DNA from: Melioribacteraceae bacterium
GTDB lineage: Bacteria; Bacteroidota; Ignavibacteria; Ignavibacteriales; Melioribacteraceae
Assembly (NCBI GenBank): GCA_021739765.1
Contig: JAIPBD010000009.1
Span: forward strand, 62,001-126,000
Direction: 5' to 3'
DNA length: 64,000 bases
Shown: in pieces, positions 1-64,000 of the stretch
Layout of the letters: every line of letters starts with the position of its first letter
Position numbering within the stretch: the first letter of the stretch is position 1
Notes under the pieces: generated by a model
What the model saw: only the letters and a program-made list of their open reading frames with translations
Database searches by the model: none
Told to the model about the DNA's origin: nothing
Position numbers and translations under genes: made by a program

Positions 1-1
1 A

Positions 2-361
2 GGTATGCAAGTTTTTGGCGATGATTACGATACCAAAGACGGAACTTGCTTCAGGGATTATATCCACGTTAATGATCTCGCCTCCGCTCATATTCTCGCA
101 ATGAATTATCTGCTCGAGAAAAAAAGCAACCTGGGCGTAAATCTGGGAACCGGAACGGGTTGGACAGTTTTGGACGTTATTAAAGAAGTCGAAAAAGTTA
201 CCGGGCGAAATGTGAAGTTTGATGTTGTAGGAAGGAGGGAGGGAGACCCGGCAGGTCTTATCGCAAGCGCAAACCTGGCTTATGAGAAACTGGGCTGGTC
301 AGCTAAACACTCTGATCTAAATACAATATTTAGTTCGATGAAGGGAGTTTATTTACCTTAA
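2..361 (+). CDS. galE: UDP-glucose 4-epimerase, C-terminal part (5' end outside window)
   Basis: The reading frame is open from the first bases of the window, so the gene begins upstream and only about 119 C-terminal residues are visible. They carry the typical GalE stretch FGDDYDTKDGTCFRDYIHV, then DLASAHILAM and NLGTGTGWTVLDVI. These belong to the sugar-binding part of the extended SDR fold; the Rossmann half and the YxxxK motif are not seen. GalE interconverts UDP-glucose and UDP-galactose in the cytoplasm for nucleotide-sugar supply. The 147-bp gap and the separate promoter downstream suggest that it is not part of the uronate operon. Family assignment is secure; other UDP-sugar 4-epimerases share these motifs, so the exact substrate is inferred. 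Confidence 0.85.
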   Translation, partial: GMQVFGDDYDTKDGTCFRDYIHVNDLASAHILAMNYLLEKKSNLGVNLGTGTGWTVLDVIKEVEKVTGRNVKFDVVGRREGDPAGLIASANLAYEKLGWSAKHSDLNTIFSSMKGVYLP

Positions 362-480
362 TTCAATTTTTTAAGATCTTTTTCAGCATTACGTTATTTC
401 CAAGATTTCACTGACGTTGCTAAAATCAATTTATAAAATTGACTTGCAAAGCAAATTATAACGCATTATCTTTGATCTAG

Positions 481-497
481 TATAATTGGTATACCAA
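481..497 (+). promoter_or_regulatory. -10 element TATAAT overlapping palindromic operator TTGGTATACCAA
   Basis: Positions 481-486 read TATAAT, a perfect -10 hexamer. It overlaps by one base a perfect 12-bp palindrome, TTGGTATACCAA, at 486-497. The GntR-type regulator starts at 509, so the leader would be only about 15-20 nt. The palindrome closely resembles the operator described for the enterobacterial hexuronate regulators UxuR/ExuR (core TGGTATACCA) and fits GntR-family half-sites (TGGT...ACCA). No good -35 element is visible. The inference is autoregulation plus control of the TRAP/uxaC operon by the adjacent regulator in response to a uronate. Confidence 0.6.
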
Positions 498-508
498 CTC
501 AAAGAATA

Positions 509-1657
509 ATGAAAAGCAAATTCGATCATAAAGACCCCACACCACTCTACATTCAGATTGAGAATGATATAAAGGGTAGAATCGATTCAAATGATTTACG
601 ACCCGGCGATCAGATTGGTTCTCAAAGCGAATTATCTTCAGAATACAATGTAAGCGCGATCACGGTTAAAAAAGCAATCTCAAATTTGATTTCAGAAGGT
701 ATTCTTTATTCGAGAATCGGGAAAGGTACTTTTGTCGCTCAGATAAAGGAAGAGCCTAAACTCGTTCGAAATAAAACTATCGGGCTGGTTCTCCACGATC
801 TGAAACATCCTTTCTTTTCATTAATTCTTTCGGCGATTGAAGAAGAGGTCTACAACCTTGGCTATAATCTTTTACTTTCAAGCTCCACAAAAAAGATTGA
901 ACGTGAAGAAGTCCATATCAATCATTTTCTCGAAATTGGAGTGGACGCATTAATAATTGCGTCACTTTCGTTAGAATATAAAGCGACTCCGATTATTCAA
1001 AAACTGCATGATGAAAACTTCCCCTATATAATGGTTTCGTATATGCACGATCCACAATATTGGTTTGTAGGTTCTGATCATGAATTCGGAGGATTTCTCG
1101 CAACGGAACATTTGATTAATTCGGGATATCGTAATGTGGGTTATGTTCATGTCGGGCAAGATAATCTGCTAAGTCAAGTCAGAAAAAACGGCTACACCCG
1201 AGCGCTTAATGAATATAAAATCGATTACAATTCAAATCTAATCTATTCGATGGGAAAAGAGGATTATGATTCGGGTGCGGACAGAAGAGAATTGGGCTAC
1301 AATTTCGCAAAAAAGTTTTTAAAGATGAAAGAAAGAGCTGACGCCTTGTTTTTTTATAATGATAATTCCGCGTTCGGATTCATGCAAAAAATTCAGGAAG
1401 AAGGAATCTCAATTCCGGAAGAAATCGCAATTGTGGGTTATGACGATGTTGAATTTACAAGATATTCTTCAATACCTCTTTCAACAATCAGGCAGCCTGT
1501 CGAAAAGATCGGCTCCTCCGCTGTTCAAATAATTGATAAAAGAATCAACAGACGCGATGTGATGAATCGTATGATATTTAAACCCGAATTAATTGTTCGT
1601 CAATCAACCGTTCAAAATGTTGAATTAAAGGGAAGGGTAAAGAAAAAATTAGCATGA
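509..1657 (+). CDS. GntR-type DNA-binding domain fused to LacI-like ligand-binding domain; uronate operon regulator
   Basis: This 382-aa protein has an N-terminal winged helix of the GntR family (about residues 8-78, with TPLYIQIENDIKGRI, PGDQIGSQSELSSEYNVS and the wing RIGKGTFVAQ). From about residue 87 to 372 follows a periplasmic-binding-protein-like sensor of the LacI type (TIGLVLHDLKHPFFSLILSA, near-C-terminal IAIVGYDDVEFTRYS and LSTIRQP). The arrangement is that of the AraR subfamily of sugar-responsive repressors. Its stop codon overlaps the start of the TRAP binding protein (ATGA), so it is the first gene of that operon. A palindromic operator lies 11 bp upstream of its start. A uronate or KDG-like inducer is inferred from the neighbours only. 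Confidence 0.88.
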   Translation: MKSKFDHKDPTPLYIQIENDIKGRIDSNDLRPGDQIGSQSELSSEYNVSAITVKKAISNLISEGILYSRIGKGTFVAQIKEEPKLVRNKTIGLVLHDLKHPFFSLILSAIEEEVYNLGYNLLLSSSTKKIEREEVHINHFLEIGVDALIIASLSLEYKATPIIQKLHDENFPYIMVSYMHDPQYWFVGSDHEFGGFLATEHLINSGYRNVGYVHVGQDNLLSQVRKNGYTRALNEYKIDYNSNLIYSMGKEDYDSGADRRELGYNFAKKFLKMKERADALFFYNDNSAFGFMQKIQEEGISIPEEIAIVGYDDVEFTRYSSIPLSTIRQPVEKIGSSAVQIIDKRINRRDVMNRMIFKPELIVRQSTVQNVELKGRVKKKLA

Positions 1658-2646
1658 AAAAACTATCAAGAAAATTAGGTTTCGCAATACTTTTATTAGC
1701 CACAATAACAATTGCGGCAGGCTGTTCCCAAAAAAGTTCGGTTCGAAAATTAAAAATCGGGCATGGTTTAGATCAAACACACCCCGTCCATAAAGCAATG
1801 ATGTTTCTCGCCGAAAGAACGGCTGAAAAATCAAACGGACAAATTCAGATAACTGTTTATCCGAGTCAACAACTCGGAACAGAAAGGGAATGTCTTGAAC
1901 TACTGCAAATCGGAAGTTTGGGAATGACGAAAGTTTCAAGTTCAGTACTGGAAGGATTTGCTCCGAGTTTTAAGGTTTTTTCACTCCCATATATTTTTCG
2001 AGATGATGAACATAAATTCAAATTTTTTGAAAGTGAACTGGGTCAGCAATTATTACAAAGCCCACAGAAATTTTGGTTGCGGGGATTGTGTTACTACGAT
2101 GCCGGCAGCAGAAGTTTTTATACGGTAGGTAAACAAATAGAAACGCCGGCAGATTTGGATGGATTGAAAATCAGAACTCAAGAGAGCCCGACATCTGTAA
2201 AATTGGTAAACGCCCTTGGCGGGAGTGCAACTCCAATAGCATGGGGTGAACTTTATACAGCGCTTCAACAAGGCGTTGTGGATGGAGCGGAAAATAATCC
2301 GCCTTCGTTTTACCTTTCGCGCCATTATGAAGTTTGCAAATATTATTCAATAAACGAGCATACTTCCGTTCCGGATGTTTTATTAATCAGCACAATTATT
2401 TGGGATGACCTTTCTGAGCAAGAAAAAATCTGGATTCAAGAGGCAGCGAACGAATCATACATCTACGAAAAAGAACTTTGGGGAGAAGCGACTTTAGAAG
2501 CTCTGGAAAAGGTAAAGGAAGCCGGAGTTGAAGTTGTTTATCCCGATAAAACTCCTTTTATGGAGAAAGTCGGCACTATGTTAGAAGAATACAAAACTGA
2601 ACCGGAGATCTATAAAGTAATCCAACAAATTCAAGCGATAAAATGA
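1654..2646 (+). CDS. dctP: TRAP transporter substrate-binding lipoprotein (DctP family)
   Basis: This 330-aa periplasmic solute receptor of a tripartite ATP-independent transporter starts with a lipoprotein signal ending in AAGC (Cys24). The DctP/YiaO fold shows as LKIGHGLDQTHPVHKAM, the central GSRSFYTVGKQIETPADLDGLKIRTQESP with the carboxylate-binding arginine region, and WGELYTALQQGVVDGAENNP. Lipid anchoring is usual in this phylum-level group, where free binding proteins are less common. The start overlaps the upstream regulator by 4 bp and the stop overlaps the DctQ start by 4 bp, so the three genes are translationally coupled. With uxaC and the lyases in the same operon, the ligand is most likely a hexuronate or similar acid sugar (inference). 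Confidence 0.92.
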   Translation: MKKLSRKLGFAILLLATITIAAGCSQKSSVRKLKIGHGLDQTHPVHKAMMFLAERTAEKSNGQIQITVYPSQQLGTERECLELLQIGSLGMTKVSSSVLEGFAPSFKVFSLPYIFRDDEHKFKFFESELGQQLLQSPQKFWLRGLCYYDAGSRSFYTVGKQIETPADLDGLKIRTQESPTSVKLVNALGGSATPIAWGELYTALQQGVVDGAENNPPSFYLSRHYEVCKYYSINEHTSVPDVLLISTIIWDDLSEQEKIWIQEAANESYIYEKELWGEATLEALEKVKEAGVEVVYPDKTPFMEKVGTMLEEYKTEPEIYKVIQQIQAIK

Positions 2647-3146
2647 ATCTAATAGTTTTAAAAAGTAAAATCGATAACGGGTTAAAATGGATACTCGTTT
2701 TTATAATGGCTACGATGACGCTAAATGTGTTATGGCAAGTTTTCTCAAGGTTTGTGCTTCAAAATCCAAGCTCATTTACCGAAGAATTGGCGCGATATTT
2801 ATTGATTTGGATTGGTCTGCTTGGCGCGAGTTATGTTGCCGGCCAAAGGCTTCATCTTGCAATAGATTTGTTATCGACAAAACTTGAAGGCAAATCAAAA
2901 ATCTATCTGGATTTATTTATCCAATCAATGATTTTACTTTTTTCCGTAATCGTTATGGTAATTGGGGGAGTTCGATTAGTTTATATAACCCTTTCACTTA
3001 ATCAGATTACAGCCGCGTTGCAAATACCCCTCGGATATGTTTACACAGTTTTACCGATTAGCGGATTGTTGATTGTTTATTATACGGTGAACTTTATAAT
3101 TGAGGCTTTTAACGAATTAAAATCAATTGAAAGTGCGGACAAATAA
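2643..3146 (+). CDS. dctQ: TRAP transporter small permease (DctQ family)
   Basis: This 167-aa inner-membrane protein has four hydrophobic segments (about residues 14-34, 50-68, 87-108 and 127-150). Family-typical features are the NVLWQVFSRFVL region, then FTEELARYLLIWIGLLGASY and HLAIDLL. The small permease pairs with the large DctM subunit to make the sodium-driven TRAP carrier. It overlaps the binding-protein gene by 4 bp and is separated from the large permease gene by 2 bp, as expected for a tightly coupled TRAP operon. Substrate specificity comes from the binding protein. Confidence 0.92.
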   Translation: MNLIVLKSKIDNGLKWILVFIMATMTLNVLWQVFSRFVLQNPSSFTEELARYLLIWIGLLGASYVAGQRLHLAIDLLSTKLEGKSKIYLDLFIQSMILLFSVIVMVIGGVRLVYITLSLNQITAALQIPLGYVYTVLPISGLLIVYYTVNFIIEAFNELKSIESADK

Positions 3147-3148
3147 TT

Positions 3149-4447
3149 ATGGAATTAATTGAAGTTTTAGTACTCGTATTCACTTTTATCATTTTACTTT
3201 CGGTTGGTGTTCCCATCTCGTTTAGTATCGGTCTTTCAACGCTGGCGACCATGTTGCTCTCAATAAATACAATCCCTTCCTTTACTACTGTCGCGCAGCG
3301 GATGGCAACCGGAATAGATAGTTTTGCGTTGTTGGCAATTCCATTTTTTGTGCTCGCCGGACAGTTAATGAACAGCGGTGGAATCGCAAGAAGATTAATA
3401 GATTTTGCAAAAATACTGGTTGGGAAATTACCGGGCGGACTGGCATTCGTAAACATAATGTCGGCAATGCTTTTTGGCGCGATATCCGGATCTGCCGTCG
3501 CGGCAACTTCGGCGATTGGAGGATTCATGGCTCCGGTTATGAAAAAGGAAGGATATGATGAAGCATTTTCCGCCGCCGTAAATATCACGTCATCCACAAC
3601 CGGACTTATAATTCCTCCGAGTAACATATTAATTGTTTATTCTCTCGCTAGTGGCGGGGTTTCGATTGCGGCACTTTTTCTTGCTGGATACATTCCCGGA
3701 ATTATCGTAGGACTCAGTTTGATGATAGTTGCCGGAATTCACGCAAAAAGGAATAAGTACAAAGTTTCAGCCGATGTAAAATTGGGTTACGCGTTAAAGA
3801 AGTTTTTAGATGCCATCCCAAGTTTATTATTAATTATCATTGTTATAGGCGGAATTGTCGCCGGATATTTTACGGCCACCGAAGCTTCCGCAGTTGCGGT
3901 TCTTTACGCGTTTATACTTTCCGTTTTTGTTTACAAAGAAGTCAAATTCAAGGATCTGGCGAAAATCCTTATCGATAGTGCATCTACCACAGCGATTGTA
4001 ATGCTGCTGGTTGGAACATCGATGGCAATGTCTTGGGTAATGGCTTATGAAAATATTCCCCAGAATGTTGCAGCCGCATTGTTAACACTGTCCGATCAAC
4101 CGATTATGGTTCTAATTATCATAAACATAATTCTGCTTTTCGTTGGTACTTTTATGGATATGACTCCGGCGGTTCTGATATTCACGCCAATATTTCTGCC
4201 AATCGCGGTTGAACTTGGAATTGATCCGATTCATTTCGGAATAATTATGGTGATGAATCTGAGCATCGGATTATGTACGCCTCCGGTTGGAAGTATTCTA
4301 TTTGTTGGTTGTTCCATCGCAAATTTACCGATAACAAAAGTGATAAAACCGCTGATACCGATGTATATCGCAATGATCGCGGCGTTAATACTTGTGACTT
4401 ATTTGCCTCAATTGAGCTTATTTATACCTGAATTCTTTGGATATTAA
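3149..4447 (+). CDS. dctM: TRAP transporter large permease (DctM family)
   Basis: This 432-aa protein is very hydrophobic, with about 11-12 membrane segments. Family signatures include VPISFSIGLSTLATML near the N-terminus, PFFVLAGQLMNSGGIARRLIDFAK, MLFGAISGSAVAATSAIGGFM and the C-terminal half motif MDMTPAVLIFTPIFLPIAVELGIDPIHFGIIM with NLSIGLCTPPVG. It carries the solute across the inner membrane using the sodium gradient. Length and order are standard for a DctP-DctQ-DctM operon. The downstream DUF4861 and uxaC genes follow within 15 bp, which points to uronate or oligo-uronate import as its job here. Confidence 0.95.
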   Translation: MELIEVLVLVFTFIILLSVGVPISFSIGLSTLATMLLSINTIPSFTTVAQRMATGIDSFALLAIPFFVLAGQLMNSGGIARRLIDFAKILVGKLPGGLAFVNIMSAMLFGAISGSAVAATSAIGGFMAPVMKKEGYDEAFSAAVNITSSTTGLIIPPSNILIVYSLASGGVSIAALFLAGYIPGIIVGLSLMIVAGIHAKRNKYKVSADVKLGYALKKFLDAIPSLLLIIIVIGGIVAGYFTATEASAVAVLYAFILSVFVYKEVKFKDLAKILIDSASTTAIVMLLVGTSMAMSWVMAYENIPQNVAAALLTLSDQPIMVLIIINIILLFVGTFMDMTPAVLIFTPIFLPIAVELGIDPIHFGIIMVMNLSIGLCTPPVGSILFVGCSIANLPITKVIKPLIPMYIAMIAALILVTYLPQLSLFIPEFFGY

Positions 4448-4459
4448 AAGGATAGAAAT

Positions 4460-5719
4460 ATGAAAAAAATAACTGGAAGTTTACTAATCGGATTATTGAG
4501 TTTATTTATCCTGGCATGTAGTTCAGAATCATCCGAAAATAATGGGGTTGAAATAACGATTACAAATCCGACTTCACTCGAAAGAACAGATGAATTTGTA
4601 CTAATACCAATCGAAAATCTTTTGAATGAAGTAACAAACGAACAACTCGAAAATTTTATTTTGAAAGATTCGGATAATGAAATTCCGATCCAAATTGTTG
4701 GAGATGATTTAAGCAATTTAGCTTTAATCTTCACCATAAATCTAAATCCGAATCAAACAAAAGTGTTGCAGTTCTTTCAATCAGATAAAAAAAATCCTCA
4801 TCAGAAATACCAATCTAGGGTTTATGCGGAATTGGCGATGAAAGTAAATTATGATTTTAAAGATGGTAAATACACCGGTGGTGAGTTCAAGGTATTTGAT
4901 AAAGTTAGTGTTCCGGTAACGCACACAGATCATAACGCGCTTTTTAAGTATGAAGGGCCGGGCTGGGAATCCGATAAAGTTGGTTACAGATTCTACATTG
5001 ACTGGCGAAACCGGTTTGATATTTTTGGCAAGAAAACAAATGAGATGGTTTTAAGTGAAGTCGGCATCAAAGATATTTACGCAAAGGATGATTCTTACCA
5101 TGAAATGCAAGTCTGGGGAATGGATATTCTAAAAGTTGGTGAAAGCACCGGCCTTGGCACTTTTGGGTCTTTAGTCAGCAATATATTTGAGACTGTAGAG
5201 AAAAGAGACAGCGTTCAATACAGATTAATTGAAAATGGTCCGGTTAGAGCAAAGTTTTCCACGTCATATTATGGATGGGACACTGGAAGGGAATCACTCG
5301 ATTTGGTATCGGATATCTCAATAAATGCCGGTAGCCGATCATCGAGAGTAAATCTAACAACTTCAAGCCAATTACCAAATATTACGACTGGAATCGTGAA
5401 AGCTCCTGATACCGAATACTTCGAAAACATCGAGGAGAATTCTTGGTCATACATAGCAACTTACGGCGTTCAATCTCTTTCAGAGGATAAATTAGGAATG
5501 GCAGTGTTCTTTAACTCCGAAGCGTTGCAAAATACTGCCGAAGTAGATGATAGTTGGCTCATCACGCTTAATGTCGCTGAAAATTCTGCGGAATATTACT
5601 TTGCAGCGGCTTGGGAACATGAACTAAATGGAATCAAAAATAAAGATGAGTTTACAATTTATCTGAACAATGAGTTGGAAAAATTAAATAATCCAGTAGA
5701 CATTAAAATTAAGAAATAA
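4460..5719 (+). CDS. DUF4861-family lipoprotein
   Basis: The 419-aa product has a lipoprotein signal (LSLFILAC, Cys20), so it should sit on a periplasmic membrane face. The body matches the DUF4861 family as I know it from polysaccharide-degradation clusters: HTDHNALFKYEGPGWESDKVGYRFYIDW, then RNRFDIFGKKTNEMVL and YHEMQVWGMDILKVG. It reads as mainly beta-strand. No catalytic role is established to my knowledge; the family often accompanies pectin and alginate lyases and KduI/UxaC genes. Position between the TRAP genes and uxaC suggests a role on oligo-uronates, either binding or hydrolysis (inference). Confidence 0.8.
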   Translation: MKKITGSLLIGLLSLFILACSSESSENNGVEITITNPTSLERTDEFVLIPIENLLNEVTNEQLENFILKDSDNEIPIQIVGDDLSNLALIFTINLNPNQTKVLQFFQSDKKNPHQKYQSRVYAELAMKVNYDFKDGKYTGGEFKVFDKVSVPVTHTDHNALFKYEGPGWESDKVGYRFYIDWRNRFDIFGKKTNEMVLSEVGIKDIYAKDDSYHEMQVWGMDILKVGESTGLGTFGSLVSNIFETVEKRDSVQYRLIENGPVRAKFSTSYYGWDTGRESLDLVSDISINAGSRSSRVNLTTSSQLPNITTGIVKAPDTEYFENIEENSWSYIATYGVQSLSEDKLGMAVFFNSEALQNTAEVDDSWLITLNVAENSAEYYFAAAWEHELNGIKNKDEFTIYLNNELEKLNNPVDIKIKK

Positions 5720-5721
5720 TT

Positions 5722-7134
5722 ATGAGCAGACTAATATTGCATGAAGATCGTTTTTTTGATCCTGATCCATCGCGAAGAATAATGGCCCGAGAGATTTTTG
5801 AATTTGTTGAAAATCTCCCAATCGTTGCGCCGCATGGGCATGTGGACCCAAAAATGATCGCGGAAAATACACCGTTTCCGAATCCTACCGAATTATTGAT
5901 AATTCCGGATCATTATATTTTCAGGATGCTTTACTCTCAGGGATATTCAATGGAATCGCTGGGTGTCCCAACAGTTGATGGCAGCAAGGTTGAAACTGAT
6001 CCCCGTAAAATCTGGAATATCTTCGCAAGCAATTATTACTTGTTTGACGGAACACCATCCGGAGTTTGGATGAACTACGAACTTGCAAAAGTTTTCGAAA
6101 TTCAAGAAAAACCGAATTCGGAAAATGCTGATTTAATCTATGATCAAATTTCTGAAAAAATTAAAGACCCCGGTTTTCTGCCGCAAAATCTATTCGAAAA
6201 ATTCAATATTGAACTTCTTACAACCACTGATGCCGCAACCGATGATTTGAAATATCATAAATCGCTGAAGGATTCAAAGTGGGAAGGGAGGATGATCCCT
6301 TGTTTCCGGCCAGATGCCGTTACGGATTTATCTGTTTCGGGCTGGAAAAATAATTTGAAATTACTTGAAGAACGGGTTGGTTTTGAGATCGGTGATTATA
6401 AAACTTTTATCGCGGCGCTTGAAAATAGAAGAGAATTTTTCATAAATATGGGGGCAACCGCAACTGATCACGGTGTTTTTAGTCCTTATACTCATGAATT
6501 AACTGAAGCCGAAGCTGACGCTATTTTTCAGCGGGCATTAAATGGTAAAACCACAGCGGAAGACGCCTCTCTGTTTACCGCAAATATTTTAATGGAAATG
6601 GCACGAATGAGCACTGAAGATGGACTTGTAATGCAAATACACGCCGGTTCATTTCGTAATCATAATCAAAAAGTTTTCGAAAAATTTGGCCTGGATAAAG
6701 GTTGCGATATCCCTTATCAAGTGGATTTTACGTTCAACTTACGAGAATTGCTCAATAAATATGGCAACAATAATGATTTAACAATAATTCTTTTCACGCT
6801 CGATGAAACAACCTATTCCCGTGAACTTGCGCCGCTTGTCGGTCATTATCCTGCGCTTAAAGTTGGTCCGGCCTGGTGGTTTCACGACTCAATCCAGGGC
6901 ATGACGAGGTACAGGGAAATGATAACGGAAACAGCCGGCTTTTACAATACGGTTGGTTTTAATGATGATACGAGAGCCTTTTTATCCATCCCCGCAAGGC
7001 ATGATCTTGCAAGAAGAATTGATTCTAATTTCCTGGCGGGATTAGTTGCCAGCCACATCATCAGTCTGGAGGAAGCTAAGAAAATAGCATTCAATCTCGC
7101 TTACGGACTTGTAATTAAAAACTATAAGTTATAA
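5722..7134 (+). CDS. uxaC: glucuronate isomerase (uronate isomerase)
   Basis: At 470 aa this is standard UxaC length. The enzyme isomerises D-glucuronate to D-fructuronate and D-galacturonate to D-tagaturonate in the cytoplasm. It belongs to the amidohydrolase superfamily with the metal-binding HGH pair at residues 38 and 40 (VAPHGHVDPKMIAENTPF). Further signatures are DHYIFRMLYSQG, the TTDAATDDL segment, MQIHAGSFRNHN, and LKVGPAWWFHDSIQGM followed by FNDDTRAFLSIPARHDLARR near the C-terminus. There is no signal peptide. It follows DUF4861 by 2 bp and precedes the lyase gene by 8 bp. No uxaA, uxaB or uxuA lies in the window. Confidence 0.97.
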   Translation: MSRLILHEDRFFDPDPSRRIMAREIFEFVENLPIVAPHGHVDPKMIAENTPFPNPTELLIIPDHYIFRMLYSQGYSMESLGVPTVDGSKVETDPRKIWNIFASNYYLFDGTPSGVWMNYELAKVFEIQEKPNSENADLIYDQISEKIKDPGFLPQNLFEKFNIELLTTTDAATDDLKYHKSLKDSKWEGRMIPCFRPDAVTDLSVSGWKNNLKLLEERVGFEIGDYKTFIAALENRREFFINMGATATDHGVFSPYTHELTEAEADAIFQRALNGKTTAEDASLFTANILMEMARMSTEDGLVMQIHAGSFRNHNQKVFEKFGLDKGCDIPYQVDFTFNLRELLNKYGNNNDLTIILFTLDETTYSRELAPLVGHYPALKVGPAWWFHDSIQGMTRYREMITETAGFYNTVGFNDDTRAFLSIPARHDLARRIDSNFLAGLVASHIISLEEAKKIAFNLAYGLVIKNYKL

Positions 7135-7142
7135 TCTGAATT

Positions 7143-8315
7143 ATGATATTTCAAATCAACAAAAAAAAAATCATCTTAGTTGGCTTACTAATATTTTCAG
7201 TTTGTGCATGTGGATTTTCTTCGGTTGATATAGCGGAACTTGAAAAAGAGCGAGTAATTCGTTTGGCTGATTCTTATTTAAACGAAAAACCGATTACGGT
7301 TACCGACTTTAAGGCGGAGCGGAGTGCAGGCGGAATTCACGATTATTATTCGGAAGGAGATTATTGGTGGCCGAATCCTAAAGATCCAAACGCCCCTTAC
7401 ATTCGCAAGGATGGTTTAACAAACCCGGATAATTTTGTATCGCATCGAAAAGCGATGAGACGATTTTCACTTATTGTCCCAGCCCTTGTAGGTGCTTATA
7501 AAATAACTGAAGATCCCAAATATCTGAACGCTGCTTTAAAACACATCGAGGCTTGGTTTGTAAATGAGGCAACAAAAATGAATCCCAACCTTCTGTATTC
7601 TCAAGCCATATTTGGCAAAGCTACCGGAAGGGGAATCGGGATAATCGATACGATTCATCTTGTTGAAATTGTTCAATCTCTAATTGTTCTCGATTCATAT
7701 TCGGTGATAGACCAATCACGAATGGAAAAGATAAAAGCATGGTTCTCTGAATATTTGGAATGGCTGACCACAAGTGATTTTGGAATCGCGGAGCGCGATA
7801 ACGGTAATAATCACTCTACCTGTTGGTTAATGCAAGTTGGAATATATGCGAAGTTTGTTGACGATTCACAAACACTTAAATATTGCAGAGATTTCTTCAA
7901 AATTGAGATCATCGAATCACAAATGGCGACGGATGGAAGTTTTCCTCTCGAATTAAAAAGAACAAAACCATACGGTTATTCTTTGTTCAACTTGGACGCG
8001 CTGGTAATTTGCGCAAAAATTCTTTCAAATGATGAAAATAATTTGTGGGAATATCGAACTGAAAATGGTCGATCTGTAAAATTAGCGGTCGATTTTATGT
8101 ATCCTTTTATAAAAGACAAATCCGTTTGGCCGTACGAAAAAGATGTGATGTATTGGGAAAATTGGCCCGTTCGGCATCCTTCACTCATTTTCGCCTACGA
8201 AGCTTTCGGCGAAAAAAAATATGTCGATTTGTGGATTGAATTAGAGCCTGAGCCACAGATGGAAGAAATTATTAGAAATTACCCTTTAAGACAACCAATA
8301 TTATGGATCGATTGA
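7143..8315 (+). CDS. alginate lyase family protein (PF05426-type alpha-toroid)
   Basis: This 390-aa exported protein (signal about residues 1-24; a Cys near the cleavage point, SVCAC, could make it a lipoprotein) has an alpha/alpha-toroid lyase body. Family motifs are EGDYWWPNPKDPNAPYIRKDG at about residues 75-95, LYSQAIFGKATGRGIGIIDT and NNHSTCWLMQVG, with Asn223-His224 as the likely neutraliser/base pair seen in PL5-type lyases. The DYWWPNP/YIRKDG signature also fits the PL38 group, so alginate or polymannuronate cleavage is likely but glucuronan is possible. A paralogue lies at 38865. The gene starts 8 bp after uxaC and ends 1 bp before the GH88-GH2 gene. Confidence 0.8.
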   Translation: MIFQINKKKIILVGLLIFSVCACGFSSVDIAELEKERVIRLADSYLNEKPITVTDFKAERSAGGIHDYYSEGDYWWPNPKDPNAPYIRKDGLTNPDNFVSHRKAMRRFSLIVPALVGAYKITEDPKYLNAALKHIEAWFVNEATKMNPNLLYSQAIFGKATGRGIGIIDTIHLVEIVQSLIVLDSYSVIDQSRMEKIKAWFSEYLEWLTTSDFGIAERDNGNNHSTCWLMQVGIYAKFVDDSQTLKYCRDFFKIEIIESQMATDGSFPLELKRTKPYGYSLFNLDALVICAKILSNDENNLWEYRTENGRSVKLAVDFMYPFIKDKSVWPYEKDVMYWENWPVRHPSLIFAYEAFGEKKYVDLWIELEPEPQMEEIIRNYPLRQPILWID

Positions 8316-8316
8316 A

Positions 8317-11300
8317 ATGAAATTACCACGAAAATTTTTGATAGGATTAATCTTAGCCTTCGTCTCCAATTTAACATTCGCTCAATTGGAAGAACTTCCC
8401 ATTGAAAGGATCTCCGAGCAGCTTCATAAAAAGTATGAAATTTTTGATGGTCAATGGCCCAAATATACCGAAGACGGAAAATGGATTTTCCGCAAAGAAG
8501 TGAATTGGTTCTCCGGTTTTATCGGAGGGGAATTGTGGAATATGTTCGAGATTACCGGGGACGAAAAGATGAAAAACCGGGCTATTGCTGTCGCGGATTC
8601 CCTTCTCGATTATGCCGGAATAGATTACACCCACGATATGGGCTTTATTTTCCTCCCTTCTGTTTATCGAGCGTATAAATTCACCGGAGCAAAAAAGTAT
8701 AAGGATGCTTTAATTCTGGCCGCCGAAATGCTTGCAAAACGATTTAATTCAAAGGGAAATTTTATCCGCGCGTGGGGCAAATTGGGAACGGATGATAATG
8801 AAGGAACGATGATCATCGATACAATGATGAACTTAAAATTATTATTCATTATTGCCAAAATTACCGGTAATACCGATTTATACGACATCGCTTACAAGCA
8901 TGCAATCACTTGTATGAATCAGCATGTGAGGCAAAACTTTTCATCTTACCACGTTGTAGGATTTGATCCCGCCAGCGGAGAAGTAGTGAAAAGATATACT
9001 CATCAAGGATTTGAGGACGAATCAACTTGGGCGAGAGGGCAAGCGTGGGGCATTTACGGATTTGCCATCGCTTACAAATTCACCGGAGATCAGAGGTTTT
9101 TGAAGACATCAACAGAAATGGCGAAATATTTTATTGAAAGATTACCCGAGGATTTTGTGCCCTATTGGGATTTAGATCTTTCCGGAAATGATGTGCTTAA
9201 AGATGCTAGTGCCGGGGCGATTGCGGCTTCCGGAATGTATTTGCTTTCCGAACTGACTCCTTCAAAACAAAATTATGTGATATTTACGGAAACAGCCAGA
9301 AAGATCGCGTATTCACTTATTACCAAATATACATTCTTGAATTCAAATCGGGAGACCGAAGAGGGTCTCCAAATCCATTGCATTTACAATTACAACAGGG
9401 GAAACGCAATTGATGAATCCTATCCGTGCGGTGATTATTATTTTACAGAAATTTTACTGAAATATTATAATGATCTTAATGGCCTCTCGATAAATCCTTC
9501 TCAAAAAAGAACCCGGATTAATCTGAACAAAAACTGGTTTTATTTGGAGGATAATATTCGGAATTATAAGGATTTGCAATTATCAAATTCAGATTGGGAA
9601 CGAATAGATTTACCACATTCCTGGAATAAGTTTGACGCATTTGATCAAATCCCCGGCTACCGGCGTGATGCAAGCTGGTATCAAAAAATAATACAGCTTG
9701 ATGAGATTAATATCGAAAAGGAATATTACCTCACTTTTGAAGGTGCAAATCTAAAAACCGAACTTTTTGTAAACGGAAAATTTGTTGGTGAACATATTGG
9801 CGGATATGTTGGTTTTCAATTCGATATTACTTCAATCCTCAAAAATGGCAAGAACGAAATATTTGTAAGAGTCGACAATTCAATTGATAAATATCTCATT
9901 CCTTCTCAGCAGTCTGACTTCTTTATATCCGGGGGAATTAACCGTGATGTTTATCTCGATGTGATTCCGGCACAAAATTTCAGTTCGTTAAAAATATCCA
10001 CTCCTAATGTTTCTGAAAAATCCGCGACTCTTAGTTTAGATTTAAATGTACGACATTTCACAAAAGGGATGACAATTTTAGCTGTGTTGGTCGATCCAAA
10101 TAACATTGTAGTTCAGGAAAAAGAATTTGCCGAAGTGGGAACAGAAAATAGTCTGAGTATGGATGAAGTAGATAACCCGGATTTATGGTCGACTGAAAAT
10201 CCATCCCTTTATACTATAAAACTTCAACTAAAAAAAGATAATAATATAATTGATGAGATTGAAGAGACATTTGGATTCAGGTGGTTCGAGTTTGAAAAGA
10301 ATGGACCCTTTTACCTAAATGGCAAAAGGGTGTTATTACGCGGTACTCATCGCCATGAAGATCATGCCGGATTTGCAAATGCCATTCCAAATGAAATTCA
10401 TCGACAGGATATCGAAATGATTAAATCGATGGGTGCAAATTTTATTCGACTTGGTCACTATCCTCAAGATCCCGAAATTTATAAAGCATGCGATGAGCTG
10501 GGAATTTTAGTTTGGGATGAACTCCCATGGTGTCGTGGCGGAGTTGGTGATGCTAAATGGAAAGCAAATGCAAAACGACTGTTCGCGGCAATGATAAACC
10601 AAAATTACAATCACCCATCCATAATTTTGTGGTCTGTCGGAAATGAAATTTATTGGCTGCCGGAGTTTGAAGGTGGTGGTGAAGTTAAGAATCTTAATTC
10701 CTTTGTTTCAGAACTTCATAACCTCGCGCATAAAATTGATCCGTATCGTTTAACTTCAATTCGAAAGTATTATGAAGGTTCGTCGTTGGTTGATGTTTTT
10801 TCTCCTTCTATTTGGGCGGGATGGTATTCGGGAGTTTACACCAGTTATGGTAAAGCGATTGATGACGCAATCGAAAAGTACGATCATTTTTTACATGCTG
10901 AGTATGGAGGTTCGAGCCATCTGGGAAGGCACTCCGAAACCCCGATCACCGGTGAAGGGTTATTAAATCCCGATGAGTGGGCTGAAGATGTAAATCAAGT
11001 TCGAGTTCAAAATATTGCTAAAATTGGTGATTGGAGCGAATCTTACATTGTTGATCTATTTGATTGGCATTTGAGCGTTTCGGAAGCGAAGGAACAATTC
11101 GTCGGCAACGCGCAATGGGCATTTAAAGATTTTGGAACACCCCTGCGCCCGGAGAATTCAGTCCCTTATTTAAATCAGAAGGGCTTGGTGGATAGAGCCG
11201 GAAATCCTAAAGACGCTTTCTACGTATTCAAAAGTTATTGGAATGAAAATGATAAATTCATTTATATCGAATCTCACTCTTGGCTTGACCGAAATGGACC

Positions 11301-11832
11301 TGAATCATTAGAACGTGATATCACGGTGTACAGCAATTGTGATGAAGTTGAATTGATAGTTAATAGGAAAAGTTTGGGATTAAAAAATCGTAATTATGGA
11401 AAATTCCCAGCGCACGGATTAGTTTGGAGCGCAAATTTTGTTGAAGGGGAGAATGAAATAGTTGCCCTTTCGAAACAGAATGGAACTGAAATCCGGGATT
11501 CAATAAAAATAAATTACTCTTTCGAGAAACCGGAAAAACCGGAACAGATTGTACTATCGAAAGAAAGATTATCGAATGGAAATTTTTTAGTCACTGCCAA
11601 AATGATTGATAAAAATGGAAAATTGTGTCTTGATTATAATGATAAAGTTTATTTTAGTCTGAGTGGTGCCGGTGAGTTACTCGAGAATTATGGCACTTAT
11701 ACGAGAAATTCAGTAATAGAATTCGCGAATGGAAAAGCTTCAATTGAGTATAAAGCAGTTCCGTTTGAGGAAGGAATTATAGAAGCGAGAAATCAAGATT
11801 TTAAAGGAAGCTGGATAATTATAAAATTATAG
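8317..11832 (+). CDS. fused GH88 unsaturated glucuronyl hydrolase and GH2 glycosidase
   Basis: This 1171-aa exported protein (signal peptide to about Ala22) joins two glycoside hydrolases. Residues about 25-395 are a GH88/GH105 alpha6/alpha6 barrel, with the two catalytic aspartates in THDMGF (Asp107) and IIDTMMNL (Asp168), plus GFEDESTWARGQAWGIYGF. It would hydrate unsaturated uronates left at chain ends by lyases. Residues about 408-1010 are a GH2 enzyme: jelly roll (IDLPHSWNKFD, GYRRDASWYQK), immunoglobulin-like domain, and a TIM barrel with LRGTHRHEDH, acid/base Glu777 in GNEIYW and nucleophile Glu862 in HAEYGG. The remainder looks like extra beta-sandwich domains. GH2 specificity is probably beta-glucuronidase or beta-galactosidase (inference). 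A stop-free frame through the linker shows a true fusion. Confidence 0.9.
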   Translation: MKLPRKFLIGLILAFVSNLTFAQLEELPIERISEQLHKKYEIFDGQWPKYTEDGKWIFRKEVNWFSGFIGGELWNMFEITGDEKMKNRAIAVADSLLDYAGIDYTHDMGFIFLPSVYRAYKFTGAKKYKDALILAAEMLAKRFNSKGNFIRAWGKLGTDDNEGTMIIDTMMNLKLLFIIAKITGNTDLYDIAYKHAITCMNQHVRQNFSSYHVVGFDPASGEVVKRYTHQGFEDESTWARGQAWGIYGFAIAYKFTGDQRFLKTSTEMAKYFIERLPEDFVPYWDLDLSGNDVLKDASAGAIAASGMYLLSELTPSKQNYVIFTETARKIAYSLITKYTFLNSNRETEEGLQIHCIYNYNRGNAIDESYPCGDYYFTEILLKYYNDLNGLSINPSQKRTRINLNKNWFYLEDNIRNYKDLQLSNSDWERIDLPHSWNKFDAFDQIPGYRRDASWYQKIIQLDEINIEKEYYLTFEGANLKTELFVNGKFVGEHIGGYVGFQFDITSILKNGKNEIFVRVDNSIDKYLIPSQQSDFFISGGINRDVYLDVIPAQNFSSLKISTPNVSEKSATLSLDLNVRHFTKGMTILAVLVDPNNIVVQEKEFAEVGTENSLSMDEVDNPDLWSTENPSLYTIKLQLKKDNNIIDEIEETFGFRWFEFEKNGPFYLNGKRVLLRGTHRHEDHAGFANAIPNEIHRQDIEMIKSMGANFIRLGHYPQDPEIYKACDELGILVWDELPWCRGGVGDAKWKANAKRLFAAMINQNYNHPSIILWSVGNEIYWLPEFEGGGEVKNLNSFVSELHNLAHKIDPYRLTSIRKYYEGSSLVDVFSPSIWAGWYSGVYTSYGKAIDDAIEKYDHFLHAEYGGSSHLGRHSETPITGEGLLNPDEWAEDVNQVRVQNIAKIGDWSESYIVDLFDWHLSVSEAKEQFVGNAQWAFKDFGTPLRPENSVPYLNQKGLVDRAGNPKDAFYVFKSYWNENDKFIYIESHSWLDRNGPESLERDITVYSNCDEVELIVNRKSLGLKNRNYGKFPAHGLVWSANFVEGENEIVALSKQNGTEIRDSIKINYSFEKPEKPEQIVLSKERLSNGNFLVTAKMIDKNGKLCLDYNDKVYFSLSGAGELLENYGTYTRNSVIEFANGKASIEYKAVPFEEGIIEARNQDFKGSWIIIKL

Positions 11833-11841
11833 GATAGTTAA

Positions 11842-12672
11842 ATGTTCGATATAAATGGGAAAAATATTGTAGTTACGGGTGGTGCGGGGGCAATTGCTTC
11901 CTCACTGATTGTTGATCTTTCAAAACTGGGGGCGAAAGTTGCGCTTATAGATTATAAAAAAGAGCGGGCGAACTCTCACGCCGAAATGTTATCATCTAAA
12001 TCCGGTAATGAGATAATCGGACTTCACGCAAATGTTTTGGATAAAGAACAACTCGCTGAGGCAGCAACCGAATTGGAAAAAACTTTTGGGAAAGCAGATG
12101 TGTTAATCAATGCGGCCGGTGGAAACCATCCCGGGGGACTTACAAAAGTTGAAACTATGAAAGCAACAGATATTGAGAATTTGGAAAACACCTTTTTCGG
12201 TCTGACCGAAGAAGGTTTTAAACATGTTTTCGATTTGAATTTAATGGGAACTGTTTTACCGACTAATGTTTTTGCCAGACATATGTTAGAAAAGGGCGGA
12301 TCAATTATCAATCTCTCTTCAATGGCTGCGTTCAAACCATTAACTAAAGTATCGGCATATTCTGCCGCGAAAGCCTCAATCAACAATTTTACTGAATGGC
12401 TCGCCGTTCATTTCGGTGGGATGGGAATCCGTGTAAATGCTGTTGCGCCCGGATTTTTTGTCGGTAAACAAAACCGTGCTTTATTATATGATGAAAACGA
12501 TGTTCTAACTCCGCGCGGACAAAAAATTATTGATAACACACCTATGGGTCGCTTTGGTGTAGTTGAAGAATTGACGGGAACGGTCGTTTATCTGGCATCG
12601 GAAAGTTCAAAATTCGTGACAGGAGTAATAATTCCCGTTGATGGCGGATTTAATGCTTTTAGCGGTGTATAA
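11842..12672 (+). CDS. uxuB: SDR-type D-mannonate oxidoreductase (fructuronate reductase)
   Basis: This 276-aa classical short-chain dehydrogenase has the glycine-rich VTGGAGAIASSL, then INAAGGNHPGG, the active site Ser-Tyr-Lys in NLSSMAAF and SAYSAAKASI, and the C-terminal PVDGGFNAFSGV. The long insertion after NAAGGN and the PGFFVGKQNRALL segment are those of the YjmF/UxuB subfamily, which reduces D-fructuronate to D-mannonate with NADH. It directly serves the UxaC product. Other SDR polyol dehydrogenases are possible, but the context favours UxuB. It lies 9 bp after the GH88-GH2 gene and 18 bp before the LarA-like gene, a pairing that may be functional. Confidence 0.8.
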   Translation: MFDINGKNIVVTGGAGAIASSLIVDLSKLGAKVALIDYKKERANSHAEMLSSKSGNEIIGLHANVLDKEQLAEAATELEKTFGKADVLINAAGGNHPGGLTKVETMKATDIENLENTFFGLTEEGFKHVFDLNLMGTVLPTNVFARHMLEKGGSIINLSSMAAFKPLTKVSAYSAAKASINNFTEWLAVHFGGMGIRVNAVAPGFFVGKQNRALLYDENDVLTPRGQKIIDNTPMGRFGVVEELTGTVVYLASESSKFVTGVIIPVDGGFNAFSGV

Positions 12673-12690
12673 ATAGGAAATAATTAAAAT

Positions 12691-13971
12691 ATGATATTAT
12701 TTGAAAAGGGTGGTATTGATTACCAATTCACAGATCAAGAGATTATTGAGGCACTTTCAACCGCCGCCGAAAAGTTAGGGAAAAAGCAAAATGTTCTGAT
12801 TCTTCCACCCGATTTTACGCGTTTCCATTCTCAGGCGGGTTTCATTACGGAGTTGCTCTATAAATATTATCGTAATTCAATTAAAGACATTTTACCTGCA
12901 ATCGGAACTCATAAACCAATGAGTAAGTCTGAAATTGCCAAAATGTTTGGCTCAGTCCCCCTCGATTTATTCCGTGACCACAAATGGAAAGAAGATTTAA
13001 CAACTCTTGGAATTGTTCCCAGAGAATTTATTAATGAAGTTTCCGGCGGATTACTAAACTTTGAATGGCCCGCTCAAGTAAATAAAATTGTTGCTGATTC
13101 AAAATATGATTTGATCTTTTCCGTTGGACAGGTGGTTCCTCATGAAGTAGTTGGAATGGCCAACTACAACAAAAATATTTTTGTTGGAACCGGTGGAAGA
13201 GACGGAATCAATAAAAGTCATTATCTCGGTGCGGTTTACGGAATGGAAAAAATAATGGGAAGGGCCGATACGCCTGTTCGAAAAGTTTTGAACTACGCTT
13301 CAGATCATTTTGCGAAAGGGTTGCCGATTATTTATATCCAGACGGTGATCGGTAGAAATGAAAACGGGAAACTTGTAATTCGTGGTCTATACATCGGTGA
13401 TGATTTTGAATGCTTCCAAAAGGCATCTGATTTATCACTAAAAGTTAATTTCGAGATGGTCCATAAACCGCTTAAAAAAGTAGTTGTTTTTCTCGATCCC
13501 GATGAATTCAAATCAACTTGGCTCGGGAATAAAAGTGTTTATCGAACCAGAATGGCAATTGAAGATGGAGGGGAACTGGTTGTTTTAGCTCCCGGATTAA
13601 AAGAGTTTGGTGAGGATGAAAAAATCGATGAGTTAATTCGCAAATACGGTTACAAAACCACACCCGAAATACTCGAATTTGTTGAGAGAAATGATGAGCT
13701 AAAAGAAAATCTATCCGCCGCCGCTCATCTGATTCACGGTTCGTCGGAAAACAGATTTAAAATTACATATTGTCCAAAATTTCTTACCAAAACCGAAATA
13801 GAATCGGTTGGTTATAATTATGCCGACTATGGAGAAATTTCGGAGAAATATGATCCGTCAAAATTGCTTGATGGCTTCAACACCCTGACCGATGGAGAGG
13901 AGATATTTTATATTTCAAATCCGGCTTTAGGGCTTTGGGCGCATGAAGATAGATTTCAAGATAAAAGATAA
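12691..13971 (+). CDS. LarA-like (DUF2088) nickel-pincer racemase/epimerase family protein
   Basis: The 426-aa cytoplasmic protein belongs to the lactate racemase superfamily. Visible hallmarks are PPDFTRFHS (Asp41, Arg44; DDxTRP equivalent), IGTHKPMS (His74), VPHEVVGM (His151) and VGTGGRDGINKSHYLG. In lactate racemase a lysine that anchors the pincer cofactor follows GGR directly. Here that position is Asp171, with Lys175 four residues later, so cofactor attachment is uncertain. Characterised LarA homologues include aldonate C2 epimerases. Placed next to uxuB with no mannonate dehydratase nearby, this enzyme could epimerise D-mannonate (inference). The larB, larC and larE cofactor genes are not in the window. 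The stop codon lies inside a heptamer repeat. Confidence 0.8.
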   Translation: MILFEKGGIDYQFTDQEIIEALSTAAEKLGKKQNVLILPPDFTRFHSQAGFITELLYKYYRNSIKDILPAIGTHKPMSKSEIAKMFGSVPLDLFRDHKWKEDLTTLGIVPREFINEVSGGLLNFEWPAQVNKIVADSKYDLIFSVGQVVPHEVVGMANYNKNIFVGTGGRDGINKSHYLGAVYGMEKIMGRADTPVRKVLNYASDHFAKGLPIIYIQTVIGRNENGKLVIRGLYIGDDFECFQKASDLSLKVNFEMVHKPLKKVVVFLDPDEFKSTWLGNKSVYRTRMAIEDGGELVVLAPGLKEFGEDEKIDELIRKYGYKTTPEILEFVERNDELKENLSAAAHLIHGSSENRFKITYCPKFLTKTEIESVGYNYADYGEISEKYDPSKLLDGFNTLTDGEEIFYISNPALGLWAHEDRFQDKR

Positions 13972-13988
13972 AAGATAAAAGATAAAAG
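13961..13988 (+). repeat. four tandem copies of ATAAAAG spanning the LarA-like stop codon
   Basis: The heptamer ATAAAAG is repeated four times without interruption and continues into a purine-rich stretch to about 14044 (AGAAAA, AAAGATGAAAG, AAAGTCAAAGTC). The LarA-like stop TAA at 13969-13971 lies inside the array. The unit is 7 bp, so gain or loss of one copy shifts the reading frame of the last codons and would change only the C-terminus. Confidence 0.85.
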
Positions 13989-14089
13989 AGAAAAAAGAAA
14001 AGATGAAAGATTAAAAGCAAAAAGTAAAAGTCAAAGTCAAAGAATGATAGATTTAAGGTAAAGTATTAAATATAAAAGAGGAGTTTAGA

Positions 14090-14923
14090 ATGGAAGTGAG
14101 ATATTCGCCGGATCCCAAAAGCTTTGATATAATGAGTACGAGTGAAATTCGAGAAACGTTTTTGTTGGAAGATCTTTTTCAGAAAAACAAAATACCGATG
14201 GTTTACTCGGATATCGATAGATCAATTACCGGTTCGGCTGTCCCGACAACTAAAAAATTAAAATTAACCGCTTCCAAAAAAGAGATGGCAGCGGAATATT
14301 TTGCGCAAAGAAGAGAAATCGGAATTATAAATATCGGTTCTGAAGGTTCGATTATTGTTGATAAACAAACTTATAAAATGAAAAACAAGGACGCACTTTA
14401 TATCGGTAGAGGCGCAAAATCGATTGAATTTACAAGCAAAAACGGTAAAGCTCCTGCCGAATATTATTTCGTAAGTTATCCCGCTCATAAAGAATATCCA
14501 ACAGAACACATTTCCTTCGAAAAATCCACTCCTGTGAAATTAGGTTCAGTGAAGGAGTGTAATGCCCGCACGATCTATAAATATATACATCCCGGAACGG
14601 TGCTGACATGCCAATTGGTAATGGGATTAACCGAACTTGAAGAAGGCAGTGTCTGGAATACAATGCCGGCTCACAATCATCAAAGAAGATCGGAAGTTTA
14701 CATGTATTTCGGTTTGGAGAAGGATTCGCTCGTAGTTCATTTAATGGGGATGCCGGATGAAACAAGGCATATTATGATTCGTGACAAACAAGCTGTTCTT
14801 TCGCCGAGCTGGTCATTTCACTCAGGTTGTGGAACACAGAACTATTCTTTTATTTGGAGCATGGGCGGCGAAAATCAAGATTTCGATGATATGGATTGGA
14901 TTCCAATGCAAGACTTAAAATAA
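14090..14923 (+). CDS. kduI: 5-dehydro-4-deoxy-D-glucuronate isomerase
   Basis: This 277-aa protein is of KduI length (278 in Escherichia coli). It converts 5-keto-4-deoxyuronate (DKI/DEH) to 2,5-diketo-3-deoxygluconate. The bicupin fold carries the metal site in PAHNHQRRSEVYMYF (His195, His197 and the following Glu), with a further His in SWSFHSGCGTQNYSFIW. Other typical stretches are MEVRYSPDPK at the start, LTASKKEMAAEYFAQRREIGIIN, and MPDETRHIMIRDKQAVLSPSW. The start is supported by a GAGGAG ribosome site 7-12 bp upstream. It is paired with kduD 16 bp downstream, the same order as in pectin and glycosaminoglycan pathways. Confidence 0.97.
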   Translation: MEVRYSPDPKSFDIMSTSEIRETFLLEDLFQKNKIPMVYSDIDRSITGSAVPTTKKLKLTASKKEMAAEYFAQRREIGIINIGSEGSIIVDKQTYKMKNKDALYIGRGAKSIEFTSKNGKAPAEYYFVSYPAHKEYPTEHISFEKSTPVKLGSVKECNARTIYKYIHPGTVLTCQLVMGLTELEEGSVWNTMPAHNHQRRSEVYMYFGLEKDSLVVHLMGMPDETRHIMIRDKQAVLSPSWSFHSGCGTQNYSFIWSMGGENQDFDDMDWIPMQDLK

Positions 14924-14939
14924 ATTATACGAGAAAAAA

Positions 14940-15707
14940 ATGGTATTAGACCAATTTAATTTAGATGGAAAAATTGCTCTGGTTACGGGGTGTAAAAGGG
15001 GAATCGGAAAAGCTATGGCACTTGGATTAGCTGAAGCCGGAGCTGATATTATCGGTGTCAGCGCGACTCTCCCTCAAAACGGAAGCGAAGTGTCGGATGA
15101 AATAAGCAATTTGGGGCGAAAATTTTACGCTTATCAATGTGATTTCTCAAACCGTAAAATGGTTAAAGAATTTTTAGATAAGGTTAAATCAAAATTTCCA
15201 CAAATCGATATACTTGTTAATAATGCCGGAACAATAAAAAGAGAACCCGCAGCCGAGCACTCCGATGAGTTTTGGGATGAAGTTATTGAAGTAAATCTCA
15301 CATCGCAATTTATCATTACCCGTGAAATTGGTAAAACGATGTTGGAAAATGGGAAGGGAAAAATAATTTTTACAGCCTCACTTCTATCCTATCAGGGTGG
15401 AATTACTGTACCGGGTTATACCGCCAGTAAAGGTGGTATCAAACAGTTGGTTATGGCATTTGCGAACGAATGGGCCGCGAGCGGAATAAATGTAAACGGA
15501 ATTGCGCCTGGTTACATCAAAACAGATAACACTCAAGCTTTGCAAGATAACGAACTACGAAGCAAACAAATATTAGATAGAATACCTGCGAAAAGATGGG
15601 GCGAAACGTCGGATTTTAAAGGCCCGGTCGTTTTTCTCTCGTCTGAAGCTTCAAATTATGTAAATGGCGAAATTTTATTAGTTGATGGAGGATGGATGGG
15701 GCGTTAA
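14940..15707 (+). CDS. kduD: 2-dehydro-3-deoxy-D-gluconate 5-dehydrogenase
   Basis: This 255-aa classical SDR reduces 2,5-diketo-3-deoxygluconate to KDG with NAD(P)H. It shows the cofactor motif VTGCKRGIGKAMALGLAEAGADI, NNAGTIKREPAAEHSDEFWDEVIEVNL, the catalytic Tyr-Lys in GYTASKGGIKQL, and the C-terminal VNGEILLVDGGWMGR typical of KduD. It acts directly after KduI. The downstream beta-helix lipoprotein starts 14 bp after the stop (15721), so the two are probably co-transcribed. Assignment is strong because of the KduI partner and length. Confidence 0.95.
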   Translation: MVLDQFNLDGKIALVTGCKRGIGKAMALGLAEAGADIIGVSATLPQNGSEVSDEISNLGRKFYAYQCDFSNRKMVKEFLDKVKSKFPQIDILVNNAGTIKREPAAEHSDEFWDEVIEVNLTSQFIITREIGKTMLENGKGKIIFTASLLSYQGGITVPGYTASKGGIKQLVMAFANEWAASGINVNGIAPGYIKTDNTQALQDNELRSKQILDRIPAKRWGETSDFKGPVVFLSSEASNYVNGEILLVDGGWMGR

Positions 15708-15720
15708 CCATCCGAAGAAT

Positions 15721-17379
15721 ATGAAAGAAAAACTACTTGGTTATTGGTGTCGTTACAAATTGATAATAATATTTCTCTTGCTCTCAGTTCTGATCGCTTT
15801 TGGATGCGCTCCAAAAGAAGAATGGAATCCGCAAGTTTTATCAAATGAAGATATATTTATACCGGATTTCTCATTTTCCGGATATAAATGGGGAGAGACT
15901 GAAATCCCGATCGCGGACGGGGAAGTTTTTAATATCGTAGATTTTGGCGCAATCCCGAATGATAAAAAAGATGATACCGAAGCGATGAAAAACGCTTTTC
16001 AAGCTGCTCACAAATTTGAAGGTAATGTAATCGTTTATTTTCCGGAGGGTCGTTTTATCTTAAAGGATTTCCTTTTTATTGAACGAAGTAATTTTGTTCT
16101 TCGAGGTGCCGGAAAAAGCAAAACCACACTTTATATGCCGCTTGCGCTAAACGAAATTCCAATTCCTGAGTACCAAAAAGAATTAGAAGAATATTTGCTA
16201 CTAAATGATAAACGGCAGAGAGAAAGAGAGAGGGGAGTTGATGAACCTTTCTCTATTTATTCATGGTCAGGAGGATACATTTGGGCCAATTATCCACATG
16301 AGCGTGGCAAACCATATTTATCGAAATATAATACCGAACAAAATCGTTTGGCGAAAATTACTTCCGGAACAAGAGGCGATTTTACATTCGAAGTTGAGGA
16401 TCCTTCAAAGTTATCTCCTGAAATGATTGTAAGAATAAATTGGTACAATAAGGAAGGCGAACAATCATCGCTGATAAATTATCTCTATGATGATCAAGAT
16501 ATAAATGTTGGAGTTCGGCATTGGGAATCGCCGGAGATTCCATTGACCAAACAAGAAGTAACAATTTTAAAAATTGATGGAAATAAAATCACGGTTAAAG
16601 AACCGCTCCTGCATGATTTAAAAACGGAATGGTTCAATGATATCACAGAATGGAATTATCTCTCCGAAGTCGGAATTGAAGATATCGGATTCGAATTTCT
16701 GTATCAAGAATACAATTATCATCATGTTGAATATGGATTTAATGCGATTTATTTGACTAACACAACTCATTCCTGGATCAAAAATGTGAAATTCAGAAAT
16801 GGAGATAATGGAATATTAACCGATGTGTGCTCCAACATAACAATCGAAAACGTAGAGGTTTACGGTAGGAAATATCATTATGGCGTACATGTTGGAGACT
16901 GCTACAATATTCTCGCAAAAGACCTTTACATTCAAGCTCCGGTAGTGCACACATTCACTTTTAATACCGGCTCAAAAAGCTGTGTATATACAAATTGTGT
17001 CGCCACTACAATGCCTACATTCGATCAACATAGCGGTCTTAATTATCAAAACCTGTTCGATAACTGTACTGTCTATATTGATGATCCTGAGCATAATCCG
17101 TTAACGATGGGAGGCGCAAAGTACTGGTCACCGTCACACGCGGCATTTTCAACATTTTGGAATATCCATTTTGAGTATCTGTTCGATAATCCTAATAATG
17201 ATACGATAAAAATTAAAGGCGTTACAGACAGTCCCTCGGCAAGGCTGGTCGGACTTACATCCAACTATCCGATATTGTTCGACTATCCTATAAATACTTA
17301 TTCCGAAGGAATAAATAAAAAAGGTATATCGATAAAGTCGTTGTATGAATATCAACTTGCTCAAAGACTCGGAAAATAA
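15721..17379 (+). CDS. right-handed beta-helix lipoprotein, pectate-lyase-superfamily-like
   Basis: I chose the ATG at 15721 because the longer frame from 15682 overlaps kduD. The 552-aa product has a membrane-anchor signal LLLSVLIAFGC with a lipobox Cys. The body starts with NIVDFGAIPNDKKDDTEAMKNAFQAAHKF, the usual N-terminal motif of pectate-lyase-superfamily helices, then FVLRGAGKSKTTLYM and repeated coil turns (WIKNVKFRNGDNGILTDVCSNITIENVEVYG). It shares an opening IPDFSFSGYKWG with the protein at 36930, so the two are paralogues with different export: this one is a lipoprotein without a T9SS tail. It is likely a polysaccharide lyase or glycosidase of uncertain family; the substrate cannot be read from the sequence. 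Confidence 0.75.
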   Translation: MKEKLLGYWCRYKLIIIFLLLSVLIAFGCAPKEEWNPQVLSNEDIFIPDFSFSGYKWGETEIPIADGEVFNIVDFGAIPNDKKDDTEAMKNAFQAAHKFEGNVIVYFPEGRFILKDFLFIERSNFVLRGAGKSKTTLYMPLALNEIPIPEYQKELEEYLLLNDKRQRERERGVDEPFSIYSWSGGYIWANYPHERGKPYLSKYNTEQNRLAKITSGTRGDFTFEVEDPSKLSPEMIVRINWYNKEGEQSSLINYLYDDQDINVGVRHWESPEIPLTKQEVTILKIDGNKITVKEPLLHDLKTEWFNDITEWNYLSEVGIEDIGFEFLYQEYNYHHVEYGFNAIYLTNTTHSWIKNVKFRNGDNGILTDVCSNITIENVEVYGRKYHYGVHVGDCYNILAKDLYIQAPVVHTFTFNTGSKSCVYTNCVATTMPTFDQHSGLNYQNLFDNCTVYIDDPEHNPLTMGGAKYWSPSHAAFSTFWNIHFEYLFDNPNNDTIKIKGVTDSPSARLVGLTSNYPILFDYPINTYSEGINKKGISIKSLYEYQLAQRLGK

Positions 17380-17462
17380 TCCACCGGAATTCATGTACTG
17401 TTACCGGTTTATTAATCCGGCAGGCTACTTATTAGAAGGTTATTTACTGAGGTTTTGAAGTA

Positions 17463-18992
17463 ATGAAAACGCGCCCAATTAAAAGAAGAGATTTTATCAA
17501 AACGCTTTCATTAGGCGCAACCGCCTCTTTATTGCCTCAAAATATATTTGCAAATTTTCATAAAGAACAAACCAAACGCCCCAATATATTAATGATTGCT
17601 GTTGATGACCTTCGTCCGCAATTAGGCTGTTATGGAGATAAAAATATCATCTCGCCAAATATTGATAAGCTTGCGGAGGAAGGAGTTTTGTTCGAGAGAG
17701 CTTATTGCCAACAGCCAATTTGTATGGCTTCCAGAAATAGTTTGTTGAGCGGTTACAGACCGGACTACGCGAATATTTATAATACGAAACCTCTAGCCGA
17801 ACTAATTCCCGATGCGTTGACACTAAATAAACAATTGGAAAAGAACGGTTATGATATCTGGGCGACTGGTAAAATTTATCATCATACAGTTGATCACAAA
17901 AAACAGTTTGGTGACAAATGGATAAAACCCAAAGGTGAATGGGAAGGGCGAGGATACATCCTTGAGGAAAATAAAAAGATCATGCGCGAATATGCCCTTG
18001 AATTTCCAAATCTTAACCGATCAGGAAGTTCGGATGGCAGAGGGCCGGCATTTGAAATCGCTGACGCTCCCGATAACGCGTATCCGGATGGCGAATCAAC
18101 AAATCTGGCTTTAGAGCAGTTGAGAAAGTATTCTGATTCGGATAAACCATTTTTTATGTCGATTGGTTATCGAAAACCGCACTTACCTTTTAATGTTCCT
18201 AAAAAATATTGGGATATGTACCCGGTTGAAAAAATCGAGTTAGCCGGAAATCCATATTTGCCCAAAAATGCGACAAAATACACACAGTTCAATTTTAATG
18301 AATTGAGAAATTACTTTGGTATCCCGAAAGGAGAGGAAACCATTCCCGATGACCTGGCAAAAACATTAATCCGAGGTTACAACGCATCGGTTACATACGT
18401 GGATACTCAAATTGGCAAATTATTAGAAGAATTAGATCGATTGAACCTTAGAGAAAATACGCTAATTGTATTGTGGGGTGATCACGGCTGGAAACTTGGG
18501 GAACATGGTATGTGGGGCAAACATACACCGTTTGAAATTGATGCTCACGCTCCATTAATATTTTCCGCGCCGGGATTTCGAAACGGCTCACGTGTGAAAG
18601 CGTTGACAGAATTTGTGGATATATACCCAACGATTTGTGAGCTATCGGGAATTCCGATCCCCAAACACCTGGAAGGCGACAGTTTAGTTTCGCTGCTAAA
18701 AGATGAAAAAGCTGATTGGAAAAGCGCGGCATATACACAATGGCCGAAACACAAAAGATATGAACCGGATAAAGTAATAACAGCATACTCAATAAAAACT
18801 GATCGATATAGATATATAGAATGGACAAGAAACGGCACCGCAGAAATACTCGCTAGAGAACTTTATGACCACTTAAATGATCCGAACGAAAACAAAAATA
18901 TTGCGGATTATCCACAAAATTTGCAAATCATTAAAGGGCTGAGCAAACGATTAGATGGTGGAAAAGGTTGGCGAAATCATAAATCACAATAA
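17463..18992 (+). CDS. Tat-exported sulfatase, iduronate-2-sulfatase-like (S1 family)
   Basis: This 509-aa formylglycine-dependent sulfatase has a twin-arginine signal (KRRDFIKTLSLGA). The alkaline-phosphatase-fold starts RPNILMIAVDDLRPQLGCYG (metal-binding DD). The maturation motif is CMASRNSLLSG with Cys87, a C-x-A-x-R variant of the usual C-x-P-x-R that still fits recognition by formylglycine-generating enzyme. Later motifs are RKPHLPFNVP and WGDHGWKLGEHGMWGKHTPFE, typical of the S1_7-like (iduronate-2-sulfatase) group. It would remove sulfate from uronate residues or neighbours in the periplasm. Alginate is not sulfated, so this gene argues for a second substrate such as an ulvan-like glycan. 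No maturase is in the window. Confidence 0.9.
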   Translation: MKTRPIKRRDFIKTLSLGATASLLPQNIFANFHKEQTKRPNILMIAVDDLRPQLGCYGDKNIISPNIDKLAEEGVLFERAYCQQPICMASRNSLLSGYRPDYANIYNTKPLAELIPDALTLNKQLEKNGYDIWATGKIYHHTVDHKKQFGDKWIKPKGEWEGRGYILEENKKIMREYALEFPNLNRSGSSDGRGPAFEIADAPDNAYPDGESTNLALEQLRKYSDSDKPFFMSIGYRKPHLPFNVPKKYWDMYPVEKIELAGNPYLPKNATKYTQFNFNELRNYFGIPKGEETIPDDLAKTLIRGYNASVTYVDTQIGKLLEELDRLNLRENTLIVLWGDHGWKLGEHGMWGKHTPFEIDAHAPLIFSAPGFRNGSRVKALTEFVDIYPTICELSGIPIPKHLEGDSLVSLLKDEKADWKSAAYTQWPKHKRYEPDKVITAYSIKTDRYRYIEWTRNGTAEILARELYDHLNDPNENKNIADYPQNLQIIKGLSKRLDGGKGWRNHKSQ

Positions 18993-19090
18993 TTGTAAAA
19001 ATCAAGGTCTCGATTCCATTCCAAATTCAATTATTTCCCAATTTCTCATTACATAAATTGAAAAAAAGTAACAAAAAATTACAATTTAAT

Positions 19091-19119
19091 TTGACAAGAA
19101 TTGACAAATAACATATCTT
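19091..19119 (+). promoter_or_regulatory. sigma70-like promoter for the surface block
   Basis: TTGACA at 19091-19096 is separated by exactly 17 bp from TATCTT at 19114-19119. A second TTGACA lies at 19101-19106, with TATGTT 16 bp downstream (19123-19128), so alternative start sites are possible. Spacing and sequence fit housekeeping sigma factor recognition better than the TAnnTTTG element of Bacteroides-type promoters. Promoter activity is inferred. Confidence 0.6.
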
Positions 19120-19120
19120 A

Positions 19121-19137
19121 TGTATGTTGTCATACAA
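19121..19137 (+). promoter_or_regulatory. FadR-type operator overlapping the transcription start
   Basis: The sequence contains the inverted repeat TGTATG-TTGT-CATACA (19121-19136). Inside it, TTGTCATACAA (19127-19137) fits the FadR-subfamily consensus TNGTNNNACNA exactly. It lies immediately after the -10 element, where a bound repressor would block initiation. The FCD-domain GntR regulator at 41809 is the natural candidate; the regulator at 509 is the alternative. Confidence 0.55.
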
Positions 19138-19305
19138 GTTAATTTAATTGGTAAGTTATCACACTAAAACAACACATAACACGAATTCAAACTACTAGTG
19201 AAAAAACTACTTTCAGACCTAAAGGTAGAACATTTCTCCAATCTACTGTTATTTATGATTCACTATCACATTGCGTAAGTAGAATTTCTATTACAAGAGG
19301 TGTAT

Positions 19306-22197
19306 ATGAAATTAATGGTTAAGATGTGCCTTCTCATCTTACTAATCTCCTTTATTACCACAAATATTTGGGCTGGTGAAAAGGGTAAAATCTCCGGAAA
19401 AATTATCGATAGTCAAACTGGCGAGCCCCTAATCGGTGCAAATATCATTTTGCTTTCACGTTGGCAGGACGGAAGAGAATTCAGGCTTGAAACCATAATG
19501 GGCGGATCAACTGATTTCGAAGGAGATTATTTTATAATAAATATTCCTCCCGGAATGTACAGTCTAAAAGCGTCATACGTCGGTTATGCGGATAAAGTTT
19601 TAACGAATGTTCAAGTTAACGTTGATCGAACCACAATCGTTGATTTTGAATTAACGGCCGAAGACCTTGTAACAGACGAAGTTTTAGTGACGGCATATTC
19701 TCCGCAAACCGTTGAGAAAGATCTAACCGCGACAAAACAAACTTATAACATCGATGAGGTTCAAAGTTTGGCAGGCGTTGCGGATATTGCCGACATATTG
19801 GAATTACAAGCAGATGTCGTCGACGATCACTTTCGAGGCGGAAGAGTCGGAGAATCTCTTTATTTAATGGGCGGTGGTTCTATTGTTAATCCATTAAATA
19901 ATCAAAGAGCATTTAAACCTATCGTTACCGGGCTGGAACAAGTAGAAGTATACACAAGCGGATTTAGCGCGGAATATGGAAACGCACAATCCGGTGTTGT
20001 AAATATGGTAACCAAAGAAGGCGGGGACAGATGGGAAACAAGAGTAGAATTCGCCGCAAATCCACCTTATTATAAATCGTGGGCCGGTAGCCCTTACTCG
20101 ACATCAAATTTAGATTTTTATAATGGTTTAACTGATCCGGTTTCTTGGTTGGATGAAAATCCCACTCAACCCGGTAAACCGCTTTATGATGCAGGTTATG
20201 GATTCGGACCGAGATATTTACCACCAAGAGTTACCTGGCCGCCTGATCCGTTAACCCAAAACGATTCGCTTCACATCGCGAGATTAGGTCAAGTTCTCTG
20301 GCTGCAATCTGTTAGGGACGTTGGAATGGAGTATGATAACACGGTTGATCATAGATTGGATTTTACTATCGGTGGACCGATTACTAAAAAATTAAAAATG
20401 TTTGTAGCGGGAAGACAAAACATTGAAAATCCGATTGTTCCAACTCCAGATGATGATATTGAACGGCAATTGCTGACAAGTTTCAGTTACCAACTTGATA
20501 ACAGCAACAAATTAAAATTCCGATTTGTTTATGATAATGTATTTGAAAATGGATTGAGCAGCAATTGGGAACGATGGTTGTTCGATCGAACATTTTATGT
20601 TTCAAAACTGAACAACACTTCACTTCAGTTCGGATTGAGCTGGAACTACATTCAATCCAGATCAACTTTCGCTGACATAAAGTTAAATGTTCTTAAGGTT
20701 CAAACTGAAGAGAGAATCGAACTTCTCGAAGAAGGGGAGTTTTTAGAGGATTATTCACAAGGGACAAATTGGGTCGATTATACAGGACCTTCAAACCACA
20801 GAGTAGGACGTTTGGTTGATGACCGCGGTGTTGAGAATGTAACTACTTATGATTTAAGTGCAAGTGTAACTTCTCAGGTTGATAAAGGAAATTTATTAAA
20901 AGCCGGATTGCAATTCTCCTATTACGATTTAAATGTTGATCAACAGGAAAATGTTACGAATCCCGGATCATTTAGAGCTATTCAGTTTTCCGCTTTTCCT
21001 TACGAAGGAGCATTTTTTGTTCAAGATAAAATGGAATTTGAAGGATTTATTGCAAATATCGGAATCCGATTTGATTTCTATGATTTCAACTATAACTTCT
21101 TCTCTGATATTTATTCTCCTCTCCGAAATCCAAATTATGATGACAGCAAACCTTATTTGGAAAGAGGGCAATATTATAATCCAAATGAGGCGCAAAAGGA
21201 GAAAACAAAATTATTTTCACGGATTCAACCCAGAGTCGGACTTTCATTCCCACTATCAGAGACTTCTGTTTTCCATTTAAATTACGGTACGTTTACACAG
21301 CGGCCATCTTTCAATCAAATATTCTATAACCAAGTAACAATTTTTAATGAAATTGAAGAGCTTGGAAATCCAAGGTTGAAACCGGAAAATACCAAAGCCT
21401 ACGACATCGGTCTGGTAAATGCGTTTCCGTTCGGTGTTAAATTAGATGTAAGCGCTTATTACAAAGATGTTACCAACCTCGTAGAATCCGCGTATTACTA
21501 CGACGAACAACAAACGGTTTATCAGACATATATAAATCGTGATTATGCCGATATTAAAGGATTTCATATCAGTCTCGAAAAAAGCGAAGGATCTGTAAGA
21601 GGCTATTTAAGATATAATTACGAATCCGCGACCGGTAAAAGCAGTAATGCATTAGATGCTCCCGTTACTTATTTCGAACAACCTGCTGAAGGTCAGGATG
21701 CATCCGAACTACCTGATCCGGAGGATGTATTCTTGAACTACGATCGTTCACACAAAGCTGTTGCAAATATCAGATACTTAACACCATCCGAATTTTTATT
21801 CGGTATTGATGATTTTTATCCGTTCGGTTCAATCAATGTAAGTCTTACCTATAAAGCATATACGGGAAGACCTTACACCTATGATGAAACCGGACAAGGC
21901 CTGAAGTTCAACAAAAGAACTCCGGTTGAACAAGACTTGAGAATGAGAATTGAAAAAAGAATCAGGATGGCAAATACTGATCTGATTATTTATGGCGAGG
22001 GATTTAATCTTCTTAACAAAGAAATTTACAACTATTCACGCACTTTCGATGATGAAAGAAATACACCAAGATGGGAGAACGACAGAGAGAATATTCTAAC
22101 TGATGATGAATATTTCCCTTATGTAACAAGTCAGGAGCTATATCTCCTTTCTAATCAACCCAGACATTTCAGATTTGGCGTAATTGTCAAATTTTAA
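19306..22197 (+). CDS. TonB-dependent receptor with N-terminal carboxypeptidase-regulatory-like domain (SusC-like)
   Basis: The ATG at 19306 is preferred over a GTG at 19300 because AGAGG ends 5 bp upstream of it; this gives about 963 aa. After the signal peptide (to about Ala22) comes a carboxypeptidase-D-regulatory-like domain (residues about 26-115, GKIIDSQTGEPLIGANI, YVGYADKVLTNVQV). The plug follows (about 120-235, ending GFSAEYGNAQSGVVNMVTKEGG), then a beta-barrel with a terminal phenylalanine (FGVIVKF). It would import oligosaccharides through the outer membrane with TonB energy. The neighbour is not SusD; a T9SS protein occupies that place. It is the first gene of the surface block and sits directly behind the operator. 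Confidence 0.93.
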   Translation: MKLMVKMCLLILLISFITTNIWAGEKGKISGKIIDSQTGEPLIGANIILLSRWQDGREFRLETIMGGSTDFEGDYFIINIPPGMYSLKASYVGYADKVLTNVQVNVDRTTIVDFELTAEDLVTDEVLVTAYSPQTVEKDLTATKQTYNIDEVQSLAGVADIADILELQADVVDDHFRGGRVGESLYLMGGGSIVNPLNNQRAFKPIVTGLEQVEVYTSGFSAEYGNAQSGVVNMVTKEGGDRWETRVEFAANPPYYKSWAGSPYSTSNLDFYNGLTDPVSWLDENPTQPGKPLYDAGYGFGPRYLPPRVTWPPDPLTQNDSLHIARLGQVLWLQSVRDVGMEYDNTVDHRLDFTIGGPITKKLKMFVAGRQNIENPIVPTPDDDIERQLLTSFSYQLDNSNKLKFRFVYDNVFENGLSSNWERWLFDRTFYVSKLNNTSLQFGLSWNYIQSRSTFADIKLNVLKVQTEERIELLEEGEFLEDYSQGTNWVDYTGPSNHRVGRLVDDRGVENVTTYDLSASVTSQVDKGNLLKAGLQFSYYDLNVDQQENVTNPGSFRAIQFSAFPYEGAFFVQDKMEFEGFIANIGIRFDFYDFNYNFFSDIYSPLRNPNYDDSKPYLERGQYYNPNEAQKEKTKLFSRIQPRVGLSFPLSETSVFHLNYGTFTQRPSFNQIFYNQVTIFNEIEELGNPRLKPENTKAYDIGLVNAFPFGVKLDVSAYYKDVTNLVESAYYYDEQQTVYQTYINRDYADIKGFHISLEKSEGSVRGYLRYNYESATGKSSNALDAPVTYFEQPAEGQDASELPDPEDVFLNYDRSHKAVANIRYLTPSEFLFGIDDFYPFGSINVSLTYKAYTGRPYTYDETGQGLKFNKRTPVEQDLRMRIEKRIRMANTDLIIYGEGFNLLNKEIYNYSRTFDDERNTPRWENDRENILTDDEYFPYVTSQELYLLSNQPRHFRFGVIVKF

Positions 22198-22212
22198 AAT
22201 TGGAAGTAACTG

Positions 22213-24486
22213 ATGGAGAAATTTATGACATATAAAAAATCACTGATAAGACTCGTTTTGGTTACGATTCTTGTATTGCCTGTATTAAATTCAGCTCAGA
22301 TTCGCGAGTACAGAATTCATGACCGCGGAATGCTTCACGAGACTTTATTTAATACCGGAGAAATTGGGCGTGGATGGATGACGGGTCAAGCCGGAAACGT
22401 AACCAACGTACCATTGATGGAATGGCCTTCAAGATCTAAAACAATTGTTCAAGGAATCGAATACAGCGGTCAGCATAATTTACTTGGAGCCGGTGTTTAC
22501 ATCGCGGCCAACGAAGATGGATTACCCGGCAAGGACAATAGAATCTACGCCTTCTGCGGAGGTGTTGGAGCGAGTGCACCTGAAGTTGTTTTCGGCCGTT
22601 GGAGTTTTCCTTATTACATAAATGAAACAGAAAATTTTCCGTTGTTGGATGACGGTTCGTTAAATCCGGATTATGATCCAAATGAAGCGGAAGAAATTAT
22701 TGAAGCCGCATGGGCTTCATCCGTAGGGATTTCGGTGAAAAGAACTTCCCGGGCATGGAGCTACCCCGATTATGATGACATGATTATTTACGAATATGAA
22801 TTTGTTTACAATGGCGATACCGATGGAAATCCAGAAACGATTGAACGAACCACAAAACTTAAAGATGTAATGATAGTTTTGATTTACGGATTTGCTCCTT
22901 CAATGTATGGTTACCAAAGACATTATCAAGAATGGAAATACGACGCTGGAATTTACAGAGGTGATCAACATAATTTCTGGGATGCAGATTATTGGCTGGG
23001 TTTTAACTTAACTACACATACAGGTTCAAGTGATTTTTCATCACAGTTTCTTGCGGCCAAACCGGAACCAAATCCCAATCTTTTTAAGCAATACGCGGAA
23101 ACCGGCTTAAATGGTGGTGGATTAGCTTCTCCTCAAGCTCCGGGTTACGCGATGCTGTATTATGATACAAACCATCTCGCCGTCGTCAGTCCCACCAATG
23201 CCGATAGCAACGAATCGGAGGCGGTAAGCATTCTTCGTACAGTCGGTGGTCAATTTTACGAACTTGATGAAAATGGTCATTTCAAACAACCTTGGTCAAA
23301 TAAAGTCAGTACCGGAAATACTCGATCGTCAAAAATGATGGATCAATCCATAAATCCGGATAGCAGATGGAGTGGAGTATACAGCGACGGTTCAACAACA
23401 TGGTCGAAAGTGCCGAGGGATAATCCAAGATGGTACGGAAGAGCCGCTTTTAATTACCGCCAAAGCATTGATGCCGGTCAGAAACACATGACTTACGGCC
23501 CATATACAATAGAATTGGGTGATACTCTCCGGTTTGCGGTTGCCGAAGTTGTAGGATATGGAGCACAGGCAAATAAACTTGTTGAAGGAGGTCCTTCGGG
23601 AGTTGCCGGGCAATTAGTTCAGTGGAATCGTACTCCAAATTGGAATAAAAAGGTTGTGATTAACGGAGAGACTTTAACCGAGAACTATCTCGATGATTAT
23701 GGCTATCCCGATTATGTTAATTCTGATGTAAAAACAGTTACTCAAGTTGCACACAACGCGCATAAGGCCTACTTAGGACAAGAGCCCGTCCTCCCAATTT
23801 GGCCTGAGGACAATCCCCCAAAAGGGGATTATAGAATTCCCGTTCCCGTTCCGGCACCAAAAATATCGCTTTCGAATACCGCTGATGGAAATGTGATGCT
23901 TAATTGGAACAGAAACGCTGAGAATTTTTCACATCCGAGATTAATGGGAGCGTTAGATAAATATATCGTTTTGAAAAGTATTGCCGGAATGGGACCATGG
24001 AATGATACTGTGGCAGTACTGATGAAAAATGATGTTGATGAAAATAATGAATATACAATTATCGATGATGACCCGGATTACAAAATTGGCGAAACACGTT
24101 ACTACTCGGTTATTTCAGTTGATGTAAACGGAAATACCAGCGGTAAAACAAACATCACAAAATTTGATAAAAACGTTGGTTCCGTTGATAAACTTGGTAC
24201 AGTTCAAGCGGTGCCGAATCCATTTATTTCCAAGTCAGGCTTCCAAGGCTCTGGTGAAGTAAATGACCAAATCGGATTTTACGGTTTGCCTGAAAAATGC
24301 ACCATTCGGATCTTCTCATATTCCGGACAACTTATTGAGGAAATAGAACACGACGCGCCTTTATACACAACAGCATGGTTTCAGGTAACCAGAAACGGTC
24401 AAGATGTTGCATCCGGTATTTATTTCTTTGTAGTAACTACACCAAACGGTGAAAATTACAAAGGCAAGTTCGTAATTATTAAATAA
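22213..24486 (+). CDS. T9SS-sorted surface protein of unknown function next to the TonB receptor
   Basis: This 757-aa protein could start at 22213 or at ATG 22225, which has GGAG upstream. After the signal (ending near LNSAQ) I recognise no family: the first 500 residues are rich in Trp, Tyr and Gly (FGRWSFPYYINETENFP, DMIIYEYEFVYNGDTDGNP, NPRWYGRAAFNYRQS). A fibronectin-III-like module lies at about 545-660 (PAPKISLSNTADGNVMLNW, TRYYSVISVDVNGNTS). The end is a T9SS type A sorting domain (VQAVPNPF ... SGQLIEEI ... VASGIYFFVVTTPNGENYKGKFVIIK). It starts 15 bp after the SusC-like gene, where SusD normally lies, so it may be a substrate-capturing partner (inference). Confidence 0.75.
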   Translation: MEKFMTYKKSLIRLVLVTILVLPVLNSAQIREYRIHDRGMLHETLFNTGEIGRGWMTGQAGNVTNVPLMEWPSRSKTIVQGIEYSGQHNLLGAGVYIAANEDGLPGKDNRIYAFCGGVGASAPEVVFGRWSFPYYINETENFPLLDDGSLNPDYDPNEAEEIIEAAWASSVGISVKRTSRAWSYPDYDDMIIYEYEFVYNGDTDGNPETIERTTKLKDVMIVLIYGFAPSMYGYQRHYQEWKYDAGIYRGDQHNFWDADYWLGFNLTTHTGSSDFSSQFLAAKPEPNPNLFKQYAETGLNGGGLASPQAPGYAMLYYDTNHLAVVSPTNADSNESEAVSILRTVGGQFYELDENGHFKQPWSNKVSTGNTRSSKMMDQSINPDSRWSGVYSDGSTTWSKVPRDNPRWYGRAAFNYRQSIDAGQKHMTYGPYTIELGDTLRFAVAEVVGYGAQANKLVEGGPSGVAGQLVQWNRTPNWNKKVVINGETLTENYLDDYGYPDYVNSDVKTVTQVAHNAHKAYLGQEPVLPIWPEDNPPKGDYRIPVPVPAPKISLSNTADGNVMLNWNRNAENFSHPRLMGALDKYIVLKSIAGMGPWNDTVAVLMKNDVDENNEYTIIDDDPDYKIGETRYYSVISVDVNGNTSGKTNITKFDKNVGSVDKLGTVQAVPNPFISKSGFQGSGEVNDQIGFYGLPEKCTIRIFSYSGQLIEEIEHDAPLYTTAWFQVTRNGQDVASGIYFFVVTTPNGENYKGKFVIIK

Positions 24487-24512
24487 TTTCTAAAGATGCT
24501 CAAGGAAGCAAA

Positions 24513-25481
24513 ATGAGAAAATTATTAGCAAAAGTTTTAATCGTATTTCTGATTCTTACATCAAAGAGTTTCGCTTTTGAAAAAGTTGGAACAACTTCCT
24601 TTCAATTCCTGAAAGTAATAACTTCGGCAAGAGCCGCGGCGATGGGCGGAGCATATAGCGCAATCGCTTTCTCATCCGATGCTATATTCTGGAATCCTGC
24701 GGGTTTGACTCAGATTAAAAATTTCGCTTTGGGATTCGGGTATCTCGATTGGTTTATGGATGTTCAGCATTATTCATTTTCTGCCGCTTACACCATAGAT
24801 GGAATAGGAACATTCGGTGTTCTCGGAATGGGAACTTCAGTCGGTGATATTCCGGTAACCACAGTTTCGCAGCTTGGGTTCGTGGATGGAGTCTATAATC
24901 CAGGGCTAACCGGTGAATCTTTCAGTCCGAGTTCTTCAGTTTTTGGAATTTCATTCGCTCGACAATTAAACGATAAATTCTCCTTTGGTTTAACGGTAAA
25001 ATATGCGAGGGAGGATTTGATTTACGAAAGTGCCGAAGCAATAATATTTGATGGTGGATTAAGATTCGACACAAAATTCAAATCGATAGTTATCGCGGCA
25101 ACTTTGCGTCATTTCGGTCCTGAAATAAAATTTGTTGATGAAAGTTATCCGCTTCCTCAAACCTTAAATATCGGAATCAGTGCTTATTTGTTTTCCGACG
25201 ACGATCCGTTGTTGATGACGGTCAAATCACATAAGCTGCTACTTGCCTACGATATTGTACAACCGAGAGATTTTGACCAGCAGCATAATGTTGGAATGGA
25301 ATACGGGTACGAAGGTTTGGTTTATATACGCGGCGGTTATGTTTTTAATAGTGATCAGGAAGGTTTAAACGCAGGCATCGGAGTTGATTATCGCGGCTAC
25401 CGTGTTGATTACGCTTACAGTGAACACGGCACTTATTTAGGTTCAGTGCATAGAGTCTCAGTCAGTTACTCTATCAATTAA
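24513..25481 (+). CDS. PorV/PorQ-family outer-membrane protein
   Basis: The 322-aa protein shows the family opening after its signal: FQFLKVITSARAAAMGGAYSAIAFSSDAIFWNPAGL. It then continues as alternating beta-barrel strands to a C-terminal SVSYSIN. PorV (LptO) is a T9SS component that shuttles cargo with a C-terminal sorting domain from the translocon to the attachment complex; PorQ is its relative. Having a copy within a cluster that encodes five T9SS cargo proteins suggests a dedicated carrier for these enzymes (inference). It lies 26 bp after the 757-aa gene and 20 bp before the next barrel gene. PorV versus PorQ cannot be decided by eye. Confidence 0.85.
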   Translation: MRKLLAKVLIVFLILTSKSFAFEKVGTTSFQFLKVITSARAAAMGGAYSAIAFSSDAIFWNPAGLTQIKNFALGFGYLDWFMDVQHYSFSAAYTIDGIGTFGVLGMGTSVGDIPVTTVSQLGFVDGVYNPGLTGESFSPSSSVFGISFARQLNDKFSFGLTVKYAREDLIYESAEAIIFDGGLRFDTKFKSIVIAATLRHFGPEIKFVDESYPLPQTLNIGISAYLFSDDDPLLMTVKSHKLLLAYDIVQPRDFDQQHNVGMEYGYEGLVYIRGGYVFNSDQEGLNAGIGVDYRGYRVDYAYSEHGTYLGSVHRVSVSYSIN

Positions 25482-25501
25482 AAGATTTTCGGAGTTTACT
25501 T

Positions 25502-27016
25502 ATGATTAATTTCAGAAAAATATTTACTCTCCAAATTGTCATTTTGACGATTTTTTCAGCAAATATTTCGGCTCAACATCGCGGCGATAATTTGAGTTTC
25601 CAAGGATTATCAACCCAAAATGAATATGGAGTGAGAGTTTCATCCATGGGTGGAGCAGGTGTTTCGCTTTTGGGAGATCTTTCCGCGATATTTTACAATC
25701 CCGCCGGATTGACCGGAATAAAATCTCTCCAAGTTTCTGTCAGTGCAAACTCTTCTAACTTTGGATGGAGAGAGAACCAGGACTATCGGCCAAACAGATT
25801 ATTTGCTACACTCCCTTTCTACTTAGAAGGTTTATACATTCCCGATCCTGCGGATGATGGCGTTTTTGACCACGAAAGATTATGGACTGACGATCAGCAA
25901 ATTGATTCATCTTATGTCGTTACTGATCCAAAATTAGGCTTAGACCCGTTTAGCGAAGAGGCCGCGGATTGGAAACATGACATAAGTAATTTTTCGGTAA
26001 GTGATATTTCTGTTGCAATGCCCTTCGAACTTGAAGGGAATAATTTTGTTGTCGGACTAGGTTATCATCAATCAATATCCATAGAAGATTTTGACCGGAA
26101 CGATACTTATCTCGATCCGCATATCGGCTATTTTGGTTACGGAGAAATTGGTAAAGTTAACGGTGTTGATACCTTAGATGTTAACTGGTATAAGTTTTTA
26201 AGAGAAAAATCCGGAAGTGTAAATTCAATAAATTTTGCACTTGGTTACGAAGTAATGAAGGAGATAAATGTCGGAGTTGGATTTAAATACTTTTGGGGAA
26301 ACTCCGATGATAAACAAGCTTTGGATCATTTTGGAAAATTCTCTTTGATCGATGAAAATCGATTTAAGTTTTATCACAAGAACCAACTTCTTCAATCATC
26401 CGGCTCTTCCGATTACTCCTATATGAAAATGAATATTGGAGCGTTGGTTAACCTGGAGAAAATAACATTCGGAATTAATATTGACTTACCCTATACAATT
26501 ACAAGAGATTGGAGTTATTCAACGACATTAACTGATTCAAACGGTACAGTTAATTCTTCAACTTCCGGTTCTGACGAACTATCGATTCCGATTGGATTTA
26601 GCGCTGGGCTTACTTTTTTACCGGTAGATAATTTTTCGTTATCCCTTGCAATAGAAAATAAACAATTTGCCGATGCGGAATTTAGTCTGGCAAATAATGA
26701 TTCTACACATAGAAATTGGAGTAATCAACTAATTTTTAGAGTGGGCACAGAATATGAGGCAATACCTGGTCTTTATTTAAGAGCCGGTTATAAACTTATC
26801 CCTGAAGTTTTTATTCCTGATGGCGCCGCAATTAAAGATGAAGGTCCTACTGCAAAAAGTTATTCCTTCGGGGCCGGATACGACCTATTTATGGGCACAA
26901 TCAATGTCGCTTATGAAATTCGTGAACTTCGGTATTATGACTCTTATTATAGCAATACCAACTACGTAACTCAGTCGTATGAAAATATTTCTTTTGGATA
27001 CACAATAAAGTTCTAA
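25502..27016 (+). CDS. FadL/OmpP1-like outer-membrane beta-barrel
   Basis: This 504-aa protein has a signal peptide (ending near NISAQ) and the MGGAGVSLLGDLSAIFYNPAGLTGIKSL motif that the FadL/OmpP1 and PorV families share. Long amphipathic strands and a C-terminal aromatic (ENISFGYTIKF) follow. FadL-type barrels form diffusion channels for hydrophobic or other small molecules. Here it might serve as a second porin for oligomers or as another T9SS-associated barrel. The resemblance of its N-terminus to the preceding PorV-like protein suggests that both derive from one fold. The spacing of 20 bp upstream and 30 bp downstream keeps it in the operon. Confidence 0.75.
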   Translation: MINFRKIFTLQIVILTIFSANISAQHRGDNLSFQGLSTQNEYGVRVSSMGGAGVSLLGDLSAIFYNPAGLTGIKSLQVSVSANSSNFGWRENQDYRPNRLFATLPFYLEGLYIPDPADDGVFDHERLWTDDQQIDSSYVVTDPKLGLDPFSEEAADWKHDISNFSVSDISVAMPFELEGNNFVVGLGYHQSISIEDFDRNDTYLDPHIGYFGYGEIGKVNGVDTLDVNWYKFLREKSGSVNSINFALGYEVMKEINVGVGFKYFWGNSDDKQALDHFGKFSLIDENRFKFYHKNQLLQSSGSSDYSYMKMNIGALVNLEKITFGINIDLPYTITRDWSYSTTLTDSNGTVNSSTSGSDELSIPIGFSAGLTFLPVDNFSLSLAIENKQFADAEFSLANNDSTHRNWSNQLIFRVGTEYEAIPGLYLRAGYKLIPEVFIPDGAAIKDEGPTAKSYSFGAGYDLFMGTINVAYEIRELRYYDSYYSNTNYVTQSYENISFGYTIKF

Positions 27017-27046
27017 ATAACTATTTATTAATATTAGGAGGTCTAC

Positions 27047-28681
27047 ATGATTGGAAAAAGAATACTATTTATTCTCTTCCTATCTCTGTTTGTTTCTAAC
27101 GCGGTTTATTCTCAATTAACAAAAATTGAAGTGACCGCAGAATTTGATTTTCAACAAGCAGTAGTTTTTGCGATGCAACAAAATGTCGATACACTTTTGC
27201 TTACCACATCCGGAGGTGTATACACAACAACTGATACAAATTATTTTAATATTCAGAAACCTCTATCAATAGTTGCCGCTCCCGGATTGGCAGAAATGCC
27301 GATTATTACTCATTCCGATCCTGATTCAAGTATTCTAGAAATGTTTAGAGTATCTGATGATTTGTATGTTGAAGGAGTAATTTTTGATGGTGGGCATGCC
27401 CAATCTCATGGAATGAAATACGCACTGAGAGGTGGCCCGTGGTACGAAGAAGGTCCCGCAGCTAAAACCGGTTTTGATATTATCGTTAAAAACTGTGTTT
27501 TTAGAGATCTCTATGAGGACAAAGATTTGAATAAAGCCGGTCACGCTATCTATTTTCTTAGAGATGTTGTTGGAGGAACGGTTAAAGTTGAAAACTCAAC
27601 TTTCGTAAACATCGGTGATGAAGCAATGAGAATGGCAGAGACTGAAAAATTTGCGACTGAGCGTGTCCTTGATTCTTTAATAGTACGTAATTGTACTTTT
27701 AATAATATAGATGCGGAATGTGTTAGATTTTATGCAGATACCGATACATCAACGACTGATGCGGTTGTCATACTCGAAAATTTAACAATCGATAATTCAG
27801 CAACACGCGTTATGTATATTAAAAACAATCAATTTGCTGTCGCAAGAAATATAATTATCTCCAACAGTAGATTGCCTGCTCCGGATAGGGCTGACCGCGG
27901 TGATTATTTAATGCAATTGCAACAGCGTGGGTCTTATATCGCGAATGTTGATACTTTTAATATTGTTTATGGTTTTCCAAATCCACCTGCGATAAGTGCA
28001 ACAAAAGGCGCAATTGGTTTAATCGAAGGAACAGTTTTTAATTTTGATCCGATGTATGCCGATGCCGCGAATTTGGATTACACATTAAGTGAAGATTCAC
28101 CGGCATATTACTCGGGTGAAAACAATACACATCTCGGTTCACTTACTTGGGCGACGAATACACCGACAAGACTTCCACTTAATACAACAACCGAAGGTGG
28201 AGGAACATTTACATTTAGTCCTGAAAGAAAAGGGCTAACATTTCCTGCCGGCACTTCTGTAACTGTAACCGCCGTTGCCGATTCAGGATACGAATTTGTT
28301 GAATGGGGAGGCGATTTAAGCGGGGCAAACAATCCCGAAACAATAACAGTTGATGCATTTAAGAATGTTTCCGCTACATTTTCACCGGTAACCGGAGTTG
28401 AAGACGAATTAATTGTTGAGAAATATTCTCTTTCCCAAAATTACCCGAATCCTTTCAATCCAAGTACTGCGATTAAATTTACGGTAAAAGAAAGTGGAAA
28501 AACTTCACTAAAGATCTATGATTTACTCGGTCAAGAAATAAAAACATTGTTTAATAAAAATCTGGAAGCCGGCACACACACATATTTCTTTAATGCGAGT
28601 GAGTTAGCGGCAGGTGTTTATCTATATCAACTTGTTTCAGGTGAATACTCTTCTACCAAAAAAATGACTTTACTAAAATAA
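27047..28681 (+). CDS. T9SS-secreted right-handed beta-helix protein with InlB-type B repeat
   Basis: The start has the strongest ribosome site in the region (TAGGAGGT). The 544-aa product has a signal peptide, then a parallel beta-helix of the chondroitinase-B/DUF4957-like kind (about 25-375: LLTTSGGVYTTTD, VEGVIFDGGHAQSHGMKY, VKNCVFRDLYED, VENSTFVNIGDEAMRMAE, VRNCTFNNIDAECVRFYAD). A divergent InlB B-repeat follows (about 380-448, AGTSVTVTAVADSGYEFVEW), then a T9SS type A domain (YSLSQNYPNPFNPSTAIKF to KKMTLLK). Its helix is closely related to the fourth helix module of the next, 1740-aa protein. A polysaccharide-binding or lyase role is likely; no catalytic residues can be assigned. Confidence 0.82.
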   Translation: MIGKRILFILFLSLFVSNAVYSQLTKIEVTAEFDFQQAVVFAMQQNVDTLLLTTSGGVYTTTDTNYFNIQKPLSIVAAPGLAEMPIITHSDPDSSILEMFRVSDDLYVEGVIFDGGHAQSHGMKYALRGGPWYEEGPAAKTGFDIIVKNCVFRDLYEDKDLNKAGHAIYFLRDVVGGTVKVENSTFVNIGDEAMRMAETEKFATERVLDSLIVRNCTFNNIDAECVRFYADTDTSTTDAVVILENLTIDNSATRVMYIKNNQFAVARNIIISNSRLPAPDRADRGDYLMQLQQRGSYIANVDTFNIVYGFPNPPAISATKGAIGLIEGTVFNFDPMYADAANLDYTLSEDSPAYYSGENNTHLGSLTWATNTPTRLPLNTTTEGGGTFTFSPERKGLTFPAGTSVTVTAVADSGYEFVEWGGDLSGANNPETITVDAFKNVSATFSPVTGVEDELIVEKYSLSQNYPNPFNPSTAIKFTVKESGKTSLKIYDLLGQEIKTLFNKNLEAGTHTYFFNASELAAGVYLYQLVSGEYSSTKKMTLLK

Positions 28682-28693
28682 TAGGAGCAGGAG

Positions 28694-31600
28694 ATGACTA
28701 TGAAAAACTATCTCAAATTACTTTTCCTTTTTATGATTTTTTCCGGCATTTTGATAAATGCACAGGCACTCCACCAGATTGCAGCCGGCGATAGTACATT
28801 GGCAGCCGCGATTAAAGATGCGGCACCTGGTGATGTAATTGAACTTACAACGGATGGTGGTTTGTACACCAATCCTAATCAAATAGTAATTAGTAAGGAT
28901 TTAACAATTTTTGCCAGCGATCAATTGGCAAACAAACCGGTTATTATGTATACCGGTTCGAACACCGGTGCGTATATGTTTAAGGTTGATACGACGGCAA
29001 ACCTGCTTTTCAAAGGTTTAGATTTTGCCGGCGATGGAACAAATAGCGGCGGCGCCGCACTCGCTAAATATATATTTAGAATCGATACGGAAGATACCAC
29101 TACTGCTGTGAACTTAAAAATTATGGATTGTGTGCTTCACGATACTCAAGATAAGATGATCAAACCTTATCCATTAAGTGGAATTGATTCAATTATAGTT
29201 CACAATTCAACATTCTACAATGGCGGAAAAGAAGCGATTGTACTTTATAGCGGTTCAACATCCGATCCACAGGTTTATTTGAATTATGCCGAAATTGTCA
29301 ATTGTACTTTCTACAATATTGTGAGAGAAGCGGTTAAAGGCGATACCAATCCAAATAGTACTGCTTTGATAGATCATTGTACAATGTACGATGTAGGAAA
29401 TGGCGAACAAAAAGCATTTGTATATTTTGATGATTTCAAATCTGTAGTCGTAAGCAATTCAATCTTTCAAAATAATAACGAAACCGGAAACTTCATCAGA
29501 TTGGAAGGCGACGGAAGTTTCGTTAATAACTGTATTGTTTGGGATGTGGATGACTGGGAAATTGACAACGCGACTGTTACCGATACATTGCATGTTGATC
29601 CCTTGTTCGCAGATACAACTAATGCCGATTTCACACTGCAAGAAGGTTCTATTGCATTAGTATATTCTGCAGATGGCAAACCGATTGGCGATCTAAAATG
29701 GGCGCCAAAAGAACCTGTTGTCCGTGACCCGATGATTGTTCAAGTTGCCGAAGGCGATAGCACGCTAGCAGAAGCAATTAAAAATTCTGTACCCGGCGAT
29801 GTAATTGAATTGATTACCGATGGTGGACTTTACACCAATCCAAATCAAATTGTATTGAGTCATGATTTAAGAATTGTTGCTCACGAACAATTAGTAAATA
29901 AACCCGTTATTATGTACACAGGCGATAATACCGGTGCTTACATGTTTAAAGTTGATGCGACTGCTAATCTTGAATTTAAAGGATTAGATTTTGCAGGCGA
30001 CGGAACTAATAACGGCGCTGCTGCTCTCGCTAAATACATCTTTAGAATTGATACGGAAGATTCTACCAGCTCCGTGAACTTAAAAGTTATGGATTGTATG
30101 CTTCATGATACTCAAGATAAGATGATCAAACCTTATCCTTTAAGTGGAATTGATTCAATTATCGTTCATAACTCAGTATTCTATAATGGCGGATCAGAAG
30201 CGATTGTTCTTTACAGCGGTTCAACTTCAGATCCTCAAGTGTACTTGGATTATGCTGAAGTTATTAACTGTACCTTTTATGCTATAACAAGAGAAGCGAT
30301 TAAAGGGGATACAAATCCCAACAGTACTGCTTTGATAGATCATTGTACAATGTACGATATTGGCGGGCTGGATAAAGCATTTGTTTACTTCGATGATTTC
30401 AAATCTGTTGTAGTAAGTAACTCAATCTTCCAAAGAAATAACGAAACCGGAAACTTTATCAGATTGGAAGGGGACGGCAGTTATGTAATGAACAGCATTG
30501 TTTGGGATGTAACTGATTGGGAAATAGACAACGCAACAGTAACAGATACTTTGCACGTCGATCCAATGTACACTGATCCCGCAAATGCAGATTTTACTCT
30601 TAAGTCAGGATCGCCCGCAATCGGATTTGGTACCGATGGAAAAACAATCGGCGATCCAAGATGGGACCCTAATATAGGTGAACCTGTAGTACATAAAATT
30701 GATGAGGGAACGGATGTGCTGAAAGCAGCAATTGATGCAGCAAATCCCGGTGATGTAATAGAATTAACCTCAAGCGGTGGAATGTATTTATCGAATGACC
30801 AAATTGAATTGGATAAAGATCTTACGATCCGTGCGAGGGAAGGTCTGGCTGAAAAACCGGTTCTTAAATATGTTGGTACAGAAACCGGCGCATATATGTT
30901 CAAAATTCCTTCTACCGCGAACATTATGTTTGAAGGACTTGAATTTGATGGTGATGGAACGAATGACGGTGGAGCAGCCTTGGCAAAATATATCGTGATT
31001 ATCAGAACTGATGATTCAACAACTGCAGTAAATCTAAAAATTGATGATTGTATTCTTCACGATACCCAAGACAAAATGATCAAACCTTATGGTTTGAGCG
31101 GAGTTGATTCTATTATAGTTCATAACTCAGTATTCTATAATGGCGGATCAGAAGCGATTGTTCTTTATAGCGGTTCAACTTCAGATCCTCAAGTGTATTT
31201 GGATTATGCTGAAGTTATTAACTGTACCTTTTATGCTATAACAAGAGAAGCGGTAAAAGGGGATACAAATCCAAACAGTACTGCTCTGATCGATCATTGT
31301 ACAATGTACGATATTGGCGGGCTGGATAAAGCATTTGTATATTTCGATGATTTCAAATCTGTTGTAGTAAGTAACTCAATCTTCCAAAGAAATAACGAAA
31401 CCGGAAACTTCATCAGATTGGAAGGGGACGGCAGTTATGTAATGAACAGCATTGTTTGGGATGTAACTGATTGGGAAATTGACAACGCAACAGTAACTGA
31501 TACATTACATGTTGATCCTTTGTATATGGATCCGACCAATGCAAATTTTGTACTTGCTTCCAATTCACCTGCAAGAACACTTGGAGCAGGCGGAACACCA

Positions 31601-33916
31601 ATTGGTGATTTACGGTGGGCCATCGATCCGAATTCAGTTTTATTATCAGTAGAAACTGTGGGCAGTGGAATTGTTCAACTTGATCCTGCCGGTGGAATTT
31701 ATTCTCCAGGCACCGAAGTTACTATGACAGCGGTTCCGGATTTAGGTTGGGAATTTGAAGGTTGGGAAGGAATTTCTGTATTCCCGCCAAATAAAAACCC
31801 GCATTCAATTACAGTAAATGACAATGTAAATGTAACTGCAAAATTCAAAAACTTAACTCCACAAGTTTCACTTGTAACCGGTGTAATTGGATTAGGAACA
31901 GTCACAGTTGATCCTTTACCTGGTGAAGATGAAACTTACGATGAAGGTCAAGAAGTTACATTAACAGCCACACCTGAAGCAGATTGGGTATTTGTTGAAT
32001 GGCTTGGCGATTATACCGGAACCGATAATCCGGCTACCGTAAAAGTTGATTCTAACATGTCTGTTAAGGCATCTTTCCAAAGCACTCTCACACAATATAC
32101 ATTAACATTAGGTGTGGAAGGAAAGGGAGAAATAATGGTCAATCCCGAACCTGTTATCGCAACTTATGATTCAGGAGCTGTTGTTGTTTTGACTGCATTG
32201 GCAGCAAAAGGATGGGGCTTTGAAACTTGGGCAGGTGATTTGACATCTGTTACAGAAGTTGATTCTGTTGTAATGACTTCGGACCTAAGTGTTACGGCTA
32301 AATTTATTGAAGATGTTGTGCCAGGTGGAGTATTAGAAATTACTACCAACTGGGATTTGATGGATGCTGTTGAATATGCAAATAACAATAGCACTGTTCA
32401 CACACTAAAATTGATGACCAGTGGGGGAGTTTATACAACCAAACAAACCGGAACAGTTTCTGTTAGGCAGCCGCTTTCAATTATCGCGGCGGAGGGATTG
32501 GAGAATAAACCAATCATAACCAATTCAGATCCTGACGGTGTTGATGGTAGTATAGATATATTAAGAGTATACGACTCCATTCATCTCGAAGGTGTTATAA
32601 TTGACGGAAGTACTCAACACTCAGCCGGGATGAAATATGGCGTTCGTTACTCAAACGGTACAGCACCCGATACTGTAAGGTGGGGAGCTAATGCAACATT
32701 TAAAGATGTGGATTTTATACATCTGTATGATGATGGAAAAGCAACCGGAGACGGACACGCATTCAAAATTGATGTTCAAATTGTTCTAGGCTTTGTTGAA
32801 TTTGAAGGGTGTTCATTCTACGATATCGGTTATGAAGCCATAAGAATTTCAGACACGGAAAAATGGGCAACCTCTGTTGTATTTGACTCAATGGTAGTTC
32901 GAAATTGTACATTTACTGAAATCGATGCTGAAGGAATCAGATACTATTCTGACCTTGATCCGACTACTCCCGATTCACCGGTTCGTATTGAACATTGTAC
33001 ATTTAACAGCAGTGCGACTCGTACCATGTATCTCAAAAATTCAGGCGGAGCGATTGTCAGGGATCTTATTATTGCTAATCCGAGAACTTCCGGACATGGA
33101 AGAGATACCGATCTTATGGATTCACAGGGAAATACAGATTCTCCAAGTTATGTAAGTAACATTTTGTTATTCAACGTTCCTTCACCTGATGCGGCTCCAT
33201 TAAAAGCTGCCGATGGCGAAATCGATGAAGCTACAATCTGGAACTTCGATCCGATGTTTGAAGACGCGGCGAACATGAATTACACATTGTTAGCTTCATC
33301 TCATGCATACGGTCTTGCATCCGACGGCGAAGCAATGGGTGACTTAAGATGGGCGACCAACACTCCTACTCATGTTTCACTTATGATTGATGTAAGTGGC
33401 AACGGTGAAGTAATGGCAAGTCCTGAACCTGTTGGAAAAACTTACGATCCAAATACGCAAGTTACTTTAACAGCTGTTGCGGATAGCGGTTATAGTTTTG
33501 TTGATTGGAGCGGGGATGTTACTTCAACAGATAATCCTGTTAATGTAACACTTGATGTTTCTAAATCTGTTACTGCAACATTCGATGTTGCTTCAAGTGT
33601 CGATGAATCTCAAATTCCTGAAGACTTCAACTTGGCGCAAAACTATCCGAATCCTTTTAATCCTACAACAACGATTAAATTCGGATTACCGGTTAGTTCT
33701 AGTGTAACTGTCAGTATCTATAATGTTCTTGGTCAAGAAGTTGCGAGACTGTTGAACGATACAGAAATGCAGGCAGGTTTCCACTCAGTAATTTGGAACA
33801 GCAACAATAATTTAGGCGGTCAATTATCATCCGGCATCTATATCTATAGAATAAAAGCTGTCGGTGAAAATGGTAAGGACTTTTCTAAAACTATGAAAAT
33901 GATGTTCCTCAAATAA
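28694..33916 (+). CDS. giant modular T9SS-secreted beta-helix protein with four helix modules and four InlB-type repeats
   Basis: The 1740-aa protein has, in order: signal peptide; three homologous beta-helix modules (about 25-345, 347-662, 664-976), each with APGDVIELTTDGGLY, DCxLHDTQDKMIKPYxLSG, FYNGGxEAIVLYSGSTSDPQ, NPNSTALIDHCTMYD and DTLHVDP motifs; three divergent InlB B-repeats (about 981-1208); a fourth, different helix (about 1210-1555) resembling the 544-aa neighbour; a fourth B-repeat (about 1560-1632); and a T9SS type A domain (LAQNYPNPFNPTTTIKF to MKMMFLK). Modules 2 and 3 are nearly identical over 400 bp. Initiation may be at 28694 or 28700, each with AGGAG 6 bp upstream. The function is unknown; multivalent polysaccharide binding or lysis is inferred from fold and context. 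Confidence 0.85.
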   Translation: MTMKNYLKLLFLFMIFSGILINAQALHQIAAGDSTLAAAIKDAAPGDVIELTTDGGLYTNPNQIVISKDLTIFASDQLANKPVIMYTGSNTGAYMFKVDTTANLLFKGLDFAGDGTNSGGAALAKYIFRIDTEDTTTAVNLKIMDCVLHDTQDKMIKPYPLSGIDSIIVHNSTFYNGGKEAIVLYSGSTSDPQVYLNYAEIVNCTFYNIVREAVKGDTNPNSTALIDHCTMYDVGNGEQKAFVYFDDFKSVVVSNSIFQNNNETGNFIRLEGDGSFVNNCIVWDVDDWEIDNATVTDTLHVDPLFADTTNADFTLQEGSIALVYSADGKPIGDLKWAPKEPVVRDPMIVQVAEGDSTLAEAIKNSVPGDVIELITDGGLYTNPNQIVLSHDLRIVAHEQLVNKPVIMYTGDNTGAYMFKVDATANLEFKGLDFAGDGTNNGAAALAKYIFRIDTEDSTSSVNLKVMDCMLHDTQDKMIKPYPLSGIDSIIVHNSVFYNGGSEAIVLYSGSTSDPQVYLDYAEVINCTFYAITREAIKGDTNPNSTALIDHCTMYDIGGLDKAFVYFDDFKSVVVSNSIFQRNNETGNFIRLEGDGSYVMNSIVWDVTDWEIDNATVTDTLHVDPMYTDPANADFTLKSGSPAIGFGTDGKTIGDPRWDPNIGEPVVHKIDEGTDVLKAAIDAANPGDVIELTSSGGMYLSNDQIELDKDLTIRAREGLAEKPVLKYVGTETGAYMFKIPSTANIMFEGLEFDGDGTNDGGAALAKYIVIIRTDDSTTAVNLKIDDCILHDTQDKMIKPYGLSGVDSIIVHNSVFYNGGSEAIVLYSGSTSDPQVYLDYAEVINCTFYAITREAVKGDTNPNSTALIDHCTMYDIGGLDKAFVYFDDFKSVVVSNSIFQRNNETGNFIRLEGDGSYVMNSIVWDVTDWEIDNATVTDTLHVDPLYMDPTNANFVLASNSPARTLGAGGTPIGDLRWAIDPNSVLLSVETVGSGIVQLDPAGGIYSPGTEVTMTAVPDLGWEFEGWEGISVFPPNKNPHSITVNDNVNVTAKFKNLTPQVSLVTGVIGLGTVTVDPLPGEDETYDEGQEVTLTATPEADWVFVEWLGDYTGTDNPATVKVDSNMSVKASFQSTLTQYTLTLGVEGKGEIMVNPEPVIATYDSGAVVVLTALAAKGWGFETWAGDLTSVTEVDSVVMTSDLSVTAKFIEDVVPGGVLEITTNWDLMDAVEYANNNSTVHTLKLMTSGGVYTTKQTGTVSVRQPLSIIAAEGLENKPIITNSDPDGVDGSIDILRVYDSIHLEGVIIDGSTQHSAGMKYGVRYSNGTAPDTVRWGANATFKDVDFIHLYDDGKATGDGHAFKIDVQIVLGFVEFEGCSFYDIGYEAIRISDTEKWATSVVFDSMVVRNCTFTEIDAEGIRYYSDLDPTTPDSPVRIEHCTFNSSATRTMYLKNSGGAIVRDLIIANPRTSGHGRDTDLMDSQGNTDSPSYVSNILLFNVPSPDAAPLKAADGEIDEATIWNFDPMFEDAANMNYTLLASSHAYGLASDGEAMGDLRWATNTPTHVSLMIDVSGNGEVMASPEPVGKTYDPNTQVTLTAVADSGYSFVDWSGDVTSTDNPVNVTLDVSKSVTATFDVASSVDESQIPEDFNLAQNYPNPFNPTTTIKFGLPVSSSVTVSIYNVLGQEVARLLNDTEMQAGFHSVIWNSNNNLGGQLSSGIYIYRIKAVGENGKDFSKTMKMMFLK
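28766..31620 (+). repeat. three in-frame tandem modules of about 954-966 bp
   Basis: Module 1 to module 2 offset is 966 bp at the DTQDKMIKPY motif, and module 2 to module 3 offset is 954 bp. From about 30163-30560 versus 31117-31514 the nucleotide sequence is the same except for roughly 15-20 mostly silent changes. The first halves of modules 2 and 3 are clearly diverged. This pattern suggests recent gene conversion or unequal exchange limited to the distal half. Confidence 0.9.
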
Positions 33917-33924
33917 TTATTCCC

Positions 33925-33950
33925 GGGGCCGGTTCAATAGAGCCGGTCCC
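33925..33950 (+). terminator. strong intercistronic hairpin
   Basis: An 11-bp stem (33925-33935 with 33940-33950, GGGGCCGGTTC pairing with GAGCCGGTCCC, two G-T pairs) closes a 4-nt AATA loop and is followed by AAATTTT. It lies between the 1740-aa gene and the PL6 gene. The short T tract makes it a partial terminator, or a processing and stability element, rather than a complete stop, because the downstream genes continue on the same strand. Confidence 0.65.
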
Positions 33951-33970
33951 AAATTTTAAATTGAATAAAC

Positions 33971-36913
33971 TTGAAATCGAAAATAAAATATCTCCCAATT
34001 CTACTATTAATAGCTATCTCAAAGCTATTATCACAATCAACTTATGTAGTTGATTCGGCAACTGAAATCACACAAGCGATGGTAGTTGCAATGCCTGGAG
34101 ACACACTGGTAATGTCATCAGGATTTTGGACAAACGAAAAAATCGTCTTTGAAGGAAACGGAACAGAAAATAATCACATTGTGCTTAAAGCGGAAATTCC
34201 AGGACAAGTTGTGTTGAATGGAACTTCCACTTTAAGGATTTCGGGTAGTTATTTAACTGTTGACGGACTTTACTTCTACGGAGGATATTCCGGTTCCGGA
34301 GCAATTGTTGAATTTAGAAATGGATCATCAAAATTGGCAAACAATTGTCGATTTACAAATTCAGCCATTGTTAATTACAATCCGGCAAATAAATCAACAG
34401 ATTACAAATGGGTTTCTTTGTTTGGCACCTACAATCGAGTTGACAACTGCTACTTTGAAGGTAAAACTCACGACGGTACAACCCTCGTAGTTTGGCTGGA
34501 TGGAAAACCAAATTATCATTTAATTGATAATAATTACTTTGCCAAAAGACCTGAATTAGGTTATAACGGCGGCGAAACAATTCGAATCGGCACCAGCACT
34601 TACTCGCTTACCGATTCTTACACTACCGTCGAATACAATTATTTTGAACACTGCGATGGCGAAATAGAAATTATTTCCAACAAATCCGGGCATAACATTT
34701 TTAGATATAACACATTTTTTGAAAATAACGGGATGCTAACTTTACGCCATGGTAATTTCGCCGAAGTTTACGGCAACTTTTTCCTCGGCAACAATTATTC
34801 AAATTCCGGTGGAGTTCGAATTATCGGTGAAGACCACAAAGTATACAACAATTATTTCTCCGATCTTCGCGGTTCAGGATTCAGATCAGCTTTAACAATA
34901 ATGAATGGTGTACCTAATTCACCGCTGAACAGATACTATCGTGTGCAGCGAGCTTTGGTAGTCAATAACACATTTGTCAACTGTACTGAAACTTTTAACA
35001 TTTGTGAGGGTTCGGATTCTGAATTATCACTTCCACCGATTGATTGCATAATTGCTAATAACGTTGTTAAAGCTACGAGACAAATTATTGATTACGATGA
35101 GGATGATGAACCGGTAAATTTGAAGTATGAAGGAAATATTTTTTACGGCGGTTCGTTAGGGATTGATCCGGTCAACGGTATATCAACCGAAGATGGTAAA
35201 TTGGCTGAATCACTAGATGGTTTATGGCGTCCGTTAGATGATAGTCCGGTTATTGATGCCTCCATAGGAACTTATGATTTCGTAACGGACGATATGGATG
35301 GTCAGTCCAGGAGTGGAACTACTGATATTGGAGCGGATGAGAAATCCACGGACCCGATTATTCATAAACCACTTACCGGCGATGATGTCGGACCAAATTG
35401 GTATCCGCCTCCCACCCCGGCAATAAAGGTGATTAAAGTTCAAGCTGGAGCGGATTCACTTCTAAATGCGATAAATAAAAAAGGCCGCGATGATATTATT
35501 GAACTAATAACCGATGGCGGTATTTATACAATCTCCGGTGAAATAACCGTTGATTCGGAACTAATCATACGGGGTGCAGATAGTTTAACAAATAATCCGA
35601 TTATTCAAAACATTTCCGCTTCCTCTTCAAAAAGTATCTTTGTTTTGGATGACGGCGCTTATTTAGATTTATCAAATGTTGAACTTGATGGATTGGCGGG
35701 TACTAACAATCCTGCAAAATACCTTATCCGTACCGATAGCAATCCTATGACAAAAGATTACAAACTTAAAGTTAGAAATAGTTTTTTAAGAGATGTTGTT
35801 TCCGGTTCAGAAGGGAATTTCTTTCGCGCTTACGAAGGTACATTTGCCGATACAATAATTTTCGCCCATTGTCTTTTTACAAATGCCGGAAAAGAGGGAA
35901 TTAGACTCAAAGATGAACAAACGAATAGCGGAAAATACAATGTAGGTTATTTCAGAATTTCCAACTCGACTTTTTGGAATACGAAGCGGGAAGCAATAAA
36001 CATTTATGGCGGAGATGCGGTACTTTTTACGCCGGGTCCGGAATTTCAGATAATTTCATCAACATTTTACAAATGTGGAATTGATGGAACGCCGATAATT
36101 GAAACAAAAGATACTGACGATACTGAGATAATTAACTGCATTTTTGCTGAGAGCAACCACAATATATCCGTTTCGCTTTATAGTCAAATAGCCGAGCTGA
36201 GCTATTCTTCCTTTTATAATGTTGGTGAAATTGAACTCAACAACAACGCGAAGATTGGCACCGGAATCGTAAATTATGATCCAAAATTTGAAGACCCTTC
36301 CAGCTCGAATTTCAGCATTACAGGCTCATCATTCACACTCAAAAGTTCTGATAAATCGGGTCCGCTTGGCGATCCCAGATGGGCGGTAAATTCACCTGAA
36401 TTTACAAAACTTAGTATCACAGTTTTCGGAGAAGGTTCGGTCGCCACGGAACCGGACTCAAACGGGTTGTTTTTCGACCTCAATTCTTCAATTACAGTAA
36501 CCGCTATTCCCGGTGAGAATTATAATTTTACACAGTGGAGCGGAGATTTATCCGGGAATGATATTTCAGCACCATTAGTAATGGATTCCGATAAAAGTAT
36601 ATTTGCAATATTTGAGCTTTCAACAGATGTAGAATTTGAATTGGCTCCAAATGAATATAAACTTCATCCCGTTTTTCCAAATCCATTTAATCCTTCAACA
36701 CAAATCAATTTCCAACTGAAGGAACAAGCATTTGTAAATATTTCGATTTACAATACGATTGGAGAGAAAGTACAGACTTTAATTGCCGAAATTTATTCGA
36801 CCGGGCATCATAGTTTACACTGGCAGCCAAATAATTTGGGCAGCGGAATTTATATCGTACGAATGGTGACTGACAATTATGTTTTTACTCAAAAAGCAAT
36901 TTTAATCAAATAA
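33971..36913 (+). CDS. PL6-family alginate lyase with extra beta-helix, InlB-type repeat and T9SS domain
   Basis: The start is a TTG at 33971; no ATG precedes the signal peptide. The 980-aa protein has a PL6 (chondroitinase-B-like) helix at about 22-400. Diagnostic motifs are NGGETIRIGTS (about 199), EIISNKSGHNIFRYN with Lys238, and NGMLTLRHGN with Arg259. The Lys-Arg spacing of 21 matches the catalytic base and acid Lys220 and Arg241 of AlyGC. RIIGEDHKVYNNYFSDL follows. A second helix (about 490-800, DDIIELITDGGIYT) resembles modules of the 1740-aa protein. An InlB-type repeat (about 815-880) and a T9SS domain (FPNPFNPSTQINF to KAILIK) complete it. It cleaves alginate by beta-elimination at the cell surface. 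A strong hairpin lies just upstream. Confidence 0.93.
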   Translation: MKSKIKYLPILLLIAISKLLSQSTYVVDSATEITQAMVVAMPGDTLVMSSGFWTNEKIVFEGNGTENNHIVLKAEIPGQVVLNGTSTLRISGSYLTVDGLYFYGGYSGSGAIVEFRNGSSKLANNCRFTNSAIVNYNPANKSTDYKWVSLFGTYNRVDNCYFEGKTHDGTTLVVWLDGKPNYHLIDNNYFAKRPELGYNGGETIRIGTSTYSLTDSYTTVEYNYFEHCDGEIEIISNKSGHNIFRYNTFFENNGMLTLRHGNFAEVYGNFFLGNNYSNSGGVRIIGEDHKVYNNYFSDLRGSGFRSALTIMNGVPNSPLNRYYRVQRALVVNNTFVNCTETFNICEGSDSELSLPPIDCIIANNVVKATRQIIDYDEDDEPVNLKYEGNIFYGGSLGIDPVNGISTEDGKLAESLDGLWRPLDDSPVIDASIGTYDFVTDDMDGQSRSGTTDIGADEKSTDPIIHKPLTGDDVGPNWYPPPTPAIKVIKVQAGADSLLNAINKKGRDDIIELITDGGIYTISGEITVDSELIIRGADSLTNNPIIQNISASSSKSIFVLDDGAYLDLSNVELDGLAGTNNPAKYLIRTDSNPMTKDYKLKVRNSFLRDVVSGSEGNFFRAYEGTFADTIIFAHCLFTNAGKEGIRLKDEQTNSGKYNVGYFRISNSTFWNTKREAINIYGGDAVLFTPGPEFQIISSTFYKCGIDGTPIIETKDTDDTEIINCIFAESNHNISVSLYSQIAELSYSSFYNVGEIELNNNAKIGTGIVNYDPKFEDPSSSNFSITGSSFTLKSSDKSGPLGDPRWAVNSPEFTKLSITVFGEGSVATEPDSNGLFFDLNSSITVTAIPGENYNFTQWSGDLSGNDISAPLVMDSDKSIFAIFELSTDVEFELAPNEYKLHPVFPNPFNPSTQINFQLKEQAFVNISIYNTIGEKVQTLIAEIYSTGHHSLHWQPNNLGSGIYIVRMVTDNYVFTQKAILIK

Positions 36914-36929
36914 TATACGGTGTTGATAC

Positions 36930-38858
36930 TTGAAAATTTACGCTAAATATGCAGGAATGGTTCTCGGATTATTGGTCTGTGGTAATTTACTTGCGCAAGA
37001 ATGGCAGTCAAAAATTGTTTATTACGATAGCGATAACAAACTTGTTTATGAAAGAGATGAAGAAGGGAACAGAATTCCGGATTTTAGCTATGCCGGTTAC
37101 AAAAATGGAAATGATACTATTCCTGATCTTCCCGTTATTGGTACAATTTCTCCAGTCAGCGGAGATAATACATCAAATATAAATAACACAATCTTTAGCA
37201 TCGCTTTGGCCAATCCGGCGAATAGTGATGGTTTTCGAGGCACTATTTTGATGGATCCCGGACTTTATGAAGTTTATGGAACGATCAAAATTCAAGCATC
37301 CGGAATCATTTTACGGGGAGCCGGTGATGGCGATGATCCACTTACGAACACCATCATTTATGGAAGGGGAAATTCTCCTTCGAACAGAACAATACTTGTT
37401 GCGGGAGGCGGGAGTGATTCCAGATGGAGGAGCGAAGAATCCGGAACACGAACAAACATTGTAACAGATACGATTCTGGTCGGTGAAAATTCGTTCGAAG
37501 TTGAGGATGCTTCATCATATCTCGTTGGTGACAATATTATAATATTTCATCCAAGTACGGACGAATGGCTTAGCTCAATCGATTATGGCGGCACAAGATC
37601 CGATGATCCCGGAGCCGAACCCGGAGTTGATGTTCCCTGGAAACCTGGCAGCACCGATATCAGTTATAACAGATATATTACCGAAATTGATGGAAATGTA
37701 ATTACTGTTGATGTCCCTCTCTTCGAAACTCTAATTAAAGATTTGTCCCAATCTTATATCTATCGATACACGCGCTCCAAGTTAATTACAAATGTTGGAA
37801 TTGAAGATTTACGAATTGATATTGAAACCGCAAATCTCTCATTCGATGAAAGCCACGCTTACACCGCAATTGAGATGACTGAAATTGAAGATAGCTGGGT
37901 TAGAAATTGCACAATGCTTCACTTTTATTTGTCGGGTGTCGAAACGGGAACAGCGACCAGAGTTACTGTGGAGGACTGCGATGCATTTCATCCAGTTTCA
38001 CAAATAACCGGTGGAAGACGTTACAATTTTAGTGTTTATAGAGCATCGCAGCAAATTTTATTCAAAAATTGCAATGCGACACTTGGCAGGCATTCCTACG
38101 TATCAAACGGTGTATCAACCACTTCTGGAATTGTATTTTACAATTGTACTTCAGACAGTGCATTTGCGGCAAGTGAAGGTCACCGTCAATGGTCTCAGGC
38201 TTTGCTTTATGATAATCACAGAGAATTAAGTGAACCAATCGGGGGATACAACCCGAGACGGATCGGATTTTATAATAGAGCATATTATGGCACGAGCCAT
38301 GGTTGGCCTGTTGTTCATAGTGTTATCTGGAATTGTGATGTAAATGGCGGAGAAATAATCGCTCAAAAACCGCCGCGTGGTCAAAATTACGCTATTGGTT
38401 CATTCGGACAATTGGTCGCGGGTTATGGAACCTCCTCGTTCGCTGAACCGGCCGGATTTATCGAAGGCGCAAATAAACCAGGTCTAAATCCACCGTCACT
38501 TTATATGGCACAATTGGAAGAGAGAAAAAGTCTACTCACGGGCTTGAATGCTGATCCTGCCGAATTAGAATTAATTCCGGAAATGTTCAGTGTGTCGGAT
38601 GCTTACCCGAATCCATTTAATCCGGAAACCAAAATAAATGTGAATTTACCGGAAGTCTCCAATCTGAAAATTGTTATTTATAATGTTACTGGTGAAGAAA
38701 TTGTAACAATTACAAATCAAGAATTTGGAGCCGGTATTTTTTCGTTTAATTGGAACGGAAAGAACAAATTCGGACAAGACGTTTCTTCGGGAATGTATTT
38801 CTTTTCCGTGTCTGCCAATCAAGGGATGATGACTAAGAAAGTTATATTTCTGAAATAA
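36930..38858 (+). CDS. T9SS-secreted right-handed beta-helix protein, lyase-like, unknown family
   Basis: This 642-aa protein begins with TTG at 36930; the signal peptide (MVLGLLVCGNLLAQ) demands this start. The helix core has an opening RIPDFSYAGYKNG, then GTILMDPGLYEVYGTIKI, GIILRGAGDGDD, VGIEDLRIDIE, VRNCTMLHFYLSGVE and SEGHRQWSQALLYDNHRE. The last of these is rich in His, Arg and Asn, and I regard it as a candidate active-site strand. The end is a T9SS type A domain (SDAYPNPFNPETKINV to KKVIFLK). It is a paralogue of the lipoprotein at 15721 but is sent to the outside by T9SS. I do not recognise a CAZy family by eye; a polysaccharide lyase or hydrolase is the best guess. The PL6 gene ends 16 bp upstream. 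Confidence 0.78.
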   Translation: MKIYAKYAGMVLGLLVCGNLLAQEWQSKIVYYDSDNKLVYERDEEGNRIPDFSYAGYKNGNDTIPDLPVIGTISPVSGDNTSNINNTIFSIALANPANSDGFRGTILMDPGLYEVYGTIKIQASGIILRGAGDGDDPLTNTIIYGRGNSPSNRTILVAGGGSDSRWRSEESGTRTNIVTDTILVGENSFEVEDASSYLVGDNIIIFHPSTDEWLSSIDYGGTRSDDPGAEPGVDVPWKPGSTDISYNRYITEIDGNVITVDVPLFETLIKDLSQSYIYRYTRSKLITNVGIEDLRIDIETANLSFDESHAYTAIEMTEIEDSWVRNCTMLHFYLSGVETGTATRVTVEDCDAFHPVSQITGGRRYNFSVYRASQQILFKNCNATLGRHSYVSNGVSTTSGIVFYNCTSDSAFAASEGHRQWSQALLYDNHRELSEPIGGYNPRRIGFYNRAYYGTSHGWPVVHSVIWNCDVNGGEIIAQKPPRGQNYAIGSFGQLVAGYGTSSFAEPAGFIEGANKPGLNPPSLYMAQLEERKSLLTGLNADPAELELIPEMFSVSDAYPNPFNPETKINVNLPEVSNLKIVIYNVTGEEIVTITNQEFGAGIFSFNWNGKNKFGQDVSSGMYFFSVSANQGMMTKKVIFLK

Positions 38859-38864
38859 TTAAAA

Positions 38865-40088
38865 ATGATGACCAAACTAATTAAAATATTTGTTGTATTG
38901 TCTTTGTTCAGTTTTCAATTAATTGCGCAAGATCAGTCAGAGATCTATTTCAAAACAGAAGATCTTTTAGAAGTTAAATCAAGTTTTCAATCATCTGATT
39001 CTGACTTAAAAACAATCATTAAACATTATGCCGATAGATTTCTAGACGCAGGACCTTGGAATATAACCGAATCTTCTCCTTCCCGGATAAAAATTGACCC
39101 GCATTATTATTTCACTGAAAGTCCTTATTGGTGGCCAAATCCTGATGATCCCGAAGGTTCCTATATTCGAAAAGATGGAGTTCGGAATCCCGACCGGTTT
39201 TTAGATCACAAAGAAAAATTCATGAAAGTCTATCAAACGGTTTCAACCCTTGCTCTTGCATCTTTTCTTTTTGATAATGAGAGTTATGCTCTAAAGGCTT
39301 TTCAAATTTTGGATATGTGGTTTGTAAATGAAAAAACTAAAATGAATCCGGATCTAAAATACGCTCAACTAATTCGAGGACGTGATGAAAAACGAGGCGT
39401 GGGCATAATTGAAACACACAGATTAACAAGATTTGTCGAAATGTTAAATTTACTCAGACTAAATGACCGCGATAATGTTGTACTTGAAGGTGTTGAGAAA
39501 TGGATGTCACAATATCTGAAATGGTTAGTTGAAAGTGAATATGGAGTGGATGAAAAGGAACGTGGTAATAATCATTCAAGTTGGTATGCGGCACAAATAG
39601 CGGCATTATCTTCTTTCACGAACAATAATGAATATTTGAATTGGTTGGATGATTATACAAAAGAATTTTTGATTGACAACCAGATCACCCAAAGCGGAAC
39701 ACAACCATATGAGGAGGAGCGAACACTTTCTCTTTCATACTCGGTATTTAATCTTGATGCGCTCTCATTTTTGTCGGTTCTGCTTTCGAATGAGAAAAAT
39801 GATATTTGGCGTTATTCAAATGACGGTGGAAGTTTAGTGGATGCGATAAACTATCTGACGCCATTTTTACTAAATCAAACTGATTGGCCGCATAAACAAA
39901 TTAAAAAATACAACGGTGGGGCTCCGATTTTTTGGGGTTTGTATGCTGTTTCAAATAATGATGTAGAAAAAATGAAATTGTTTAAAGAGTTATTCGAAAA
40001 CCCTTCGGATGATTTTTATGACACGCAAAACGACCCTTTCAAAGTCTTGTTATTCTTAGTAATTGACCGAAAAATTAACAAATACTGA
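38865..40088 (+). CDS. alginate lyase family protein (PF05426-type), second copy
   Basis: The 407-aa exported protein (signal to about Ala23; tandem ATGs at 38865 and 38868) repeats the signature of the protein at 7143: ESPYWWPNPDDPEGSYIRKDGVRNPDRF, MWFVNEKTKMNPDLKYAQLIRG, and GNNHSSWYAAQIAAL with the likely catalytic Asn236-His237. It is an alpha/alpha-toroid beta-eliminating lyase, probably periplasmic, since there is no T9SS tail. The two copies flank the surface block and may differ in preference for mannuronate or glucuronate blocks (inference). It ends 7 bp before the KDPG aldolase start. Confidence 0.8.
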   Translation: MMTKLIKIFVVLSLFSFQLIAQDQSEIYFKTEDLLEVKSSFQSSDSDLKTIIKHYADRFLDAGPWNITESSPSRIKIDPHYYFTESPYWWPNPDDPEGSYIRKDGVRNPDRFLDHKEKFMKVYQTVSTLALASFLFDNESYALKAFQILDMWFVNEKTKMNPDLKYAQLIRGRDEKRGVGIIETHRLTRFVEMLNLLRLNDRDNVVLEGVEKWMSQYLKWLVESEYGVDEKERGNNHSSWYAAQIAALSSFTNNNEYLNWLDDYTKEFLIDNQITQSGTQPYEEERTLSLSYSVFNLDALSFLSVLLSNEKNDIWRYSNDGGSLVDAINYLTPFLLNQTDWPHKQIKKYNGGAPIFWGLYAVSNNDVEKMKLFKELFENPSDDFYDTQNDPFKVLLFLVIDRKINKY

Positions 40089-40095
40089 TGTGATT

Positions 40096-40740
40096 ATGAG
40101 TAAGAATTTAATAATTGAGAGCATTCTATTAAATGGTTCAGTTGCCGTCATCAGAACACAAGATGTCGGTAAATTGATGAAAGTTGCTGAAGCATTATAC
40201 AATGGCGGTGTAAAATCTCTCGAAATTACAATGACTGTTCCTAATGCGATAGAAGTGATTAACGAAATTTCGAAAAAAGTTAAAGATGATATTCTGATTG
40301 GAGTCGGAACGGTACTTGATTCAGAAACCACAAGAAAATCAATAGAAGCCGGTGCAAAATTCGTTGTAAGTCCGATACTTAAAAAAGAAATAATTGATAC
40401 TGCACACAATTATGATGTTCCGGTTTTCCCCGGAGCATTTTCACCTACTGAAATCCAAACCGCCCATGAATGGGGTGCGGATATTGTAAAAGTATTTCCG
40501 GCGGATATATTGGGAATGAAGTATTTCAAAAATTTAAATGCCCCGCTACCACATATCAAAATGATGCCGACCGGAGGAGTTACCCCCGAAAATGCAGGTG
40601 ATTGGATTAGGAACGGAGCCTGCGCGGTTGGAATTGGTTCTGCTCTATTAGATGAACAAGCGATTTTAGATGGAGACTATAAATTACTCGAAAGGAAAGC
40701 GAAAGTTCTTACTGAAAGTATCAAAAATGCGAAGAATTAA
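40096..40740 (+). CDS. eda: KDPG aldolase (2-keto-3-deoxy-6-phosphogluconate aldolase)
   Basis: I take the ATG at 40096 as the start because the longer frame from TTG 40063 overlaps the preceding lyase gene. The 214-aa product matches Eda length. Visible are the catalytic Glu43 in LEITMTVPN, GVGTVLDSETTRKSIEAGAKFVVSP, FPGAFSPTEIQTAHEWGAD and the Schiff-base Lys132 in DIVKVFPADILG, then PTGGVTPENAGDWIRNGA. It splits KDPG to pyruvate and glyceraldehyde 3-phosphate, the last step of the alginate/uronate route. The kinase gene follows after 12 bp. Confidence 0.95.
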   Translation: MSKNLIIESILLNGSVAVIRTQDVGKLMKVAEALYNGGVKSLEITMTVPNAIEVINEISKKVKDDILIGVGTVLDSETTRKSIEAGAKFVVSPILKKEIIDTAHNYDVPVFPGAFSPTEIQTAHEWGADIVKVFPADILGMKYFKNLNAPLPHIKMMPTGGVTPENAGDWIRNGACAVGIGSALLDEQAILDGDYKLLERKAKVLTESIKNAKN

Positions 40741-40752
40741 TAGGATCTGAGA

Positions 40753-41790
40753 ATGAAAAATAAAAATGTTATAACCTTTGGCGAAATAATGTTAAGACTT
40801 TCAACGCCCGGGTTTGTAAGATTTGTACAATCACAAAATTTTGATGTTACATTCGGAGGTGGAGAGGCTAATGTTGCCGTCTCACTCGCTAACTACGGAT
40901 TGGAAAGTTTTTTTGTCACGAAACTACCCGTCCACGAAATTGGTCAATCCGCCGTAAATCACTTAAGAAGATTTGGAGTGAATACTGATTTAATAGTGAG
41001 AGGCGGTGAAAGAGTCGGTATTTATTTTCTGGAAACCGGCGCAAGCCAACGTGCATCGAAAGTAGTTTATGACCGTAGTAATTCAGCAATTAGTGAGGCT
41101 GCTGCAAGCGATTTTGATTGGGAAACTATAATGGAAGGAATGGATTGGTTCCACTGGACAGGGATAACTCCGGCACTTGGTAAAAATGCTCAATCATCAC
41201 TTCTACGAGCTTGCAAAGCAGCCCGCAATTTAAACGTAAAGATTAGTTGTGATTTAAACTTCCGTAAAAAAATGTGGTCAGAATCGGAAGCGCAAAAAGT
41301 AATGAATCCGCTAATGGAATATGTTGATGTTTGTATCGCAAATGAAGAGGACGCGGAAAAAAGTTTAGGAATGAAGGCGAAATCAACGGATGTAGAGGCA
41401 GGTGAACTGAATGAAGCTGGATATTTTGAATTAGCCAAGCAGCTAAAATCCAAATACGGTTTTGAAACCGTAGCTATTACTTTGCGTGAAAGTTTCTCGG
41501 CATCAAGGAACGGATGGAGCGCATTGATACATGATGATAAAGATTGCGAACTTCCATATCGCTCTACCAAATATGATATTCAAATTGTCGATAGAGTTGG
41601 CGGCGGTGATTCGTTTGCAAGCGGACTTATTTATGGATTATTAAGTAAATCGAACACCAAGGAAGCCTTAGAATTTGCCGTTGCTGCCTCCTGCCTAAAG
41701 CATACTATTCCAGGCGATTTTAATTTAGTCACGGTTGATGAAGTTGAAAAACTAATTAGTAACGGCGGCTCCGGACGTGTTGAAAGATGA
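40753..41790 (+). CDS. kdgK: 2-keto-3-deoxygluconate kinase (PfkB family)
   Basis: This 345-aa PfkB/ribokinase-fold sugar kinase has ITFGEIMLRLSTPGFVRF at the N-terminus, the substrate region GGGEANVAVSLANYG, SCDLNFRKKMW, and the C-terminal ATP/anion-hole motif DRVGGGDSFASGLIYGLL with the catalytic Asp. It phosphorylates KDG at C6, feeding the aldolase encoded 12 bp upstream. KDG is where the KduI-KduD, DEH-reductase and possible mannonate branches of this locus meet. The substrate is inferred from the eda neighbour and from similarity to KdgK-type sequences. Confidence 0.93.
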   Translation: MKNKNVITFGEIMLRLSTPGFVRFVQSQNFDVTFGGGEANVAVSLANYGLESFFVTKLPVHEIGQSAVNHLRRFGVNTDLIVRGGERVGIYFLETGASQRASKVVYDRSNSAISEAAASDFDWETIMEGMDWFHWTGITPALGKNAQSSLLRACKAARNLNVKISCDLNFRKKMWSESEAQKVMNPLMEYVDVCIANEEDAEKSLGMKAKSTDVEAGELNEAGYFELAKQLKSKYGFETVAITLRESFSASRNGWSALIHDDKDCELPYRSTKYDIQIVDRVGGGDSFASGLIYGLLSKSNTKEALEFAVAASCLKHTIPGDFNLVTVDEVEKLISNGGSGRVER

Positions 41791-41808
41791 AAAAATATAG
41801 AGGGTCCA

Positions 41809-42531
41809 ATGTTTAATTCAGTAGGGGAAAGATTACCGATAAAACAATTGATCGCGACTCAAATTGAGGATGCAATTCTGAGTAAAAAGTTTACTCCCGG
41901 GCAGAAACTACCTTCCGAAAATGAACTTTGCATTCAGTTTAGTGTAAGTAGAACTTCAGTTCGGGAAGCATTACAAATCCTGGGCGCTCATGGATTAATT
42001 ACCGTTGAAAAGGGTAAAGGAATTTTTGTAAATAAAATCACTTCAGAAAGTGTTGTTAATCCTTTGGAGAAATACCTTCGACATTCTTTAGATAGGAATT
42101 ATGTTTTTGATTTAGTTCACGCACGACAAATTCTTGAACCATCCATCGCCCGTGAAGCTGCAATTTCGCACGATCTTGAAGATATTAAATTGCTGGATGA
42201 GGATATAAAAAATCTTGAACAGAAAAATCTTAATTACAAACAACTTGCTACGATTGATATGGACTTTCATAATCATCTCGCGATGGCTACAAAAAATACC
42301 GTTGTTCCGTTACTCTTAAAACCTTTACACAGATTATTACCGCAAATAAAATCAACTGTATACGCCACCGTTGATGAGGCGAGAGAATCCGCGATAAAGT
42401 GGCATTCAAAAATTTTAACCGCCGTAAAAGATAGAGATCAAGAAGCATCTTACAATTTTATGGTTGAGCATCTGAAAATCGCAGAAAAACACGCCAGTAT
42501 GATTCTTCAAATGCAAGATAAAGCTTCATAA
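41809..42531 (+). CDS. FadR-subfamily GntR regulator with FCD domain
   Basis: The 240-aa protein has an N-terminal winged helix (about 8-76; PGQKLPSENELCIQFSVSRTSVREALQILGAHGLITVEKGKGIFV) and a helical C-terminal FCD domain (about 95-230; DLVHARQILEPSIAREAA, DMDFHNHLAMATKN, WHSKILTAVKDRD). The Asp, His and later His residues fit the metal and ligand pocket of FCD regulators. This subfamily includes the hexuronate regulators UxuR and ExuR. It lies inside the catabolic block behind kdgK. The FadR-type operator at 19121-19137 is its most likely target; the effector is probably a uronate, KDG or KDPG (inference). Confidence 0.92.
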   Translation: MFNSVGERLPIKQLIATQIEDAILSKKFTPGQKLPSENELCIQFSVSRTSVREALQILGAHGLITVEKGKGIFVNKITSESVVNPLEKYLRHSLDRNYVFDLVHARQILEPSIAREAAISHDLEDIKLLDEDIKNLEQKNLNYKQLATIDMDFHNHLAMATKNTVVPLLLKPLHRLLPQIKSTVYATVDEARESAIKWHSKILTAVKDRDQEASYNFMVEHLKIAEKHASMILQMQDKAS

Positions 42532-42557
42532 AAATTAAATTAAAAGGAGTAAGATAT

Positions 42558-43313
42558 ATGCATAACTTCACAAATAAGGTAGCCATTGTAACCGGAGGAG
42601 CGAGAGATATCGGCAGATATTGTTCATTAAAATTAGCGGAAGGCGGTGCCTCGGTTTGTATTAATTATTATGATAATAAAGAACAAGCTGAAGAAACAAT
42701 CAAAATGATTGAAGATATGGGCAAAAAGGCTATTGTGGTTCAGGGTGATATGACCAAAGCCGACGATGTTAAAAAAGTTGTTGATGAATGCCGTAGCGCG
42801 TTCGGGGAGGAAATTCATTATCTGATTAATGTTGCAGGTGGATTAGTCGCGAGAAAAACTATGTCCGAAATGGATGAAGACTTTTGGAATTTTGTGTTGG
42901 ATCTTAATCTTGGTTCGGTATTCAAAGTTACAAAAGCTGTACTTCCGTTTATGCCGGCAGGTGGCGCTATTGTTAATTTTGCTTCACAAGCAGCGAGAGA
43001 TGGCGGTGGCCCGGGAGCCAGCGCATACGCAACTTCGAAGGGAGGAGTATTAACATTTACACGTGGTTTAGCAAAAGAGCTTGGACCGAAAAATATCCGT
43101 GTAAATTGTGTTTCCCCGGGAATGATAAATACAACTTTTCATGACACATTTACAAAACCGGAAGTAAGAGCAAAAGTTGCCGGCGGAACACCATTAAGAA
43201 GAGAAGGTGAAGCCCCGGAAGTTGCCGATCTTGCAGTTTATCTATTATCAGACAGCGCTTCTTTTATTACCGGAGCCTCAATGGAAATTAACGGCGGAAC
43301 CTATTTCATCTAA
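42558..43313 (+). CDS. SDR oxidoreductase, probable DEH reductase
   Basis: The 251-aa classical SDR has AIVTGGARDIGRYCSLKLAEGGASV, a dinucleotide site followed by NYYDNKEQAEETI, the INVAGGLVARKTMSEMDEDFW stretch, and the catalytic Ser, Tyr and Lys in NFASQAARDGGGPGASAYATSKGGVLTF. In alginate clusters of Bacteroidota and Vibrio, SDRs at this place reduce 4-deoxy-L-erythro-5-hexoseulose uronate (DEH) to KDG. The position directly before PL17 and KdgF supports that. An acetoacetyl-CoA-reductase-like role is the alternative from sequence alone. An AAGGAG site precedes the start by 8-13 bp. Confidence 0.82.
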   Translation: MHNFTNKVAIVTGGARDIGRYCSLKLAEGGASVCINYYDNKEQAEETIKMIEDMGKKAIVVQGDMTKADDVKKVVDECRSAFGEEIHYLINVAGGLVARKTMSEMDEDFWNFVLDLNLGSVFKVTKAVLPFMPAGGAIVNFASQAARDGGGPGASAYATSKGGVLTFTRGLAKELGPKNIRVNCVSPGMINTTFHDTFTKPEVRAKVAGGTPLRREGEAPEVADLAVYLLSDSASFITGASMEINGGTYFI

Positions 43314-43314
43314 A

Positions 43315-45525
43315 ATGAAACAAAGGCTAATAAATTCAAATAAAATTATCATTGTTTTTGCTTTGTTGCTTTGGGCGTTCTCGAATGAATCGAATGCCCA
43401 GGCAGAAAGTCCTAATCTTGTTTTAACATTCGAAGCCGTTAAGGAAATTCAAGCCTCAATCGGTTCTGTCCCTTTATTTGATAAATCTCTCGAATCCGCA
43501 AAATCTTTTGTTGAAAATGCCTTGAAAAATCCGATAGAAGTACCGGTCCCGGCAGATGCGGGTGGTGGTTATACTCACGAAAAACACAAGCAAAATTATA
43601 ACGAAATGTATCAAGCCGGAATTTTGTTTCAGATTACGGGTGAAGAGAAATATGGCATTTTTATTAAAAATATGCTTGACCAATATGCTGAATTATACCC
43701 GACTCTCAGCGCTCATCCACAAGGGAAAAGACAAACTCCGGGCCGGCTGTTCTGGCAGACTCTGAATGAAAATGTCTGGTTACTGCACACGATACAAGCG
43801 TATGACTGTATTCAAGAGTGGTTGAGTCCCAAAGACCGCCAAAATTACATCGATAATATTTTCACTCCGATGGTAAAATTCTTTATGATTGATTGCAGCC
43901 AAAGTTTTAATCTTATCCACAATCATGGCACTTGGATGGTCGCATCTGTGGGAATGACCGGATACGTTTTGGGAAATCAAGATTATGTACAGAAGGCGCT
44001 TTATGGTTCAGATTTGGATGGCAAATCTGGTTATTTGGCTCAATTAGATGAGCTTTTTTCACCGAGCGGTTATTATACGGAAGGTGGGTATTACGTCCGC
44101 TATGCACTTTGGCCGTTTTTTATCTTTGCCGAAGCAATTCATAACAATGAAATTGATCTAAAAATTTATGAATATCGAGATCAAATTCTGCGCAAAGCAC
44201 TTTATTCCGCGCTTCAAGTTACATACACCAACGGAGCGTTTATTCCCATAAATGATGCCATTAAGGAAAAAACTTGGTTATCACGCGAATTAATTTTTGC
44301 GACAAATTTTGTATTTGCTCATTACAATCAAGATGCCGAGTTATTAAACTTAGTAAAGTTGCAGGATGAAGTTTCGTTAACCGGTCCCGGTTTAGAAGTT
44401 GCAAAAGCATTAGACGATATTTCTGAAATTCCGGCATTCACATGGAAAAGTATTGAATTTACAGACGGCCCAAAAGGTGATTGGGGCGGAGTTGGTATTA
44501 TACGTTCCGGTGATAATTCCGACCAAGAGACACTAGTGATGAAATATGGTTCGCATGGTCTATCGCACGGCCATTTTGATAAGCTAACTTACCTCTTTTA
44601 TGATCAATCGCGAGAAATCATTCAAGATTACGGATCAGCAAGATTCTTAAACGTAGAGCAGAAATTTGGCGGAAGATATCTTGATGAAAACGATTCCTTC
44701 GCGAAGCAAACAGTTGCCCACAACACAGTTGTTGTCGATGAAAAATCCCAATTTGACGGTATTCGGGATAAATCACAAGAGAGCCACTCAATTCGATATG
44801 CATTTTCCGCGCAGGATGAACAATTCCAATTCATGAGCGCGAAAGAGAAAAATGCTTACAAGGGAGTAAAAATGCATCGAACTATGGCAATGGTTAATGA
44901 TGAAAAATTATATCGCCCCGTAATTATCGATGTGTTCAGAATTGAATCCGACCAAAAACATACTTATGACTTACCGTTTTATTACAAGGGACACTTTATT
45001 TATTCGAATTTCGAATATGAAGCTTTTACGAAGACCAAATCAGTAATTGGAGAAGATTCCGGATACCAACATCTGTGGAAGGAAGCTATTGGGAAACCTG
45101 ATAAAACTGCACAATTAACCTGGTGGAACGGAAAACGTTTTTACTCAATCGTATCAAATACTTCGACCGGAAATGAAATATATTTTGCCAGAATCGGTGG
45201 AAGCGATCCCGATTTTAATCTTAGAAACGAACCGGTTTTTATAATTCGTGCGAGGGCCGATAATTATGTATTTGCTTCGGTTTTAGAACCACATGGAATA
45301 TTTGACCCGATCGCCGAATTCACAAAAGATTCTTACAGCAGTTTCGAAAATGTTCAAGTAATACTCAATGCTGAGGATTACACAATAATTAATCTAAAAG
45401 GTAAAAATAATATTGATTGGAATTTAATGATCTCCAACGAAGACAACAATCCCGAAAGTGAACATAAGATAACGTTCAACAACGTTGTTTATGAATGGAA
45501 GGGAACTGTTGGAATAAAAAAATAG
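43315..45525 (+). CDS. PL17 oligoalginate lyase (exolytic)
   Basis: The ATG at 43315 is used; the longer frame from 43207 lies within the SDR gene. The 736-aa protein has a signal peptide (to about Ala28), an N-terminal alginate-lyase toroid (about 60-340) with the catalytic Asn203-His204 in HNHGTWM, matching Asn201-His202 of Alg17c, and YYTEGGYYVRYALWPFFIF supplying tyrosine. The C-terminal heparinase II/III beta-domain (from about 375) shows LVMKYGSHGLSHGHFDKLTYLFYDQSREI. It releases unsaturated monouronate from oligoalginate, probably in the periplasm as no T9SS domain is present. It begins 1 bp after the SDR stop and is followed by kdgF after 12 bp. Confidence 0.94.
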   Translation: MKQRLINSNKIIIVFALLLWAFSNESNAQAESPNLVLTFEAVKEIQASIGSVPLFDKSLESAKSFVENALKNPIEVPVPADAGGGYTHEKHKQNYNEMYQAGILFQITGEEKYGIFIKNMLDQYAELYPTLSAHPQGKRQTPGRLFWQTLNENVWLLHTIQAYDCIQEWLSPKDRQNYIDNIFTPMVKFFMIDCSQSFNLIHNHGTWMVASVGMTGYVLGNQDYVQKALYGSDLDGKSGYLAQLDELFSPSGYYTEGGYYVRYALWPFFIFAEAIHNNEIDLKIYEYRDQILRKALYSALQVTYTNGAFIPINDAIKEKTWLSRELIFATNFVFAHYNQDAELLNLVKLQDEVSLTGPGLEVAKALDDISEIPAFTWKSIEFTDGPKGDWGGVGIIRSGDNSDQETLVMKYGSHGLSHGHFDKLTYLFYDQSREIIQDYGSARFLNVEQKFGGRYLDENDSFAKQTVAHNTVVVDEKSQFDGIRDKSQESHSIRYAFSAQDEQFQFMSAKEKNAYKGVKMHRTMAMVNDEKLYRPVIIDVFRIESDQKHTYDLPFYYKGHFIYSNFEYEAFTKTKSVIGEDSGYQHLWKEAIGKPDKTAQLTWWNGKRFYSIVSNTSTGNEIYFARIGGSDPDFNLRNEPVFIIRARADNYVFASVLEPHGIFDPIAEFTKDSYSSFENVQVILNAEDYTIINLKGKNNIDWNLMISNEDNNPESEHKITFNNVVYEWKGTVGIKK

Positions 45526-45537
45526 AAAGGGAAATCT

Positions 45538-45882
45538 ATGAAATACGAAAGTGAAATTTTTAATATCGCTGATGATATGGAATGGGAGTCTGTGGCTCCT
45601 GGAATGAAAAGGAAAATTTTAGGATACAATGACGAAATAATGCTCGTAAAAGTACACTTCGATAAAGGTGGAATTGGTGTAAGACATAAACACCGGCACA
45701 GCCAAACCACTTATGTTGAAAGCGGAAAGTTCGAAGTTACGGTAGGGGAGAATACAAAAATCTTAAAAGGTGGTGACGGATTTTACATACCGCCTAATAT
45801 TGAACATGGCGCGGTTTGTTTAGAGGATGGAATTCTCATCGATGTTTTTAGCCCCATCCGTGAAGATTTTATGGAAAACTAA
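45538..45882 (+). CDS. kdgF: cupin protein KdgF, unsaturated uronate lineariser
   Basis: This 114-aa single-domain cupin has the metal ligands His50, His52, Gln56 and His90 in VRHKHRHSQTTYVESGKFEVTVG and IPPNIEHGAVC, as in characterised KdgF. It catalyses the conversion of 4,5-unsaturated galacturonate or mannuronate/guluronate monomers to the linear 5-keto form (DEH/DKI). The gene sits between PL17, which makes the unsaturated monomer, and the MFS carrier, and near the DEH reductase. No signal peptide is present, so the reaction is cytoplasmic. AAAGGGAA precedes the start. Confidence 0.93.
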   Translation: MKYESEIFNIADDMEWESVAPGMKRKILGYNDEIMLVKVHFDKGGIGVRHKHRHSQTTYVESGKFEVTVGENTKILKGGDGFYIPPNIEHGAVCLEDGILIDVFSPIREDFMEN

Positions 45883-45926
45883 ATTCATTTTCAACTTTTA
45901 TGTAAAATACTATTTGGGAGAAATTG

Positions 45927-47186
45927 ATGAAAAAAATTAAGGGTTTGAGATGGTGGATTATCACTCTCGTAGCGATAGCGACCGTTATAAATTATATAGA
46001 TCGAGGCGCGCTTTCTATAATGTGGCCCGAAATTTCGAAAGACCTTGGGATGACCAAGGAAGATTATTCAACAATCGCAATTACATTTACGATCGCATAC
46101 GCGTTATCTCAAACTCTATCCGGTCGTTTATACGATTGGATTGGTACAAGAATGGGCTTTGTATTCTCGATCGTACTTTGGTCTGTTTCGGTTGCTTTTC
46201 ATGGATTGGCAAGAGGAATGGCGAGTTTCAGCATCTTTAGATTTTTTCTCGGGCTTGGAGAAGCCGGAAACTGGCCCGGAGCCACAAAATCAAATGCCGA
46301 GTGGTTCCCTATAAAAGAGAGAGCGCTTGCTCAAGGCATATTCAATTCGGGCGCCTCAATCGGTTCAATCATTTCTCCCCCATTCATCGCTTTTTTGTAT
46401 TTATGGATTGGTTGGGAACTTACTTTTGTCCTACTTGGATTTCTCGGAATTTTATGGATTGTACCCTGGTTATTTATCAACAAAGCATTACCCAAAGATC
46501 ATCCATGGGTTACAGATTCAGAAAAGGAATATATACTGTCCGACCAAAAGGATGAAAAATCAGATGAAAAACCTCCGTCATGGGGAAAAGTGCTCAAACA
46601 AAAAAAATCCTGGGCGGTTTTGGCATCACGATTTTTCCTTGATCCTATTTGGTGGCTCTTTGTTTTTTGGCTACCAATTTATTTAGCGGACACCTTCGAT
46701 TTTGATATCAAACAAATCGGTCTTTTTGCCTGGATGCCTTATGTGGGCGCTGCTACCGGAGCAATTTTCGGCGGATGGATCGCCGGAAAATGGATGAACA
46801 GTGGTTGGAGTTTGAATAAAGCCAGAAAAGGCGCGATAGTTCTCGGTGCAGCAATTATGCTACCGGCATTAATTTTTACTTCCGTTGCGAGCACGCCACT
46901 TGTTGCGGTAATTTTAATTGCATTAATTCTTTTCGGATTTCAGACTTCGATCAGCAATATACAAACTCTACCGAGTGATTTTTTCAGCGGCAAATCTGTC
47001 GGATCACTTGCGGGTCTTGGAGGAACTACAGCAGCAATTGGCGTTGTTTTAACAACCTACATCGTTCCTGCATTAACGGTTGATACCTATGCTCCTTTTT
47101 TCATCTTGGGCGCAATCCTGGTTCCATTAGGCGTAGCGAGCGTTTATATTTTTGGCGGCCAAATAGAAAAAACAGAGATGAAATAA
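45927..47186 (+). CDS. MFS hexuronate transporter (ExuT/ACS-like)
   Basis: I take the ATG at 45927 (GGGAG 6 bp upstream) rather than the TTG one codon earlier. The 419-aa inner-membrane carrier has twelve hydrophobic segments and anion:cation symporter family motifs: INYIDRGALSIMWPEISKDLGM, GRLYDWIGTRMGFVFSIVLWS, and FRFFLGLGEAGNWPGATKSNAEWFPIKERALAQG. ExuT-like members import D-glucuronate and D-galacturonate with protons; in alginate clusters they carry monouronates or DEH. Together with the TRAP system the locus has two inner-membrane uronate importers. Confidence 0.93.
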   Translation: MKKIKGLRWWIITLVAIATVINYIDRGALSIMWPEISKDLGMTKEDYSTIAITFTIAYALSQTLSGRLYDWIGTRMGFVFSIVLWSVSVAFHGLARGMASFSIFRFFLGLGEAGNWPGATKSNAEWFPIKERALAQGIFNSGASIGSIISPPFIAFLYLWIGWELTFVLLGFLGILWIVPWLFINKALPKDHPWVTDSEKEYILSDQKDEKSDEKPPSWGKVLKQKKSWAVLASRFFLDPIWWLFVFWLPIYLADTFDFDIKQIGLFAWMPYVGAATGAIFGGWIAGKWMNSGWSLNKARKGAIVLGAAIMLPALIFTSVASTPLVAVILIALILFGFQTSISNIQTLPSDFFSGKSVGSLAGLGGTTAAIGVVLTTYIVPALTVDTYAPFFILGAILVPLGVASVYIFGGQIEKTEMK

Positions 47187-47188
47187 AA

Positions 47189-47203
47189 ATCCTTACAAAG
47201 GAT
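47189..47203 (+). promoter_or_regulatory. small inverted repeat masking the ribosome site of the esterase gene
   Basis: ATCCTT-ACA-AAGGAT forms a perfect 6-bp stem, and its 3' arm is the AAGGA ribosome-binding sequence of the gene starting at 47208. The stem is short and AT-rich, so any effect on translation is likely modest. Confidence 0.4.
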
Positions 47204-47207
47204 ATTC

Positions 47208-49157
47208 ATGAAAAATTTATTTTTGATATTATTCTGTGCGGTTCAAATCCAACTGACCGCACAGTTAAAACTCCCTTCAATCTTTTCCGATAACATGGTT
47301 CTTCAGGCACAAAAGGAAATAAACATTTGGGGATGGGCTTCCGCAGGTGAAAATATAAGTGTGGAATTTCGCAAACAATCCAAATCAATAATCGCGAATT
47401 CTAACGGTGAATGGATTGTGAAGTTAAGCCCTGAAAATTATGGCGGACCGGATGATTTGAAAATTGCCGATGAAGAGAATGAAAGAATTTTTAAAAATGT
47501 TTTGGTTGGAGAAGTTTGGGTTTGTTCGGGCCAATCAAATATGAATATGCCGTTAGGAGGATGGGGAAGGGTTAACAATTATAAAGTAGAAATTAAAAAT
47601 GCCAATTATCCCAAAATTCGACTTTATACTGTACCTCTCACTTTATCAGAAAAACCGGAACAATTTGTTGATGCCGAGCCTTGGAATATTTGTACTCCGG
47701 AAACATTAGAAAACTTTTCCGCGGTCGCATACTTTTATGGACGTGAATTATTTACAAAGTTAAATGTTCCTATCGGACTGATTCACGTATCCAAAGGTGG
47801 AACACCGATCGAAAGTTGGATGAGTGCAAGCAGTTTGAAAGAATTTCCCGAATTTAACTCAGATATTAAATTTGTTAAAGAAGGTTCAGTCACAAAATTT
47901 AAAACTATTAATGATTCGTACAAAAAATCGTACTCCCAATGGTTTGAAAGCATAAAGGAAAATGATCCGGGTTTTACTTCCGAGCCCGCCTGGTTTGATT
48001 CATCATACAATTTTGATGATTGGTTAACCATGGAAATTCCAAATGTTTGGGAGGATCAAGGATTACCCAAATATGATGGGGTCGTTTGGTTTAAAAAAGT
48101 TTTAAATCTGCCTCCTTCATGGATTGACCAAAATCTAAAAATTTGTCTTGGACCCGTCGAAGACAAAGATATAACTTATTATAACGGGATTAAGATCGGA
48201 GAACAAAAATCCAAAAATCTTCTTTCGATTTATGAATTACCGAAAGAATTGAACACTAAATCGGAAAATGTGCTCACGGTTAGAATACATGACGATTATG
48301 GAAACGGCGGAATTTGGGGAAGAGAGAACGAGCTTTATTTGGAGAACGAACTTGGCGAAAAAATAACTCTCGTAGGTGAGTGGAAATATAAGCCGGCATT
48401 ACAATTTGATGATAATAATTTGAAAGTACCCGAAAGAGTGCTTATTGATCGAAAGCCTACAATTCTTTTTAACGGAATGATTTCACCGATTACAAATTTT
48501 GCAGCACGAGGATTTATTTGGTATCAGGGTGAAAGTAACGGTTCGCGTCCCGAACAGTACAAGTTGTTATTCCCGAAAATGATTTCGAGCTGGCGAAATT
48601 ACTGGAATGATCCGGAAATGCCGTACTATTTTGTTCAACTCGCGAATTATAAAGCGAAATCGAAGAAACCCTCAAACAGCGGTTGGCAATATATCAGAGA
48701 ATCTCAAAACTCTGTTTTGGATTTACCAAATACCGGAATGGCGGTAACAATTGATATCGGGCATCCGACCGATGTTCATCCAAAAAACAAGCAGGAGGTT
48801 GGAAGAAGGTTAGCTCTTCCGGCTCTTGTAAAAACTTATGGAATAGAGAACCTTGAATATAGCGGACCTTCGCTCGAGAATTTCGAAATTATAAATGGGG
48901 AAGTTCTTCTTTCATTCAAACATGCAGAAGGATTAAAAACACCTGGAAATGAAAAGTTAGTCGGATTTGAACTTGCCGGTCAGGATAGTATTTTCCATAA
49001 AGTTGATGCGAAAATTCAAGGTGATAAGGTTATTTTGAAATCGGATATTGTAATTAATCCGGTTGCCGTCAGATACGGATGGGCGTTTAATCCTGACTGT
49101 AACTTGTATAATTCCTCAAATTTGCCGGCTTTACCATTTAGAACGGATGAATGGTAA
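47208..49157 (+). CDS. sialate O-acetylesterase-like carbohydrate esterase (SASA/SGNH fold)
   Basis: The 649-aa exported protein (signal to about Ala19) has a SASA-type SGNH hydrolase fold. The nucleophile is Ser110 in VCSGQSNMNMP, and the catalytic Asp-x-His is Asp522 and His524 in DIGHPTDVHPKNKQEVG. Block motifs GLIHVSKGGTPIESWM, RGFIWYQGESNGSRPEQY and FPKMISSWRNYWNDPEMPYYFVQLANY are clear. Between about 270 and 400 it carries a GH2-like jelly-roll insertion (WFKKVLNLPPSWIDQNLKICLG), common in this family. It removes O-acetyl groups from glycans in the periplasm; acetylated alginate or another acetylated uronan is a plausible substrate here (inference). Confidence 0.9.
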   Translation: MKNLFLILFCAVQIQLTAQLKLPSIFSDNMVLQAQKEINIWGWASAGENISVEFRKQSKSIIANSNGEWIVKLSPENYGGPDDLKIADEENERIFKNVLVGEVWVCSGQSNMNMPLGGWGRVNNYKVEIKNANYPKIRLYTVPLTLSEKPEQFVDAEPWNICTPETLENFSAVAYFYGRELFTKLNVPIGLIHVSKGGTPIESWMSASSLKEFPEFNSDIKFVKEGSVTKFKTINDSYKKSYSQWFESIKENDPGFTSEPAWFDSSYNFDDWLTMEIPNVWEDQGLPKYDGVVWFKKVLNLPPSWIDQNLKICLGPVEDKDITYYNGIKIGEQKSKNLLSIYELPKELNTKSENVLTVRIHDDYGNGGIWGRENELYLENELGEKITLVGEWKYKPALQFDDNNLKVPERVLIDRKPTILFNGMISPITNFAARGFIWYQGESNGSRPEQYKLLFPKMISSWRNYWNDPEMPYYFVQLANYKAKSKKPSNSGWQYIRESQNSVLDLPNTGMAVTIDIGHPTDVHPKNKQEVGRRLALPALVKTYGIENLEYSGPSLENFEIINGEVLLSFKHAEGLKTPGNEKLVGFELAGQDSIFHKVDAKIQGDKVILKSDIVINPVAVRYGWAFNPDCNLYNSSNLPALPFRTDEW

Positions 49158-49215
49158 AATTTAATAGTTTTATAATTTATTATAATAATTTCAAAAAGAA
49201 TACTCAAAATCTGAT

Positions 49216-51387
49216 ATGAAAAATATTTTTGCCATAATTTTTATTACTAGTATCCAGCTACTAAGTCAATCAGCCTGGTTAACTGATTTACCAACCAACA
49301 AAGAAATTTTTGAATCATTATCAGTTGAAAATCCGGAGATTGTAACAATCAAAAAAGTGGCTGAATCAGATGTTGATGAAGCACTTAAAAAGCTGGCCGC
49401 CTACTATCGAGAAAAATTTTCCAACTCTTATTTCTTTGATTGGAAAAAATTCGAAAATAAATTTGATGAATATAAAAATTTGTATCCGACTCAAATTGAG
49501 TCTCACTCCCTCAGGAAAAATTTACATCTGGATTTGTTTCCGGCAACCGCAAATTGGAAACTCCCTATCCTCGCATTAAACGGCGAAAATATTTCGGCAT
49601 ATCAGCTGAGGCATTTGGCCCGGCAGCACAAAATGATAGATATTGCTTTTATGTATCATTACGAAAAAGACCCAAGGTATGTGAAATATTTCATCGACCA
49701 AATGCTTTCGCTTAATGTGGCCTTTGAAGAAAACAATTACGCACAAGATGGAAATGGTGTTTTTGAATATTTTAGGGCAGGATACAGAGTCCTAAACTGG
49801 TTTCTCGTCCATAATATTTTCTTAAAGTCAGAACATTATTCCGACGCAAATCAATTCGAATTTATCAGAACCATGATTTATCATGGCGCAGTTCTGAGAG
49901 AAAACACTAAAGATTTTAATCCGGGAAATCACCACACCAAGGGGTTAGTCGGGTTGTTTATAATATCGACATTGTTAAATGAATTCGAGTTTTCACGGGA
50001 ATGGCAAAATCATTCGATAGAAATGCTGACTGAACATTTAAGCAAAGAAGTAAATGACGATGGTTTTCAGTTTGAGCGGTCGATTCATTATCACATCGGT
50101 GATATCGATAATTATTTTTACGTCTATTACTTAGCGAAATTAAACTCGGTTAAATTGCCCGATGTTTACCGTAGCCGCTTCTACTCAATGTTTGAGTCAT
50201 TAATTAAAATGGCGTTGCCAAACAAAATGCTGCCGGTGCAGCAAGATGATACCGATGCTCCCTGGGCTGAATTTAACCGGTTAGAAGAAACAATGAAACT
50301 CGGCTCGATTCTATTTGATAACCCGATTTTTTCTTACTTCGCGGGTGATGAAATCTCAGCTTCAAAATATTGGTATTTCCGGGATGCTGATCTGCAAAAA
50401 GTAAATAATAAAACTGAACGTGATCGACCAACTATCGGGTCGGAAGTTTTGTCAGAAACCGGATATTATATTATGCGAAACGGTTGGGCAAAAGACGATG
50501 CTTACATGATTATCAGTGCCGGACTTTCAGATACGAAGCCTGACCATCAACACGGTGATATGTTGGGAGTTTATGCTTACGCGAATGGAAATGTTATTTT
50601 GCCAAATTATCAAGTCCGTTATTTCCTTGACGATTTTAAGTTTTTCAAAAATTCTTTTACGAAAAATGTTGCACTTGTTGATTCAATACCTCACGGTCAA
50701 AATTGGAAAGGGAATAGCGGAGGTTCCGGTTTTGGTAAATGGTTAAAACTTCCCAATCCAACTATTTTAGATTGGAAATCGACAAAAAATTATGATTATT
50801 TTGCCGCTTCACATGATGTGTATAATTCGATTGGTGTTAAATACCGGCGGGAAGTAATTTTTGTAAAAGCCGGTTATTGGATCGTGATCGATAATTTTCA
50901 ATCCGAAGATCTTCATTCATATCAGCAAATTTGGCAAGGGCATTTTGATGAGGAAGAGGAACGGTTCTTCAGAACAACATTCGCCGATGGTTCCGGACTC
51001 GATATAATTCCTCTTAATAATTCAAATTATAGATTTACTAAGGATTCCTTTCGAGGAAAAGGAAATCTGGTTGTTGAAAATACGGGGAAGTCGAATTTCA
51101 ATATTGTAACGATGCTTTATCCTTTTCATGATTTTGATCAACGCGCAATTTTGGATGAAAGCGGATCAGGAAGTCTCGGAAGTTTAACTTTGGAAACGAA
51201 TCAAACCAGCATAAATATTGAGGGGGATGATCAATATTATGATTTAAGAATTACCGAGAACGGGGGAAATAGTTTATTGCTCAATTACTCCGAAAAAAAC
51301 AAATCCACTCAAAATGATTTATTACTTAAAGGGATTTATTATTATAACTATGCGGGAAAAGAAATAGACAAAATCGATCACCGATAA
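49216..51387 (+). CDS. heparinase II/III-family polysaccharide lyase
   Basis: The 723-aa exported protein (signal to about Ser19) has an N-terminal helical toroid (about 60-400) with FNPGNHHTKGLVGLFIIS and FQFERSIHYHIGDIDNYFYVYYLAKL supplying His, Asn and Tyr candidates. The C-terminal heparinase II/III beta-sandwich (from about 405) has SETGYYIMRNGWAKDDAYMIISAG and DHQHGDMLGVYAYANG. The organisation is that of PL12, PL15, PL21 and PL39 enzymes; PL39 includes alginate lyases. The exact family cannot be set by eye. It is the last gene of the cluster. The upstream 58 bp is very A+T rich with a TATAATTTATTATA stretch, so it may have its own promoter. Confidence 0.85.
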   Translation: MKNIFAIIFITSIQLLSQSAWLTDLPTNKEIFESLSVENPEIVTIKKVAESDVDEALKKLAAYYREKFSNSYFFDWKKFENKFDEYKNLYPTQIESHSLRKNLHLDLFPATANWKLPILALNGENISAYQLRHLARQHKMIDIAFMYHYEKDPRYVKYFIDQMLSLNVAFEENNYAQDGNGVFEYFRAGYRVLNWFLVHNIFLKSEHYSDANQFEFIRTMIYHGAVLRENTKDFNPGNHHTKGLVGLFIISTLLNEFEFSREWQNHSIEMLTEHLSKEVNDDGFQFERSIHYHIGDIDNYFYVYYLAKLNSVKLPDVYRSRFYSMFESLIKMALPNKMLPVQQDDTDAPWAEFNRLEETMKLGSILFDNPIFSYFAGDEISASKYWYFRDADLQKVNNKTERDRPTIGSEVLSETGYYIMRNGWAKDDAYMIISAGLSDTKPDHQHGDMLGVYAYANGNVILPNYQVRYFLDDFKFFKNSFTKNVALVDSIPHGQNWKGNSGGSGFGKWLKLPNPTILDWKSTKNYDYFAASHDVYNSIGVKYRREVIFVKAGYWIVIDNFQSEDLHSYQQIWQGHFDEEEERFFRTTFADGSGLDIIPLNNSNYRFTKDSFRGKGNLVVENTGKSNFNIVTMLYPFHDFDQRAILDESGSGSLGSLTLETNQTSINIEGDDQYYDLRITENGGNSLLLNYSEKNKSTQNDLLLKGIYYYNYAGKEIDKIDHR

Positions 51388-51462
51388 AAAAGTTTGCCTG
51401 ACTTAATAAATCACATCTTTAGATATTCTTCACTCAAAATGGTCTTGGAAAAAATAGATCGT

Positions 51463-51481
51463 AATTATACGTAGTATAATT
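51463..51481 (+). promoter_or_regulatory. perfect 19-bp inverted repeat AATTATAC-GTA-GTATAATT
   Basis: Two 8-bp arms are separated by GTA. The right half, AGTATAATT, also occurs next to the first operator of the window (479-487). It may be a regulator site or a short stem; nothing downstream for 300 bp is coding. Confidence 0.45.
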
Positions 51482-51590
51482 TTCGAAAAATTTACTACAT
51501 TCAACTATTGTTGATTTTGTACTTGAATAAGTTTTAACAGAAATAACGTGCATGCAAATTTAATTGAAGTGGGAGCAAAAACTTAAAATC

Positions 51591-51603
51591 ATCGGTAACC
51601 GAT
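51591..51603 (+). promoter_or_regulatory. 13-bp palindrome ATCGGTAACCGAT
   Basis: This perfect palindrome has a central A and GGT/ACC half-sites like those of GntR-family operators. It lies about 23 bp upstream of the possible TTGAAC/TATAAT promoter of the small membrane protein at 51780. The assignment is tentative. Confidence 0.4.
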
Positions 51604-51625
51604 TTTACCCGCAAGAAAACTTTTG

Positions 51626-51655
51626 TTGAACGTCGAGGCAAATCAATAATATAAT
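51626..51655 (+). promoter_or_regulatory. possible sigma70-like promoter
   Basis: TTGAAC at 51626-51631 and TATAAT at 51650-51655 are separated by 18 bp, giving a leader of about 118 nt before the gene at 51780. The A+T-rich background makes chance matches likely. Confidence 0.4.
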
Positions 51656-51779
51656 TCAAAAGTGATTATTTGAGATTATCCCAGAACAGATTCTTGCTTG
51701 CGCATAATGATTTTTTGGGAACTACGCATTTTGCTGATCCAAGATTCGGGTCGAATAATTAAAAAGAGTCTTTCTTGAT

Positions 51780-52190
51780 ATGTTAGTTCTATTTACAACC
51801 ATTGGAACCTTCGTTTTCGTAGGTTTGATTTTCGTCCTAATTTTTGTAATTGCCGAAAAGAAAAAGCAGAAAAAGAGACTAAAAGCCGTAGCATTAATTG
51901 AAAAATTAAATCGGGATTACAAGTCTTATTCGAGCAGGCTCTCCAAAATTATGAATAAAATTCGATATGAGATCCGTACGAGCGGAAATGGTAATGGTCA
52001 GAACGGCAGCTATAAATTTACGCAAGAGGAAAGAGCGGAGTTGAAAAGGTATCTTTCATCTGAGGATTTGCAAATTCTTGAGAATAAAAATATTTATGGA
52101 CAAATAACTATGATGAGCCGTCTTATCATCACCGTAAAGCAAAAATATATGAAAAAACTAAAATACCTAAACGATGTAGCTAATTTATAA
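51780..52190 (+). CDS. small membrane-anchored protein with helical tail, unknown function
   Basis: The 136-aa protein has one N-terminal membrane segment (about residues 3-25, TTIGTFVFVGLIFVLIFVIA), followed by a strongly basic stretch (EKKKQKKRLK) and a mostly helical, charged cytoplasmic part ending in a likely coiled coil. I recognise no family. The start gives the membrane helix directly. The positively charged segment after the helix places the C-terminus in the cytoplasm. It is a stand-alone gene between the lyase cluster and the glycosyltransferase. Confidence 0.65.
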   Translation: MLVLFTTIGTFVFVGLIFVLIFVIAEKKKQKKRLKAVALIEKLNRDYKSYSSRLSKIMNKIRYEIRTSGNGNGQNGSYKFTQEERAELKRYLSSEDLQILENKNIYGQITMMSRLIITVKQKYMKKLKYLNDVANL

Positions 52191-52233
52191 AATACAAATT
52201 GTAAAAATGTTGAACTATCTATCCGGTAAGTAT

Positions 52234-52413
52234 TTAGAATAAATAATTGACGGCAAAGGCCGTAAATGATAAAATACCTATAAATAATAAAACCACGATG
52301 AGTAATTTTTCCATCCAGCTTAGCTCTCGAAAAGATTTTTTGTTTTTTGAATTGATAAATAGGATAATTACAACGGTGGCAATTGCAATGTAAATTGGAA
52401 ATAATGTTTTCAT
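52234..52413 (-). CDS. 59-aa membrane protein on the minus strand, unknown function
   Basis: Read on the minus strand, ATG at 52413-52411 opens a 59-codon frame ending in TAA at 52236-52234. The product begins MKTLFPIYIAIATVV, has a first membrane helix to about residue 20, a basic loop (NSKNKKSFRELSWMEK), a second helix (KLLIVVLLFIGILSFTAFAV) and ends NYLF. A GAGG ribosome site lies about 5 bp upstream of the ATG. The two-helix layout with a Lys/Arg-rich loop is coherent for a small inner-membrane protein with a cytoplasmic loop. I do not recognise the family. It is divergently placed relative to the glycosyltransferase and convergent with the gene at 51780. Confidence 0.6.
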   Translation of the reverse strand: MKTLFPIYIAIATVVIILFINSKNKKSFRELSWMEKLLIVVLLFIGILSFTAFAVNYLF

Positions 52414-52612
52414 TTCAACCTCAATTTATTGGTAGTAAATTTTTCCTCACTTTCTCCGCTATCGGATTATTTTTAGTGCATCTTTTTCTATTTATTGAGG
52501 TACTCACACAAATTCTTTCTCAAATTGATGCCCACTTTAGACGATTCATTAATAAAAATTACTCGTCAAAATTTAAAAAATTTTACGATGCGATTTAATA
52601 CGGTGAGAGATA
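52414..52612 (+). other. 199-bp intergenic stretch with a doubtful small plus-strand frame
   Basis: A plus-strand frame from ATG 52404 to 52598 would give a 64-aa hydrophobic peptide (FFLTFSAIGLFLVHLFLFIEVL). It overlaps the start of the better supported minus-strand gene and has no ribosome site, so I do not call it. The region probably carries the divergent promoters for the 59-aa gene and the glycosyltransferase. Confidence 0.4.
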
Positions 52613-53662
52613 TTGGCTGAGATAAAAATGCCGACAGTTTCGGTTGTGCTTTGTGTTTTTAATCAATCGGAATATTTAACTGAAGCGATCGAAAGCATAC
52701 TAAAACAAACCTTTACGGATTTTGAATTCATTATTGTAAATGATGGTTCTACAGATGACTCGCAGAAAATTATCGATTCTTACGATGATCCCCGCATCGT
52801 GACAATTAAAAATTCCCGCAATCTAGGACTAAGTATCTCAAAAAATATGGCACATAAGTTAGCAAAGGGAAATTACATAGTTGCTTGTGATGGTGATGAC
52901 TGGAATGATAAATCAAGATTGCAGAAGCAAGTCAATTTTATGAATGAGAATCCGGATATCGATATTTCCGGCACCAATTTTGCACATATTGGAACCGGGA
53001 AGATTATTCAGAAACCAAGGAATGATGAAGAAATAATAATTGCTTTGTTGGAAGGTTGTTCTATTTGTCACGGATCGACAATTTTCCGGAAATCATCGAT
53101 GGAGAAATATAATTTATTCTATGATGAAAATGTTTTAGCCTCTGTTGATTACGATTTATATTCTCGATGCGCCGACATTCTAAAATTGGGAAATCTACAG
53201 GAAGTGTTATACAATTATAGAATGCATAGGAACCAAATGACATTTTATATGAGCTCAAAACAGGTTCAATTTGGTGATAAAGTTCGTAATCGTGAACTTA
53301 ATCGTATTATTCCCCAAAGAACTAGAGATGAGTCTGAAATTCATTGCAAAATTTGTAGAAAGGACTTTGCCGGTATTGAAAATGATTTTGAAAAAAGCAA
53401 AAGATGGTTGGATCGATTACTGCGGGCCAATCAAGAATCCGGGTGTTATGATGAAAAATTGTTCGAGAAATTTGTTAATCGATTGAAGGGAAATGTAATA
53501 AAAGCTTACTGTGATTCTCGATTTGTGCTTGCCAAAAAGTATAATCTGAAATTGCTAAAAGAATATTTCTCCTCCCCGCAAAATGCATTTAAGGTTTACA
53601 ACTTCAAGGTAACATTCGGTATCGTTGTGAAGTGTTTCATTCAGTATAAAAGAACTAAATAA
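52613..53662 (+). CDS. family 2 glycosyltransferase (GT-A fold)
   Basis: The frame starts at TTG 52613 (GAGAGA upstream) or ATG 52628; both precede the Rossmann-like core. The 349-aa protein has the GT2 opening TVSVVLCVFNQSEYLTEAIESILKQTFTDFEFIIVNDGSTDDS and ACDGDDWND with the DxD-type metal motif. CSICHGSTIFRKSSM and SVDYDLYSRCADI follow, with YNYRMHRNQMTF in the acceptor half. It transfers a sugar from a nucleotide donor to a glycan or lipid acceptor; donor and acceptor are unknown. A short cysteine pair (HCKICRKDF) in the C-terminal third is unusual. It converges with the minus-strand pair downstream. Confidence 0.9.
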   Translation: MAEIKMPTVSVVLCVFNQSEYLTEAIESILKQTFTDFEFIIVNDGSTDDSQKIIDSYDDPRIVTIKNSRNLGLSISKNMAHKLAKGNYIVACDGDDWNDKSRLQKQVNFMNENPDIDISGTNFAHIGTGKIIQKPRNDEEIIIALLEGCSICHGSTIFRKSSMEKYNLFYDENVLASVDYDLYSRCADILKLGNLQEVLYNYRMHRNQMTFYMSSKQVQFGDKVRNRELNRIIPQRTRDESEIHCKICRKDFAGIENDFEKSKRWLDRLLRANQESGCYDEKLFEKFVNRLKGNVIKAYCDSRFVLAKKYNLKLLKEYFSSPQNAFKVYNFKVTFGIVVKCFIQYKRTK

Positions 53663-53675
53663 TTTGTTTTTACGG

Positions 53676-54683
53676 TTACTCTTTGCCGACTATCTTTCGA
53701 AATTTCTCAACACCATCCCTAAATACCGATTTACCGAAGTTAACGCTTTTGGAATCTTTGATTCCCATATAGCCTTTATCCAAAACCAGTAAAACGGGGT
53801 TTACCGTTTTCTGAAATGTATCTTTCGATTTTTCCTTCGCCAGCGCTTTTAATTTAGTATTAATTTGTTCAAATAATTCCGACGTTAAGTCTTTGGTGGC
53901 TTCAAGTATAAATCCGGGATTGGGTCGTAGATCCTTGTCAGATTCTGCGACTAATACGGTGCAATAGTTCTCGGTTATGAGTGAAATCCGGGTTAAGAGG
54001 GTTGCGTTCACGAATCCATCGGCAAGTGAAGAGAGAATTTTGTTTAGAATCGGAATAGATTTCATAGTATCGGTAGCAAACTTCGAAAAGATTTCTTCCG
54101 TTGCGTATTCGATTCCTTCTGAGCCTCCGACTAACATTGAATAATAAACTTTTTTGAATATTATAAACAAATCCCGGTTAGATGTGCGCCCGTTGAACAA
54201 AATAAAAGTGTCTTTTATGAGATCAATTGAAGCTGATAAAACGAACAAAGCGTCCAGAAAACCATTTTGCGAAATAGCGGTGCTGTAAAAGACTTGATTG
54301 ACATAGTGTTTTCTAATTTTTCGATTTCTTTCCTTAAGGAGATTTGTTATTCGATAATAATTCTCTTCTGTCGGAATAGAATTCTTGTCATCAAGCATCT
54401 CAAGTACTTTAGGATTTTGTGAATACTGGTTCATTCGCGCAGTAAGGACTTTCGTTTTTTCAGATTCGTCTTTCGCCGGTTTATAATTACGCGGTAAACG
54501 AATTAATCTGTAAAGGGGCAGAATTAAAAAGTAGAAAACAAACAAAACGATTGCCAGAAGAAAAGCATAACCGAAAAAAATGTTCACTTCTTTGATGTAA
54601 TAGTAAAGTTCAAAAAATTCCTTAACTACAAACACCAAAGCAAACGCAAAAAAGAAGTAAAATATTTTTTTTATTGATTTCAT
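53676..54683 (-). CDS. DUF697-family membrane protein
   Basis: I place the start at ATG 54683 (product MKSIKKIFYFF, 335 aa) because the longer frame overlaps the helicase gene. Two membrane helices lie at about residues 5-25 and 35-58 (FFFAFALVFVVKEFFELYYY and FFGYAFLLAIVLFVFYFLILPLYRLI). A cytoplasmic helical part carries a DUF697-like segment (ISQNGFLDALFVLSASIDLIKDTFILFNGRTS, then LSSLADGFVNATLLTRISLITENYC). DUF697 proteins are often linked to GTPases or envelope stress, but the function is not known. It follows the helicase gene by 11 bp on the minus strand and is likely co-transcribed. Confidence 0.75.
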   Translation of the reverse strand: MKSIKKIFYFFFAFALVFVVKEFFELYYYIKEVNIFFGYAFLLAIVLFVFYFLILPLYRLIRLPRNYKPAKDESEKTKVLTARMNQYSQNPKVLEMLDDKNSIPTEENYYRITNLLKERNRKIRKHYVNQVFYSTAISQNGFLDALFVLSASIDLIKDTFILFNGRTSNRDLFIIFKKVYYSMLVGGSEGIEYATEEIFSKFATDTMKSIPILNKILSSLADGFVNATLLTRISLITENYCTVLVAESDKDLRPNPGFILEATKDLTSELFEQINTKLKALAKEKSKDTFQKTVNPVLLVLDKGYMGIKDSKSVNFGKSVFRDGVEKFRKIVGKE

Positions 54684-54694
54684 GATTAGCGATT

Positions 54695-56113
54695 CTAAGT
54701 CAACATTTCGAAATCGTTCTGAGAAGGGGCGGAAATTGCGTATAGATTTTCCCTCGCTCTTGTGATTGCAGTATAACAAATTCTAAAATAGTTTTCTGTT
54801 TTATGATTGATATTCGATTTGAAATCGAAAAATACGTTTTTCCATTCCCCGCCTTGCGATTTATGGACCGTTATAGCATATCCAAATTTAATTTGTAGCG
54901 CGTTCAGATAAGGATCATTTACCGCAAGCTCGGCTAATTCCTTCGGTTTATTAGTTAAATCCCTGTACCTATTCCTAAAATCTCTCCATAATGCGCTGTA
55001 TTCATTTGTGTTCAATTGCGGATTTCCGGAATAAATTAGGTTCTCCAGCACTAAAGCTTCAATTTGGAAAGGTTTTCCGGTTTCATTTGTAAATTCAATT
55101 GCGACATTTCTAAATTTTAATACAACTGGTGCGGATCGTTTTAGCGTGACCCGCCTTTTCTCAACATTTTCACTTACGTATTTTATTTCTCCCATCTGAC
55201 CGTTAAAAACGCCGTACATCATATTGTTACGAACTACAATTATTCTGTCATTTTCTGATAAATGCTGAGGCAATCCCAGTCTTTCCCGGATTGCGTCATT
55301 GTAAAGTTTTATCGATGAATTCATGTGAGCTAACATTACAACATTCTGAGGATCTTCCGTAAAATGATTTACGAATTGATAAATTATTTCTTCCGGCGGC
55401 AAATCAATAAATTCGGGATGATTGAATTCCAATTTCATAAAATCAAAACTTTTTTCCACAATTTGATCTCTTATTGAATTCGCGTTTAGCACAATTCCGC
55501 TTTCTCCAACTTGTCGGACGATTTCATTTAGCTGAAAGTTCGAAACAAAAAACTGTGGTTGCAGAAGTGATAAATATTCAATGCTGAGCGCCGGGGAAAA
55601 ATTAGAATTAACCGGTGGCAGCTGTGCATTATCGCCGATAAAAACAATCTTCCTGTTGTTAGATACATTAATATCAATAAACTCCAACAAATCCTTCAAC
55701 AAATATCCGGAACCGAATCTCAACGAATCATTTGAAGAATACTCATTCGAAATCATTGATGCTTCATCAATAAAATAAAAAGTATCCTCCGGATCGTTAT
55801 TCCCCTTCATTTTGAAATAGGTGATGATATTATCGGAATCATCGACCTCTGTACTTCGGTCATAACTGTAGAGCATTGAATGAATCGTGACCGCGTCTTT
55901 AACTCCTTTTTCCCTTAAAATTTGAGCTGATCGCCCGGTTGGGGAGCAGACTCGGTAAGATTTTGTCATTCTTTTAATGATCTGAGTAAGCAAAAATGTT
56001 TTACCGGTTCCCGCACTTCCTGTAATTATAAGTAAATTTTTCCCAGCAAGTGAAAAATGGCTAAGTTCATTTATCAATTTGGATTGAGAAGATGTAAGCA
56101 ATAATTCGGGCAA
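54695..56113 (-). CDS. superfamily 1 DNA helicase (RecD2/Pif1-like)
   Basis: This 472-aa ATPase has the Walker A TGSAGTGKTFLLTQ (Lys38), SPTGRSAQILREK, the Walker B FIDEASMIS, motif III FIGDNAQLPPVNS, arginine-containing NEIVRQVGE, motif V ITVHKSQGGEWKNVFFDF and motif VI YTAITRARENLYAIS. The order fits an SF1B helicase of the RecD/Pif1 type with a UvrD_C_2-like end. It is shorter than RecD2 (about 700 aa) and lacks an N-terminal extension. A role in DNA repair or replication-fork processing is expected. It heads a minus-strand pair with the DUF697 gene and is divergent from the truncated aldo/keto reductase. Confidence 0.92.
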   Translation of the reverse strand: MPELLLTSSQSKLINELSHFSLAGKNLLIITGSAGTGKTFLLTQIIKRMTKSYRVCSPTGRSAQILREKGVKDAVTIHSMLYSYDRSTEVDDSDNIITYFKMKGNNDPEDTFYFIDEASMISNEYSSNDSLRFGSGYLLKDLLEFIDINVSNNRKIVFIGDNAQLPPVNSNFSPALSIEYLSLLQPQFFVSNFQLNEIVRQVGESGIVLNANSIRDQIVEKSFDFMKLEFNHPEFIDLPPEEIIYQFVNHFTEDPQNVVMLAHMNSSIKLYNDAIRERLGLPQHLSENDRIIVVRNNMMYGVFNGQMGEIKYVSENVEKRRVTLKRSAPVVLKFRNVAIEFTNETGKPFQIEALVLENLIYSGNPQLNTNEYSALWRDFRNRYRDLTNKPKELAELAVNDPYLNALQIKFGYAITVHKSQGGEWKNVFFDFKSNINHKTENYFRICYTAITRARENLYAISAPSQNDFEMLT

Positions 56114-56321
56114 TCAAATACTCTTTTTATTATTGGTAAACAATTTAATTGGCATTTTAGGAAAATGAAAGGGAAGAGCAGAAAACTAATTCTCATATGC
56201 AAATCTGAAATGATTTTAGCTGATCATAAATTTTTAGAAAAAGTATTTTCGTTAAATTTCTGAATCCATTGTCAAAAAATAATGATTGAAATCGATTTGT
56301 TTAATTAAGAGAGCGTCGCAA

Positions 56322-56597
56322 ATGAAGTATAACTTTTTCACCAGAAAAAGTCCTAAAGTTTCTGAAATTGGGTTTGGAGCGTGGCAATTAGGGAATAGTG
56401 GTGCGTGGTCTGCAATTCCCTACACAAAATCGATGAGATTGATTGAAACTGCTTTGGAACTTGGAATAAATTTCTTCGATACGGCTCCCGGTTATGGTTT
56501 GGGTGATAGTGAAAATATATTGGGTGAAGTTTTATCTAAAACCGATCGATCGAAAATCGTGATCAGCACAAAATTTGGACACAACCAAGATGAGTAG
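56322..56597 (+). pseudogene. truncated aldo/keto reductase (N-terminal 91 residues)
   Basis: From ATG 56322 the frame encodes the first third of an aldo/keto reductase: KVSEIGFGAWQLG, LGINFFDTAPGYGLGDSENILGEVL and KIVISTKFGH. The catalytic Asp53, Tyr58 and Lys84 are present, but a stop comes at residue 92, before the catalytic His. Intact members have about 320 residues, so the TIM barrel cannot form. The following 246 bp show no convincing continuation in any frame. It is most likely a decayed gene. An intact but different aldo/keto reductase lies at 60152. Confidence 0.75.
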
Positions 56598-56843
56598 TGT
56601 AAAAACATTTATGTAAATGCATAAAGAAGAGTTTGAAGCTAAGTCGCATGAAGTGTAATCAAAGAAATTAAAAGGAATTCACGGATTTTCGAAGATTTCA
56701 GATTAGTCGGAATAATCAGAACAATTTGCGAAGTTAGAAAATCCTGCTTATAAAATATTTATATTTTCATAATGCGACGATTATTGATACTTTGATTTAC
56801 AATTTCACAACTATTTCAGAAATACTAACCGCTATTATTTATC
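56598..56843 (+). other. 246-bp stretch without a gene
   Basis: This stretch follows the truncated reductase, is very A+T rich and has stops in all frames. I could not recover the missing part of the reductase here. It presumably holds the promoter of the 1043-aa gene. Confidence 0.5.
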
Positions 56844-59800
56844 ATGAATAGAACTATAGAGAAATTAGTTTTTGTATTTATAATTTTACTCTCGAGTAAT
56901 ACTTATGCTCAAGTATCTGGAATTCACTCTGAAAACAAAACGAAACTTGAAAAGATTTACTTAACTGTTCTGGAAGAGTCAGTGGATTATTTTGATTCTC
57001 TTTGGGTAGATGATCCGAATATCCTAAATTCCGGCTTTTTTAATTTTGCAATGTATAACGATTGGTTGGATGGTAATTTAATTCGAGATGGTGAAATAAT
57101 CGAGAATTATAACTACTCATCAGTTATTACAATTCCCGGAAACGGGATGATATTACTGGCCTACGCAGTATTACTGACTGAAACCGAAAAGCCAACTTTC
57201 GGTCGGATTGGATTACCAAGAACTGAACTTATCGAGAGAATTATCAAATCTATTCGTTGGATATCATTGACAAGTGCTTATGTAAATTTTGACTATTCTT
57301 ATCTACCTAATACTCCGACCGATTTGCTGGGTGGGAAGAAATGGAAAAGGAGAGACGGAAGGCGTGCAGATATCATTGGTTATTTAACCCTCGCGGTCGC
57401 AATAGCTGATCAGTATATCGATCAAGAGACGAAAGATCTTTTTACCCAAGTCGCTGTTGGTGGAATACAGAAATCAAGAACAATTAGGAATTGGCAGTTT
57501 GGAGAAGGTGGAAATCACGATCAAGTCAAACATGATTTATCAAGCAGTTATGGTGCCGCTTTCTTTTTTGGTAATGAAAAAGAGAAACAAAAATTACACG
57601 AGCTTTTAATCCCGGCGGGAATTGACCTTGTGGGAACACATCACGACAAAGCAAATACAACCATCGTAGAAGGAAAATCAATATATCAGTGGTCTAAAGG
57701 GTGGAATTTATACGAGGATTATTCTAGCGATCATCATGGATTTGCAAGTGTATGGTACGGCAGCGAAATAATTTTTGAAGCAAGAATATTTGTCGATTTA
57801 ATTACGAAAATTAGCAAGCGGCAAATTCCTGAAACTTTTAACTATCCAGGAAATGGATTTGAAGGAGTTCTAGAATGGATTAAAGACCTTACACTAAAAA
57901 ATGGTGGTCTAATACATCCTCATGGAGTTGAGTACGATTCTTACTACGGGGCTGGACTTCTTGCATTTTGTTATGGAGCAACAGTAATTCAAGATGACGT
58001 ATCGTCCAATCTTGAATTTCAAGCTGCAAAATTAATGCTCGAACATACCAGATCAGTTAGAAAATACGATTATCACAGGGGATCCTGGGCAAAAGCAGCT
58101 CTGGCCTTTTTGATGCATAAATATTATAAATCAGATCCCACGCAATTAGATATACCGAGTACGTTGAAATCTTTGGAAGGTACATTTTATTATAAGGATC
58201 AGCAAAATATAATTCACAGATCAAATAATAAAACGGTTAGTTTTTCATGGGGCAGTCTCTCTTCCGCTAAAAATAATGGAGAAGGCTTTTGTGGAATTGT
58301 GGTTCCTCAGAATACGTCATCAAATTCAGAAGACCTGTATATTTATTCGCACCCTAATTCACTAACTGGGAAAGTAGAAACTTTTTCTTTTTCTCAATCG
58401 ATGAAACCCGCAAATCTTAAAAAATCAATTAAATGGTTGATCGTAGAAATTGAAATATATTCGTCACAATTGAGCACATTTCTAAACATGAGATTAAGGT
58501 ACATAATCATTTTTGTCCTTTTGCTTTCCGGATATGTTGTAATAATTTATTTCAAAAAAGTCTTTTCGAATTTGACATCTGATCAAAAGAGGAGACATGT
58601 TTTATCTATTTCATTTCTTATTGCTGCTCCATTAATTTCTTTTGCATGGATAATTATTGAACATGAAGTTCCTAATGACAAGATCTTAGAAACTACTTAC
58701 AATTATGATATTTCTGATGACTGTTTCAGTTCGACCGGACTTTTACAAATGCGGGATGTGAACCGTTATTGTTCAATATTTTCATTTAATAATGGTCCAA
58801 CAATTTTCCTTAATCAATTTTATGCGACATCTAGCTCTAGAGTATCATGGTCGGGAATATCTCAATACATATTCAAAAAAAGAGGAGCAGAGGATAATTT
58901 AATCTACACTTTTCAAGATGGTTCCTCTTTACTGAGTTCTGAGGCTGAGAGTATCAGTAATTGGTGGAATTTGGATAATCAATTGGGAGTTATTACGATT
59001 GGAGGAAATGGAAAAATTCAAAATGGATGGGGAATTGGATTTAACTGGGCACGAACCGATTCCTACAAAGATAAATATGATTCAGTTTCAGTCTCTAAAT
59101 TAGAAAATTTTAGCATGGACCGGGGTGAAACATTTGAGATTGGAACGGTTATTTATACTTACCAAACTAATGATTTTATAATGTCCAATAAATCGAAAGC
59201 AATTGATATCTCCGATAAACTTCCAGATGGTTGGTTCGGATTAATTGCACCATTTTCCGAAAAGGACCCCAGCAGAATTATAGCAATTTCAAACTTTCGG
59301 AATAAGCAAGAAGAGACTTTTTTGGAAGTGGAATTTCAGTATGGGGCGCCTGTTTTTAATCGAACCACTCATATAAAGAAAAAAATAGCGGGAGTAAATA
59401 TTAGAGTTCCAAAGTTGGATGCTTATAGTGAAAAATTGAGTTGGTATGTCGAAGTTTTATCTGGAATTGAAATTAATGCAAAAAAAATTGATAAAAATAG
59501 TATTAGAATTGAACCAATTAATTCCTCACAAAATACTATTTCTATTAGATATGCAGGGGATTACAAAGGTGAGATTCAATTCGAAAATTTGAATGGGAGT
59601 ATAGTTTATACAGTTGATGCCTCAAAATTAGCATTTCCATCCAAAGAAATTTGGGAATTAAAAGAACCTATAATTGTTAGACTAGCAAATGATTTCACTG
59701 AGGATTATTTGGCTCCCAGTGTAATTATTGATGAAATTTTTGAAATAGATGAAAAAACGATAGTTTTTGTAAAAGCATCCGATCAATCAGGAATAAAAAA

Positions 59801-59975
59801 CGTAAAATTATTTTGTGATGGAGTTGAGATCGGAACGATTGAAAATTCACCCTATAAATGGACCATTGATCTTAGCCCCGGTTGGCACACTTTTATTGCA
59901 ATTGCAACGGATGATTCCAAGAACAATAATATTAGGAAATCATTTATTAGGACGGTGGAAATAAAAGGTAAATGA
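56844..59975 (+). CDS. 1043-aa exported protein: helical toroid, membrane hairpin, beta-sandwich, Ig-like domain; function unknown
   Basis: After a signal peptide (to about Ala22) comes an all-helical region (about 25-440), rich in His, Asn and Tyr (WQFGEGGNHDQVKHDLSSSYG, LVGTHHDKANT, EDYSSDHHGFASVWYG, IHPHGVEYDSYYGAG). It is reminiscent of alpha/alpha-toroid lyases (PL8 or heparinase-like), but I cannot place it. Two membrane helices follow (about 553-570 and 590-610) with a basic loop between. After them lies a beta-rich region (about 640-930) and a C-terminal Ig-like domain (about 945-1040, VFVKASDQSGIKNVKLFCDG). This would leave both ends outside the cytoplasm, joined by a membrane hairpin. 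A polysaccharide-lyase-like activity is inference only. Confidence 0.65.
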   Translation: MNRTIEKLVFVFIILLSSNTYAQVSGIHSENKTKLEKIYLTVLEESVDYFDSLWVDDPNILNSGFFNFAMYNDWLDGNLIRDGEIIENYNYSSVITIPGNGMILLAYAVLLTETEKPTFGRIGLPRTELIERIIKSIRWISLTSAYVNFDYSYLPNTPTDLLGGKKWKRRDGRRADIIGYLTLAVAIADQYIDQETKDLFTQVAVGGIQKSRTIRNWQFGEGGNHDQVKHDLSSSYGAAFFFGNEKEKQKLHELLIPAGIDLVGTHHDKANTTIVEGKSIYQWSKGWNLYEDYSSDHHGFASVWYGSEIIFEARIFVDLITKISKRQIPETFNYPGNGFEGVLEWIKDLTLKNGGLIHPHGVEYDSYYGAGLLAFCYGATVIQDDVSSNLEFQAAKLMLEHTRSVRKYDYHRGSWAKAALAFLMHKYYKSDPTQLDIPSTLKSLEGTFYYKDQQNIIHRSNNKTVSFSWGSLSSAKNNGEGFCGIVVPQNTSSNSEDLYIYSHPNSLTGKVETFSFSQSMKPANLKKSIKWLIVEIEIYSSQLSTFLNMRLRYIIIFVLLLSGYVVIIYFKKVFSNLTSDQKRRHVLSISFLIAAPLISFAWIIIEHEVPNDKILETTYNYDISDDCFSSTGLLQMRDVNRYCSIFSFNNGPTIFLNQFYATSSSRVSWSGISQYIFKKRGAEDNLIYTFQDGSSLLSSEAESISNWWNLDNQLGVITIGGNGKIQNGWGIGFNWARTDSYKDKYDSVSVSKLENFSMDRGETFEIGTVIYTYQTNDFIMSNKSKAIDISDKLPDGWFGLIAPFSEKDPSRIIAISNFRNKQEETFLEVEFQYGAPVFNRTTHIKKKIAGVNIRVPKLDAYSEKLSWYVEVLSGIEINAKKIDKNSIRIEPINSSQNTISIRYAGDYKGEIQFENLNGSIVYTVDASKLAFPSKEIWELKEPIIVRLANDFTEDYLAPSVIIDEIFEIDEKTIVFVKASDQSGIKNVKLFCDGVEIGTIENSPYKWTIDLSPGWHTFIAIATDDSKNNNIRKSFIRTVEIKGK

Positions 59976-60151
59976 ATTATTGAACATTCGATTGATATAT
60001 TTCAAAAAGATAATTCTGAGCTTCTAGAATATTAAGCTACATCGGAAATCCGTTTTCCTACATCATGTTCAATTCCAAACCAAAATAATTCTTATAATAT
60101 CTTGTAAATTGTGGACTCACAAAATCTTATTTACTTACTTTGAAAGACAAT

Positions 60152-61105
60152 ATGAACAAGAATAATAAAATCGGATTTGGTACAGCCGCTATTGGTCGAC
60201 CGTCCTACATTAATATTAAAACTGATGATTCACCAGCGTTCACCGATATCAACTCCTTTAGAAACAAAGGTGTTGATTTGTTGAGGAGTGCTTGGCGATT
60301 TGGGATTACTCATTTTGACACTTCACCTGGATATGGAATCGCGGAGGATTTGATACTCGCATTTATAAAAGAAAACAGCAATCAGAAAATCACCATATCA
60401 ACTAAATGGGGATACACGTATGTCGCAAATTTTGATCCAAACGCAAAACAACACGAAATTAAGGAACACAGCTTACAGAAATTGAATGAACAGTGGGAAA
60501 AATCAAAATTGCTTCTTCCATACCTAAAATTATATCAAATTCATTCGGTTACACCCGAAAGTGATGTGTTGGATAATTCCGAAATTCTTGATCGTTTGTT
60601 CGAAATCAAAATGGAGAATCAAATAGCTATAGGAATTACCACAAGCGGTCCTTTTCAAAACGATGTTATAAAGAAAGCCCTTAAAGTTGAAATCGGTGGG
60701 GAAGCGTTATTCACTTCTTTCCAGGTTACTTTTAATATATTGGATCAAAGTTTATTTGAACTGAAGCAAATATTAAAAGGGAAGAATCTTATTGTTAAAG
60801 AAGCTTTAGCTAACGGCAGGATATTGAGGAATCGGAAATATCCTCATTACAACGAGCTCTATTCTGAATTAGAACGATTAGCAAATAAATATGAAGTAGG
60901 AACAGACGCGATAGCTCTACGTTTTTGTCTGGATAGTTTTGAAGATTCTACCGTTCTAAGCGGGGCAAGTGAGCAAGATCAGCTCAAACAAAATTTAAAA
61001 GCAGCAATTATCACTCTTTCTTCGAGTGAACTTAATAACTTACAATCATTCGGATTAGATAAAACCGATTATTGGAATGAGAGGAAAAAGTTGGATTGGG
61101 TCTAA
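60152..61105 (+). CDS. aldo/keto reductase
   Basis: I prefer ATG 60152 (GAAAG about 6 bp upstream) over TTG 60140. The product of 317 aa is full length. The catalytic tetrad is Asp56 and Tyr61 (ITHFDTSPGYG), Lys85 (ISTKWGY) and His131 (LKLYQIHSV). Later parts include SFQVTFNILDQSLFELKQIL, LIVKEALANGRILR and IALRFCLDSFEDSTVLSGAS. It would reduce an aldehyde or ketone with NAD(P)H in the cytoplasm; the substrate is unknown. It lies 176 bp after the 1043-aa gene and may act with it. It differs strongly from the truncated copy at 56322, so the two are not a recent duplication. Confidence 0.9.
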   Translation: MNKNNKIGFGTAAIGRPSYINIKTDDSPAFTDINSFRNKGVDLLRSAWRFGITHFDTSPGYGIAEDLILAFIKENSNQKITISTKWGYTYVANFDPNAKQHEIKEHSLQKLNEQWEKSKLLLPYLKLYQIHSVTPESDVLDNSEILDRLFEIKMENQIAIGITTSGPFQNDVIKKALKVEIGGEALFTSFQVTFNILDQSLFELKQILKGKNLIVKEALANGRILRNRKYPHYNELYSELERLANKYEVGTDAIALRFCLDSFEDSTVLSGASEQDQLKQNLKAAIITLSSSELNNLQSFGLDKTDYWNERKKLDWV

Positions 61106-61168
61106 AAAAAATATTTCTACAAATAACAATTTATTAATCAATTTTATAATTATTACAGGTACACATAG

Positions 61169-62335
61169 ATGAGTGAAGAAATACTAAAACCGATTGATGT
61201 TATGTCAGAGGATGAACTGTTGGCAGTGATTACCGTTAATCGAGAAAAGTTTAATGATGAATATAAATCAAAAGTAACCGAGGAATTAGAGAAGAGAGGT
61301 GTAAATTTAGAAGAAAAATTCAGAACCGTCAGGATGAAATTCAATTTAAATGAAGTTGAAGAAGTTGATATATCGGAGGTAAATGAAAGAATATCCTTAC
61401 TAAAAAAACCTATTGATGTTTTATATTTTATAAATATAATGAATGAACATTATGCTGTTCAAAAAAATAAAAACTTATTTGTTGTGCATCACCATGCTCC
61501 AAAATCCGGTTTCAAATCATTTTTTTTAGAAATTGAAGAATCACTAAAAACCTCCCTTCAAAATTTTCTTACACTCAACAATTGGTTGCCCGATGGCGTG
61601 GAAGTAATCGAGCATTGGGAAACATTTGAAGAATCTGCATCACCAGATTACATTCTTAAATTAGCTGAATTTATGGATGAAAGTGAGATAGTCTACTGTG
61701 TTAATTCTTTACAAAATGTTCGCTTCAATTCGAATAATTCGCCCTATGCAATTGTTTTACCTGTTGATGAAGTTTCTGGAGCGGAAGAAATATTTGATAA
61801 AATGGAGCAACTGAAAGAATCTCTGCATACAAAATTAGAAGAAGCAGAAAGTAAAGACGATGTTGAATTACAATTAAATATATTGAAAGAGCTTGAATCT
61901 GTTACTCCAGAAGATTCGTTGGTATTTTATATCAAGGCACAATTATTAGATGAAAAAGGTGATTATCAAAATGCTTCCGACGCTCTGATTGAGTCTTTCA
62001 ATATTGAAATGAGTAACGGGGCAGTAGATGATATCGATGATATTGAAAATTACCTGGTTTCGATAATCGATAAAATTGATAACAAAATAAATAGTTTACA
62101 CTGTTTAGCCACAATTTCTGCATTTAAAGGTGAAGTTGATAGCTCGGCTGAGTATTACGAAAAAATAATTAAGTTAGATGAAAATGACTCAATGGCTCAT
62201 TTGCATTTGGGACATCATTATTATTCAAATACTGAAGATGATGAAAATGTGAAAATTCATTTTAATAAATACCTCGAACTTGAACCGAAAAGTGAAGAAC
62301 GCGACGCAATTGAAGAGATATTAAATAATCTATAA
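61169..62335 (+). CDS. TPR-repeat protein of unknown function
   Basis: The 388-aa cytoplasmic protein (no signal) is acidic. Its first part (about 1-60) is a helical DUF-like segment (MSEDELLAVITVNREKFNDEYKSKVTEELEKRGVN) also found at the start of other uncharacterised proteins. The middle (about 65-210) is an alpha/beta region. The C-terminal part (about 225-388) has tetratricopeptide-like helices (DSLVFYIKAQLLDEKGDYQNASDALIESF, FKGEVDSSAEYYEKIIKLDENDSMAHLHLGHHYYSN). TPRs bind protein partners; no enzyme motif is visible. It starts 63 bp after the reductase gene and the gene-poor region follows. Confidence 0.7.
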   Translation: MSEEILKPIDVMSEDELLAVITVNREKFNDEYKSKVTEELEKRGVNLEEKFRTVRMKFNLNEVEEVDISEVNERISLLKKPIDVLYFINIMNEHYAVQKNKNLFVVHHHAPKSGFKSFFLEIEESLKTSLQNFLTLNNWLPDGVEVIEHWETFEESASPDYILKLAEFMDESEIVYCVNSLQNVRFNSNNSPYAIVLPVDEVSGAEEIFDKMEQLKESLHTKLEEAESKDDVELQLNILKELESVTPEDSLVFYIKAQLLDEKGDYQNASDALIESFNIEMSNGAVDDIDDIENYLVSIIDKIDNKINSLHCLATISAFKGEVDSSAEYYEKIIKLDENDSMAHLHLGHHYYSNTEDDENVKIHFNKYLELEPKSEERDAIEEILNNL

Positions 62336-62428
62336 AGTTAGTAACTATTTAACCTCACTTGGAAAAGGACAAATAGTAAATTTTATTAAATAAAAAGATT
62401 AGCTAACAAAGTGAGAAAAGTAGAGTAA

Positions 62429-62626
62429 TTAGTTCATCTTTTTTATCTGGCTAAGAACGAACAAAAAATCCTTTTGAAATTGAGTTCCGAAACACCTTTG
62501 TCTGTAATAATTGAGCCTTTTTTATCAGACACAACCAAGAATTTACAAGTCGATACGGCCACATCAAAGTCCAGATTAGTTTCGTTGAGTGCTGATACCA
62601 AGGGGGTAATCCTTTTAAAGCAATGA
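62429..62626 (+). pseudogene. possible C-terminal coding remnant
   Basis: The frame between stops at 62426-62428 and 62624-62626 has no ATG or well-placed alternative start. It reads like a normal protein tail (LLKLSSETPLSVIIEP, then FLSDTTKNLQVDTATSKS and ending GVILLKQ), with sensible residue composition. It may be the end of a gene whose 5' part was deleted or shifted out of frame. I recognise no family. Confidence 0.3.
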
Positions 62627-63175
62627 AGTAGTTTTAATTATTCCGGTTGTGAATACGTTATGAACTGTCTGTATGTTGTTGTATTTAAGGGGTTTTGCCT
62701 GTCCGCCGAGGCCGGGAAAGGGGGTAACGCGATCCATTCAAATCCATCGGTTATGAGTTGAAAATTCTCTATCTGGAAGGCTGGTGACTAAAAAATGACG
62801 AACAGCTTCACTATATTATTGTTGGTCAGAATTTAAACTGTTTTATTACATCTAGTTATCGAGAAAATGAAGTGCCAATAAGTGAAATAAAATTCAAATA
62901 TAATCTCATAAATATAAATATGAGATAGGTTACACAAACAATACTAATCTGCAAATTTAGTAATTGGAACTCCATAAATATTTTGTGAAATTGAATCTGA
63001 TATTATCCTTTAATAACTTGCAGAGTTATTTTTGTTCTTTTACTCATTTTTCGGAACCAAAACTTAGAATAAACCTTTCAAAGTAGCTCCAAATCCATAA
63101 AATCATTATGGCATTATAATTGATTAAATGGGACTAATATTGATTTGATTTTAGGCGTTTGTCAAGAATAAAAAC

Positions 63176-63197
63176 AGATATCAAAGTTTTGATATCT
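63176..63197 (+). promoter_or_regulatory. perfect 22-bp inverted repeat upstream of the last gene
   Basis: The arm AGATATCAAA is repeated in inverted form after a 2-bp GT spacer. A TATAAT hexamer follows at 63217-63222 and the gene starts at 63315. The symmetry suits a dimeric regulator site; alternatively it is a hairpin. No regulator gene is adjacent. Confidence 0.5.
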
Positions 63198-63314
63198 ATT
63201 AAGTATAAAATATAGATATAATCGTACCCGGTAAAAATTATTTTGAATCTGGATCGATTGCAGATAGTCAAATACGAACTGATAAACGATTGTTTAAATA
63301 CCGGAAAATTGGTT

Positions 63315-64000
63315 ATGAAAGAGAGAATTATAAAAATAACAATCATTATAATCTTCTTATGTGGATATGCTTTATCTGCACAGACCAACTTTTCGGATGA
63401 CTTGAGATGCGGAACTGATATTTTCATCAGAGACGCTGTTTTCGAAGAAGATGTAGATCTTACCGAAATCTGCGAATTTACCGATTTTACAACATCCCAA
63501 AAGCTATGCGAGATCAATTCCAATATAATTTTTGATAACTGTACTTTTCAAAATTTCACAGCATTCCGAAGCGGTGATACTTTGAAGTATATCATACAGT
63601 TTAACAAGAATCTGATTTTTTCCAACTGTTATTTTAACGGTAATCTAAATCTAGCGGATACTAAAATAGTTGGTGAATTCTCTCTAAAATCATCAACAAT
63701 AGCCAAGTCACTAAATCTTTCAGGAGCCTGGATTCTTGGCAAAATTTCTGATTTTTCAGGAATGAGGTGTTTTGGTATTACAAAAATCTCAAATTCAATA
63801 TTCGAAAATAGAGTCAATTTCCTTAATGCGGTATTTGACGATATGGTAATTTTCCAGCATTCTGTTTTTAAAGGAAAAGCTATCATGGGAGCTGTTAATT
63901 TTAACGATTCTGTCGTGTTTAGCAATGCTCTATTCTTTCAAAATCTATTATTGAGTAAGTCGGAATTTCATAAAAAGTCATTTTTTAATTATTTGGATGT
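63315..64000 (+). CDS. exported pentapeptide-repeat-like protein, 3' end outside window
   Basis: An ATG at 63315 opens a frame that stays open to the end of the window (228 codons seen). A signal peptide (IIKITIIIIFLCGYALSAQ) is followed by a Cys-containing stretch (LRCGTDIFIRDAVFEEDVDLTEICEF) and then by short repeating units with a hydrophobic residue about every fifth position (DNCTFQNFTAF, SNCYFNGNLNLADTKIVGEFSLKSS, RVNFLNAVFDDMVIFQHSVF). This is the pattern of pentapeptide-repeat right-handed quadrilateral helices. Such exported proteins in this phylum are often inner-membrane-anchored with later membrane segments; here the rest is unseen. The function is unknown. Confidence 0.7.
   Translation, partial: MKERIIKITIIIIFLCGYALSAQTNFSDDLRCGTDIFIRDAVFEEDVDLTEICEFTDFTTSQKLCEINSNIIFDNCTFQNFTAFRSGDTLKYIIQFNKNLIFSNCYFNGNLNLADTKIVGEFSLKSSTIAKSLNLSGAWILGKISDFSGMRCFGITKISNSIFENRVNFLNAVFDDMVIFQHSVFKGKAIMGAVNFNDSVVFSNALFFQNLLLSKSEFHKKSFFNYLD

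Follow-up and report, generated by a model that had tools for sequence, protein, structure and literature searches.

The SusCD system is the textbook glycan uptake route of the Bacteroidota, in which the genes for a receptor and a surface protein lie together in polysaccharide loci and occur in several paralogous copies per genome. SusD itself has a mostly helical TPR fold. Among the proteins exported by the type IX secretion system (T9SS), those with a type B C-terminal sorting domain (CTD) form pairs with PorP/SprF barrels (SprB/SprF, PG1035/PorP), in which a gene for the protein's own shuttle or anchor barrel lies downstream and the CTD type is distinct from that of general cargo. PorZ/PorQ pairs a CTD protein with a FadL-fold barrel, and the PorZ CTD is viewed as retained for PorQ binding (PMC10202324). 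SusC receptors carry a carboxypeptidase-regulatory-like domain (PMC8286568). A FadL-homologous barrel serves as a platform for surface proteins in BamG/BamG2H2 of Bacteroides (PMC12578637). In Myxococcus, the TonB-dependent transporter Oar is reportedly linked to the secreted protein PopC.

We analysed a stretch of 64,000 nucleotides from a Melioribacteraceae bacterium (the window) and describe a gene module that we consider, with a probability of roughly 0.55, to serve the TonB-dependent uptake of glycans, with a surface protein exported by the T9SS in the role that the lipoprotein SusD fills elsewhere. A literature search found no description of this module. Gene families were assigned by Pfam and NCBIfam model searches. 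Four ORFs occupy 19306-27016 on the forward strand with intergenic gaps of 15, 26 and 20 bp (Table 1), and their coordinates bear out the original prediction of a single run with 15-26 bp gaps. A GTG at 19300 is an alternative start of the receptor ORF. A promoter/terminator scan gave no terminator-like site in the three intergenic gaps, and is little informative because the site count of the region is not above that of shuffles.

Table 1. Features of the module and of its surroundings in the window
Feature	Position	Strand	Remarks
TonB-dependent receptor	19306..22197	+	N-terminal carboxypeptidase-regulatory-like domain, plug, barrel; PF00593, PF13620, PF13715
757-aa putative T9SS-exported protein (MID), SusD position	22213..24486	+	complete ORF
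MID C-terminal sorting domain (CTD), residues ~660-757	24190..24483	+	module-specific type
Outer-membrane barrel of the PorV family, proposed as MID's own shuttle or anchor	24513..25481	+	NF033709 185.6 bits
FadL/OmpP1-type barrel, typical of this MID subfamily	25502..27016	+	PF03349 36.8 bits
Putative T9SS-exported beta-helix protein, next gene	27047..28681	+	Por_Secre_tail 44.2 bits; ordinary cargo-type CTD
PL6-type (chondroitinase B family) lyase, ordinary CTD	33971..36913	+	PF14592 E 5.3e-104
PL17-like oligoalginate lyase	43207..45525	+	PF07940 + PF05426
Alginate lyase	7143..8315	+	PF05426 E 9.2e-82

The receptor matches the Pfam TonB barrel (PF00593, E 1.2e-19) and a CarboxypepD_reg domain, and a profile of 50 sequences of its family aligns with residues 6-154 of the colicin I receptor structure 2hdf_A (E 9e-07), an N-terminal portion which we take to be the plug. 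The module resembles SusC/SusD in this receptor with a carboxypeptidase-regulatory-like domain, in the surface protein gene that follows it, in its polysaccharide locus and in its several paralogues per genome. The label "SusC-like" given to the receptor in the original prediction has no support from the family test, as none of its 11 NCBIfam matches at E<=0.1 is a SusC/RagA model, in a library that presumably includes one. MID has no Pfam or NCBIfam family above cut-off and is touched only by T9SS-related tail models, all below cut-off; its Pfam matches at E<=0.1 are CHU_C and Por_Secre_tail alone, with no SusD model among them. Its AF2 model (pLDDT 92.4, pTM 0.89) is beta-rich with few helices, and it has no lipobox, since no Cys occurs in residues 1-36 of the translation. 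The module is unlike SusC/SusD in the lack of SusC and SusD model matches, in the missing lipobox and in the T9SS CTD of MID, and may also be so in the predicted beta-rich structure of MID. The predicted absence of SusD is supported by a search of this genome with PF07980, PF14322 and PF12771, which gave zero matches for each and speaks against a SusD elsewhere in the genome; PF14322 likewise detected no SusD in seven of the eight genomes of the census described below.

Gene 3 is a member of the PorV/PorQ family, its NF033709 score being above the cut-off of 90. It lies below both equivalog cut-offs (PorQ, 88.4 with a cut-off of 220; PorV, 59.7 with a cut-off of 250), and a profile of 26 of its relatives matches the solved PorV 6h3i_F (E 7.8e-20). 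Of eight module barrels scanned in this genome, six score higher with the PorQ than with the PorV model, a point in favour of the reading proposed here. The genome encodes SprA, PorU and PorV, and its PorU-linked PorV, at 242.3 bits, is slightly under the same PorV equivalog cut-off of 250. Gene 4 exceeds the FadL/OmpP1 cut-off of 29.7. A FadL-type barrel is what the module has in common with BamG/BamG2H2, whose partners are instead lipoproteins and BamA; the match of gene 4 to BamG is weak (50.3 bits, cut-off 250).

MID motifs found 129 homologous loci, and the best 80 were compared, some of which stand on the same contigs as separately taken genome loci (L061 and L040, for example). The order TonB receptor, MID, PorV-family barrel and FadL barrel is intact in 66 of these 80; of the other 14, 12 are interrupted by a contig end or by a frame break next to one and two are true exceptions. 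Judged by record titles, the order occurs in Ignavibacteria, Calditrichia, KSB1, Neomarinimicrobiota and Rhodothermales, so that the recurrence to be checked in Ignavibacteria and Calditrichota loci is present among the best 80 of 129 loci and extends to other groups; Roseithermus sacchariphilus is one bearer of the four-gene form. In 79 of the 80, the MID family member comes directly after a TonB receptor gene or the end of one, and in the eightieth the contig starts inside that member, which speaks against a MID family occurring mainly away from TonB receptors. Neither of the two results named in advance as refuting the prediction was therefore found, there being no SusD match and the MID family adjoining TonB receptors. 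A protein search of a plasmid collection gave one record, a Rhodothermus marinus plasmid; in strain DSM 4252 a triad lies on plasmid pRMAR01.

A census of the window's genome and seven genomes picked for lying in one to nine contigs used HMMs that were partly trained on triad members from the first 20 loci. It counted 98 PorV-family genes, 55 of them in a strict triad of receptor, T9SS protein and PorV, and a further 10 with all three genes nearby (three near-strict and seven displaced), for a total of 65. There are 4 to 12 sets per genome, and about one PorV-family barrel for each MID rather than one for each genome. A FadL gene comes next after only three of the 55 strict triads. The original framing of a single four-gene locus was thus right as to the order and too narrow in scope, this genome alone having 12 sets and the eight genomes 65. 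By PF00593 coordinates alone, 41 of the 98 PorV-family genes have a TonB receptor on the same strand within 8 kb upstream, against 1.9 expected under uniform placement, which speaks against a chance neighbourhood of the two. The module is like the type B pairs in having its own barrel gene downstream and a CTD type that general cargo does not share; it is unlike them in that its barrel is of the PorV/PorQ family, its CTD is nearer to type A, and 65 of the 98 PorV-family loci encode a TonB receptor along with the pair.

The CTDs of the triad proteins form a type of their own in a held-out HMM test, in which whole genomes, not families, were left out and near relatives of a tested CTD stayed in training: all 55 triad CTDs were told from ordinary T9SS cargo, and 103 of 109 other CTDs were called cargo. 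The remaining six all belong to MID-like proteins whose genes precede a receptor-PorV pair at a distance of a few genes, so the test uncovered displaced MIDs that had been labelled cargo beforehand. Six variant-order CTDs (L147, L179, L184, L220 and two of L231), separated from the main test in advance and scored apart, were all called triad. The triad type was also assigned to all 72 complete MIDs of the 80-locus set (best 80 of 129) and to the Rhodothermus marinus plasmid protein (109.4 versus 9.9 bits). With its own genome held out, the CTD of the window's MID scored 95.7 bits with the triad-type HMM and 33.6 with the cargo-type. Two results count against a separate type: the dividing edge in a CTD tree has a support of only 0.27, and one of 16 CTDs adjoining other PorV genes (L230) was also called triad. 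Motif counts in the last 90 residues were set aside because the PNPF motif in triad proteins sits right at the cut.

MID could instead be ordinary T9SS cargo, an enzyme or adhesin made together with uptake genes, in which case the barrel would be one more general shuttle and the receptor would act alone. With the type A model (TIGR04183), the MID CTD scores 21.9 bits, below the cut-off of 23 and close enough to it that the general PorV might handle MID; the same model lists four of the nine other MIDs of the genome at E<=0.01 (17.8-22.0 bits), with five unlisted. In the known system, PorV is reported to recognise every CTD of type A (PMC12618676), and operon mates need not interact. This reading has to face the locus's further T9SS proteins, which have the other CTD type: the PL6-type lyase CTD scored 92.0 with the cargo-type HMM and 10.7 with the triad-type, and the beta-helix protein, with its genome held out, 121.7 and 17.7. 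The ratio of barrels to MIDs seen in the census also speaks against it, as does the finding that MID and barrel stay beside the receptor where the other genes of the loci differ widely. We therefore regard it as unlikely.

The trees of receptor, MID and barrel agree (r 0.89-0.93; tree agreement overall spans r 0.80-0.93), with within-genome shuffles reaching 0.34 at most and none of 1000 equalling the observed agreement, a result to be read in the light of the fact that co-travelling genes agree even without protein contact. This agreement suggests that the module genes were multiplied within genomes as a unit. With the other parts removed, receptor and MID body remain linked (partial r 0.64 among paralogues and 0.69 among orthologues), and among paralogues it is the MID body that the receptor tracks most closely. 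The CTD follows the barrel more than its own body among paralogues (partial r 0.54 versus -0.05), and its own body more than the barrel among orthologues (0.55 versus 0.22). The proposition that the CTD is always closer to the barrel than to its own body was dropped, as the orthologue set did not repeat the paralogue result; the failure of the CTD-barrel link among orthologues weakens a reading of the MID CTD by its own barrel. Taken with the separate CTD type, the tree agreement adds support to the original idea that MID has its own PorV-like carrier.

The surroundings of the module point to a polysaccharide substrate. We take the PF14592 protein of the window to be PL6 and the PF07940/PF05426 protein to be PL17, and the gene content of the locus suggests that its glycan is probably alginate-like. 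A polysaccharide lyase, glycosidase or sulfatase neighbours seven of 10 other sampled loci of the FadL subfamily; at the other three, a scan that took in one to three neighbours at each locus showed no carbohydrate enzyme. Such enzymes, here and in the seven relatives, are at odds with a receptor used outwards, in which the TonB-linked barrel would help to export or assemble MID into a surface structure, with no nutrient import. Its model would be Oar, reportedly required for PopC secretion in Myxococcus, and it finds room in the 52 of 55 strict triads that have no FadL gene next and fall outside the subfamily whose carbohydrate-enzyme context was sampled. MID, however, carries a T9SS CTD in a genome that encodes SprA, PorU and PorV, whereas the abstract on Oar/PopC mentions no T9SS CTD or PorV barrel. 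We consider an outward role improbable. Finally, the notion that MID and barrel are a PorZ/PorQ-like T9SS attachment pair serving the sortase, with the receptor as an operon passenger, draws on the match of the MID tail to PorZ (32.2 bits; 5m11_A, E 0.011) and on the higher PorQ than PorV score of gene 3, and is very improbable given that the PorZ likeness is confined to the tail and far under the cut-off of 260, that one attachment complex does not need 4 to 12 copies per genome, and that among paralogues the receptor follows the MID body; the module resembles PorZ/PorQ in pairing a CTD protein with a FadL-fold barrel, and differs in a MID body without PorZ sequence match, in its multiple copies per genome and in its tie to TonB receptors.

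Our best reading is that MID reaches the surface through the T9SS and acts there as a receptor for the TonB transporter, with its own PorV/PorQ-like barrel as carrier. MID would cross the inner membrane via Sec and the outer membrane via the ordinary SprA translocon, where the neighbouring PorV/PorQ-like barrel, not the general PorV, would take up the special CTD. The CTD would probably be retained, as in PorZ/PorQ and the type B/PorP pairs, so that MID is probably held by its own barrel. The MID body would then lie over the TonB receptor and bind the glycan fragments that the co-encoded lyases set free; the receptor, as expected of its family, would import these fragments with TonB energy. 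The FadL barrel may be an accessory of this subfamily.

More tentatively, and at somewhat less than even odds, the module may represent a third T9SS sorting class, that of surface receptors with their own CTD type, read by dedicated PorV/PorQ-like barrels that keep them on their partner TonB transporters as permanent lids; it could be the main counterpart of SusCD in several FCB-group phyla, and may be older than SusD or stand in for it. Should the module work in the way outlined here, it would account for the binding and import of substrates in large uncultured groups of glycan degraders, extend the T9SS signals by a class that has carriers of its own, and provide a function for many PorV-family paralogues.

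Four open reading frames occupy the positions originally stated on the forward strand, separated by 15, 26 and 20 bp, in the order TonB-dependent receptor, MID (a 757-aa T9SS-exported protein), PorV-family barrel and FadL-like barrel. The first gene was assigned by family search to the TonB-dependent receptors with a carboxypeptidase-regulatory-like N-terminal domain, and a profile of 50 relatives compared with solved chains matched the N-terminal part of the colicin I receptor (E 9e-07), which we take to be the plug. The description of this receptor as SusC-like was not borne out, as it matched no SusC model. Family model searches with MID returned no family above the cut-off. Its tail alone resembles T9SS domains, with PorZ as the best, and a profile of 70 relatives found the PorZ tail as its sole match among solved chains (E 0.011). 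An AlphaFold2 model of MID generated from 70 sequences (pLDDT 92.4, pTM 0.89) suggests a beta-rich body to approximately residue 540, a beta segment at 545-655 and then the T9SS C-terminal signal (CTD), these limits being our own division of the strands listed in the model. The third gene encodes a PorV/PorQ-family barrel scoring higher with PorQ (88.4) than with PorV (59.7), both under the equivalog cut-offs, and the fourth was of the FadL/OmpP1 type by family search.

This gene order recurs at other loci. Named genomes were scanned for relatives of MID and the best 80 of 129 loci were kept, which by record titles came from Ignavibacteria, Calditrichia, KSB1, Neomarinimicrobiota and Rhodothermales, Roseithermus sacchariphilus included. 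The whole receptor-MID-PorV-FadL order was present in 66 of these best 80 (63 plain, two with an extra FadL-like match and one with a frame-broken PorV gene). In 12 of the other 14, a contig end cuts the run and the genes that fit are present; at L117, one of the 12, the frame of PorV is broken just before the end. The true exceptions were L080, which has only the last part of the receptor and nothing recognised downstream, and L137, where MID is split over two frames and PorV is missing. Twenty neighboring proteins were sampled from ten loci of this four-gene subfamily. Eight of them, in seven loci, were carbohydrate enzymes (one PL6-type, two heparinase/PL17-like, two sulfatases, a fucosidase, a GH88 and a GH28), and the other 12 comprised beta-helix proteins, proteins of further kinds and ones that matched nothing; no carbohydrate enzyme was found among the one to three neighbors scanned at each of L077, L091 and L110. 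Because enzymes of differing kinds occur in seven of the ten sampled loci, the loci bearing FadL appear to form a glycan subfamily with varying substrate.

The run is flanked by TRAP transporter genes, a glucuronate isomerase, a KduI-like gene and a PfkB kinase, by two alginate lyases, one PL6-type lyase and one PL17-like lyase, and by a sulfatase and T9SS beta-helix proteins. Its substrate is probably a uronate-rich glycan, with alginate the likeliest. Downstream of the second copy in the same genome (L039) come a T9SS protein gene and two further genes locally similar to the sulfatase of the window, and this copy perhaps serves another sulfated glycan.

Coordinates of the four-gene module, its second copy and nearby genes
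Feature	Position	Strand	Remarks
Four-gene module	19306-27016	+	
Second copy of the module	L039:5185-12965 (G000:C28)		Same genome (G000)
Single 1171-aa ORF	8317-11832		GH88-like and GH2 domains; apparent enzyme fusion
1740-aa T9SS protein	28694-33916		Several near-repeated beta-helix-like blocks of ~300 residues each, by eye

The first three genes form a wider module. Among 20 loci picked by MID match, receptor, MID and PorV barrel stood in order in 19, and in the twentieth (L043) the contig stops inside MID; FadL matched at none of the ten distant loci picked in this way (L049-L058). A census made without MID selection took all 98 PorV-family genes above the cut-off in eight genomes, the window's own and seven chosen for lying in one to nine contigs. 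By Pfam coordinates, 41 of the 98 had a same-strand receptor at most 8 kb upstream versus 1.9 expected, and when read on the DNA 55 formed strict triads of receptor, CTD protein and PorV. Three more are near-strict with MID in place: at L193 the tail call stops short of the end, and at L179 and L184 a further ORF, 342 or 318 aa long, intervenes between MID and PorV. MID is displaced at seven receptor-PorV pairs, lying downstream of the pair at L147 and upstream of the receptor at L141, L164, L165, L167, L174 and L177, with two ORFs between (three at L141). All three parts thus stand together or nearby for 65 of the 98 genes, with 4 to 12 per genome. The six upstream MID-like proteins are 691-708 aa long and occur in six of the eight genomes, and the ORFs between them and the receptor include a CTD protein and an ORF of 512-527 aa. 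One further gene (L231) accompanies CTD/MID proteins with no receptor seen in the stretch read. Eight lie behind PorU or a PorU-sized gene, family-confirmed in the window's genome only, where PorU scored 950 bits and the adjacent PorV 242 bits; this genome also encodes SprA. Another eight are the second member of a PorV tandem that follows a 519-540-aa CTD protein, an arrangement present in all eight genomes (L155, L223, L224, L225, L226, L228, L230 and L236). The other 16 include L187, which adjoins an upstream 452-aa cargo-type CTD protein.

The predicted lack of SusD held for the window's genome, in which PF07980, PF14322 and PF12771 each gave no match; a Bacteroides control was positive with all three models. 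PF07980 and PF12771 were applied to this genome alone. Of the 59 genomes in the relatives set, nine had a PF14322 match, as did one of the eight census genomes (G008), and the report of SusC, SusD and SusE in Melioribacter roseus (PMC3534657) counts against a general absence of SusD.

The CTDs of triad proteins differ in type from those of ordinary T9SS cargo. When 186 CTDs were placed on a tree, an edge of low support (0.27) set off a side holding 55/55 triad CTDs and 6/115 other, cargo-labelled CTDs, namely the MIDs of L147, L179 and L184, the L220 protein directly behind a PorV gene, and two CTD proteins from the cluster at L231. When a triad HMM was set against a cargo HMM with each genome left out in turn, the triad call went to all 55 triad CTDs and the six tree outliers, and the cargo call to 103 of the other 109 cargo CTDs. 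The six apparent errors were all upstream MIDs of displaced loci; as these had been labelled cargo beforehand and, for the other genomes, were part of the data on which the cargo HMM was trained, yet were called triad, they constitute a blind recovery. CTDs adjoining PorU-linked, tandem or other PorV genes were cargo in 15 of 16 cases, the exception being L230 (triad 40.0 versus cargo 32.6 bits). With its genome held out, the window's MID scored 95.7 as triad versus 33.6 as cargo; for the beta-helix T9SS protein encoded at 27047, the corresponding values were 17.7 and 121.7. Triad type was also assigned to all 72 complete MIDs from the best 80 of 129 loci and to a Rhodothermus marinus plasmid protein, and cargo type to four T9SS proteins of the window lying between 27047 and 38858, the window's own proteins not being held out here. 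At L231 and L220 (G050), triad-type CTD proteins adjoin tandem or doubled PorV-family genes.

Tree distances for receptor, MID body, CTD and barrel were correlated at 0.80-0.93 across 55 triads and at most at 0.34 in 1000 trials with partners shuffled within genomes. Among paralogues, partial correlations were 0.64 for receptor and MID body, 0.54 for CTD and barrel, 0.41 for receptor and barrel, and -0.05 for CTD and its own body. Among orthologues (54 loci), they were 0.69 for receptor and MID body, 0.73 for receptor and barrel, and 0.55 for CTD and its own body, exceeding the 0.22 for CTD and barrel. The CTD-barrel value surpassed the CTD-body value in 200/200 paralogue subsamples versus 3/200 orthologue subsamples. 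Thus, the receptor-MID link is repeated in both sets; the special CTD-barrel link was observed between modules and not inside one module. As the pairs are not independent, all of these values serve to order the links by strength and do not measure significance.

We found no description of this module in the open-access literature surveyed, and one may be in print elsewhere. Alginate uptake without SusD has been described in Gammaproteobacteria, with SusC homologues that lack the N-terminal domain (PMC8286568), an arrangement different from the triad module. PorV is described as recognising all type A CTDs, and type B CTDs as using cognate PorP/SprF barrels that are often encoded alongside (PMC12618676); for a type B protein, retention of the CTD and anchoring through PorP seem likely (PMC9143113). 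PorZ is reported to keep its CTD for PorQ binding, and cognate PorV-like barrels have been suggested to shield CTDs from cleavage (PMC10202324). The triad module fits this cognate-shuttle logic with a barrel that is PorV/PorQ-like, and the TonB receptor is its addition to the published CTD/cognate-barrel pairs. It joins two known kinds of system, receptor-plus-transporter uptake and cognate T9SS shuttles, into one module in which MID would serve as a surface receptor or lid of the TonB transporter.
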